A stretch of 41,232 nucleotides of DNA from a virus. The notes under the pieces are model-generated. The model was not told where the DNA came from and searched no databases. It saw only the letters and a program-made list of their open reading frames with translations. The DNA lies in the IMG/VR virus record IMGVR_UViG_3300046740_000426, positions 1 through 41,232 of that record, one strand, 5' to 3'. Both the position numbers and the translations under genes were made by a program. Below are positions 1 to 41,232 of this stretch, in pieces; the first letter of the stretch is position 1; each line of letters starts with the position of its first letter.

Positions 1-93
1 CCTCGCCAAGATCACTGGTACCACTGGCAACCGTTTTTACTAACGCTGCGTTATCCGCCCTTTCCCCGCTCACCCTGCGTATAACTACAGGCG

Positions 94-606
94 GTGACGA
101 TGCCTCGGACGAAGAAGCCCGCGGGCGCCGCCGTCGATCCGCGTAACGGCCGCCGTGCCTCCCTCGCCGCTGTCGCGGGCGGTCGCGTCGATGCGCCGGA
201 CGGCCTGTCGCCGGACTCGCTGGCGCTGTGGGATGCGTACTGGTCGGACGCCGTCTCCACTGTTCAGACGCCTGTCGACCGCGGCGTTCTGACCCGGTGG
301 ATCACCGAGTACGACCGGTACATGCGCACCATCGCCGAAGCCGACCTGGAACCGATCGTGCTGGGCTCGACCGGCCAGCAGGTCGAGAACCCGCTCTACA
401 AGATCGCCTACCGGGCACTGGACGCGGCCGAGCGGTGCGAGCGGCAGATGGGCGTCGGCCCGCTACACCGCTCGGCCCTGGGTATCGCGGTGATCGCCGA
501 GCAGAAGTCCCTGGCCGACATGAACTCGCGATACGGGGGTGGCGGCGATGTCAACCGCAACCCAGGCCCCCGCGCCGACCCACGGATCATCGAAGCCCAG
601 GCCTGA
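94..606 (+). CDS. terS: Small terminase subunit, P27-like
   Basis: A 170-aa protein, predicted to be the DNA-recognition subunit of the packaging motor that hands phage DNA to the large terminase. It has a basic, low-complexity N-terminus (PRTKKPAG), then a helical core beginning at about residue 45 (LSPDSLALWDAYW) and a helical oligomerisation region ending near residue 150. Length and composition fit P27-type small terminases of actinophages. The call rests mainly on position: it directly precedes and overlaps the large terminase by 68 bases in another frame. The start is GTG 94 or ATG 100, two codons later; the sequence does not decide. The 93 bases upstream show no gene. Confidence 0.8.
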   Translation: MTMPRTKKPAGAAVDPRNGRRASLAAVAGGRVDAPDGLSPDSLALWDAYWSDAVSTVQTPVDRGVLTRWITEYDRYMRTIAEADLEPIVLGSTGQQVENPLYKIAYRALDAAERCERQMGVGPLHRSALGIAVIAEQKSLADMNSRYGGGGDVNRNPGPRADPRIIEAQA

Positions 607-2155
607 CCCGGGCTGCCAGGCCTGCGGGTGGAAGCCGGCCGCCGGGGAGCTGTGGCCGTCGCACGGTGACATCGCCGTCGACTGGATCGAGGACAACTGC
701 ATCTGCGGTGAGGGCGACTGGTACGGCAAGCTGATCAGCCTGCGCCCCGACCAGCAGGCGTTCGCGTGGCGCTGGTTCGAGTACTGCCCGCGCTGCCAGG
801 AGTGGCACTACGACGAGGGCCTGCGCGGCGCGGCGACCGGCGACGGGAAGACCCAGTTCATCGCCGCGCTCGCGCTGGTGGAGTTCGCCGGGCCTGACCA
901 GATCGCCATACCGTCGCCGAACATCCCTATCGGTGCGGCGTCGTTCGAGCAGGCCAACCTGTTGTTCACGGCGCTGGCCACGATGTGCGGCGGCCGCGAC
1001 CAGGCCGTGAAGGAGTCGCCGCTGTGCGGCTACTTCGAGGTCTACGACACCGAGATCAAGTTCGCGGACGGACGGCCGGGCCGGGTCTACCGGGTCGCCG
1101 CGGTCGCCGGCACGAACGAGGGCGGCCTGCCGAGCCTGTTCGTCGCCGACGAGCTGCACGAGTGGGGCGAGGAAGGCTCGCGGAAGGCTCGCGTGCACAC
1201 CGTCATCGGTAAGTCGACGAAGAAGCGGCGCACACCTCGAGGTGCCGGCCGCCGGCTGAACCTGTCGACTGCCGGGTTCGACGTGGACCAGTCGCTGCTC
1301 GGCGCGATGTACAAGCTCGGCCGGAAGGCCGAGCGGGATCCGGCGCTGGCCCCGCGGTTCTTGTTCGACTGGCACGAGGCCCCCGACGACCTGAACTACG
1401 ACGTCATCACCGACCGGGAGATCGCCGTCAAGGCGGCGTCCGGGGCGGCCGGCGTGCTGTGGTCGGTCCGGGACCGGGTCAACGAGTGGGGCAAGCCGGG
1501 CGTGCAGCGCCACGAGTGGCTGCGCTACTACGCCAACCGGTGGGTGGACGTCGCCGAGGAATCCTGGCTGGCCGACCACCCGGGCGCGTGGGGCGCGTGC
1601 GAAGGCGAATGGATCTCGGATCCGGATAACCCGTTCGTGGTCGTCGTCGATATGGCGCTCAAGCACGACTCGGTGGCGGTCAGTCGCATCGAGCACCTGC
1701 CCGACGATCGGTACGCGATCACGGCGCGGATCTGGCGGGCCGACTCCGGGCCGATCGACCACCTCGACGTGTTCACCTACATCCGGTCGCTGGCCCGCGG
1801 CGCCGCGTTCCGGGGTGTCGTCTACGACCCGCGGTTCTTCGAACTGCCCGGCAGGATCCTCGAGGACGAGGGAATCCTGGCGATCCAGTTCGACCAGTCG
1901 CCGCAGCGCATGGCCCCGGCGTGCGGGCTGGCCTTCGACCTGATCATCGAGGGCCGCATCGTCCACGACGGCGATATGGAGCTCGGCGCGCACGTGAAGG
2001 CCGCGGTGAAGCGCGAGCAGGACCGCGGTTTCACCCTGTCGAAGGGCAAGAGCAAACGGCATATTGACGCGGCGATCACCTTGTGCATGGGGGTCTGGGT
2101 GCTCAACGACGTGCCCGAGGAGCCCGACATCGAGCCGTGGGCGTACTTCGCATGA
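539..2155 (+). CDS. terL: Large terminase subunit (ATPase-nuclease)
   Basis: A 538-aa packaging ATPase and DNA-cutting nuclease that docks on the portal. The ATPase domain has a deviant Walker A (AATGDGKT, residues 98-105) and a Walker B ending in Asp204-Glu205 (LFVADE). The C-terminal RNase-H-like nuclease supplies three acidic residues in the expected places: Asp371 (VVVVDMALKHD), Asp430 (GVVYDPRFF) and Asp510 (KRHIDAAI). The N-terminus carries Cys pairs (CQAC, CICG, CPRC at residues 26-86) that could bind a metal, seen in many actinophage terminases. The start is GTG 539 or ATG 548. It is followed, with a four-base ATGA overlap, by a small membrane-protein gene. Confidence 0.95.
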   Translation: MAAMSTATQAPAPTHGSSKPRPDPGCQACGWKPAAGELWPSHGDIAVDWIEDNCICGEGDWYGKLISLRPDQQAFAWRWFEYCPRCQEWHYDEGLRGAATGDGKTQFIAALALVEFAGPDQIAIPSPNIPIGAASFEQANLLFTALATMCGGRDQAVKESPLCGYFEVYDTEIKFADGRPGRVYRVAAVAGTNEGGLPSLFVADELHEWGEEGSRKARVHTVIGKSTKKRRTPRGAGRRLNLSTAGFDVDQSLLGAMYKLGRKAERDPALAPRFLFDWHEAPDDLNYDVITDREIAVKAASGAAGVLWSVRDRVNEWGKPGVQRHEWLRYYANRWVDVAEESWLADHPGAWGACEGEWISDPDNPFVVVVDMALKHDSVAVSRIEHLPDDRYAITARIWRADSGPIDHLDVFTYIRSLARGAAFRGVVYDPRFFELPGRILEDEGILAIQFDQSPQRMAPACGLAFDLIIEGRIVHDGDMELGAHVKAAVKREQDRGFTLSKGKSKRHIDAAITLCMGVWVLNDVPEEPDIEPWAYFA

Positions 2156-2367
2156 GCCGCGCCACCATCGCCCGCGCCGGCTACGTAGCCGGCCTGATCG
2201 CCCTGGTCGCCGGCATCTACCTGACCCGTGGCCTCGGCCTCGCCCTCGTCGTGGCCGGCGCGGTCACCGCCCTGTCCTTCCTGCTGCTCTACGACGTCGA
2301 GGGAGGGACTCCGGTTGAACCTCCTGCAGTCGATCCGCCGCGCCGCGTCTTCGATCCGACGTTATGA
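2152..2367 (+). CDS. Small two-helix membrane protein
   Basis: A 71-aa protein starting at ATG 2152, overlapping the terminase stop by four bases. It has two hydrophobic helices, about residues 10-24 (YVAGLIALVAGIYL) and 28-46 (LGLALVVAGAVTALSFLLL), then a proline-rich tail. Its 3' end overlaps the first 53 bases of the portal gene in another frame. No function is recognised. A membrane protein between terminase and portal is uncommon, so it may be a small moron or an exclusion-type protein, but that is conjecture. Confidence 0.65.
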   Translation: MSRATIARAGYVAGLIALVAGIYLTRGLGLALVVAGAVTALSFLLLYDVEGGTPVEPPAVDPPRRVFDPTL

Positions 2368-3709
2368 GGGCGTCGACTTCGCGGCGCAGGACCCTCTCGA
2401 CTTCACCTGGTCGTACGGCGGCAACACCTACTCCGGTGTCCCCGGTGGCTATTCAGGCGCCCGCACGGAGCGGATGGAGACCAACTTCACCGGGATGGTG
2501 GAGGGCGCGTACAAGCGCAACGGCGTCGTCTTCGCCTGCGAGCGGGCCCGGCTGTCCGTCTTCTCCGAGGGCCGGTTCCAGTTTCAGCAGCTGCGTAACG
2601 GGCGGCCGGGCGACATGTTCGGCAACCAGGATCTGGGGTTGCTCGAGCGGCCGTGGCCGAACGGGACGACGCAGGACCTGATGACCCGGCTGTTGCAGGA
2701 CGCCGACCTGGCCGGCAACGCGTTCTGGACGGTCCGCAGCGGCAATCTGCGCAGGATGCGGCCCGACTGGGTGACGATCGTCATGGGCTCAGTGGAAGAC
2801 CCGGACATCCTGCCCGACGACCTGGACGCCGAGCTGCTCGGCTACGGCTACTGGCCCGGCGGCGCGCTGTCCGGCAAGGACCCGATCTTCCTGCTCCCGG
2901 ACGAGGTCGCGCATTTCGCGCCGACCCCGGACCCGCTCGCCCACTACCGCGGCATGTCGTGGATCTCCCCGATCGTGCGGGAGCTCGAGGCAGACAGCGC
3001 GGCGTCCTTGCACAAGCTCGCGTTCTTCCAGAACGGCGCCACCCTGCAAACGGTCGTCTCCTTCAAGGACATGAAGGAAGAGACGTTCGAGCGGTTCATG
3101 AAGAAGATGAACAACGCTCACCAGGGCGCGCAGAACGCCTACAAGACGCTGTATCTCGGCGGCGGCGCCGACGTGACCACGGTCGGCGCCGACATGCGCC
3201 AGCTGGACTTCAAGGTGACCCAGGGCGCCGGAGAGACCCGCATCGCCGCGGCCGCCGGCGTGCACCCGGTCATCGTCGGACTGTCCGAAGGACTGCAGGG
3301 GTCAAGCCTGAACGCGGGCAACTTCGGGGCCGCGCGTCGCCAGTTCGCCGAGGGAACGCTGTCGACGCTCTGGCGCAACGTGGCCGGCTCGCTGGCCACC
3401 CTCGTCCCGGCGCCCCCCGGCTCGCAGCTCGTCGTGGACACCCGCGACATCCCATTCCTGCGCGAGGACCAGCGCGACGCCGCAGCCATCCAGCAGCAGT
3501 ACGGCTCGACCATCGTGTCCCTGGCGACCGGCGGGTTCACCCGCAAATCGGCGATCGCCGCCGTGGTCGCCCAGGACATGACGCTGCTCGAGGAAGACCC
3601 GAACTGGGTGTCCGTGCAGCTTCAGCAGTCCGCCGTGACGCCTCCACCCACGCCCACGCCCGCGGTCAACGGCAACAAGCCCAGCATTCCCGCGCCCGCG
3701 GGCACGTAG
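2315..3709 (+). CDS. Portal protein, HK97 type
   Basis: A 464-aa portal protein, predicted to form the dodecameric ring at one capsid vertex through which DNA enters and leaves. The start chosen is TTG 2315, because GGGAGGGA lies at 2301-2308 at ideal spacing and the product then begins LNLLQSIRRAASS, a typical portal N-terminus; an upstream in-frame start would run through the membrane-protein gene. Portal-like segments include the wing region YKRNGVVFACERARLSVF, the stem region near WISPIVRELEADSAASLHK, and GVHPVIVGLSEGLQGSS, followed by a Pro-rich C-terminus. It sits between terminase and protease, as in HK97-like genomes. Confidence 0.93.
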   Translation: MNLLQSIRRAASSIRRYEGVDFAAQDPLDFTWSYGGNTYSGVPGGYSGARTERMETNFTGMVEGAYKRNGVVFACERARLSVFSEGRFQFQQLRNGRPGDMFGNQDLGLLERPWPNGTTQDLMTRLLQDADLAGNAFWTVRSGNLRRMRPDWVTIVMGSVEDPDILPDDLDAELLGYGYWPGGALSGKDPIFLLPDEVAHFAPTPDPLAHYRGMSWISPIVRELEADSAASLHKLAFFQNGATLQTVVSFKDMKEETFERFMKKMNNAHQGAQNAYKTLYLGGGADVTTVGADMRQLDFKVTQGAGETRIAAAAGVHPVIVGLSEGLQGSSLNAGNFGAARRQFAEGTLSTLWRNVAGSLATLVPAPPGSQLVVDTRDIPFLREDQRDAAAIQQQYGSTIVSLATGGFTRKSAIAAVVAQDMTLLEEDPNWVSVQLQQSAVTPPPTPTPAVNGNKPSIPAPAGT

Positions 3710-3721
3710 GAAGGCGATCTG

Positions 3722-4540
3722 ATGGTGGCCAGCACCGAGGAGTACGACCTGCCGATGTCCGGCATCATCCATCGGACCGTGCCGCTGGCGGACATCTCCG
3801 TCAAGCCGGGTCGCACCGTCGAGGCGTACCTGGCGGTGTTCGACACCGAGGCGGAGATCCGCGACGGCCAGGGCCACTACAAGGAGACCATCGACGGGTC
3901 GGCGTTCAACAAGGCGATCTCCGACGCGCGACCCCAGGGCTCCCGCGCGGGCTGGAAGACGTCGGTCTACTACAACCACGCGATGACGCCGTACGGGACG
4001 CCCAGCGAGCGCTGGTCCGCCCCGGTCGCGGTCACCCGCAACCTGGTCGTCGAGCCCCGCGGCGTGATCGCGACCGACCACTACATGGAGACCCCCGAAG
4101 GCGACCATGCGCTGGAGCTGGTGCGCGCCGGCGCGGTGAAGGGCTATTCCTTCACGGGTCGGCTTGTCCGCTCCAGTCCGAACCTTGTTCCGGGCCGAGG
4201 ATTCCGCCCTAGCGGCGGTGTTCTGCCCGTCGTGCGCCGCCTCGAGCTCGGCCTGTCGGAGTACGGGCCGACCCCGGAGCCCGCCTACGAGACGGCCGGC
4301 GTGCTCGGCGTCCGGGCCGACTTCGCCCAACTGCTCGCCGCCAACGGGTTCACCGTCGAACAGGCGATGCGCCTTCTCCCACTTCTGTCCGCCACTCCCG
4401 ACGCGGAGCCGGCGGACAGCGACACCTCCGAAACCTCGGAGGCCGTCGCCGTAGAGCCGCTCATCGAGCACTCGGATCGGCAGTCACCGTTCGCGCGTCG
4501 CCTTCAGGTGGCGCTGACCGCCAGAGGAATGCGCAGATGA
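3722..4540 (+). CDS. Prohead maturation protease (HK97 family)
   Basis: A 272-aa serine protease predicted to cut scaffold or delta-domain sequences during capsid maturation. The fold motifs are visible: YLAVFDTE (residues 36-43), a catalytic His86 in VYYNHAMTP, and a catalytic Ser143 in VKGYSFTGR. A variable acidic and helical C-terminal tail after about residue 205 could act as scaffold or capsid-targeting segment. A GGAAGG ribosome site precedes ATG 3722. The stop overlaps the capsid start by four bases (ATGA, 4537-4540), implying coupled translation. Confidence 0.92.
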   Translation: MVASTEEYDLPMSGIIHRTVPLADISVKPGRTVEAYLAVFDTEAEIRDGQGHYKETIDGSAFNKAISDARPQGSRAGWKTSVYYNHAMTPYGTPSERWSAPVAVTRNLVVEPRGVIATDHYMETPEGDHALELVRAGAVKGYSFTGRLVRSSPNLVPGRGFRPSGGVLPVVRRLELGLSEYGPTPEPAYETAGVLGVRADFAQLLAANGFTVEQAMRLLPLLSATPDAEPADSDTSETSEAVAVEPLIEHSDRQSPFARRLQVALTARGMRR

Positions 4541-5904
4541 TGAAGCTGCAGGACATCCTCGACCGGCAGACGGCCGTCCGCGCCGAGCTGCTCGAGATCG
4601 AGAAGAAGGACGACCGCACCGAGGAGGACGAGGCCTACACCGACACCCTGCTCACCGAGTGGGATGACCTGGAGGAGCAGCGCAAGCCGCTCGCCTCGCG
4701 GATGGAACGCCTCGACGCCGTCCGCTATGCGGCCAAGGACGAGCGGAAGGTCGAGAAGACCACGCCCGACCTGGTCGTCAGCCGCGACATGGACCCGTTC
4801 CAGGATCTGGACGCGGTCCGCTCGAAGATGATCCACCGCTCCGACATGATCGCCCGCGCGCAGACCGCCATCGAGCGCTGCAACCGGGTCGGCCAGATGA
4901 ACAGCGATTTCGCCGAGGCCGCGACCGTCAAGGTTCAGCAGGACCCGGGTATCGCCCGGCACCTGCTGCTGACCGGCTCGGACGAGTACCAGAAGGCGTT
5001 CCAGGCATACGTGGAGGACCCGGAAGGCCAGGCCTCGCGTGCGGCGCTGTCGCTGACCCTGGCCAACGGCGGCTACATGCTGCCGTTCGTCCTGGACCCG
5101 ACGATCGTGCTGACCAACTCCGCCTCGGCGAACCCGTGGCGGCGCATCTCCAACATCAAGCAGACCACGTCGAACACGTGGAACGGCGTCACCTCTGCCG
5201 GCGTCAACGCGGCGTGGCTCGCTGAGCAGACGATCGTCACGGACAACACCCCGACGGTCGGCAACATCCAGATCACGCCGCAGAAGGCCGCGGCATGGGT
5301 GTTCGGCTCGTACGAGGTCCTGGCCGACACCGACTTCGCCAACCAGTTGCCGATGCTGCTCGGCGACGCGAAGGACCGCCTCGAGGAGGCGGCGTTCGCG
5401 ACCGGCCCGGGTACGACCACCCCGACCGGCGTCATCACCGGCGCGACGACCGTGTACACCACGGCCACCACGCTGGTGTACGCCCTGGCCGACGTGTACG
5501 GCATCCAGGCCGCGCTGCCGGCCCGCTTCCGGACCTCACCGTCGGTGGCGTGGGCGATGAACGTGGCCTACATCAACCGGACCCGGCAGTTCGACACCGC
5601 CGGCGGCGCGAGCTTCTGGACGAACCTCGGCAAGGGCCAGCCGGAGACGCTGCTCGGCGCCCCGATCTACGAGTCGACGACGATGGCGGGTGTTGCGCCC
5701 GCGGTCGGCACGCTGATGGCCGTGTTCGGCGACTTCAGCAACTACTACATCGTCGACCGCGTCGGGGTGAGCCTCATGTACGAGCCCATGGTCAAGGGCA
5801 CGGGCGGCATCCTCCCGAACGGCCAGGCCGGCTGGTACATGTTTTGGCGTGTTGGAGCCGGTGTGTCCACACCTAACGCCTTCCGGGTCCTCAAGGGAGC
5901 CTGA
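4537..5904 (+). CDS. Major capsid protein, HK97 fold
   Basis: A 455-aa major capsid protein. Residues 1 to about 75 form a charged heptad-rich coiled coil (LQDILDRQTAVRAELLEIEK), typical of a cleavable delta/scaffold domain removed by the preceding protease. The mature shell domain includes NANGGYMLPF-type and WLAEQTIVTDNTPTVGNI segments characteristic of the HK97 fold in actinophages, plus the ATGPGTTTPTGVI loop. The gene is followed at once by a perfect 15-bp hairpin. No chain-mail crosslinking can be judged from sequence. Confidence 0.95.
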   Translation: MMKLQDILDRQTAVRAELLEIEKKDDRTEEDEAYTDTLLTEWDDLEEQRKPLASRMERLDAVRYAAKDERKVEKTTPDLVVSRDMDPFQDLDAVRSKMIHRSDMIARAQTAIERCNRVGQMNSDFAEAATVKVQQDPGIARHLLLTGSDEYQKAFQAYVEDPEGQASRAALSLTLANGGYMLPFVLDPTIVLTNSASANPWRRISNIKQTTSNTWNGVTSAGVNAAWLAEQTIVTDNTPTVGNIQITPQKAAAWVFGSYEVLADTDFANQLPMLLGDAKDRLEEAAFATGPGTTTPTGVITGATTVYTTATTLVYALADVYGIQAALPARFRTSPSVAWAMNVAYINRTRQFDTAGGASFWTNLGKGQPETLLGAPIYESTTMAGVAPAVGTLMAVFGDFSNYYIVDRVGVSLMYEPMVKGTGGILPNGQAGWYMFWRVGAGVSTPNAFRVLKGA

Positions 5905-5920
5905 CTCCAGAACGCTTTCA

Positions 5921-5960
5921 CGGGAAATGCCCGGCGCTTTTGCGTGCCGGGCATTTCCCG
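5921..5960 (+). terminator. Hairpin terminator after the capsid gene
   Basis: A perfect 15-bp inverted repeat (5921-5935 with 5946-5960, arm CGGGAAATGCCCGGC) around a 10-nt loop, 16 bases after the capsid stop. It lacks a long U tract, as is common in high-GC hosts. It probably lowers read-through from capsid into downstream genes or protects the abundant capsid mRNA 3' end. Confidence 0.75.
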
Positions 5961-6008
5961 TTCAAGAAAAGAAATGCAACCGCTTCTCATTGAGAGGAAG
6001 GCCGCGGC

Positions 6009-6203
6009 ATGAAGCAGGCCATCGAGTCGTTTTTCATCGCCGACGGCGAGGGGGGCGAGACGTTCGTGCCCAAGGGCAAGGTCCTGCCCGACAACCATCC
6101 GCACGCGACTGGCGCGCCGCTGCAGTTCGCGGACCTCGCCCTGGACGAGGTGCCGGCCGCCCCCGCGAAGCGCACCGGACTGGGTCGGCCGAAGGCGTCC
6201 TGA
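6009..6203 (+). CDS. Small hypothetical protein after capsid
   Basis: A 64-aa protein from ATG 6009 with a good GAGAGGAAGG site just upstream. It reads like the short actinophage proteins next to the capsid that contain a beta-strand module for something entered 'through' or 'with' a key (AIESFFIADGEGGETFVPKGKVLPDNHP) but of unknown function. Its stop overlaps the next start (TGATG at 6201-6205). A minor head component is possible. Confidence 0.7.
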   Translation: MKQAIESFFIADGEGGETFVPKGKVLPDNHPHATGAPLQFADLALDEVPAAPAKRTGLGRPKAS

Positions 6204-6535
6204 TGGCGACCCTGCCCGGCTACCGCGTCTTCCAGACCATCACGCCGGCGACGACTGGCGCGTCCCCCATCGTCTCGCCGTTCATCGACACCACCGGGTA
6301 CACGAACCTCGCCGTGTCGTATTTCGCGGCGAACTCGACCGGCGCCACCGCAGTGACCGTCGAGGGCAGCTTCGACGGCACCACGCAGGACACGGACATG
6401 ACCTATGCGGCGCTGACGTCCAGCGCCACCGCTATCGCCGTGGTTCCGCTGCTGCATCCCTACTTCCGGGTGCGGATCGTGCAGACCACGGCGAACGCGA
6501 CCACCACCAAGATCTGCATGCAATCGAGGGCGTGA
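6203..6535 (+). CDS. Probable virion beta-sandwich protein
   Basis: A 110-aa protein from ATG 6203. Alternating Thr/Ala-rich strands (SPFIDTTGYTNLAVSYFA, TAVTVEGSFDGTT) and an absence of charged helices suggest a small beta-sandwich, the usual architecture of capsid decoration or head-fibre proteins. Position just after the capsid supports a decoration role. No family is recognised with confidence. Confidence 0.72.
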   Translation: MATLPGYRVFQTITPATTGASPIVSPFIDTTGYTNLAVSYFAANSTGATAVTVEGSFDGTTQDTDMTYAALTSSATAIAVVPLLHPYFRVRIVQTTANATTTKICMQSRA

Positions 6536-6795
6536 TGGCTGACTACGGAATTCAGACGACGCCGGACGGTGTCGGTGCGGTGAATGCGCGGATGGCGCCG
6601 ACGGTGCCGATGTCCGTGGAGCAGGCGATGGCCTACATGCAGACCCGGCAGTCCGACACGTACGACCAGGGATCGACCATCGGAGAATCGATGGAGGTGC
6701 CGGATCCGGTGTCGATGTGCGGCAACGAACCGATGGACCCGGACGCCGCGATGGACGCCTCCGGGCACGAGCCGATGGGAACGATGGACACGTGA
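6532..6795 (+). CDS. Met/Asp-rich small protein
   Basis: An 87-aa acidic protein, GTG 6532 or ATG 6535, overlapping the preceding stop. It is striking for its methionine content and repeated PMD/AMD/PMG motifs (NEPMDPDAAMDASGHEPMGT). It looks largely disordered. No function is recognised. It is co-translated with the neighbouring small genes, so a structural or assembly role is possible. Confidence 0.65.
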   Translation: MMADYGIQTTPDGVGAVNARMAPTVPMSVEQAMAYMQTRQSDTYDQGSTIGESMEVPDPVSMCGNEPMDPDAAMDASGHEPMGTMDT

Positions 6796-6986
6796 GCCAG
6801 CCGACCTCGAACATGGAACCGACCCGCCTGCCGCCGACCGACGGCATGACCCCGCTCGACTACGGCCAGCAGATGTACATCCCGGACGTCCAGCCGATGG
6901 TCGATCTGAACGTGCCGATCCCGGCGGTCGGCACGGTCGACAGCGCGGAGGGGTCTCCGATCGGCGGCCCGTTCCTCAACGGGTGA
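6792..6986 (+). CDS. Small hypothetical protein
   Basis: A 64-aa protein from GTG 6792 (GTGA overlap with the previous gene). Like its neighbour it is proline- and methionine-rich (TPLDYGQQMYIPDVQPM), which suggests the two may be diverged relatives or partners. Disordered, with no recognised family. The stop overlaps the glycosyltransferase start by four bases. Confidence 0.6.
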   Translation: MSQPTSNMEPTRLPPTDGMTPLDYGQQMYIPDVQPMVDLNVPIPAVGTVDSAEGSPIGGPFLNG

Positions 6987-7648
6987 GCCCGGCCGCGGTA
7001 GCCGGGTATGTGCATCCCGGCACGGTACGCGCGGAGTTCATGACCTCGCTGCTGGGCGTGCTGCGCCGCGGTGAGACCCGCCTCGACGAGGTGCTCGCGG
7101 TGCGGTCGGGGCCGAACATCGCTGCGGCCCGGAACCTGATCGTCGAGCGGTTCCTCACGGAGCAGAGGGCTCCGTGGCTGTGGATGCTCGACACGGACAT
7201 GGTGTTCGCCGCAGACACCCTCGACCGGCTGGTCGCCGCCGCGGACAGCCGGGACCGGCCGATCCTGGGCGCCCTGTGCTACCAGGAGACCGACGACGGG
7301 CAGGTCCGGCCGACCATGTACGAGCTGGTCGAGGGCCCGGCGTTCGCCTGGTATCAGCAGTGGCCGGACGACAAGGCTGTGCCCGTCGCGGCCACCGGCG
7401 CCGCGTGCCTGCTGATGCACCGCACCGCGCTGGAGAACATCGCCAGCCGTAACCGGTCCAGGGACACCCCGTGGCCCTGGTTCAAGGAGACCGAGTTCGG
7501 CGGCCGGCGCATCGGCGAGGATCTGGCGTTCTGCCTGCGCGCGGGTGTCGCCCGGATCCCCGTGCACGTTCATACCGGAATCCGAGTGGGACATGTCAAA
7601 TCGACGGTGATCGGGGGCGATGGCGGTGCCATACCCGACGCCCGCTGA
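6983..7648 (+). CDS. GT-A-like glycosyltransferase
   Basis: A 221-aa protein from GTG 6983 resembling GT-A glycosyltransferases. It has a nucleotide-sugar-binding start (VRSGPNIAAARNLIVERFL, residues 40-58), a DxD metal motif at Asp70-Thr-Asp72 after hydrophobic WLWML, a GEDLAFCLRAG acidic motif (Glu179-Asp180) where the catalytic base usually lies, and a C-terminal His204 in RVGHV. Placement inside the virion operon suggests it glycosylates capsid or fibre proteins, as shown for some mycobacteriophages. The donor sugar and target are unknown. The 3' end overlaps the connector gene by 29 bases. Confidence 0.82.
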   Translation: MSPAAVAGYVHPGTVRAEFMTSLLGVLRRGETRLDEVLAVRSGPNIAAARNLIVERFLTEQRAPWLWMLDTDMVFAADTLDRLVAAADSRDRPILGALCYQETDDGQVRPTMYELVEGPAFAWYQQWPDDKAVPVAATGAACLLMHRTALENIASRNRSRDTPWPWFKETEFGGRRIGEDLAFCLRAGVARIPVHVHTGIRVGHVKSTVIGGDGGAIPDAR

Positions 7649-8171
7649 TCTGGCTTCGTTCCTCAAGTACGACGTCGACACGGCCACGGCAACGCTGGAC
7701 CTGGCCAAGATCACGGCCCTGTTCGAGGCGCGGGCGAAGTCCCACTGGGGCGGCACCCTGTCGACGACGTACAGCAAGCCCGGCTCCGGCTGCGCCGAGA
7801 TCATCATGCCGTTCGCCCCGTTGGTGAGCGTCGCGCAGGTCCGGCTCAAAGGCGTCGTGCTGACCGCCGGCACGGACTACACGGTCATCGAGCAGTCGCT
7901 GTACCGGCGTAACGGCTGGGGCCGCTGGTCGGCGTTCCCGCCGGATCTGGTCGAGGTCGATTACACCTACGGCTACGCCACGGTCACCGACGACGTGGCC
8001 GGCGCCGTGCTGGAGTCCGCGGGCGCCGCGTACTCGTCGCCGGACATCAGCATCCTGTCCGAGGCGGTCGACGACTACTCGGTGAAGTCCGCGCCGCGCA
8101 CCGGCGGCATGTCGCTGTCCGAGTCTGCCGCGGCGCTGGCCGACTGGTACGCCGGCCCGCTCGTCGGCTGA
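7620..8171 (+). CDS. Head-tail connector/adaptor protein
   Basis: A 183-aa protein resembling gp6/gp15-type adaptors that sit below the portal. The N-terminal helical half (PTPADLASFLKYDVDTATA) is followed by the typical central beta segment (PFAPLVSVAQVRLKGVVL, YTVIEQSLYRR) and WSAFPPDLVEVDYTYGY, then a C-terminal helix. It starts at ATG 7620 inside the end of the glycosyltransferase. Unusually, the other connectors do not follow directly; a 4.8-kb fibre-like island separates them. Confidence 0.85.
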   Translation: MAVPYPTPADLASFLKYDVDTATATLDLAKITALFEARAKSHWGGTLSTTYSKPGSGCAEIIMPFAPLVSVAQVRLKGVVLTAGTDYTVIEQSLYRRNGWGRWSAFPPDLVEVDYTYGYATVTDDVAGAVLESAGAAYSSPDISILSEAVDDYSVKSAPRTGGMSLSESAAALADWYAGPLVG

Positions 8172-8214
8172 TCCGCGAGCCTTTCTCCACCCCCATCGAA
8201 CGGAGGTCTGAGCC

Positions 8215-9954
8215 GTGCAGTTCCCGAGCGCAGTCTCCCAGGTTCCCGGCTTCTGGCGGATCTTCGGCCACTCCTACCTGGAGAACCAGCTCGGCACGGC
8301 TGACCAGACGGGCCGGCCGGACGGCATCTTCAGCGACATCATGTCCGTGCTGTCCAATGAGAAGCAGAACTGGGCGGTCACCGGCTCCGAGGTGATGAAG
8401 CAGGGCGTCTCGCAGGGTGGCTACGCCCGGCTGCTACAGGCCGTACCCGGTGCGATCCGGGGTGCCCCGTACGTGTCCAACGGTGGTGCGTCGCTGATCT
8501 GCTGGGGCATCAACGACATGGGCAAGTCGGGAACGGGCGCCACGTTCCTGTCGGCCTACATCGACGCGATGCGCACCTGCATCAGCCGGATGCGGATGGC
8601 GTCGATCAAGGAGAACTCGGACGCCTCGGTCTCCTATGGCGCCGGTTTCACCCTGGCGACGACCTCGAAGGAGTGGACGTCCGGGGTCGACTACCGGACC
8701 GCTACCGCTACGACGAACGCCAACTTCACGATCACGCTGCCGGCCGACTACGACGGCTCCCCGGTCGTCCTGTGCTTCAACGGGATCGTCAACGGCGGCC
8801 AGGGCACGTTCTCTGGCACCGCGGGCGTGACGGGCACGTTCTCCACCTCGGCGATCATCCCCTCGTCGGAGGCGTCCCACGCGCCCCGCATCAAGCGGAT
8901 CACCAACCTCACCGCGGCGAACGCCGGACAGACGATCATCTTCACGGTCAACGCCATCGACGCGTCCGGCTCAGTCGATTTCGACTGCTGGTGGATCGAG
9001 GCCGCGAATCCGCCGCCGGTTATCGTGATGGACATCGTCCGGTTGAACTCGCTGGGCTACAGCGGCTTCGCGCAGTTGTCCGGCAACTCGGTGGCCGTCA
9101 ACGACGCCCTGGTCGGCACATGGAACGACGCGCTGTACCGGATGTGCGCCGAGTTCGACCCGATGGTCCAGGTCGCCTACTGCGACGCCGCAGTGAACAA
9201 GAACGCGTCCTACCTGTGGTCGGTCGACGGCACGCACCCGACCGAGTTCGGGTCGGCGGCGCTGGCCGACGCCATCTACGCGGCGGTCCGGCAGCTCGGT
9301 ACGGCCACAGGCAAGATGACACCGGCCGCGTACATCAATCCGCCGGCACCCCGCGGCGGCTCGCTGCTGCGGCTGCACCGTCCGGGCGGCGCAAACTACT
9401 ACACCTCCGAGTACGACTTCATCGGCGCCGCATACACGATGGTGTCCGGCGACATGTTCGCCATCCCGTTCCAGGCGACCTATCCGCGGCTGCGGATCCA
9501 GGGCTTCGCCTGTGAGGTCACCACGGCCATGTCGACTACGGCCGGCACGATTCGGTGGGGTCTCTACGACGACCCGGGCCAGTCGGGCTACCCGTTCAGC
9601 CTGATGACGGAACTGACCTCTGGCGGGGCGTTCTCGCTGGGGACCACGACGGGCGTGAAGACCAGCCCGGCGCCGGCCGCCGCGGGCAGCATCGACAAGC
9701 CGATCGATCCGGGCATCTTCTGGCTGGTCATGGAGATCACGGCGATCGGCTCGCCCACCGGCGCCCTGCGGACCCTGTCGGGCAAGAACCTGCTCCTGCC
9801 CAACGTGACCACGACCGGGCTGCCGTTGACGACGAACACCGGGTTCATGGGCTACAAGCTGACCGGCCAGGGCACCGGCGTGTTGCCGTCGTCGTTCCCG
9901 ACCGGCGGGGTGCTGTCGGATAACTGCCCGTACATCGGCTTCAAATTCCAGTGA
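8215..9954 (+). CDS. SGNH-hydrolase fibre-like protein
   Basis: A 579-aa protein from GTG 8215, behind ACGGAGGTCT. The first ~365 residues look like an SGNH/GDSL hydrolase: block I RIFGHSYLEN with Ser20, block III CWGIND with Asn100, block V DGTHP with Asp338 and His341; an Ig-like insertion lies around residues 140-260. Catalytic residues appear intact, although the usual GDS is GHS. The C-terminal part (residues 370-579) has IRWGLYDD and DPGIFWLVME, motifs typical of beta-rich fibre-tip domains. Together this suggests a surface fibre that removes acyl groups from cell-envelope glycans or binds them. Its place between connector genes is odd; a head fibre is possible. Confidence 0.8.
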   Translation: MQFPSAVSQVPGFWRIFGHSYLENQLGTADQTGRPDGIFSDIMSVLSNEKQNWAVTGSEVMKQGVSQGGYARLLQAVPGAIRGAPYVSNGGASLICWGINDMGKSGTGATFLSAYIDAMRTCISRMRMASIKENSDASVSYGAGFTLATTSKEWTSGVDYRTATATTNANFTITLPADYDGSPVVLCFNGIVNGGQGTFSGTAGVTGTFSTSAIIPSSEASHAPRIKRITNLTAANAGQTIIFTVNAIDASGSVDFDCWWIEAANPPPVIVMDIVRLNSLGYSGFAQLSGNSVAVNDALVGTWNDALYRMCAEFDPMVQVAYCDAAVNKNASYLWSVDGTHPTEFGSAALADAIYAAVRQLGTATGKMTPAAYINPPAPRGGSLLRLHRPGGANYYTSEYDFIGAAYTMVSGDMFAIPFQATYPRLRIQGFACEVTTAMSTTAGTIRWGLYDDPGQSGYPFSLMTELTSGGAFSLGTTTGVKTSPAPAAAGSIDKPIDPGIFWLVMEITAIGSPTGALRTLSGKNLLLPNVTTTGLPLTTNTGFMGYKLTGQGTGVLPSSFPTGGVLSDNCPYIGFKFQ

Positions 9955-9969
9955 GGTAGGAGGCACGCC

Positions 9970-10512
9970 ATGTCCGGTACCTACCTATCCGAGTCGATCA
10001 GTCCGTTCGCGGTCGCGAGCCGCGCGACGAACACCTTCACCACGAAGCAGGACGTCACCCCAGCCTTCCTGCCGGTGATCACCGCCGGGAAGTTGGGTCC
10101 TGGCACACAGATCAGCATCCGCGCGAGCGGCCGGTACTCGACGACGGGCACGCCGAACCTGACGCTGGGGTTCTGGCACGGCACCCGCGCCGGCTCCATC
10201 ACCGGTGACGTGGCCCTCTCCAGCGTCATCGCCACGGCCACGGCGACGCTGTGGCCGTGGGACATGTGGTGGGACGGGATATGCACCGCCCCGGGCACGT
10301 CGGGCACCCTGCTCGGCATGGGCGGCCTTCAGCTCGGCGCGTCGCTGACGACCTACAACGCCGAGGTGCCGATCCCGATCACCGACGCTCTGTGCACCGT
10401 CACCCTGGACACCACGATCGAACGGGCGATCGGTGTCTCTGCGACATGGTCCGCGTCGTCCGTGTCCAACGAGGTCCGGGTCTATTACCACCGGGTCCTG
10501 ATCTACAACTGA
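9970..10512 (+). CDS. Predicted beta-sandwich virion protein
   Basis: A 180-aa protein with a strong AGGTAGGAGG site before ATG 9970. It is nearly all beta-forming Thr/Ser/Val/Gly sequence, with a Trp cluster (TLWPWDMWWDG) and a C-terminal strand EVRVYYHRVLIYN. It resembles small actinophage decoration or fibre-associated domains. Located between the SGNH fibre and the repeat protein, it is probably part of the same surface assembly. No named family is assigned. Confidence 0.75.
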   Translation: MSGTYLSESISPFAVASRATNTFTTKQDVTPAFLPVITAGKLGPGTQISIRASGRYSTTGTPNLTLGFWHGTRAGSITGDVALSSVIATATATLWPWDMWWDGICTAPGTSGTLLGMGGLQLGASLTTYNAEVPIPITDALCTVTLDTTIERAIGVSATWSASSVSNEVRVYYHRVLIYN

Positions 10513-10522
10513 GGGCGGCGCC

Positions 10523-12364
10523 GTGCCCCGGTCGAACCAGCCCGACGTCCCGCTCTGGTTGCTGCGGGCGGTCATCGCCTCGCGGCAGCCTCACAGTCCG
10601 GCGCCCTTGGCCGGCGGCCCGTTCTCGCGCACCGACCTGTTGCAGGCCATCACCGGCACGAGCGGCAACTTCGGCACCGGCAACTTCACCACCGGCAGCT
10701 TCACCCCGCCGTCGAGCTCGCTGCTGGTCGTCGGCGTCGGGTTCATCGAGAACAACGGCACCACGACCGACCCGGCGAGTTCGATTACGCTGTCCGGCGG
10801 CGGCCTGACCTGGACGCCCGGCCCGTCGATCAGTTCCTCGCCGACGAGCTTCCCGACAGCGGCGAAGATCTTCACCGCGCCGGTGAGTTCCGGCTCGTCG
10901 ATGACCCTGACCGTCGGCTCCGGCGGGCGCACCGCCGGCATGTACGCCGTCTCGGTGGTCGCCTACACCGGCTACGACACCGGCACCCCGACCGGTACAA
11001 CTGCGACCGGCCAGCAGAACGGCGGTTTCTCCGGCCCGCCCACCCCGGCCTCGATCACGCTGTCCGCGGGCCCGGCGAGCACGTCGGAAGTGTTCGCCGC
11101 CGTGGCGATGAACAAGAGCGTCCTCGGGGTCACGCCCGGCAGTTCGCCGACCGTGTACACCGAGATCCACGACGGGATGGAGAACACCGACTGGGGCGGC
11201 CTCGAATCTGAGGCCCGGTCGGGTTCCACATCGACCTCGGTCAGCTGGGACGACCTGCGGTCCGGCGCGGGCGCGCTGTTCAACTTCGCCGCCGTCGCGA
11301 TCGAGATTCGCGCCGCATCCGGCGGCGGCACCACCAACGGCACAGCCACGCTCGCCGGAGCAGGCGCGGCCACGGCCGTCGCAGTCCAGGTGGCGAGTTC
11401 ATCGCCGGCCGGCGCAGGCACGACTACCGCCGCGGCGACACAGGCCGCCGGCTCCTCTCCGGCCGGCGCGGGTGTGCTCACCGCGGCCGCAACGGTCATC
11501 GCCGCCGGCAGCGCATCCCTGGCTGGGACCGGCGCGGTCACGGCCGTCGTCAGACAGATCGCCGGATCTGCGCCAGCCGGCGCGGGCGCGCTCGCAGCCG
11601 CCGGCGTCCAGGGTTCCGGCTCGGCCCTAGCCGGCGCGGGCGTCGTATCGGCGCTGGTGGTACAGCAGGCCACCGCTGCTCTGACCGGAGCGGGAACGCT
11701 GGCCGCGAACGCGGGCGGCACCGTACCCGGCACGGCCACGTTGGCCGGCGCGGGCGCGGTCACCGCGGCAGTAGTTCAGCGGGCCGGCGCATCCCCGACC
11801 GGGGCCGGCGCCGTGGCCGCGGTCGTCACGCAGCAGGCCACCGTTCTATCGGCCGGCGCGGGCACGCTGGCGGCAACCGTCGTCCAGCAGGCCACCGCGT
11901 CCTCGGCCGGCGCCGGCATACTCACTGCCGGCGCCGCTGGCACGGTCACCGGCGCTGCCGTCATCGCCGGCGCGGGTGCGCTGAGCGCCGTTGCTGTCCA
12001 GCGGGCCGCCGCGAGTCCGGCGGGCGCCGGCTCGCTCGCCGCGACGGGAGCCGTCACCGGAACCGCCGCGCTGGCCGGCGCCGGCGCGCTGACCGCGCTG
12101 GTCCGGCAGCAGGCCACCACCGCTATTGCCGGTGCGGGCAGCCTCACCGTCTCGGCGGGCGGCACCGTCACCGGCACCGCGTCACTCGCAGGCGCGGGCG
12201 CGGTAACGGCGACCGTCGGCGGTCGGATCACCTACCGCCCGTCCTCAGGTGTCACCACCAGGCCGAACAGCGGCATCACCGCTCGGCCTAACTCGGGAAC
12301 CACGACCAGGCCCGGCAGCGGCATCACGATTCGCCCGTTCACGACTACGACCCCGCGGCCCTGA
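10523..12364 (+). CDS. Repeat-rich fibre-like structural protein
   Basis: A 613-aa protein from GTG 10523. Residues 1-270 form a globular beta-rich head with Trp-containing strands (TSVSWDDLRSGAGALFNFAA), similar to galactose-binding-like folds. Residues ~274-567 consist of about 16 repeats of ~18 residues around [AS]xxAGAGxLTA, almost without charge. The C-terminus carries four to five 8-residue repeats of the form RPNSGITA, making it basic. The repeats probably form an extended rod or solenoid. It follows the SGNH fibre and beta-sandwich genes, so a surface-exposed shaft is the best guess; the Ser/Thr-rich surface would be a natural glycosylation target. Confidence 0.8.
   Translation: MPRSNQPDVPLWLLRAVIASRQPHSPAPLAGGPFSRTDLLQAITGTSGNFGTGNFTTGSFTPPSSSLLVVGVGFIENNGTTTDPASSITLSGGGLTWTPGPSISSSPTSFPTAAKIFTAPVSSGSSMTLTVGSGGRTAGMYAVSVVAYTGYDTGTPTGTTATGQQNGGFSGPPTPASITLSAGPASTSEVFAAVAMNKSVLGVTPGSSPTVYTEIHDGMENTDWGGLESEARSGSTSTSVSWDDLRSGAGALFNFAAVAIEIRAASGGGTTNGTATLAGAGAATAVAVQVASSSPAGAGTTTAAATQAAGSSPAGAGVLTAAATVIAAGSASLAGTGAVTAVVRQIAGSAPAGAGALAAAGVQGSGSALAGAGVVSALVVQQATAALTGAGTLAANAGGTVPGTATLAGAGAVTAAVVQRAGASPTGAGAVAAVVTQQATVLSAGAGTLAATVVQQATASSAGAGILTAGAAGTVTGAAVIAGAGALSAVAVQRAAASPAGAGSLAATGAVTGTAALAGAGALTALVRQQATTAIAGAGSLTVSAGGTVTGTASLAGAGAVTATVGGRITYRPSSGVTTRPNSGITARPNSGTTTRPGSGITIRPFTTTTPRP
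11343..12225 (+). repeat. About 16 tandem ~54-bp coding repeats
   Basis: In-frame degenerate tandem repeats with units of 17-19 codons, each containing a GCCGGCGCGGGC-like core that encodes AGAG, followed by LTA and a VVQQAT or GTVTG linker. Two linker types (VQxA and GTVxG) alternate irregularly, which suggests duplication of multi-unit blocks. Copy number could change by slippage or recombination. Confidence 0.9.
12235..12348 (+). repeat. 24-bp coding repeats (RPxSGxTx)
   Basis: The C-terminal coding region of the repeat protein holds successive 8-codon units: RPSSGVTT, RPNSGITA, RPNSGTTT, RPGSGITI. It gives a basic tail of evenly spaced Arg-Pro pairs, distinct from the neutral AGAG repeats before it, and might be an attachment or polysaccharide-binding segment. 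Confidence 0.85.
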
Positions 12365-12374
12365 TGGAGAGCAG

Positions 12375-12518
12375 ATGAGCGACGAACCCACGCCCGGCCC
12401 GGACCTTGAGCAAGCTCCCGGCTGGCAGGTGATCGACCCCGACGGCAACGTCGTCGACTCCGGCCCGATCGTCCAGCTCGAAGCCGTGGGCAACCCCGAC
12501 GGCGAAGAGCAGGAGTAG
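12375..12518 (+). CDS. 47-aa acidic small protein
   Basis: A 47-aa protein from ATG 12375, ending three bases before the next start. Strongly acidic, with a recognisable beta hairpin (WQVIDPDGNVVDSGPIVQL), a pattern seen in many small actinophage virion-cluster proteins. No function is known. The tight spacing with its neighbours supports it as a real gene. Confidence 0.6.
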   Translation: MSDEPTPGPDLEQAPGWQVIDPDGNVVDSGPIVQLEAVGNPDGEEQE

Positions 12519-12520
12519 CA

Positions 12521-12949
12521 ATGGCCGCCATCGACAACACGATGATCTCGAATCTTCTCAACTCGACTACACCGACCGGGGCGGCCGGGATCCCCGGCAC
12601 GTTCTCGGCGCTGGGTGGCACCGCGATGAAGGTCCGGCTCAACTCCACCGCGAGCACAGCTTCGGCCGCCGGTACGGAACTCACCGGCACGGGCTACACC
12701 GCCGGCGGCACCGCCGTACCGGCCGCGTCCGCGGCGTCGTCGGCGGGCAGCGCGGTGACCCTGCCCGCGACGTCGGCGCTGTCGTGGGTCAACGGCTCCG
12801 GCGGCGCGTGGTCGATCGTGTCGATGGACCTCACCAGCTCCGCAGGCACGCGGGCCTGGTTCGGCAGCTTCACCGGCCAGCCGATCTCCGTCGCGAACGG
12901 CAACACGTTCCAGATCGCTGTCGCCGGCGTATCGATCTCGCTGACCTAA
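12521..12949 (+). CDS. Predicted small tail/fibre beta protein
   Basis: A 142-aa protein. The layout (ISNLLNSTTPTG start, MKVRLNSTASTASAAGTEL, TGTGYTAGG, then strands ending VAGVSISLT) matches the Gp80-like small phage proteins that describe a non-enzymatic beta fold, often annotated as tail-fibre or decoration proteins. It closes the fibre-like island; its TAA stop lies directly before the next ATG. Confidence 0.7.
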   Translation: MAAIDNTMISNLLNSTTPTGAAGIPGTFSALGGTAMKVRLNSTASTASAAGTELTGTGYTAGGTAVPAASAASSAGSAVTLPATSALSWVNGSGGAWSIVSMDLTSSAGTRAWFGSFTGQPISVANGNTFQIAVAGVSISLT

Positions 12950-13354
12950 ATGGCCCGCGAGATCGTCCTCACCCGCGCCCGGGCCTTCGCCGAAACGGGC
13001 ATGTCGGATGCCTGCACGATCCGGCGCCGCACTGGCGAGACCACCGACCCGGTCACGGGCGTGGTCACCCCGACCTACCTGAGTCCGGACCCGTACGCAG
13101 GCAAGTGCCGGGTCCAGCAGCGGCCCGGCCCGTCTCGTCCGCATGAGGTCAGTGAGGACTTCGTGCTGATCGGCCGGCTGGAGATTCAGCTGCCGATGGC
13201 GGTGACCGGCCTGAAGGTGGCCGACGAGATCACGGTGACGGTGTCGACGCACGACCCGGACCTGGTCGGCCGGGTGTTCCTGATCCACGGCCTGGCACAT
13301 AAGACGGATGCGTCGTCGCGGCGTGTGGCGGTCACTGAGCGGACGGGGTTCTGA
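12950..13354 (+). CDS. Head closure/stopper protein (DUF6093-like)
   Basis: A 134-aa protein with the order typical of actinophage head-closure proteins: N-terminal helix REIVLTRARAFAETGMSD, CTIRRRTGETTDPVTG, a beta barrel with YAGKCRVQQRP, and VGRVFLIHGLAHKTDASSRR near the end. The predicted role is to seal the portal-adaptor complex after packaging and provide the tail docking face. The call uses similarity to DUF6093 recalled from family knowledge plus position; its stop overlaps the next start (TGATG). Confidence 0.8.
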   Translation: MAREIVLTRARAFAETGMSDACTIRRRTGETTDPVTGVVTPTYLSPDPYAGKCRVQQRPGPSRPHEVSEDFVLIGRLEIQLPMAVTGLKVADEITVTVSTHDPDLVGRVFLIHGLAHKTDASSRRVAVTERTGF

Positions 13355-13752
13355 TGCCGGTCTCGTCGATGAAGTTCGACGCCACTGAAGTGATCGAGCT
13401 CGCCGAGTTCCTGGCGCGTGCGCCGGGTGTCGCGGCGGCCGCGGTGAAGCCGACCGTGGCCCGTGGCGCCTACCAGATCAAGAAGGATGCGAAGAGTCGC
13501 GTCGCGGGCCTGCGGCACCTGCCGGCCTACCCGTCGTCGATCACCTACGACACCCATGCGAGCAGCTCTGCGGTCTGGGCGGACATCGGCCCGGAGAAAG
13601 GCCGCCGGCAGGGACCGCTGGGCAACATCGTCGAGTACGGGTCGCCGACCAGCGCGCCTCACCCGCACATGGCGCCGGCCGCAGAGGCGGAGCTACCGAA
13701 GTTCGCGGCCGTGCTCGAAACGATCGCGGCGAAGGCGACCGGTCTCGGATGA
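13354..13752 (+). CDS. HK97 gp10-like tail-joining protein
   Basis: A 132-aa protein. The C-terminal half GNIVEYGSPTSAPHPHMAPA is the hallmark of HK97-gp10-like neck proteins, and the N-terminal helix KPTVARGAYQIKKDAKSRV also fits. It is predicted to lie at the head-tail joint. ATGA overlap with the next gene (13749-13752). Confidence 0.87.
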   Translation: MPVSSMKFDATEVIELAEFLARAPGVAAAAVKPTVARGAYQIKKDAKSRVAGLRHLPAYPSSITYDTHASSSAVWADIGPEKGRRQGPLGNIVEYGSPTSAPHPHMAPAAEAELPKFAAVLETIAAKATGLG

Positions 13753-14162
13753 GCACGATCCAGGCCCACGCCGACGCCGGGCTGAACCTGCTGCGCACCG
13801 ACGCGCAGTTGACGGTATTTGACGGCAGGGTCGGTGACAGCCCGCCGGACCACTACGTGGTCGTCCACTCCTTCCGCCAACTTCCGTCAGGTCTCGTCGA
13901 GCCCGACAAGATCAAGCTCAACGGCCGGTCGACGGTCGTGGACATGCGGTTCTACTGCCACTGTGTCGGCCGCACCGAGATGGCCGCACGGGCCATCGCC
14001 GGCCGCGTGGAAGACCTGCTGCTCGACGTGACGCTGATCGTCGGGAGCCGGACGTGTCTGCCGTTGCGGTGGATCGAGGGTCAGCCGCCGACGCGCAACG
14101 AGGACACGCTGGCGCCGTCCTTCGACCAGGTCGACGTGTACGGCTTTCAGAGCTCGGGCTGA
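13749..14162 (+). CDS. Tail terminator protein
   Basis: A 137-aa protein in the position and of the size of tail terminators, which cap the tail tube and set its end. Segments fit: a helical start (ADAGLNLLRTDAQLTVF), a strand pair DHYVVVHSF / VVDMRFYCHCVG, helix MAARAIAGRVEDLLLD, and a C-terminal strand FDQVDVYGFQS. The family call is by position and fold pattern. Its last 16 bases overlap a gene on the opposite strand. Confidence 0.75.
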   Translation: MSTIQAHADAGLNLLRTDAQLTVFDGRVGDSPPDHYVVVHSFRQLPSGLVEPDKIKLNGRSTVVDMRFYCHCVGRTEMAARAIAGRVEDLLLDVTLIVGSRTCLPLRWIEGQPPTRNEDTLAPSFDQVDVYGFQSSG

Positions 14163-14416
14163 TCCTCGGCGTGCTCGCGCGCCCATCGGCGCCGGTCACT
14201 ATAGGCGATCGCGGTGAGGATGCCGAAGACGATCGCGCCGATGGCGAAGCCGCCGATCGCGGCCATGTCCGTGTTGTCGCCGGCAGACCGGGCGAACAGG
14301 CCGAACGCCGCGAAGCCCCACAGGATCCGGATGCTCCGCCACTGGATCGACCACGAGCGGACGGGCATGCGCAGCGGCTCGTCGTGCTCGGCCTTGTCGC
14401 TCTGCGTGTCATTCAC
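14147..14416 (-). CDS. Membrane protein, moron-like
   Basis: An 89-aa protein read against the structural operon, starting at GTG 14416. After a charged N-terminus (NDTQSDKAEHDEPL) come two hydrophobic helices, about residues 30-42 (ILWGFAAFGLF) and 52-70 (AAIGGFAIGAIVFGILTAI), and a charged C-terminal tail. It fills the only large gap in the tail operon and has its own -10 box TACAGT seven bases before the start codon, the pattern of a leaderless mRNA. This is what a lysogeny-expressed moron looks like; superinfection exclusion is a reasonable but untested guess. A longer form from upstream starts is less likely. Confidence 0.65.
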   Translation of the reverse strand: MNDTQSDKAEHDEPLRMPVRSWSIQWRSIRILWGFAAFGLFARSAGDNTDMAAIGGFAIGAIVFGILTAIAYSDRRRWAREHAEDQPEL

Positions 14417-14423
14417 GGCGAGC

Positions 14424-14429
14424 ACTGTA
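14424..14429 (-). promoter_or_regulatory. Leaderless-type promoter of moron gene
   Basis: On the minus strand, TACAGT (TANNNT -10) sits exactly seven bases before GTG 14416, so transcription would start at or next to the start codon. The -35 side is weak (GTGATC with 16-bp spacing). Confidence 0.55.
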
Positions 14430-14497
14430 CGCCCCGCATGCACGAGATCACCGTCCGCTGATCGGCGGACTGTCCACATCCACCGAAAGGCAGCGCC

Positions 14498-14830
14498 ATG
14501 ACGCTGATGGTGCCCCAGTCGGTCGTCACGACCGGCACGACTCCAACGCCGATCACGCCGACGGCCTCGGACACGATCAACGGCTCGACCGCCGGCACCG
14601 ATGGTTGGAACCTGCGGGTCATCACGACCGGCACCTTGTCCAACATCTCGGTGCTTGACCCGAACTTCACCATCCAGGGCAACCCGGGAACGGTCACAGC
14701 GCTCGCGGCGCCGGCTACCGGCGTGCGGATGTTGCTTGTCCCGAAGTCAGCGATTAATCCAGCGACCGGCCTCGTCACGATCACGTCGTCCTCGCAGGCC
14801 GGCATGACCTACGAGCTGTACATCGCCTGA
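14498..14830 (+). CDS. Predicted beta-rich virion protein
   Basis: A 110-aa protein with a GAAAGG site before ATG 14498. Thr/Val/Ile-rich strands (TPTPITPTASDTINGST, LSNISVLDPNFTIQG) and a C-terminal AGMTYELYIA strand point to a single Ig-like or jelly-roll domain. It lies between the tail terminator and tail tube genes, so a tail-associated decoration protein is plausible. Family not recognised. Confidence 0.75.
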   Translation: MTLMVPQSVVTTGTTPTPITPTASDTINGSTAGTDGWNLRVITTGTLSNISVLDPNFTIQGNPGTVTALAAPATGVRMLLVPKSAINPATGLVTITSSSQAGMTYELYIA

Positions 14831-15147
14831 TGTCCGCCTTCTGGATTGCCGACGCCACCGGCGTACACGCCCTGATCGAGGGCGACGAACAACAAGAGAC
14901 GTGGGTCGGCCTGCGCGGCTGGCACGTCGCTAGCCCACCGAGCTCTGCCGATCAGGTCCGGGTCGTCAACGGTGACCTCTTCGGCTGTGTCCCCTTCGCG
15001 GCCCTCGCCGACGGCTGGGCCGATCTCGGCTGGAAGCCCGGACCGCCGCCCGAGCCCGTCGACCTGACGCGTGATCCGGCCCCCGCTCCGACCGCCGAAC
15101 CGCCCAAGCCAAAGACCAAGACCGCCGGAAAGACCGAGGAGAAGTAG
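14830..15147 (+). CDS. Hypothetical protein with basic tail
   Basis: A 105-aa protein starting at ATG 14830 (TGATG overlap). It has a small globular N-terminal domain (FWIADATGVHALIEGDEQQE, then a GDLFGCVPFAALADGW segment) and a Pro/Lys-rich disordered C-terminus (EPPKPKTKTAGKTEEK). It ends three bases before the tail tube gene. Tail-assembly role is assumed from position only. Confidence 0.7.
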   Translation: MSAFWIADATGVHALIEGDEQQETWVGLRGWHVASPPSSADQVRVVNGDLFGCVPFAALADGWADLGWKPGPPPEPVDLTRDPAPAPTAEPPKPKTKTAGKTEEK

Positions 15148-15150
15148 CCC

Positions 15151-15633
15151 ATGGCCGACATCGTCAGTGATGGCTTTACCCGTGTCGCCTGGGTGACGAC
15201 CATCGCGTCCATCGCCCTTCCGACCACCACCGAGCTGAACGCCGGCATCCTGCTGCACGACGTGATGACCTCGGACGGTTTCACCGGCTTCCAGGCGGAT
15301 ACCGCCGCGGTGCCGACGTCCAAGTTCTCCAGCACGTTCGATACGAGCCAGCCGGGCCGGATCAGCTTCTCCGGCACCATGCTCCGGTTCTGCAAGCAGG
15401 CCTCCGGCGACACGGTGTTCACCACGCTGTACGCCAAGGGTGTCGCCGGGTTCGTGGTCGTACGCCGCTCCCTCGCCGCGACGACGGCGTGGGCGTCCGC
15501 CCAGGCCATCGAGGTGTATCCGACGGTCACTGGCCAGGGCCGCAAGCTCGACCCCGAGCCGAACACCCTGGAGCGCTGGGAGTCGCCGCTGATGTTCTCC
15601 CTCACGCCGAACCTCGCCGCGGCCGTCGCCTGA
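15151..15633 (+). CDS. Major tail tube protein
   Basis: A 160-aa protein in the tail tube position before the frameshifted chaperones and followed by a strong terminator, as expected for a highly expressed gene. Features of actinophage tube proteins: ADIVSDGFTRVAWVTTIAS, PTTTELNAGILL, a STFDTSQPGRISFSGTMLRF strand region and GVAGFVVVRR. The subunits are predicted to stack as hexameric rings. Confidence 0.88.
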   Translation: MADIVSDGFTRVAWVTTIASIALPTTTELNAGILLHDVMTSDGFTGFQADTAAVPTSKFSSTFDTSQPGRISFSGTMLRFCKQASGDTVFTTLYAKGVAGFVVVRRSLAATTAWASAQAIEVYPTVTGQGRKLDPEPNTLERWESPLMFSLTPNLAAAVA

Positions 15634-15647
15634 TCCTCCACCTCTGC

Positions 15648-15673
15648 GCCGCCTCCGACCGGGGCGGCTTTTT
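15648..15673 (+). terminator. Intrinsic terminator after tail tube
   Basis: An 8-bp stem (15648-15655 with 15661-15668, one G-U pair) with a 5-nt loop, followed directly by five T's (15669-15673). Classic Rho-independent terminator. Confidence 0.85.
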
Positions 15674-15676
15674 GCT

Positions 15677-15708
15677 GCCCGGCCGGCGCCACCCGACGCC
15701 GGCCGGGC
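15677..15708 (+). terminator. Second, backup hairpin
   Basis: A perfect 12-bp GC stem (arm GCCCGGCCGGCG, 15677-15688 with 15697-15708) and an 8-nt loop, four bases beyond the T run of the first terminator. No T run follows. Likely a backup or RNA-stability element between tail tube and chaperone genes. Confidence 0.65.
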
Positions 15709-15736
15709 GCCCATCGGGTATCGGGTGAGGAGCACC

Positions 15737-16312
15737 GTGGCACCACGACGTACTACCGCGAAGGCCGCCGCTCAGGCGCCGGATTTCCTGACGCTGCTCG
15801 CCGCCGCCGCGCTGCCGCAGCGCACTGTGCCGGTCTGCCTGCGCGGCGACCTGCAAGCCCAGCACGAGACCGCCGATCGGGAACTGGAGGCGCTGCTCAA
15901 GGAAGGCTCCGGAAAGTTCAACGACGGCCGTGGCGCGCTGAAGGCGAAACTGCTCGCGCTCGAGGCCGAGATGAAAGCGGCCACGTACGAGTTCCGGCTC
16001 CAGGGACTCGCGCGGCCGCAATACCGCGCGTTCATCGCCGGGTATCCGATGCGGATCGAGGAAGACGGCAGCCTCCACCAGGAAGACCGGGTCTACGGCT
16101 TCAACATCGACGGTGGCGCCGAGCCACTGGTACGGCGCTGCCTCGTCGACCCCGTCCTCGACGCCGACGGCTGGGCGCGGCTGATGGAAGCGCTGACCGA
16201 GCGGCAGTTCGATGATCTGGCCGGTGCCGCCTGGTACCTGAACCGTGGGGACGTGGACGTCCCTTTCTCGCGCGCCGCGTCGCGGCTGACGGAGACTTCC
16301 GAGCCCGAGTAG
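15737..16312 (+). CDS. Tail assembly chaperone (G-type)
   Basis: A 191-aa protein starting at GTG 15737, chosen because GTGAGGAG at 15725-15732 provides the ribosome site; an in-frame GTG at 15725 is inside it. It is helical with a charged middle (FNDGRGALKAKLLALEAEMK) and a C-terminal region EALTERQFDDLAGAAWYLN, as in chaperones that bind the tape measure. By family knowledge, the G and GT forms coat the tape measure during tail assembly. A slippery heptamer at 16261-16267 lies 45 bases before the stop. Confidence 0.87.
   Translation: MAPRRTTAKAAAQAPDFLTLLAAAALPQRTVPVCLRGDLQAQHETADRELEALLKEGSGKFNDGRGALKAKLLALEAEMKAATYEFRLQGLARPQYRAFIAGYPMRIEEDGSLHQEDRVYGFNIDGGAEPLVRRCLVDPVLDADGWARLMEALTERQFDDLAGAAWYLNRGDVDVPFSRAASRLTETSEPE
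16261..16267 (+). other. -1 frameshift slippery site CCCTTTC
   Basis: Read in the zero frame as C CCT TTC, this is a canonical X XXY YYZ heptamer. Slipping back one base pairs the two tRNAs with CCC and TTT and opens the -1 frame, which is free of stops from 16216 to 16672. The product is a 312-aa G-T fusion instead of the 191-aa G protein. Confidence 0.82.
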
Positions 16313-16674
16313 AGCTCGCCGACCGCCTCGGCGTTCCGCCGTCGCGGCTGGACGGCCGGGAGCCGGCCGAGGTCACCGAACACGAATATGACGGCGAGCG
16401 TCTGGTCCGGTCGGTGACGACCCGGGAGCCGCTGTTCACCGAGCAGGACCGTGCCGAGCTGCTTGCCCTGGCGCTCTACCGCGACGGCCTGTGCCCGCTC
16501 TGCGGCCGGCCGCGCGAGGTGTGCGGCGCGCCCGAGGGCACCCACCGGTTCGAGCCCGTCTGGGAGGTCTGCCAAGCCACCCGCACGGTCGTCGAGAAGC
16601 AGAACGGCACCTACACGGCCGACAACTATCCCACCCGCGCCGCCCACCTGTGGGGCACCAGGATCCGGAGGTGA
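16267..16674 (+). CDS. Tail chaperone T extension, by frameshift
   Basis: A 135-codon reading frame entered by the -1 slip. The part at 16267-16410 has no ATG but is clearly protein-like: ADRLGVPPSRLDGREPAE, then VTEHEYDGERLVRSVTTREP, a sequence style very common in actinophage tail-chaperone extensions. The C-terminus has a possible zinc motif CPLCGRPREVC and WEVCQ. It cannot be well expressed without the fusion, although a GTG at 16414 gives an 86-aa stand-alone form. It ends four bases before the tape measure start. Confidence 0.83.
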   Translation, partial: LARRVAADGDFRARVELADRLGVPPSRLDGREPAEVTEHEYDGERLVRSVTTREPLFTEQDRAELLALALYRDGLCPLCGRPREVCGAPEGTHRFEPVWEVCQATRTVVEKQNGTYTADNYPTRAAHLWGTRIRR

Positions 16675-16677
16675 GCG

Positions 16678-19530
16678 ATGGCTCTACGGACCGTCGGGGT
16701 CAGGTTGACCGCCGAGATCTCGGCCTACCAGGCCAACCTCAAGGCGGCCGGCTCGACGACGAAGGGCTTCGTCGGCGAGCTCGGCAAGGCCTCGAAGTCT
16801 GGCCACCTGGAGAAGGTGGCCAACTCCGCCGGCATCGCGGGCCTGGCGCTGACCGGGCTCGCCGCGTACGCGATCAAGTCGGCCGCCGAATTCGACAAGT
16901 CGATGTCGGCGGTCTCTGCGGCCACCCACGCCAGCACGAGCGACCTCGGCCTGCTGCGCGCCGCGGCCCTGCAGGCGGGCAAGGACACGCAATATTCGGC
17001 GACCCAGGCGGCCGATGGCATCACGGAGCTGTCGAAGGCCGGCATCGGCACGGCGGACGTGCTGAACGGCGGCCTGAAGGGTGCGTTGTCGCTCGCCGCC
17101 GCCGGGCAGATCAGCGTCGCCGACGCGGCTCAGACGGCGGCCAGCGCGATGACCCAGTTCGGGCTCAAGGGCGACAAGATCCCGCACCTAGCCGACCTGC
17201 TCGCCGCCGCGGCCGGTAAGGCGCAGGGTTCCGTCGGGGACATGAGCTATGCGCTGAGCCAGGGCGGTCTCGTCGCTGCCCAGATGGGCCTGTCCATCGA
17301 GGACACCACGGGCACCCTCGCTGCGTTCGCGTCCGCCGGGCTGCTCGGCTCCGACGCGGGCACCAGCTTCAAGACGATGATGCTGGCGTTGCAGAACCCG
17401 GTGGGCAAGACCGCGGACCTGATGAAGCAGCTCGGCATCAGCGCCTACGACACCCAGGGCAAGTTCGTTGGCATCGCCAACTTCGCCGGCATCCTGCAGA
17501 ACAAGCTGTCTACGCTGACCCCGCAGATGCGCCAGCAGGCCCTCGCGCAGATCTTCGGCAACGACGCCGTGCGGGCCGGCACGATCCTCTACACCCAGGG
17601 CGCCGCCGGCATCCAGAGCTGGATCAACAAGGTCAACGACGCCGGCTACGCCTCGAGCACCGCGGCGAAGCTCACCGACAACCTGGCCGGCGACATCGAA
17701 CGGCTCAAGGGCTCCGTTGAGACGCTGGCCATCTCGTCCGGCTCCGGCGCGAGTGGCGGCCTGCGGATCCTGACCAAGGGCCTGAACGATCTCGTCAACG
17801 GCTTCCTCGACCTGCCGCCCGTGGTCGGTTCGACCCTGACGGTACTGACCGGCATCAGCGGCGTGCTATTGCTCGGCATGGTGGCGTGGATCAAATACCG
17901 CAAGGTGGTGACTGAGGCTCAGGCACAACTTGCCGCGACTGGCCCGGCCGGCGAAAAGGCTGCGGTCGGCCTCGGCAAGGTCACGGCAGTGCTCGGCAAG
18001 ATCGGCATGTGGACCGCGGCGGCCGAGGCGGCAACGATTCTGTTCAACAGCCTCGACCAGAAATCCACCAACGTAGACAAGCTCACTTCCTCGTTGCAGA
18101 ATCTCGCCGCCACCGGCAAATCGGTGGGTGAGCTGAACAAGGATTTCGGCGCGAACTTTGACAAACTCGGCCGGATCGCAGGCTTCGCCGAGTCGGCCAA
18201 CCACGGCTTCGGCAGCTTCGTCGACAAAGTCGCCAGCGCTACCTGGGTCTTCGGCGATGCCGGCAAGGCGATCGGCGACTTTGCATCTCGGCTGATCACC
18301 GGCACTGACTTCGATACCGCCAAGCAGCAGATGACCGATCTCGACACGGCGCTGGCTCAGACCATGACCACGATGGGCGACGCCCGTAAGGCGTCGGACC
18401 TGTGGAACCAGGTCCTGTCACAGTCCGGCCTGAATACTCAGCAGCTCGCCGAGCTGCTGCCGAACGCCTACAAGGAAGTCGGGGCGCTCAACACTGCCGC
18501 CGACCAGGGCAAGGGCGCGGTTGGCGGTCTAGCCGGCGCGGCTCAGAAGGCAGCCGGCGCGACCGGCGACCTATCTTCGGCCACCACGACGGGCGCGGCT
18601 GCGCAGAAGACTTGGGCGAACGAAGCCGACGCCGCCGCCGGCGCGGCCCGCGGCGAGATCGGCGCGCTGACCGATCTGAACAATCGGATGAAGGCCCAGG
18701 TCAATCCGGTATTCGGCCTGATCGACGCTGAGGACGGTCTGGCCAAGGCGCACCAGGCAGCGACCGATGCGGTGAAGAAGCACGGCAAGGGCTCCCTTGA
18801 GGCGCAGGACGCCGACCGCAAACTTGCTCTGGCGGCCATCACGCTGCAGGGCGCCGCGGGGGCGCTCGGTACGACGTTCAACGGCAAGATGACGCCCGCG
18901 CTCTATCAGACGCTGCGGGCGGCTGGCCTCACGGAGGCGCAGATCAAAGATGTTGCCGGCCAGTTCCGGCAGGCCAAGAAGGATGCCGACAAGTACCAGG
19001 GCAACTATGCCGCGAACGTGTCCGCGCCCGGTGCCAGTTCGGCGATCAAGCAGATTCGGACGTTGAAGCAAGAACTCGCATCGATGAAGACCAGGTGGAA
19101 CGTCACTATCCGGCAGAACTTCCTGACCTTCGGCAAGCCCTACTCGGCGGCCGGCGTGGCGAGCGGGAACATCGGCGGTTACGCCGAGGGTGGCTCGGTC
19201 CGCGGGCCCGGCACCGGAACGTCCGACTCGATCGTGGCGCGCCTGTCCAACAACGAGCACGTCTGGACAGCAGCCGAGGTGGCGGCGGCCGGCGGCCACG
19301 GCGCGGTCGCGGCGCTGCGGTCCTCGGTAGTCGGCCATCCGGTACGGATGGCGGTCGGCGGATACACCCAGATGACGCCAGCCCCGGCGCCGCAGAGGGT
19401 CATCGTCGAAACCCACAACACCATGGACATCGCCGGCAGCGCGGACGCGTTCGGCCAGCTGCTGCTGAACGTGGTGCGGGTCAAGCCCGGCGTCCGCAAG
19501 ACCCTGGCCACGATGCTGGCGACGGCCTGA
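16678..19530 (+). CDS. Tape measure protein
   Basis: A 950-aa protein that sets tail length. The N-terminal third is the TIGR01760-like tape measure core: AAEFDKSMSAVSAATHAS, a GKDTQYSATQAADGITELSK region, DMSYALSQGGLVAAQMGLS, GSDAGTSFKTMMLALQNP. A hydrophobic segment near residues 382-405 (TVLTGISGVLLLGMVAWI) may be the membrane-interacting part. The rest is Ala-rich and helical; the last 100 residues contain GGYAEGGSVRGPGTGTSD, typical of C-termini near the tail tip. By the usual ~0.15 nm per residue rule, 950 aa predicts a tail near 140 nm. Confidence 0.95.
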   Translation: MALRTVGVRLTAEISAYQANLKAAGSTTKGFVGELGKASKSGHLEKVANSAGIAGLALTGLAAYAIKSAAEFDKSMSAVSAATHASTSDLGLLRAAALQAGKDTQYSATQAADGITELSKAGIGTADVLNGGLKGALSLAAAGQISVADAAQTAASAMTQFGLKGDKIPHLADLLAAAAGKAQGSVGDMSYALSQGGLVAAQMGLSIEDTTGTLAAFASAGLLGSDAGTSFKTMMLALQNPVGKTADLMKQLGISAYDTQGKFVGIANFAGILQNKLSTLTPQMRQQALAQIFGNDAVRAGTILYTQGAAGIQSWINKVNDAGYASSTAAKLTDNLAGDIERLKGSVETLAISSGSGASGGLRILTKGLNDLVNGFLDLPPVVGSTLTVLTGISGVLLLGMVAWIKYRKVVTEAQAQLAATGPAGEKAAVGLGKVTAVLGKIGMWTAAAEAATILFNSLDQKSTNVDKLTSSLQNLAATGKSVGELNKDFGANFDKLGRIAGFAESANHGFGSFVDKVASATWVFGDAGKAIGDFASRLITGTDFDTAKQQMTDLDTALAQTMTTMGDARKASDLWNQVLSQSGLNTQQLAELLPNAYKEVGALNTAADQGKGAVGGLAGAAQKAAGATGDLSSATTTGAAAQKTWANEADAAAGAARGEIGALTDLNNRMKAQVNPVFGLIDAEDGLAKAHQAATDAVKKHGKGSLEAQDADRKLALAAITLQGAAGALGTTFNGKMTPALYQTLRAAGLTEAQIKDVAGQFRQAKKDADKYQGNYAANVSAPGASSAIKQIRTLKQELASMKTRWNVTIRQNFLTFGKPYSAAGVASGNIGGYAEGGSVRGPGTGTSDSIVARLSNNEHVWTAAEVAAAGGHGAVAALRSSVVGHPVRMAVGGYTQMTPAPAPQRVIVETHNTMDIAGSADAFGQLLLNVVRVKPGVRKTLATMLATA

Positions 19531-22229
19531 TGGACCTAACCGCCCTCCACCGGTTCCACATCGCGCCCGGCTACGACCCGGCGCTGCCCGCAACCTGGGT
19601 GTGGTCGGACCAGTCCGCCGACGTCAACCACGTCAACGGCGGCGTGACGATCACCGGCGGGCGCGGCGACGAGACCAACGAGGTCGAAGCGTCCAGCGCA
19701 CTGCTGGAGGTCGACAACGCCGGCGGGCACTACTGCTCGGAGAATCCGCTCGGCCGCTGGTACGGGCAGCTGGCGATCGGCTGCCCCGCACGGTGGGGCA
19801 CCATCTCCGGCGCCGAGGCGTTCACGGCCGACACGACCAACGGCTGGGGGACGCCGGACGTCGGTATCTCCTGGCAGCTGATCAGTTTGGCATCGCTGTT
19901 TTCGTCTTCGGGCGGTGTGGGTTTGCTGTCGGTATCCGGCGCGAACGTGTTCCACTCGGCGGTGCTGGTCGGGGCTGACGCCAGGAACGGCGAAGCGACG
20001 TTCGTGGGATCCGTGCCGGCGGTCTCCACGGGCGCGACGGTCCACGTCGCCCTGCTCGCGCGGCGTACCGTCGGCGTCAACCAGATCTGGTTCGCGATCG
20101 ACTTCGGCCTTGCCGGCGTCCTGGGCGTCCGCATCAAACGAGACACCGCCGGCAGCCTCGTCGACATCACGACGGGCACGGCCGCCGCGACCTACTCGGC
20201 CAATCAGCGGATCAAGGCCAGATGTCAGTGGGATGGCCAGGATCTGCGGATGCGGGTGTGGCCGGAGGCTGGAAGCGAGCCGACCACGTGGACGGCGGTT
20301 GCGACCGATACGCAATGCGTCGGCGCGGCCGTGGGCATGGCGGTTTTGACGGCGCCCGGCAACACCAACAGCTACCCGTTCTCGTTCAGCATCGACAACA
20401 TCGAGATCGAGGCTGTCGAGATCACTGGCTCGCTGCCGGAGTTGCCGGTGCGCTGGGATCCGACCGCGAGCGTGTCGTGGGCGCCGCTGGAGATCGCCGG
20501 CATCACCCGCCGCCTGTCGCAGGGCGACGACGTGATCGAGTCGCCGATCCACCGGCAACTGCTCGGCCAGCCGTACGCCGCGTACTGGCCACTGGAGGAC
20601 GACGGCGGGACCGCGAGGGCTGCGTCAGCAGTCGCCCGAGGAACTCCGGCGGTCATCACCGGCGGCGTACTCGGCAACACCGACTGCCCGCCCGGTGCGC
20701 TGTCGTCGCTGACGCTGACGACGGCAGGCACCTCGCGGCTGTCGGGCCGCGTGAAGACCTGGTCGCTGCCGACGGACGGCTACGCGGGCATGTGCTACTT
20801 CAAGCTGCCCAGCACGCCGGCCGCGACGCAGCAGCGGCTGATGCAACTGTCCGCTGTCGGCACGGTGGCCACCTGGATCATCTACATCTCGTCGACCCAG
20901 TTCACCGTCGAGGGCTACGCGGCCGACGGGACTCTGCTGCTGTCACCTGGCGGGACCGTCTACACGATCAACCCGCTGCAGTGGACGGCGCTGCAGTTCG
21001 AGGCGCAGGAGGTCGGCGGCAACGTCAACTGGACGCTCATCGGCCATCAGGTCGGCTCGTCCACGTTCTTCGTCGAGGGCTCCGGATCCTTCGCTGGTAC
21101 CGCTGATCGGCTCGCCGGCGGCTACCTGTACGCCCCGGTGGACGGCACGCTCGTCAGCAACTTCTGGCTCGGCGACGATCTGCTGGCCTTCGTCGATATC
21201 CCCTTCATGCTGGTGAGTGCCGCGTATCCCGGCGAGCTCGACACCGCCCGGATCACGCGGATTTTCGGTGAGAAGGGGATCCCGGTCTCTATCGAGTCGG
21301 GCACCGGGGAGCCGCTAGGTCCGCAGAAGCTCGGCCAGGTCCTCGACGTCGCCCGCGATGCTGAGGCTGCGGGCATGGGGATCCTGTACGAGACCGGCGC
21401 CGGCTACGGCTACCGGCCGTTGCCCGCCCGCTACAACAGAGCCGTCAACATGACCCTGGCCATCTCGCCCACCGGCGACATCGGGGACCAGCCGCAGCCG
21501 GCCACCCAGGACCTGCGCACCCGCAACTTCTGGAAGGTCAACCGCGATGGCGGGTCCTCGGGGACGGACTCGGATACCGCGCACATCGCCCGGTACGGCC
21601 GCCGCCCCGACTCGACCACGATCAACGTCTACACCGACGACGTGCTGCAGGACAACGCATCCTGGCGCGTGCACCTCGGCACCTGGGGCGAGATGCGCTG
21701 GCCCCAGCTGGTCCTCGACCTGACCGACCGTCCGACCCAACTCGCGGCGTGGCGGGGCCGCCCGTTCGGCGCGCGGATCACCGTCTCCGGCGTGCCCTCG
21801 CAGGGCCCGATCGGCGCCAACCTGGACTTGATTGTCGAGGGCTGGTCGCAGGAGATCACGTCGAACTCGTGGCGCGCGACGGTCAACTGCTCGCCGGCGA
21901 AGCCGTGGGACGTCGGCATCTACACCGACACGACCCGCCGGTACGACTCGTCCAGCACCACGCTCGGCTCCTCGGTGACCAGCTCGGGAACCACGCTGGT
22001 CTTCTCCTCGGCGCTGGCCGGCGACCAGTGGTCGCAGACCTCCGCCTATGACGTTCTGATCGCGGGCGAGGTGATCGGCGTGCCCGTGGCCGGCATGTCG
22101 GCGCCGTCCGGCACCGGGCCGTTCACGCAGACCGCGACCGGTTGCACTCGGGCGAAGAACGGCATCGTCAAGGCCCTGAATGCCGGGGAGCCGATCCACG
22201 TCGCGACGCCCGGGAGGTATGCGCTATGA
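19530..22229 (+). CDS. Minor tail protein (tail-tip component)
   Basis: An 899-aa protein from ATG 19530, overlapping the tape measure stop (TGATGG). N-terminal MDLTALHRFHIAPGYDPALPAT-type sequence precedes a tail-tip domain with VNGGVTITGGRGDETNEVEA, followed by one or two concanavalin/LamG-like beta sandwiches (residues ~130-290, containing TVHVALLARRTVG; and ~340-560 around AAYWPLEDDGG). The C-terminal third (ITRIFGEKGIPVSIESGTG, RYNRAVNMTLAISPTGDIG) resembles tail hub domains. In actinophages such large proteins combine distal-tail, hub and carbohydrate-binding functions. Confidence 0.85.
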   Translation: MDLTALHRFHIAPGYDPALPATWVWSDQSADVNHVNGGVTITGGRGDETNEVEASSALLEVDNAGGHYCSENPLGRWYGQLAIGCPARWGTISGAEAFTADTTNGWGTPDVGISWQLISLASLFSSSGGVGLLSVSGANVFHSAVLVGADARNGEATFVGSVPAVSTGATVHVALLARRTVGVNQIWFAIDFGLAGVLGVRIKRDTAGSLVDITTGTAAATYSANQRIKARCQWDGQDLRMRVWPEAGSEPTTWTAVATDTQCVGAAVGMAVLTAPGNTNSYPFSFSIDNIEIEAVEITGSLPELPVRWDPTASVSWAPLEIAGITRRLSQGDDVIESPIHRQLLGQPYAAYWPLEDDGGTARAASAVARGTPAVITGGVLGNTDCPPGALSSLTLTTAGTSRLSGRVKTWSLPTDGYAGMCYFKLPSTPAATQQRLMQLSAVGTVATWIIYISSTQFTVEGYAADGTLLLSPGGTVYTINPLQWTALQFEAQEVGGNVNWTLIGHQVGSSTFFVEGSGSFAGTADRLAGGYLYAPVDGTLVSNFWLGDDLLAFVDIPFMLVSAAYPGELDTARITRIFGEKGIPVSIESGTGEPLGPQKLGQVLDVARDAEAAGMGILYETGAGYGYRPLPARYNRAVNMTLAISPTGDIGDQPQPATQDLRTRNFWKVNRDGGSSGTDSDTAHIARYGRRPDSTTINVYTDDVLQDNASWRVHLGTWGEMRWPQLVLDLTDRPTQLAAWRGRPFGARITVSGVPSQGPIGANLDLIVEGWSQEITSNSWRATVNCSPAKPWDVGIYTDTTRRYDSSSTTLGSSVTSSGTTLVFSSALAGDQWSQTSAYDVLIAGEVIGVPVAGMSAPSGTGPFTQTATGCTRAKNGIVKALNAGEPIHVATPGRYAL

Positions 22230-22753
22230 CCGTTTTCGCAGGTGACGTGATCAACGCTAGCGACATCAACGGCATCATCAACCTGTTGCCGGTCACCTAC
22301 TCGAAAGCGTCAGCGCTGGACCGCACGAGCACCACGACATACGCCGACGACAACGAACTGGCGGGCATCGCGCTGAGCGTCGGGACGTACACGATCGAGC
22401 TGGTGGGCATGTTCACCCTGACCACCACGGCGACCCAGAAGATCAAGACGAACTGGGCGTTCTCGGGGACGTGGAACAACCCGGTACGTGCCTGCATCGG
22501 CCCGGGCTCCGCACAGACCGCATCCCGAACCGACGTCACCGAGACGCAGCTCGGCGGCTACACGGCGACGGGGCAGGACGCCGTCTACGACACGGCCGCA
22601 GGTGGCGGCTTCTCCACGTTCCGCGAGATCGGCGCCGTCGTCAGCGTCTCCGTGGCGGGCAACCTGAGTCTGCAGTGGGCGCAGAGTGTGAGCTCGGCAA
22701 ACGCGACGAGCCTGAAGGCGGGCACCAGCTTCATCGTCAGGAAGATCAGCTAA
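22226..22753 (+). CDS. Minor tail protein
   Basis: A 175-aa protein from ATG 22226 with GGGAGGT upstream; four-base overlap with the preceding stop. The start FAGDVINASDINGIINLLP resembles the short N-terminal module by which actinophage tail-fibre-like proteins attach. The rest is a beta-rich domain (VGTYTIELVGMFTLTTTA, SVAGNLSLQWAQSV) similar to trimeric collagen-like or C1q-type receptor-binding tips. A virion tip role is inferred. Confidence 0.8.
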   Translation: MTVFAGDVINASDINGIINLLPVTYSKASALDRTSTTTYADDNELAGIALSVGTYTIELVGMFTLTTTATQKIKTNWAFSGTWNNPVRACIGPGSAQTASRTDVTETQLGGYTATGQDAVYDTAAGGGFSTFREIGAVVSVSVAGNLSLQWAQSVSSANATSLKAGTSFIVRKIS

Positions 22754-23778
22754 TGACCATCTTCGGCTGGGACATGTCGCACTTCGACGCCCCGCGCCTC
22801 GGCAGCGCGCTGGCCGAGGGCATCAAGTTCGTCACGCACAAGGCCGGCGGCGACGCCACCGACGCCGAGTTGCCGGCATGGTGGGCAGGCGTCCGCAGCC
22901 TCGACCCGGCGCTGTGCCTACTCGGCGCGTACTGGGTGCTCTACCCGGGCAACCCGGTCGGCCGCGCGGACGCCTTCATCGCTCGGCTGGACGCCGCGTG
23001 CCCGGGCTGGCGGGACCGGCCGTTCCTGCTGCAGGCGGACTGCGAGGAGTGGAACGGCAACCCGACCACCGTGCCGAACCGGACCGAGGTCGGCGCGTTC
23101 TGCGACCGGCTGGTCGCGAAGATGCCGAAGCTCCGCCCGGTCGTCTACGCCCCGAAGTGGGTATACGGCGACCGGCTGACCGGGCTCGGCTATCCGCTGT
23201 GGGCCAGCTCGTATGTCACCGGGGTGGGCGGTTTCAAGGGCCTCTATCCGGGCGACAGCAACTCGCGCTGGGGCGCCTACAGCGGCCAGACGCCCGCGAT
23301 CCTGCAGTACACGAGCTCGGCCACCATCGGCGGGCAGACCACGTGCGACGCCAACGCCTTCCGGGGCGACTTCGATCAACTAGTGGCGCTCGCGGCGCCG
23401 GGATGGAGTCAGAACATGGCACTCGACGGCAACGACGTCAAGACCATCTGGGACACCGACGGCGTGTGCACCAACCCGAAGCAGCGCGGCGACGCGGCCA
23501 GTAATCCGACGGTGCGTGCGGCGTTCGCGCTCGAAGACGCCTGGGCGCAGACCTACAACACCCGCGAAGATCTGGCTGCGCTGAAGGGGCAGATCGCGGC
23601 CCTGTCGGCTGCGGTCGCCGCGCAGCCCGCGGTGGACATCGCCGCTCTGGCGGCCACGGTCACGTCCGGTCTGCTGGCCGTGCTGTCGCCGGAGGTGATC
23701 GCGGCGCTGCCCGAGGACTTCGCTGCACAGGTGGCCGGCGCGGTGGCGGGCGAGCTCGCCAAGCGTCTGGCTGCGTGA
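22753..23778 (+). CDS. Endolysin, GH25 muramidase
   Basis: A 341-aa lysin predicted to cut the MurNAc-GlcNAc bond of peptidoglycan. The GH25 barrel occupies residues ~1-210: FGWDMSHFD (Asp7), then Asp96-Cys-Glu98 in LLQADCEEWNG as the catalytic acidic pair, and YAPKWVYGDRL / PLWASSYV late strands. A linker (residues ~220-265) leads to a C-terminal Ala-rich hydrophobic region (DIAALAATVTSGLLAVLSPE, ALPEDFAAQVAGAVAGEL) that could bind the envelope or oligomerise. No signal peptide; release should need a holin. First gene of the lysis cassette. Confidence 0.9.
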   Translation: MTIFGWDMSHFDAPRLGSALAEGIKFVTHKAGGDATDAELPAWWAGVRSLDPALCLLGAYWVLYPGNPVGRADAFIARLDAACPGWRDRPFLLQADCEEWNGNPTTVPNRTEVGAFCDRLVAKMPKLRPVVYAPKWVYGDRLTGLGYPLWASSYVTGVGGFKGLYPGDSNSRWGAYSGQTPAILQYTSSATIGGQTTCDANAFRGDFDQLVALAAPGWSQNMALDGNDVKTIWDTDGVCTNPKQRGDAASNPTVRAAFALEDAWAQTYNTREDLAALKGQIAALSAAVAAQPAVDIAALAATVTSGLLAVLSPEVIAALPEDFAAQVAGAVAGELAKRLAA

Positions 23779-23784
23779 TCATGC

Positions 23785-24051
23785 GTGAGCAACAGGGCGA
23801 CAGAGCGCAGATTCCCCGGCTGGTGGACGCTGGCACGGGACATCCTGTCCTTCGCGGGCGGCTGGGCCCTGATCTTCAGCGAGGCGCAACGGCCGGAGGT
23901 CCGCGAGTCGGTGATGGTCTTCGCGGGAGTGGTCATCGGGGTGCCCGGGCTGGCCGTGGGGGCTACCTCGCTGGCGGACGCGTTGCGCCGCGGTGGTACC
24001 GGCGAGCCGTCGTTGCCGCAACCGGAGTCTCCGGGATCGCCGTCATCGTGA
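23785..24051 (+). CDS. Holin-like small membrane protein
   Basis: An 88-aa protein from GTG 23785. Two hydrophobic stretches (residues ~15-31, ILSFAGGWALIF; ~44-62, VMVFAGVVIGVPGLAVGATSL) and a Pro/Ser-rich tail. Size, topology and position right after the lysin suggest a lysis-related membrane protein. Another gene nearby (24679-24885) is an equally good holin, so which one makes the hole is open. Confidence 0.65.
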   Translation: MSNRATERRFPGWWTLARDILSFAGGWALIFSEAQRPEVRESVMVFAGVVIGVPGLAVGATSLADALRRGGTGEPSLPQPESPGSPSS

Positions 24052-24076
24052 TCACGCTGGTGCGTGAGGCACGCTG

Positions 24077-24394
24077 GTGAACGCCTGGTCGCGGCGGGAG
24101 ATCCGGATCCCGGCCTACTGGCTGGCGGTCGGGATCCTGATCGCCGTGGTCAGCCCGATCATGTCGGTGCTCGCCTCGCGGACGATCGCCGTCGAGAACG
24201 CGAACCGGTTGATCCAGCGGCAGCAGCAGGAGCAGGCGCGGCAGGCGGCGGTCATCATGACCACGACGTGCGGCCTGTTCCGTTCCCAGCTCGACGCGTA
24301 CGCCGAGCAGCCGCCGACTTCGGCCACGGGCAAGAACATCCGCGACGCGTGGCTGACGGAGTACCGGCTGTATCAGTGCCAGCCGCCGCGGTGA
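24077..24394 (+). CDS. Single-helix membrane protein
   Basis: A 105-aa protein from GTG 24077. One N-terminal transmembrane helix (IPAYWLAVGILIAVVSPIMSV, residues 11-31), then a Gln/Arg-rich helix likely to form a coiled coil (LIQRQQQEQARQAAV) and a Cys-containing end. Predicted type II orientation with the bulk outside the membrane, reminiscent of spanin-like or holin-accessory proteins of actinophages. Overlaps the next gene by four bases (GTGA). Confidence 0.65.
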   Translation: MNAWSRREIRIPAYWLAVGILIAVVSPIMSVLASRTIAVENANRLIQRQQQEQARQAAVIMTTTCGLFRSQLDAYAEQPPTSATGKNIRDAWLTEYRLYQCQPPR

Positions 24395-24666
24395 CGGGAG
24401 CGCTCTCCGACCGGGAGCGGCAGGTGCAGCGCCCGCTCGCCGACGGGCACACCGAGCGCGCCATCGCCCGCATGCTCGACGTCTCCGAACGCGCCATCGG
24501 CCGGCGCCAGGCCAGCATCCGCGCCAAGCTCGGCGCCCGCTCGACCGCTCAGGCCGTCGCGATCGCCTACCGAACCGGAGTGCTCGGCGACGGGCCGGTG
24601 GCCGACCTGCTCGAGCAACTGCGGGCCGCCGGCTATCAGATGGCGCTCGTGCCGATCCGATCCTGA
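24391..24666 (+). CDS. LuxR-type HTH protein
   Basis: A 91-aa protein from GTG 24391. Residues 4-60 match the LuxR/FixJ-type four-helix DNA-binding domain: LSDRERQVQRPLADGHTERA, then AIARMLDVSERAIGRRQ as the turn and recognition helix, and IRAKLGARSTAQAVA. No sensory domain. The C-terminal piece (GPVADLLEQLRAAGYQMALV) is helical. A stand-alone transcription regulator inside the lysis operon is unusual; it may control late transcription or a host gene. Confidence 0.75.
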   Translation: MTGALSDRERQVQRPLADGHTERAIARMLDVSERAIGRRQASIRAKLGARSTAQAVAIAYRTGVLGDGPVADLLEQLRAAGYQMALVPIRS

Positions 24667-24678
24667 AGGAGGAACCAC

Positions 24679-24885
24679 ATGCTCGCTCGCATCCGTAAGG
24701 CCGTCGTCAGCGGCGTCATCGCCGGCGCGACCGGCGCCATCGCCGTGCTCGCCAAGGCCGGCAACTTCGACAAGGTCACCGTCAGCCAGGCGATCGGCGC
24801 GTTCGTCGCCGCCGGCGTGGTCGGCGTCTGGACGACCTGGCGGGTGCCGAACGCCAAGGCGCTCGCGCCCTACGCCCCGAAGTGA
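24679..24885 (+). CDS. Putative holin
   Basis: A 68-aa protein with an AAGGAGG site before ATG 24679. Two short hydrophobic helices (residues ~9-24, VSGVIAGATGAIAVLA; ~36-54, AIGAFVAAGVVGVWTTW) joined by NFDKVTVSQ, with a positive N-terminus and short hydrophilic C-terminus. This matches the small actinophage holins placed in lysis cassettes. It would permeabilise the membrane and free the GH25 lysin. Confidence 0.72.
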   Translation: MLARIRKAVVSGVIAGATGAIAVLAKAGNFDKVTVSQAIGAFVAAGVVGVWTTWRVPNAKALAPYAPK

Positions 24886-24905
24886 CCGACGAGGGAGACT
24901 GAAGC

Positions 24906-30772: not shown

Positions 30773-31404
30773 AGACGACCCAGTACATCCGCATCGAGCG
30801 GGCAATCGCTGTTGCCGCCAGGAACGACATCCACGAGCGGTGGATCTGGGGTCTCCGGCTCCTGCGCGATGCCGACGCCTTCGCGCCCGGCAGCTCGCAG
30901 CTGAAGCCTGGCCGCGCCGAGGAACTGATCAAGTCGGCGCGCGCCGCCGGTTTTCCGCTGTCCGAGCGTGAGATCCGCTACCGGATCCAGTGCGCTCGGG
31001 CCTATCCGACCGAGACCCAGATTCGGCACGCAGGTGCCGAATTCGAGGACTGGTCGAGCCTGCGCGCGGCAGGCTTCCCGCCCTTCGAAGCACCGGAGGG
31101 TGAGCCGCCCGCCGACCACCGGACCGATGCCGAGCGTCAGCGTGATCACGCTCGCGCGCTGACCGACATCCTCGGCGAGCAGGGGACGCTGTTCCCGCTG
31201 CGCGATTTCGAGCCGAACGAGACGCCGCTCAAGGTTCTCGCCGCGTATGCGGAGGAGATGGCGGAGCTGACCGCACGGTTCGCCGAGCGGGACCGCCAGC
31301 GCCGCGCCTACCTCGATCAGCTGATCGAGGCGGCCGATGGAGATCTGAGCACGACGTGGCAGGACGCGCACCAGCGCGCGTTCGGCGAGGACGTGGCCGA
31401 ATGA
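30769..31404 (+). CDS. Early hypothetical protein
   Basis: A 211-aa, mostly helical, charged protein. The N-terminal helical region (IERAIAVAARNDIHERWIWG, YRIQCARAYPTE) may bind DNA; the C-terminal half contains a predicted coiled coil (MAELTARFAERDRQRRAY). No family recognised; position as second early gene suggests regulation or replication. Confidence 0.75.
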   Translation: MKTTQYIRIERAIAVAARNDIHERWIWGLRLLRDADAFAPGSSQLKPGRAEELIKSARAAGFPLSEREIRYRIQCARAYPTETQIRHAGAEFEDWSSLRAAGFPPFEAPEGEPPADHRTDAERQRDHARALTDILGEQGTLFPLRDFEPNETPLKVLAAYAEEMAELTARFAERDRQRRAYLDQLIEAADGDLSTTWQDAHQRAFGEDVAE

Positions 31405-31892
31405 ACACCCCGTGGCCCGGTCCGTCGCATCCCCAAGGCCCCGCCGGCCCCGGCCCGTCCGGTCCGGCCACCCCGCACGGCCCGCAGCCCTCCGGCCCGC
31501 CGCCGGGCAATCCGAAGACCGCCGACGAGCAGCTGCTCGGCGACATCGACAGCGCGCTGATCGGCCTACTCGCCCTCACCTACTTCAGCCCGACCGTGTG
31601 CAACACGTCCGCGTCCGTCCGGCAGGTGTGCGCCGGCGAGGTGCTGCTGCATCGGCTGCGGATGGCCCGCCGCGCGGTGCGGGAGCTGGCGGAGGCGTAC
31701 GACCTGACTCCGGCCCACCGGGACCCGTCACCTACAGGTGCTGCCACGGTCGCTACGACCGGTGGGCCGGGCTTCACCCTGCCGTTGCGTCCGGCGGTGC
31801 CGTCGTTCCCGCACGCCCCGGAGCCGCCGCAGCCTGACCCGCGGCCGTCGATCGGTGTCGGCGTGCTGTACGACGCGCTGCCACGGCCCTGA
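31401..31892 (+). CDS. Pro-rich early protein
   Basis: A 163-aa protein from ATG 31401, coupled to the preceding gene by a four-base overlap. A proline/glycine-rich disordered N-terminus (about 40 residues) precedes a helical domain (LLHRLRMARRAVRELAEAYD) with two Cys residues, then another Pro-rich tail. Unknown function. Confidence 0.65.
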   Translation: MNTPWPGPSHPQGPAGPGPSGPATPHGPQPSGPPPGNPKTADEQLLGDIDSALIGLLALTYFSPTVCNTSASVRQVCAGEVLLHRLRMARRAVRELAEAYDLTPAHRDPSPTGAATVATTGGPGFTLPLRPAVPSFPHAPEPPQPDPRPSIGVGVLYDALPRP

Positions 31893-31899
31893 CGTAGTT

Positions 31900-31932
31900 G
31901 CGGGCCTCGCCGAATCCCGTCGGCGGGCCCGC
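31900..31932 (+). terminator. Hairpin without T tract
   Basis: A 12-bp stem with one bulged T (31900-31912 with 31921-31932) and an 8-nt loop, eight bases after a stop codon. It may terminate or merely pause transcription between early gene blocks. Confidence 0.45.
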
Positions 31933-31973
31933 TGATCAACCGGATCAATCTCCCGAGAAGAAAGGCCAATCCG

Positions 31974-32810
31974 ATGACCGAGAACCAGCCTACGGGCACA
32001 ACCTTCGCCGAGCTCGCCGTCGGCGACTGGATCGCCCCCGGTGTGATCAGTGCGCTCGCCGCCGAGGTGCTGCACACCCTGACCTATCCGCACCCCGGCG
32101 GCAACGGCCGGACCCATCTGGTCCTGCGCGAGTTCGGCCAGGCGATGCCGTTCGACGAGACGTACGAGAACGACTTCCCGGTCAGCCTCGCCACCGAGGA
32201 GGAGCTGGCGGGCATCCGGGCCGGCGCCGACCGCGCCGGGCGCATCGCCGACATCCGGGCGTTCGCGGACTGGCTGGAGGCGAACCCGTGGGTGCCACTG
32301 CCGAATCATCTGAGCGCGGCCAAGCAGCTGAACGGCAGCGAGACGGACCCCGTGCCGGCTCTGGCCAAGGTCCGTGAGATCGCCGATCGGCTCGGCGTGA
32401 AGACCGACGAACATCTCGATGACCGGACCCGCATGGAGTATGCCGTCGGCACGGTCACGTACAGCCTGCTGTCCTGGCACAAGGACGGCCGCCCCGCCGA
32501 GCCGGCGCCGGCCGACTGGATGGCCGCCGACACGGAGTCGATCCGGGCCGCCATCGCCGGTGCGATCCGTGAGCCCGACCCGACCGGCCTGGGCTACACC
32601 CGGGTCGACGACGACGCGGACGACCCGACGCCCGTCTCCGGTGCCCGGATCGCCCCGCAAACCGGCGGGATGACCGATGGCGGCCTGGTCGACGAGACCG
32701 ACGCGCCGGAGGACGAACTCATCTCGAGCGCGGACGCCGACATCCTCCGCGCGCTAGACCATGTGGTCGACACCGAGGCGGGCCTTCGTCGGATCAAGGA
32801 GGCCCGGTGA
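31974..32810 (+). CDS. Early hypothetical protein
   Basis: A 278-aa protein with AAAGG upstream of ATG 31974. An N-terminal domain (TTFAELAVGDWIAPGVI, NGRTHLVLREFGQAMPFDE) resembles a small beta-barrel seen in actinophage early proteins, followed by an acidic helical region and an acidic tail. Ends with a four-base overlap into the ParB-like gene. Function unknown. Confidence 0.75.
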   Translation: MTENQPTGTTFAELAVGDWIAPGVISALAAEVLHTLTYPHPGGNGRTHLVLREFGQAMPFDETYENDFPVSLATEEELAGIRAGADRAGRIADIRAFADWLEANPWVPLPNHLSAAKQLNGSETDPVPALAKVREIADRLGVKTDEHLDDRTRMEYAVGTVTYSLLSWHKDGRPAEPAPADWMAADTESIRAAIAGAIREPDPTGLGYTRVDDDADDPTPVSGARIAPQTGGMTDGGLVDETDAPEDELISSADADILRALDHVVDTEAGLRRIKEAR

Positions 32811-33613
32811 TCACCTACGACAGGGTCACCGTGACACCGAGCCTCGCTAAGCAGTGGCTCGGCAAGAACGCCGAGAACAACCGTCAGCCGAAGAAGTCCA
32901 AGATCCCCGCCTACGCCCGCGACATGCTCGCCGGGCGCTGGAATAGCGACACGGGCGAGACGATCAAGTTCGACGAGGACGGCGTCCTCGTCGACGGGCA
33001 GAACCGGCTTTACGCGGTCATTCAGGCCGGAGTCGCGGTCGACTTCGACGTGGCGCGTGGACTGCCGAACGGCGCCATGCAGGTCATCGACTCAGGCGCG
33101 GCCCGGACCGGCATGGACGTGCTGAAGATCGCCGGAGCGACCGACCGTGCCAGATCCGCAGGCATCGTCCGTTGGGTAATTCTCTGGGACGGCAAGGCCT
33201 TCACCGGCAACGGTCCGATCCTGGCCCCGACGAACACCGAGATTCTGGAGCGCTACCGCCAGGAATTTGGCCAGTTCGATGCTGCCGCCCGACGTGCGAG
33301 CGACTGCCAGAACCGTGGGCTCGGCACCGGCACGGTCGCCGGCGTTGCTCATTACCTGTTCTCCCGGATCGACGTCGAGCAGACGCATCAGTTCTTCGAC
33401 CAGTACATCTCAGGCGCCAACCTGCCAGACCGCAGCGCGGTGTTGGCACTGCGTAACAAGATCGCGAAGTCACGGATCGACCGACTCACTCGGGCCGAGC
33501 AGTTGGCGCTGTTCATCCGATCATGGAACGCCTTTCGGGAAGGCCGCGCCGTTGACCGAATGCTGATCAGCCGTGGCGAGCTGACGAACACCAACTTTCC
33601 GCAGCCGACCTGA
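32807..33613 (+). CDS. ParB-like protein with DGQ-RL motif
   Basis: A 268-aa protein from GTG 32807. The ParB/Srx-like half shows AGRWNSDTGETIKFDEDG and DGQNRLYAVIQAG (residues 63-75), a variant of the DGQHRL motif of ParB-type proteins in phages and defence or replication loci. The second half is helical (TNTEILERYRQEFGQFDAA). Family knowledge suggests nucleotide binding or nuclease activity for relatives; the exact role is not known. Possibly a DNA-processing or host-takeover factor. Confidence 0.8.
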   Translation: MITYDRVTVTPSLAKQWLGKNAENNRQPKKSKIPAYARDMLAGRWNSDTGETIKFDEDGVLVDGQNRLYAVIQAGVAVDFDVARGLPNGAMQVIDSGAARTGMDVLKIAGATDRARSAGIVRWVILWDGKAFTGNGPILAPTNTEILERYRQEFGQFDAAARRASDCQNRGLGTGTVAGVAHYLFSRIDVEQTHQFFDQYISGANLPDRSAVLALRNKIAKSRIDRLTRAEQLALFIRSWNAFREGRAVDRMLISRGELTNTNFPQPT

Positions 33614-33726
33614 TGGACGCCTCGCTGTGCTGCACCTGCTGGTGCGAGCACCGGCCTGACCAGCATCACCGCTGGGTCCGGTACCGGCTGCGGCACCTGA
33701 AGCGGCTGCTGCACCGCAAGCCCTGA
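33613..33726 (+). CDS. 37-aa Cys/His-rich microprotein
   Basis: ATG 33613 overlaps the preceding TGA. The product starts MDASLCCTCWCEHRPDQHH, a dense cluster of Cys and His, then a basic helix (RYRLRHLKRLLHRK). It could fold around one zinc ion and bind nucleic acid or a host protein. Short, but the start overlap and composition support it. Confidence 0.5.
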   Translation: MDASLCCTCWCEHRPDQHHRWVRYRLRHLKRLLHRKP

Positions 33727-33759
33727 CCTCCGGCGCGGTCCCCACACCGCACCGGTTCC

Positions 33760-33800
33760 GGCCCGGGACGCGGGCGTTGACGTCGCTCACGTCCCGGGCC
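33760..33800 (+). terminator. 11-bp hairpin between early blocks
   Basis: Perfect stem GGCCCGGGACG / CGTCCCGGGCC (33760-33770 with 33790-33800), 19-nt loop, in the 112-bp gap before the next gene. No T tract. Terminator, attenuator or RNA-processing site. Confidence 0.55.
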
Positions 33801-33838
33801 ACCCCGACCACCTGAAACTTCGCACGAGGGACATAGAG

Positions 33839-34207
33839 ATGACCGACGTTCTGATCCGCGACCCCAACGACACCGGCGAAATCCCCGCCCCCGACCTCGT
33901 CGACACGCACGTCCTCGACGTCGGCGAGACCACCCAGGCGATCCGCCCGTACGAGCTCGACTTCCCGGCCCTGCGCCGCTCGGACGCGTCCGGTGAGCTC
34001 CCGCTGTACGACCCGGCCGAGACGGTCCAGTTCGCGCTGCCCGGCGAGGCGGTCACCGAGGCGATCCAGGGGCCGCAGTCGCCGCCTCCGCCGATCCCGC
34101 CCAACCCGGGCCCGGTCCTGCCGCCGAGGAGGAAGGGCTGGCTGCGCCGGCTCGGGTACGTCGGCCAGCACCGCGCCGACCGGTCGTACCGCTGGAGCAT
34201 CCGGTGA
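33839..34207 (+). CDS. Pro-rich hypothetical protein
   Basis: A 122-aa protein from ATG 33839 behind GAGGGA. Acidic N-terminal half (PNDTGEIPAPDLVDTHVLD), then a Pro-rich linker (PPPPIPPNPGPVLPPRR) and a basic C-terminal helix. Begins a block of over twenty tightly packed genes. Function unknown. Confidence 0.68.
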   Translation: MTDVLIRDPNDTGEIPAPDLVDTHVLDVGETTQAIRPYELDFPALRRSDASGELPLYDPAETVQFALPGEAVTEAIQGPQSPPPPIPPNPGPVLPPRRKGWLRRLGYVGQHRADRSYRWSIR

Positions 34208-34470
34208 CCGCCCGCGAGCCCAGCCCGTACGCGGGCAAGACCGTGAAGATCCGCGACGACGTGGCCGGACTCGGCAGCGCGGAGTACCGCGTCGAGGACT
34301 GGTGGATCAACGTCGCCGGTGAGTCGTGGACCGTCTCGCAGGTCCCGGCGGCCTATGCGTATGCCGCTCGGACTGCTGGATCTACGCCGCTCGACGACGC
34401 GGTCCTGTACGGGAAGGTCGGCAGCTTCGGCCACCTCGTGCACATCTCCGAGATCGAGGCCGACCGGTGA
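34204..34470 (+). CDS. Small early protein
   Basis: An 88-aa protein from GTG 34204. A small beta-rich domain (YAGKTVKIRDDVAG, EYRVEDWWINVAGESWTVS) of a kind common in actinophage early regions, perhaps SH3-like. Function unknown. Confidence 0.7.
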   Translation: MTAREPSPYAGKTVKIRDDVAGLGSAEYRVEDWWINVAGESWTVSQVPAAYAYAARTAGSTPLDDAVLYGKVGSFGHLVHISEIEADR

Positions 34471-34799
34471 CCGCCCGGCAGAAGCGTGAGCCGACCGCCC
34501 ACACCGTCGCCCAGATCGAGGCGCGGTTCGAACTGGCCAGCTACTGGTTCGGCGGCACATGGTGCCCGGCCGTGCATCGCATCGGCGACGGCTACGGGAT
34601 CCGCATCGTCCGGTCGGAGAGCCTCACCCTCAACAACCGCAGCGTCACCTACGACTACTTCTACCTGGACGCCGACGGCACGATCACGACGGCGCCGCGC
34701 GGCTACGCCCGGGAGTACAAGCCGGGCCGGGTCACCGACATCGTCGAGGCGTTCGAGCGGTTCGCGACGCCAAGCCCGACCGCTAGGCGGATCGCGTGA
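34467..34799 (+). CDS. Small early protein
   Basis: A 110-aa protein from GTG 34467. Helix (VAQIEARFELASYWF), a strand pair (YGIRIVRSESLTL, VTYDYFYLDADGTI) and a terminal helix (VTDIVEAFERFA). No family recognised. Confidence 0.7.
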   Translation: MTARQKREPTAHTVAQIEARFELASYWFGGTWCPAVHRIGDGYGIRIVRSESLTLNNRSVTYDYFYLDADGTITTAPRGYAREYKPGRVTDIVEAFERFATPSPTARRIA

Positions 34800-35188
34800 C
34801 CGCGCCGACGCCGAACGCCACGCTGGCGTACCGCGTTTTGGACCACATCGACGCGCACCCGGATCAGTGGAATCAGGGCCTCTACATCGGCCCCGCCGAC
34901 TGCGGCACCGTGGCCTGCTTCGCGGGCTGGACGTGCCTGCTCTCCGGCGAGAAAGCCGCGTACATCGACGGCCGCACGGGATATTCCACCGCGTGGCTCA
35001 TCGGCCACGAGGGAGAGCCGCAGTCGGTCCCCGACCGCGCGGAGCAGCTGCTCCGCGCGGGCCGTCTCGTCGTGCACGAGGACGAGGACGAGGAGGACTG
35101 GGACCTCTTCGGCCCTTCTAACACCCGCGAGGACCTCGGATGGCTCGTCGCCGAGATCTTCGGCCCGCGCCCGGCGGTGACGTCGTGA
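34796..35188 (+). CDS. Conserved-type actinophage early protein
   Basis: A 130-aa protein from GTG 34796. The pattern LDHIDAHPDQWNQGL with CGTVACFAGWTCLL recurs widely in actinophages and actinobacterial genomes as an uncharacterised small domain. A very acidic segment (HEDEDEEDWDLFG) follows. Function unknown. Confidence 0.78.
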   Translation: MTAPTPNATLAYRVLDHIDAHPDQWNQGLYIGPADCGTVACFAGWTCLLSGEKAAYIDGRTGYSTAWLIGHEGEPQSVPDRAEQLLRAGRLVVHEDEDEEDWDLFGPSNTREDLGWLVAEIFGPRPAVTS

Positions 35189-35433
35189 CCGCCCAGATGC
35201 TCACCGTCGCCCGCGCTGAGGCGCTGTTCGCCTCCACCCTGTCCGCGTGCGAGCCCCACGACCGGGCCGAGCTGAAGGCCGCGATCGCCGCCGCCGTCCG
35301 CGACTACCGCGGGGTGGCCGGCTGTGCCGCGCAGATGGCGGCTGAGTACGGGGAGCACCCGGAGCAGGCCGCGCAGCGGATGCGGTGGGCGACAGCTGCC
35401 GCACGGCCGCTCACCCGGGCGGTGGCGCGGTGA
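35185..35433 (+). CDS. Small helical early protein
   Basis: An 82-aa protein from GTG 35185, mostly Ala-rich helix (ALFASTLSACEPHDRAELKA, AAIAAAVRDYRG). Typical small early actinophage protein. No function assigned. Confidence 0.68.
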   Translation: MTAQMLTVARAEALFASTLSACEPHDRAELKAAIAAAVRDYRGVAGCAAQMAAEYGEHPEQAAQRMRWATAAARPLTRAVAR

Positions 35434-35648
35434 TCAGCAGCGAGCACGCCGTGGACCTCGTCATGCGACACGCCTTGGTCCGCGTGCACTCCGGCGCGAT
35501 CGGCCACGAAGCCCACGTCATGGCCGAGGGCATCGTCATCGGCTACCTCCCGGCGCCGAGCCTGCTGATCGAGCACGCCGACGGCACCCAGTCGCACTGG
35601 TCGGTGGACCTGCCGATCGTCGAACTACCAGAGGTGCCCGATGCCTGA
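35430..35648 (+). CDS. Small early protein
   Basis: A 72-aa protein from GTG 35430; overlaps the previous stop. Beta-rich with VRVHSGAIGHEAHVMAEG and SLLIEHADGTQSHWSVDLP. Overlaps the next gene by eight bases. Unknown function. Confidence 0.66.
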   Translation: MISSEHAVDLVMRHALVRVHSGAIGHEAHVMAEGIVIGYLPAPSLLIEHADGTQSHWSVDLPIVELPEVPDA

Positions 35649-35895
35649 GTACTCGAAGCCCAACACCAGCGCCGACTACCGGGCCAGCACACAGGAGTGC
35701 CTAGACCGCGCCCAGCGCGCGCTGGAGGTCGCGGAGGTCAACCTCGACACCCTCGCCGGGAAGATCAATGAGCTCGCTTCTGGGCCGCGAGGCGTGGACC
35801 CGGCGGTCGTCCTCGGGCACGCGGAAGCGCGGACCCGGCTCGGTCAGGCGTGGGCCGAGCTCGCCGATTCGAAGGTCTGGGCGGCGGAGGCATGA
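35641..35895 (+). CDS. Small helical early protein
   Basis: An 84-aa helical protein (YRASTQECLDRAQRALEVAE, LGHAEARTRLGQAWAELAD). May dimerise as a helical hairpin. Starts inside the preceding gene and ends with an ATGA overlap to the next. Confidence 0.67.
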   Translation: MPEYSKPNTSADYRASTQECLDRAQRALEVAEVNLDTLAGKINELASGPRGVDPAVVLGHAEARTRLGQAWAELADSKVWAAEA

Positions 35896-36464
35896 GCATC
35901 GACCTGGGCTCGTACAACACCGTCGCCGACCGGATGCGCGAGTTCTTCGACCGCTACCCCGACGGCTGCCTGCGCCCTGCAGCGCCGTGGCGGGTGGAGC
36001 AGATCGGCGACAAGGCGTTCGTCGTGTTCGAAGCGGCCGCCTACCGGACCGCCGACGACCCCAACCCGGGCGTGGGCACGGCGTGGGAGCCGTTCCCGGG
36101 CCGGACGCAGTTCACCCGCGACTCGGAGCTGATGAACGCCGAGACGAGCGCGTGGGGCCGGGCGATCCTCGCCGTCGGCGCGGCGGATACCCGCAAGGGC
36201 GTCGCCTCCGCCGAGGAGGTCCGCAACCGGCAGACCCCCGACGAGCCGGAGCAGGAGCGGCGGCCGACACGGGCAGCGGTCGAGCTGTTCGAGCGGATCA
36301 CCGCTGCGGCCTCCGAGGAGGAACTTCGCGCCTGCTGGCAGGAGGTCAACCTGGCCGGCTCGAACGGTGAGATCGCCGGTCCGGAGACCGGTCAGCTCAA
36401 GTCGCACATCACCCGCCGGCGCGAGGAGTTCGCCGTCGCCCCGACCGAGGAGGCGCCGGCGTGA
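35892..36464 (+). CDS. Possible ssDNA-annealing/recombination protein
   Basis: A 190-aa protein from ATG 35892. The core WEPFPGRTQFTRDSELMNAE followed by TSAWGRAILAVGAADTRKGV resembles Rad52/ERF-like single-strand annealing proteins of actinophages, where a Ser/Asn 'ETSAWGRA' motif is typical. The C-terminal part has TRAAVELFERITAAASEEEL. Assignment is by recalled sequence style and would need a profile search. Next to an HNH nuclease, it fits a recombination module. Confidence 0.6.
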   Translation: MSIDLGSYNTVADRMREFFDRYPDGCLRPAAPWRVEQIGDKAFVVFEAAAYRTADDPNPGVGTAWEPFPGRTQFTRDSELMNAETSAWGRAILAVGAADTRKGVASAEEVRNRQTPDEPEQERRPTRAAVELFERITAAASEEELRACWQEVNLAGSNGEIAGPETGQLKSHITRRREEFAVAPTEEAPA

Positions 36465-36979
36465 ACCGGTTCGAACAGACCCGTCACGTCCTGCTGCTGG
36501 AGGCCGCGGCGGCAGAGCTGAAGGCGCGCGCGGCGCTCGTGCGCGCCGACCTGGCGGCGGCCGCGCGCAAGGAGCACGAAGAGCAGGGCAGCGCGCCGAC
36601 GTGGCGGTTCCAGGACGTCGGGACGTGGACGCTGCCGTTGTCCCAGCAGTCCGTGTACGTCTCCAACGACGCGGCGCTGCTGGCGTGGGTGGCCGATCGG
36701 CCGGGCTTCGACCCGACCGAGGCCATCGAGACCACCGTCCGGCTCAAGCCCTGGTACGTCGCCGAGCTCCTCCGGCAGGTCCAGGTGGCCGATGGGCAGG
36801 TGATCGACGACGTCGGCACCATCGTGCCCGGCCTGGCGATCAGGGCCGGCGGTGTGCCGGGGACGCTGTCGTTCCGGGCGGACCCGCTCGCCAAGGTCCT
36901 CGCCGGGCAGGCGGCCGGGAAGCTCGTCGACCAGCTCGCGGCAGGGCTGGGCATCGAGGCACCCGATGAAGCGCGGTAG
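36461..36979 (+). CDS. Probable partner of recombination module
   Basis: A 172-aa protein from GTG 36461. An N-terminal helical coil (LLEAAAAELKARAALVRAD), then a beta-rich part (WRFQDVGTWTLPLSQQSVYV, AIETTVRLKPWYVAELL). Similar proteins often accompany recombination or replication genes in actinophages. No activity is assigned. Confidence 0.68.
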   Translation: MNRFEQTRHVLLLEAAAAELKARAALVRADLAAAARKEHEEQGSAPTWRFQDVGTWTLPLSQQSVYVSNDAALLAWVADRPGFDPTEAIETTVRLKPWYVAELLRQVQVADGQVIDDVGTIVPGLAIRAGGVPGTLSFRADPLAKVLAGQAAGKLVDQLAAGLGIEAPDEAR

Positions 36980-37379
36980 CCCGATGCGCCGCACGCCGCT
37001 GAAGTCCAAGCGCACCAGCACCGGGCCGGCGCAGGACGTCGTCGAGGCGGTCTACGAACGGGCGGCCTGGAGTTGTGAGCGCTGCGGGTCGGCCGTCTTC
37101 CCGGTGCGCGGCCTCGACCACCACATCCACCACCGTCGCCCGCGGGCAATGGGCGGCACCGATCGCCCGGATACGAATCTGCCGTCGAACCTGCTGCTGC
37201 TCTGCCCGCCCTGCCACGAGGACATCGAGTCCCACCGCGGTGTGGCGCAATCGCAGGGCTGGCTGGTGCCGCAGGGCGACGACCCGGCGACCGTGGCCGT
37301 CCTGCTGCGCCGCGACATCTGGCGCTACCTGACCGCCGACGGGCGGCATTCCACCACACCCCCTCGGGAGACATCATGA
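36966..37379 (+). CDS. HNH endonuclease
   Basis: A 137-aa HNH nuclease starting at ATG 36966, 14 bases inside the preceding gene. Metal-binding and catalytic elements: CERC (Cys37, Cys40), DHHIHHRRPRAMGG (His55-His56), Asn75 in PSNLLLLC, CPPCHEDIESH (Cys80, Cys83, His84, His90). A basic N-terminus may bind DNA. HNH nucleases in phages often help packaging or recombination; here it sits in the early region, so recombination is likelier. Confidence 0.88.
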   Translation: MKRGSPMRRTPLKSKRTSTGPAQDVVEAVYERAAWSCERCGSAVFPVRGLDHHIHHRRPRAMGGTDRPDTNLPSNLLLLCPPCHEDIESHRGVAQSQGWLVPQGDDPATVAVLLRRDIWRYLTADGRHSTTPPRETS

Positions 37380-37687
37380 CGCTCCGTTCACCGTTCAGTC
37401 CCGCGTTCAACCGCTCCGACGCGAAACGCCTGGCCGCCGTGATGAAGGTCGTGGCCGAGCCGCAGCGGCTGCGGATCATCGCCATGCTCGCCGCGCACGG
37501 CCCGCTGACCGGCGCCGAGTTGGGCGCTGCGCTCGGCGACATCGGGCAGCCGACGATGACGCATCACCTGAACGCGCTCACGACGGCCGGGCTGATCCAC
37601 GGCCGTAAGGAGTCCACGGCGATCCGCCGGCATCTCGACGTGGCTGCCCTCGGCAAGCTCGCGGGTCTGCTGAGTGGCGAGCGGTGA
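37376..37687 (+). CDS. ArsR-like HTH regulator
   Basis: A 103-aa protein from ATG 37376. AAVMKVVAEPQRLRIIAMLA is the ArsR-family signature; GAALGDIGQPTMTHHLNAL is the recognition region, and IHGRKESTAIRRHLDV the wing. No metal-binding Cys box is visible, so it is probably not a metal sensor. A regulator of phage or host genes; targets unknown. Confidence 0.85.
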   Translation: MTLRSPFSPAFNRSDAKRLAAVMKVVAEPQRLRIIAMLAAHGPLTGAELGAALGDIGQPTMTHHLNALTTAGLIHGRKESTAIRRHLDVAALGKLAGLLSGER

Positions 37688-37911
37688 GCGCCCAGGATCC
37701 GGGTGCCGCGATCGGCCAGCAGCCGTACGAGCCGGGCGACTACCGCAAGTGCCCGGCGTGCGCGGCCGAGATCGGGGATCCGTGCCTGATCCTGTCCGGC
37801 TTCGTCGTGGCCGACGGTGTCGCTATCGGCCTTGAGGGCGGCTTCGTGGCGGTGCCCTCCGACCGTCCGCACGGCTCGCGCAAGCTGCGCGCCGGGGCGG
37901 TGAGCCGCTGA
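37684..37911 (+). CDS. Cys-pair small protein
   Basis: A 75-aa protein from GTG 37684. A possible zinc-binding unit with KCPACAAEIGDPC, then GLEGGFVAVPSDRPHGSRK. First of a series of Cys-rich early microproteins. Unknown function. Confidence 0.66.
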   Translation: MSAQDPGAAIGQQPYEPGDYRKCPACAAEIGDPCLILSGFVVADGVAIGLEGGFVAVPSDRPHGSRKLRAGAVSR

Positions 37912-38168
37912 TGGCCGAGATCGCGCCCCGCCTGACCGTCGATGACATCGGCTGGGTCACCCCGGACGAGCCCCGCCTGACGGGCCGGGACTGGCGCCGC
38001 GCTGACCGGCGGGTCGTCGACAACCTGCGCGCCGTCGACCGTGGCCTGTCCGCGTGGGTCGGCTTCGAGCCGAAGGGCCCGGGGGTGGACCTGCTGCTCG
38101 ACGAGCGGCTGATGCTGCGTCCGCCGGACGTCATGGCGACGTGGCCGGTTCGGGGGCGGTCGTCGTGA
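37911..38168 (+). CDS. Small early protein
   Basis: An 85-aa protein (ATG 37911). Basic-acidic mix, with DWRRADRRVVDNLRAVDRGL as a helix. No family recognised. GTGA-type coupling to the next gene. Confidence 0.62.
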   Translation: MAEIAPRLTVDDIGWVTPDEPRLTGRDWRRADRRVVDNLRAVDRGLSAWVGFEPKGPGVDLLLDERLMLRPPDVMATWPVRGRSS

Positions 38169-38413
38169 TCCCACCGATCATGACCCTGCCCGTCGTCGAG
38201 CCCGACCTGAGCACAACGGATGACGACCTCACCCACCTGGTCTGCTGCGATCCGGACCTCTCGCTGTGCGGCCTGGACCTGACCGGCGGCGAAGACGTCC
38301 CGGAACCGCCGGATGCCGAGCAGTGTGAGATCTGCGCGAACAAGGACCGTCTCGACTTGCCGTGTGGTGCCCGGTTCTGCCGTCTGCGGCAGCGCTGGCG
38401 CGGGCGGTCGTGA
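38165..38413 (+). CDS. Cys-rich small protein
   Basis: An 82-aa protein from GTG 38165. Acidic N-terminus, then Cys residues in VCCDPDLSLCG and EQCEICANK and CGARFCRLR, an eight-Cys pattern suited to two zinc sites. It overlaps a tiny membrane-protein gene (TGATG). Confidence 0.63.
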   Translation: MIPPIMTLPVVEPDLSTTDDDLTHLVCCDPDLSLCGLDLTGGEDVPEPPDAEQCEICANKDRLDLPCGARFCRLRQRWRGRS

Positions 38414-38550
38414 TGGCCCGCCCCAATCCGTACCGCCATCCGCTCGGCCGCCGCTGCGGCGACAAGCGCATGTTGCTCGCCGCGCTGCTGCTGACCCTGT
38501 TCTACGCGCTGCCCCGGTACGCGTACGACTGCTGGAGGGGACGACCGTGA
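38413..38550 (+). CDS. 45-aa single-helix membrane protein
   Basis: From ATG 38413: a basic N-terminus (RPNPYRHPLGRRCGDKR), one transmembrane helix (MLLAALLLTLFYALP) and a short C-terminus. Overlaps the previous stop and next start. A small membrane peptide in an early operon; unknown role. Confidence 0.55.
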   Translation: MARPNPYRHPLGRRCGDKRMLLAALLLTLFYALPRYAYDCWRGRP

Positions 38551-38834
38551 CCGACGAGCAGGTACTGAAGGCTGCGGGCGCACCGTCCGGCGAGTCCACC
38601 TCGGCGCGGCTACGGCAGGCACTGCAGGACCTCGCCGCGTCGCAGGCCGACCTGACCCGGGTCGAAACCGAGATGGCCGCTTGGCAGGGGATCTTGGACC
38701 GCGTCACGCGGGAACGCGACTCCCTAGCCCGCCGGTGCGGCGTCCGTTTCGAGGAGGCGCAGCTTCTCCGCGCCGAGCTGGCCAGCGCACGCAAAGAGCT
38801 GGATCTCCTGCGCGGAGGTGCGCGTCATGGCTGA
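38547..38834 (+). CDS. Coiled-coil early protein
   Basis: A 95-aa protein from GTG 38547 with GGAGGGG upstream. Heptad-rich helix for most of its length (LRQALQDLAASQADLTRVE, LARRCGVRFEEAQLLRAEL). Probably dimeric; unknown function. Confidence 0.65.
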   Translation: MTDEQVLKAAGAPSGESTSARLRQALQDLAASQADLTRVETEMAAWQGILDRVTRERDSLARRCGVRFEEAQLLRAELASARKELDLLRGGARHG

Positions 38835-39024
38835 CCTCCTCGACCGCACCGCCCGGCAGGTCCGCCTCCTCGGCGGGATCGTGCACGCCCTGCGCGACGC
38901 CGACAGCAGCCCGGGCGGCCGACGCTACTGGACGGTGTGCGGACGGATGCTCACCGCCGCTGAGGGTGCGGTGCTCACCACGCACGAGGTGTTCTGCTCC
39001 TGCTGCGAACGGACGATGTCGTGA
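38827..39024 (+). CDS. Small early protein with Cys end
   Basis: A 65-aa protein. ATG 38827 is favoured over GTG 38818, because GGAGG at 38814-38818 would lie on that GTG. Helical start (DLLDRTARQVRLLGGIVHAL), YWTVCGRML, and C-terminal CSCCERTMS. Unknown function. Confidence 0.62.
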   Translation: MADLLDRTARQVRLLGGIVHALRDADSSPGGRRYWTVCGRMLTAAEGAVLTTHEVFCSCCERTMS

Positions 39025-39284
39025 GCCGACGTCCAGCGCCGTGCGGCACCCGGTCGGCGCACGAGCGGCACCGCCTCGGCGAGCCCATCGACCGGGCATG
39101 CCGGGACGCGAACAACGAGTACAAGCGTCAGTACTACTCCGGCGCGATCAGCATCCAGGCGCGGGAACGCGCCAGTCGGCAGGCGGCCCTGGAAGCGCTC
39201 GCGCACCGGCATCCGGAGGAGTTCCGGCGGCTGTGCGCGCAGGCGCTCGTGGAGGCGCTCGCGGACGTCAGGGGGGCGTCGTGA
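39021..39284 (+). CDS. Conserved-type small actinophage protein
   Basis: An 87-aa protein from GTG 39021. The start CGTRSAHERHRLGEPIDRAC is a widely occurring actinophage motif, possibly a zinc knuckle (Cys-X-Cys spacing) or DNA-binding helix. The rest is helical. Function unknown. Confidence 0.7.
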   Translation: MSRRPAPCGTRSAHERHRLGEPIDRACRDANNEYKRQYYSGAISIQARERASRQAALEALAHRHPEEFRRLCAQALVEALADVRGAS

Positions 39285-39679
39285 GCGGCGACGTGCAGAC
39301 CCGGATCGGCGTGTCGTACCTCGACCCCGAGGTGAAGGCCGCGGCCCGCCGCTACCTGATCGGCTCGGGCAACGCCGACATGCTCATCCCGCTCGGCCTG
39401 GTCGACGACCCGATCGCGGCTGAACGCAACCAGGCCAAGGCGGCAGCCCAGATGCACGGCAAGGAGCCCAAGCCGTTACCCACTCCCGCCCGGCCCGGCT
39501 ATTGCCCGATCTGCCAGAACAAGCTCCCCGGCCACGGCGCGTGCCGCCGGTCGGGCCGGTGCCGCGAGGCCGCACGGGAGCGAGGTGAGCCGGCGTCCCC
39601 ATACCTATGCCCCGTACACCACGTCCAGCTCCGGTGGGGCAAGTGCGCTGAATGCGGCCCGGACGGAGGTGTCCGGTGA
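39281..39679 (+). CDS. Zinc-finger-like early protein
   Basis: A 132-aa protein from GTG 39281. N-terminal helical region (DPEVKAAARRYLIGSGNADM), then a C-terminal Cys-rich part: YCPICQNKLPGHGACRRSGRC, and YLCPVHH, KCAECG, enough for two zinc sites. Likely nucleic-acid or protein binding; not characterised. Confidence 0.68.
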   Translation: MSGDVQTRIGVSYLDPEVKAAARRYLIGSGNADMLIPLGLVDDPIAAERNQAKAAAQMHGKEPKPLPTPARPGYCPICQNKLPGHGACRRSGRCREAARERGEPASPYLCPVHHVQLRWGKCAECGPDGGVR

Positions 39680-39939
39680 TCGAGCCGACCGACGAGATGC
39701 GCCGGGTCGTGAAGAGCCGTATGGGCATTCCGGACGGCGTGGAGCTGGACCCGTGGATGGAGGCCGCGATCGGGGACGTGCTCGCCCTCGTCGAGCGGGA
39801 CCGCTGCATGGAGGCGCGCGGCCACGTCATCCAGACGCGCTGCGGTGCGGTAGGGCCGAATGGCATCACCTGCCAGCGCGACCGCCACCACGCTCACCAT
39901 GCGGCCGGTGACGATCAGGACAGGCTGGTGCGCTGGTGA
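39676..39939 (+). CDS. Small early protein
   Basis: An 87-aa protein from GTG 39676. Helical N-terminal part (MEAAIGDVLALVERDRCMEA) and a His-rich end (CQRDRHHAHHAAGDDQDR) that could bind metal. Unknown function. Confidence 0.65.
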   Translation: MIEPTDEMRRVVKSRMGIPDGVELDPWMEAAIGDVLALVERDRCMEARGHVIQTRCGAVGPNGITCQRDRHHAHHAAGDDQDRLVRW

Positions 39940-40127
39940 GCCGGGCCAAGACGCGCGTCTGCGGTGGCCTGTTCACGCCCGACCCCGACCTGCCCGCCGA
40001 CCACCAGGGCCGCCGGACGTGCCGGTGCGGGCTGCTCGGTGAGGCAGGGGACGCGCACCACACCCCGCCCGAACCGGCCGATGACGTGCAGCGGCGCGCG
40101 GCCGGCGAGAGGACGGAGGGGACGTGA
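39936..40127 (+). CDS. Cys-rich microprotein
   Basis: A 63-aa protein from GTG 39936. RVCGGLF, TCRCGLLG and HH give possible zinc ligands; the tail is acidic and disordered. Overlaps the methyltransferase start by four bases. Confidence 0.6.
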   Translation: MSRAKTRVCGGLFTPDPDLPADHQGRRTCRCGLLGEAGDAHHTPPEPADDVQRRAAGERTEGT

Positions 40128-40966
40128 AACCGCCCGTGCCGTACTTCGGCGGCAAGATCACCCTCGGGCCGGCGATCGCCGCGCTGCTGCCCGAGCACGA
40201 GCACTACGTCGAGCCGTACTGCGGCAGCCTCGCCGTGCTCCTCGCCAAGCAGCAGCCCTCGGACCACGAGACGGTCAACGACCTCGACGGCGTACTCATG
40301 ACCTTCTGGCGGATCCTGCGCGAACGACCCGCCGACCTGGCCCGCGCCTGCGCCCTCACCCCGCACTCACGCGCCGAGCAGCAGGCGGCCTACGAGCCAG
40401 CCAGCGATGAGCTGGAGACCGCGCGCCGCGTGTTCGTCCGGTTGACCCAGGGCCGCGCCGGGACTCTGCGGCGCACCGGCTGGCGGCACTACGTCAAGAC
40501 CAACGGTGGCTCTACGTCGATGCCGGACTACCTGGTCGGCTACGTCGAGCGGATGGCGCCGGCGGCGGAGCGCCTCGCCAGCGTCTCGCTGGAGTCGATG
40601 CCCGCGCTGGACCTGATCGCCAAGTACGGCGCCGACCCGGGCGTCCTGCTCTACGTCGACCCGCCGTACCTCGGCTCAACGCGCAGCAAGTCGTACGACG
40701 GCTACCCGTGCGAGATGCGGGCCGAGGCCGACCATCGCGAGTTGGCCGAGGCGCTGCACACAGCTCGAGGTGCCGTCGTCCTGTCCGGCTATCCGAGCGA
40801 CCTCTATGACCGCGAGCTCTACGCGGGCTGGGACCGGCACAGCTTCGCGGCCGGCACCGGCCAGGGCGATGGGCAATGGGCCAACCGGACCGAGGTGCTG
40901 TGGTCCAACCGGCCGCTCGGCCACACGCCAGCGCTGTTCGACCTGCCCGGGAAGGGAGCCGCCTGA
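40124..40966 (+). CDS. Orphan adenine DNA methyltransferase (D12 class)
   Basis: A 280-aa N6-adenine methyltransferase from GTG 40124. YFGGK (residues 7-11) and VEPYCGSLAVLLAK (motif I region, 29-42) bind S-adenosylmethionine; DPPY (179-182) is the catalytic motif IV, and NDLDG (52-56) and VVLSGYPSDLYD are conserved in the Dam/D12 class. No cognate restriction enzyme nearby. It probably modifies phage DNA to evade host restriction; target sequence unknown. Confidence 0.92.
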   Translation: MKPPVPYFGGKITLGPAIAALLPEHEHYVEPYCGSLAVLLAKQQPSDHETVNDLDGVLMTFWRILRERPADLARACALTPHSRAEQQAAYEPASDELETARRVFVRLTQGRAGTLRRTGWRHYVKTNGGSTSMPDYLVGYVERMAPAAERLASVSLESMPALDLIAKYGADPGVLLYVDPPYLGSTRSKSYDGYPCEMRAEADHRELAEALHTARGAVVLSGYPSDLYDRELYAGWDRHSFAAGTGQGDGQWANRTEVLWSNRPLGHTPALFDLPGKGAA

Positions 40967-41039
40967 CACCGGCCGAGACCACCCGATCGCGGCCGGGCCG
41001 CACCATCCGCTCCACCTGCACAGAGGAAGCACTCCGCCG

Positions 41040-41232
41040 ATGACCTGGTTCAAGATCGACGACTCGTTTTATGACCACCCCAAGGTGTACGACGCTCCCG
41101 ACTGCGCCGTGGCGCTCTGGACGCGCGCCGGCGCCTGGTCCGCACGCAACCTGACCGACGGGTTCGTGCCGACCGGGTTGCCCGCGCGCCTCTGCGGCGA
41201 CCCCGATACCGCAGTCAAGGAACTCGTACGGC
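41040..41232 (+). CDS. Replication-type protein, truncated by window
   Basis: From ATG 41040 (GAGGAAG upstream), 64 codons before the window ends. The start WFKIDDSFYDHPKVYDAPDC followed by WTRAGAWSARNLTDGFVP matches the N-terminus of a common actinophage replication-associated protein (DnaD/DnaT-like replisome organiser). The rest lies outside, so domain content cannot be checked. Confidence 0.75.
   Translation, partial: MTWFKIDDSFYDHPKVYDAPDCAVALWTRAGAWSARNLTDGFVPTGLPARLCGDPDTAVKELVR

Follow-up and report, generated by a model that had tools for sequence, protein, structure and literature searches.

The window, by which we mean the whole stretch of 41,232 bases that was analysed, is a siphophage record from IMG/VR that encodes, in this order, TerL, portal, protease, MCP, a glycosyltransferase, the head-tail adaptor, an island of five genes, Hc1, Neck1, the tail genes and a lysin. 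The tail cluster is minimal and consists of TMP, the 899-residue tip protein and a 175-aa protein, after which the lysin follows. The five genes of the island are on the same strand and are separated by gaps of 0–43 bp (Table 1). Promoter- or terminator-like sites were sought inside the island (8215–12949) and none was seen, and its GC content is 0.70 compared to 0.69 for the whole record. The gene to its right also has a weak match (0.025) to phrog_161 'head closure Hc1', and its homologues are annotated as 'head-to-tail stopper' in Arthrobacter phages and as DUF6093 in Brevibacterium phage AGM1. The host can be named only as probably actinobacterial, because of a prophage in Actinoplanes that is described below and because its capsid and tail proteins have relatives in actinophages. 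The first-pass annotation had drawn the island at the same coordinates, and the two small proteins that it mentioned are those of 47 and 142 residues.

Table 1. Features of the island and its flanking genes (positions in the window).
Feature	Position	Strand	Evidence
Head-tail adaptor gene, left flank	7620..8171	+	phrog_442 'head-tail adaptor' 7e-19; left DNA-homology breakpoint (L005/L017) at 8171
Predicted SGNH hydrolase, 579 aa; core ~11-126 + 268-375, CBM35-like insert 127-266, C-terminal domain 384-579	8215..9954	+	Conserved residues, predicted structure
CBM35/CBM36/CBM6-like beta-sandwich within the SGNH core, residues 127-266 (predicted)	8593..9012	+	VIA Z 10-11 to 2w47, 4qb2, 1ux7
C-terminal domain of the SGNH protein (predicted)	9364..9951	+	9jwb_Z (cyanophage A4 capsid asymmetric-unit chain): Z 19.1, rmsd 2.8, 174 residues aligned
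180-aa beta-rich protein, fold unassigned	9970..10512	+	Iterated HMM, 31 members
Tagged repeat protein, 613 aa; N-terminal domain, ~15 Ala/Gly-rich repeats of 18-20 aa, RPxxGxT octapeptide tail	10523..12364	+	Sequence
C-terminal tag ITYRPSSGVTTRPNSGITARPNSGTTTRPGSGITIRPFTTTTPRP, up to the stop codon	12227..12361	+	24-bp tandem repeat at 12252-12327
47-aa acidic protein	12375..12518	+	Gene call; relatives in 11 loci (cluster)
142-aa protein, relative in the GP4 gp80 (fibre I) superfamily	12521..12949	+	Iterated HMM, both directions
Head closure / stopper (Hc1) gene, right flank	12950..13354	+	phrog_13779 8e-15; right breakpoint at 12950
Neck1 / tail completion gene, next after Hc1	13354..13752	+	phrog_5 4.5e-7
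Tail-tip protein, 899 aa	19530..22229	+	phrog_5313 6e-110; 98.8% identity to L010 counterpart

Sequence searches alone gave weak matches for the first protein of the island (Pfam GDSL, E 0.02; 9otv, E 0.014). We found 44 homologues and aligned 38 of them. In this alignment S20, G69, N100 and H341 never vary, and at least 90% of the sequences have D338; together these residues make up the signature of an SGNH hydrolase. S20 corresponds to the block I catalytic Ser and lies within FGHSY, where a His replaces the usual Asp of GDS, G69 and N100 (in GIND) are the block II Gly and block III Asn of the oxyanion hole, and D338 and H341 form the block V DxxH motif, from which the Asp is missing in one homologue (L004). 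A structure model computed with the 38 sequences as input (pLDDT 89.7, pTM 0.89) has the alpha/beta/alpha SGNH fold, with VIA Z scores of 19.0 to the GDSL esterase 7e16 and 15.6 to the CE2 enzyme 2wao, and the modelled core matched CE2 and acetyl-mannan esterases with Z scores of 14–16. The protein has the predicted fold and all four block residues in common with SGNH/GDSL hydrolases (CE2, the acetyl-mannan esterase CEX and the GDSL esterase 7e16), but differs from them in having GHS rather than GDS in block I, a CBM-like insert within the core and a phage C-terminal domain. These data support its assignment as a predicted SGNH enzyme with a carbohydrate-binding-like insert. The C-terminal domain in the model, in addition to its best match in Table 1, resembled more weakly the Bxb1 tail tip (9d93_Pa, Z 12.6) and a central-fibre protein of phage Douge.

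Genes for related SGNH proteins are found in several settings. In three loci (L237, L239 and L243) the homologue is encoded between MCP and adaptor-like genes, shortly after MCP, which is a different slot in the same head/neck module; in the latter two a protein of the 142-aa type is encoded upstream of the SGNH gene and a repeat protein directly downstream. In another locus (L002) the SGNH gene precedes a gene that resembles a lysin in sequence. Searches of cultured phages found no close homologues of the SGNH protein or the 180-aa protein; a structural relative of the former in Gordonia phage Beenie is annotated as 'minor tail protein', and one in Arthrobacter phage Persistence as 'hydrolase', with a gene that probably follows the endolysin.

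The 180-aa protein had no match in Pfam, PHROG or the PDB; homologues of it are encoded in 9 of the 50 complete islands and also near SGNH genes of other phages. The 142-aa protein was linked by iterated HMM searches to gp80, the protein of fibre I in the podophage GP4. Searches seeded with gp80-like proteins reached it in round 2 at 1.7e-11 (9.9e-14 under strict inclusion). In the opposite direction, a search seeded with the window's own 142-aa family arrived at GP4 gp80 in round 4 at 2.1e-4, but not when the inclusion threshold was set to 1e-5. Plain hhalign, run between small alignments of the 142-aa family, of gp80-like proteins and of a third family of small beta proteins, gave no significant match; the iterated search joined the first two, and no such claim is made for the third. 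Since a Pfam search gave no hit at E 1, PF23140 included, we refer to the 142-aa protein as a superfamily relative of gp80 and not as a member of that Pfam family. Gp80-like proteins encoded in other islands do match PF23140 (2.5e-26), and they also match phrog_240 'head protein' and PDB 8jou (2e-12).

The N-terminal domain of the 613-aa repeat protein recurs in many islands, and in 38 of the 50 complete islands one protein ends in at least two RPxxGxT repeats. We scanned for this tag with a DNA pattern for three repeats that ignored the neighbouring genes. The scan returned 46 stretches from IMG/VR and 62 from GTDB genomes. A genuine C-terminal tag was present in 40 of the viral stretches (including L071), and the remaining six matches were either internal or in another reading frame. 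For 38 of these 40 tags the DNA examined contained a homologue of adaptor, Hc1 or Neck1; several of the tagged stretches are near copies of one another, so the occurrences are not independent events. Only one of the GTDB stretches encodes a C-terminal tag, and it lies between adaptor and Hc1 in Actinoplanes palleronii. The Actinoplanes prophage (L279) encodes an adaptor, a tagged protein, a gp80-like protein, Hc1, Neck1, MTP and TMP in the same order as the window, and another genome of the Actinoplanes family carries an island-less prophage (L282). When a looser pattern was applied to 354 genomes of that family, its matches beyond the known prophage were mostly of the kind expected by chance. 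In the three-repeat scan, the C-terminal tag was essentially confined to the surroundings of these neck genes.

Comparison at the DNA level provided information on the boundaries of the island. Positions 101–8171 of the window are 88–91% identical to one contig (of which L017 and L005 are two stretches), and the match stops at the stop codon of the adaptor gene. A second contig (L010) matches positions 12950–23367 with 82–90% identity, beginning at the start codon of Hc1. The DNA between these points has no match to either contig except for 123 bp of the tag (12220–12342, 75% identity to L005). Both L005 and L010 have islands of their own that encode different proteins, each with one tagged protein. 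Because the DNA matches end exactly at 8171 and restart exactly at 12950, and the island is foreign to both contigs, it constitutes a discrete cassette for exchange where the head and tail modules meet. The first-pass annotation had set the SGNH, beta-rich and repeat proteins apart from the tail-tip gene, and this separation is supported; the proteins are exchanged as a unit. L010 has a 98.8% identical tail tip yet an entirely different island. When island proteins from 84 representatives were scanned against Pfam and PHROG, most belonged to unnamed families, and those of a few relatives matched glycosyltransferases, a methyltransferase and endonuclease VII. The interval is probably where the phage of the window and most of its relatives swap appendages that touch the host.

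The mean inter-gene distance between Ad1 and Hc1 is 1 (Lopes et al. 2014, PMC4362835), and the two genes are adjacent or overlapping in the cultured phages Brevibacterium AGM1, Streptomyces Chymera, Arthrobacter Richie and Arthrobacter Persistence, in agreement with the earlier statement that adaptor and head-closure genes are normally neighbours. The first-pass annotation had proposed a comparison with related phages for presence or absence of the island. Among 61 rows of related loci that have both adaptor and Hc1 (60 distinct contigs), the gap is 12 bp or less in 11 and 0.5–9.6 kb in 50, a proportion that does not represent a population frequency because the loci were sampled mostly through similarity to the window's adaptor. 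In one of the 11 rows with the short gap (L059), the insert sits one gene later, between Hc1 and Neck1. On a tree of adaptor and Hc1, a minimum of 5 changes accounted for the island-less state, compared with a mean of 10.3 after shuffling; for the tag the minimum was 7, against a shuffled mean of 19.0. Both are inherited within clades, with several gains or losses. The insert at this site is confirmed as real and not a product of chance, given its presence in 50 of 61 homologous rows and breakpoints that coincide with the adaptor stop codon and the Hc1 start codon. The first-pass annotation had overlooked that this site is a hotspot of exchangeable content marked by a C-terminal tag.

We favour the explanation, to which we assign a probability of about one half, that the island is an exchangeable cassette of late genes for virion appendages at or near the head-tail joint, that is, at the neck or portal vertex. 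These appendages would provide auxiliary binding to glycans on the host surface and cleave esters on them. The 613-aa repeat protein may form an elongated stalk or rope that is held through its C-terminal RPxxGxT tail, the gp80-like 142-aa protein and the 180-aa protein could be beads or adaptors on this stalk, and the 579-aa SGNH/CBM-like protein would serve as an enzymatic head, binding glycans and cleaving O-acyl groups from them. With cassettes exchanged at the adaptor stop and Hc1 start, we propose that the appendages and receptor binding by the tail tip could vary independently. Two independent similarities point to the head or neck, namely that of the 142-aa protein to GP4 gp80 and that of the SGNH C-terminal domain to the capsid-unit chain of cyanophage A4. 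We also count in its favour the repeated insertion at one site with codon-exact breakpoints, the tagged proteins beside neck genes, the SGNH genes in the MCP-side slot of L237, L239 and L243, and the precedents of DEV gp53, the lactococcal collars and the A-1(L) fibres that are described below. Gene order alone is weak evidence for position in the virion, because the neck-fibre genes of Anabaena phage A-1(L) are far from its other structural genes (PMC10966104) and the relative in phage Persistence is probably encoded after the endolysin. We count against our explanation the annotations of the relatives in Beenie and Persistence, the Bxb1- and Douge-like C-terminal domain and the disparity between gene and virion position in A-1(L). 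As a whole, the first-pass annotation is partly supported.

The main rivals are placement at the tail tip and decoration of the capsid, both of which have some structural support. In the first, which we consider unlikely, the island encodes tail-tip receptor-binding proteins whose genes have been relocated into the neck cluster. The annotation of SGNH structural relatives as minor tail proteins and the resemblance of the C-terminal domain to tail-tip domains of Bxb1 and Douge agree with this, whereas the gp80 relationship suggests the adaptor region, and L010, which combines a nearly identical tip with a wholly different island, speaks against island proteins being tightly docked there. The minimal tail cluster could also be cited in its favour; however, Streptomyces phage Chymera has a similarly short set of tip genes and no island, so a short tip does not call for an island and speaks for neither side. 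For the same reason we abandoned the argument that the island makes up for absent tail-tip fibres. A gene of a tail-tip receptor-binding family would be expected after the tape measure, among the tail-tip genes, and the island lies between adaptor and Hc1; this lowers the claim to such a family and not the possibility of a tail-tip position in the virion. In the second rival, to which we give little weight, the SGNH protein and others bind the surface of the head as head fibres, as the A4 capsid chain (the best match of the C-terminal domain), the inclusion of gp80-like proteins in phrog_240 and the SGNH genes slightly after MCP in three loci would suggest, but the tagged protein is almost always encoded beside adaptor, Hc1 or Neck1 and not beside MCP. 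That the island is non-virion accessory cargo, with a secreted or cell-surface enzyme and unrelated genes, is improbable: the variable content and the glycosyltransferase, methyltransferase and endonuclease VII matches in a few relatives would fit, but the five genes are tightly spaced and co-directional within the late structural operon, the beta-rich proteins have virion relatives and each tagged island has one tagged protein.

An appendage at the neck, as we favour, would have several counterparts. Fibre I of the podophage GP4 was reportedly described by Zheng et al. in 2023 as a rope protein strung with gp80 dimers and attached to a ring of 15-fold symmetry that encircles the head-tail adaptor. 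Its gp80 (PF23140, PDB 8jou) belongs to the same superfamily as the 142-aa protein and the gp80-like proteins of other islands, but GP4 is a podophage and the window, a siphophage, encodes a 142-aa protein without a direct PF23140 match. In Pseudomonas phage DEV, gp53 was modelled as a 15:12 collar around the head-tail adaptor from which esterase-like domains project, an arrangement 'like in the podophage GP4' (PMC10925440). This long fibre has an esterase-like domain extending from an adaptor collar, as in our proposed model; unlike the multi-gene island, it is a single long polypeptide, and DEV is a podophage. The lactococcal neck passage structure (NPS) of TP901-1 and 936 phages is an optional siphophage collar of variable make-up, whose modules bind carbohydrates or are related to esterases, and that of TP901-1 is non-essential, expressed with the capsid and proposed to attach to the portal (PMC6669499). 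It consists of one protein with a BppU-like N-terminus, in contrast to the several proteins and C-terminal tag of the island, and no sequence match between the two was found. The bead-chain neck fibres of A-1(L) consist of several small proteins from one operon (PMC10966104) and are in that respect, by description, like the island; their genes are away from the other structural genes, unlike the island within the head-tail joint genes. Fibres at the neck, collars and adaptor fibres that bear esterases are already known. Titles and abstracts of the open literature searched contained no report of a variable region between adaptor and stopper, and within that literature the adaptor–Hc1 interval as a hotspot of cassette exchange in these siphophages and the octapeptide tag as a marker are new.

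The tag is a candidate for a role in docking. A broader and doubtful proposal is that the RPxxGxT tail is a dedicated docking element, undescribed so far, through which unrelated appendage proteins could plug into one site near the head-tail joint, such that the adaptor–Hc1 interval would serve as a modular socket for swappable neck appendages in a large group of soil actinobacterial siphophages.

The determinants of phage host range are usually looked for in tail-tip genes. In dozens of uncultured phages, and in a prophage of a cultured Actinoplanes, the genes of the head-tail joint enclose a second set that is swapped independently and includes a predicted enzyme and a carbohydrate-binding-like part. 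If these genes encode neck appendages, cassette exchange would be a route by which such structures diversify, and the C-terminal tag would be a simple sequence handle with which to find such appendages and test how they are anchored.

The start of the adaptor gene is overlapped by a glycosyltransferase-like gene placed immediately 5' of it, and in many relatives homologues of this gene are found close to the adaptor or the major capsid protein gene. Glycosyltransferase, methyltransferase, PhoD or endonuclease VII family matches were also obtained for some proteins among 84 representatives drawn from the islands of related loci; these matches are known for the set and not per member. At the related locus L059, adaptor and Hc1 overlap by 4 bases, and the island whose protein bears the C-terminal octapeptide repeats (L059:9368-13565) is placed between Hc1 and Neck1 rather than between adaptor and Hc1.

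Other genes of the window are given in the table. A LuxR/GerE-type ORF lies 3' of the lysin gene, where the gene calls favour two shorter genes. Past the lysis region, on the opposite strand, is a TROVE/Ro60-like gene; this family of RNA-binding proteins is unusual in phage. Because the window also encodes a tyrosine integrase, the phage is probably temperate.

Further genes in the window
Feature	Position	Strand	Match	E-value
Glycosyltransferase-like gene	7040-7648		phrog_34859	7e-15 (longer ORF)
LuxR/GerE-type helix-turn-helix ORF	24064-24666			5e-10
TROVE/Ro60-like protein	25482-27026	(-)	Pfam TROVE	4e-19
Tyrosine integrase	29112-29981	(-)	Phage_integrase	1.3e-12
D12 class adenine DNA methyltransferase	40124-40966			1.7e-17
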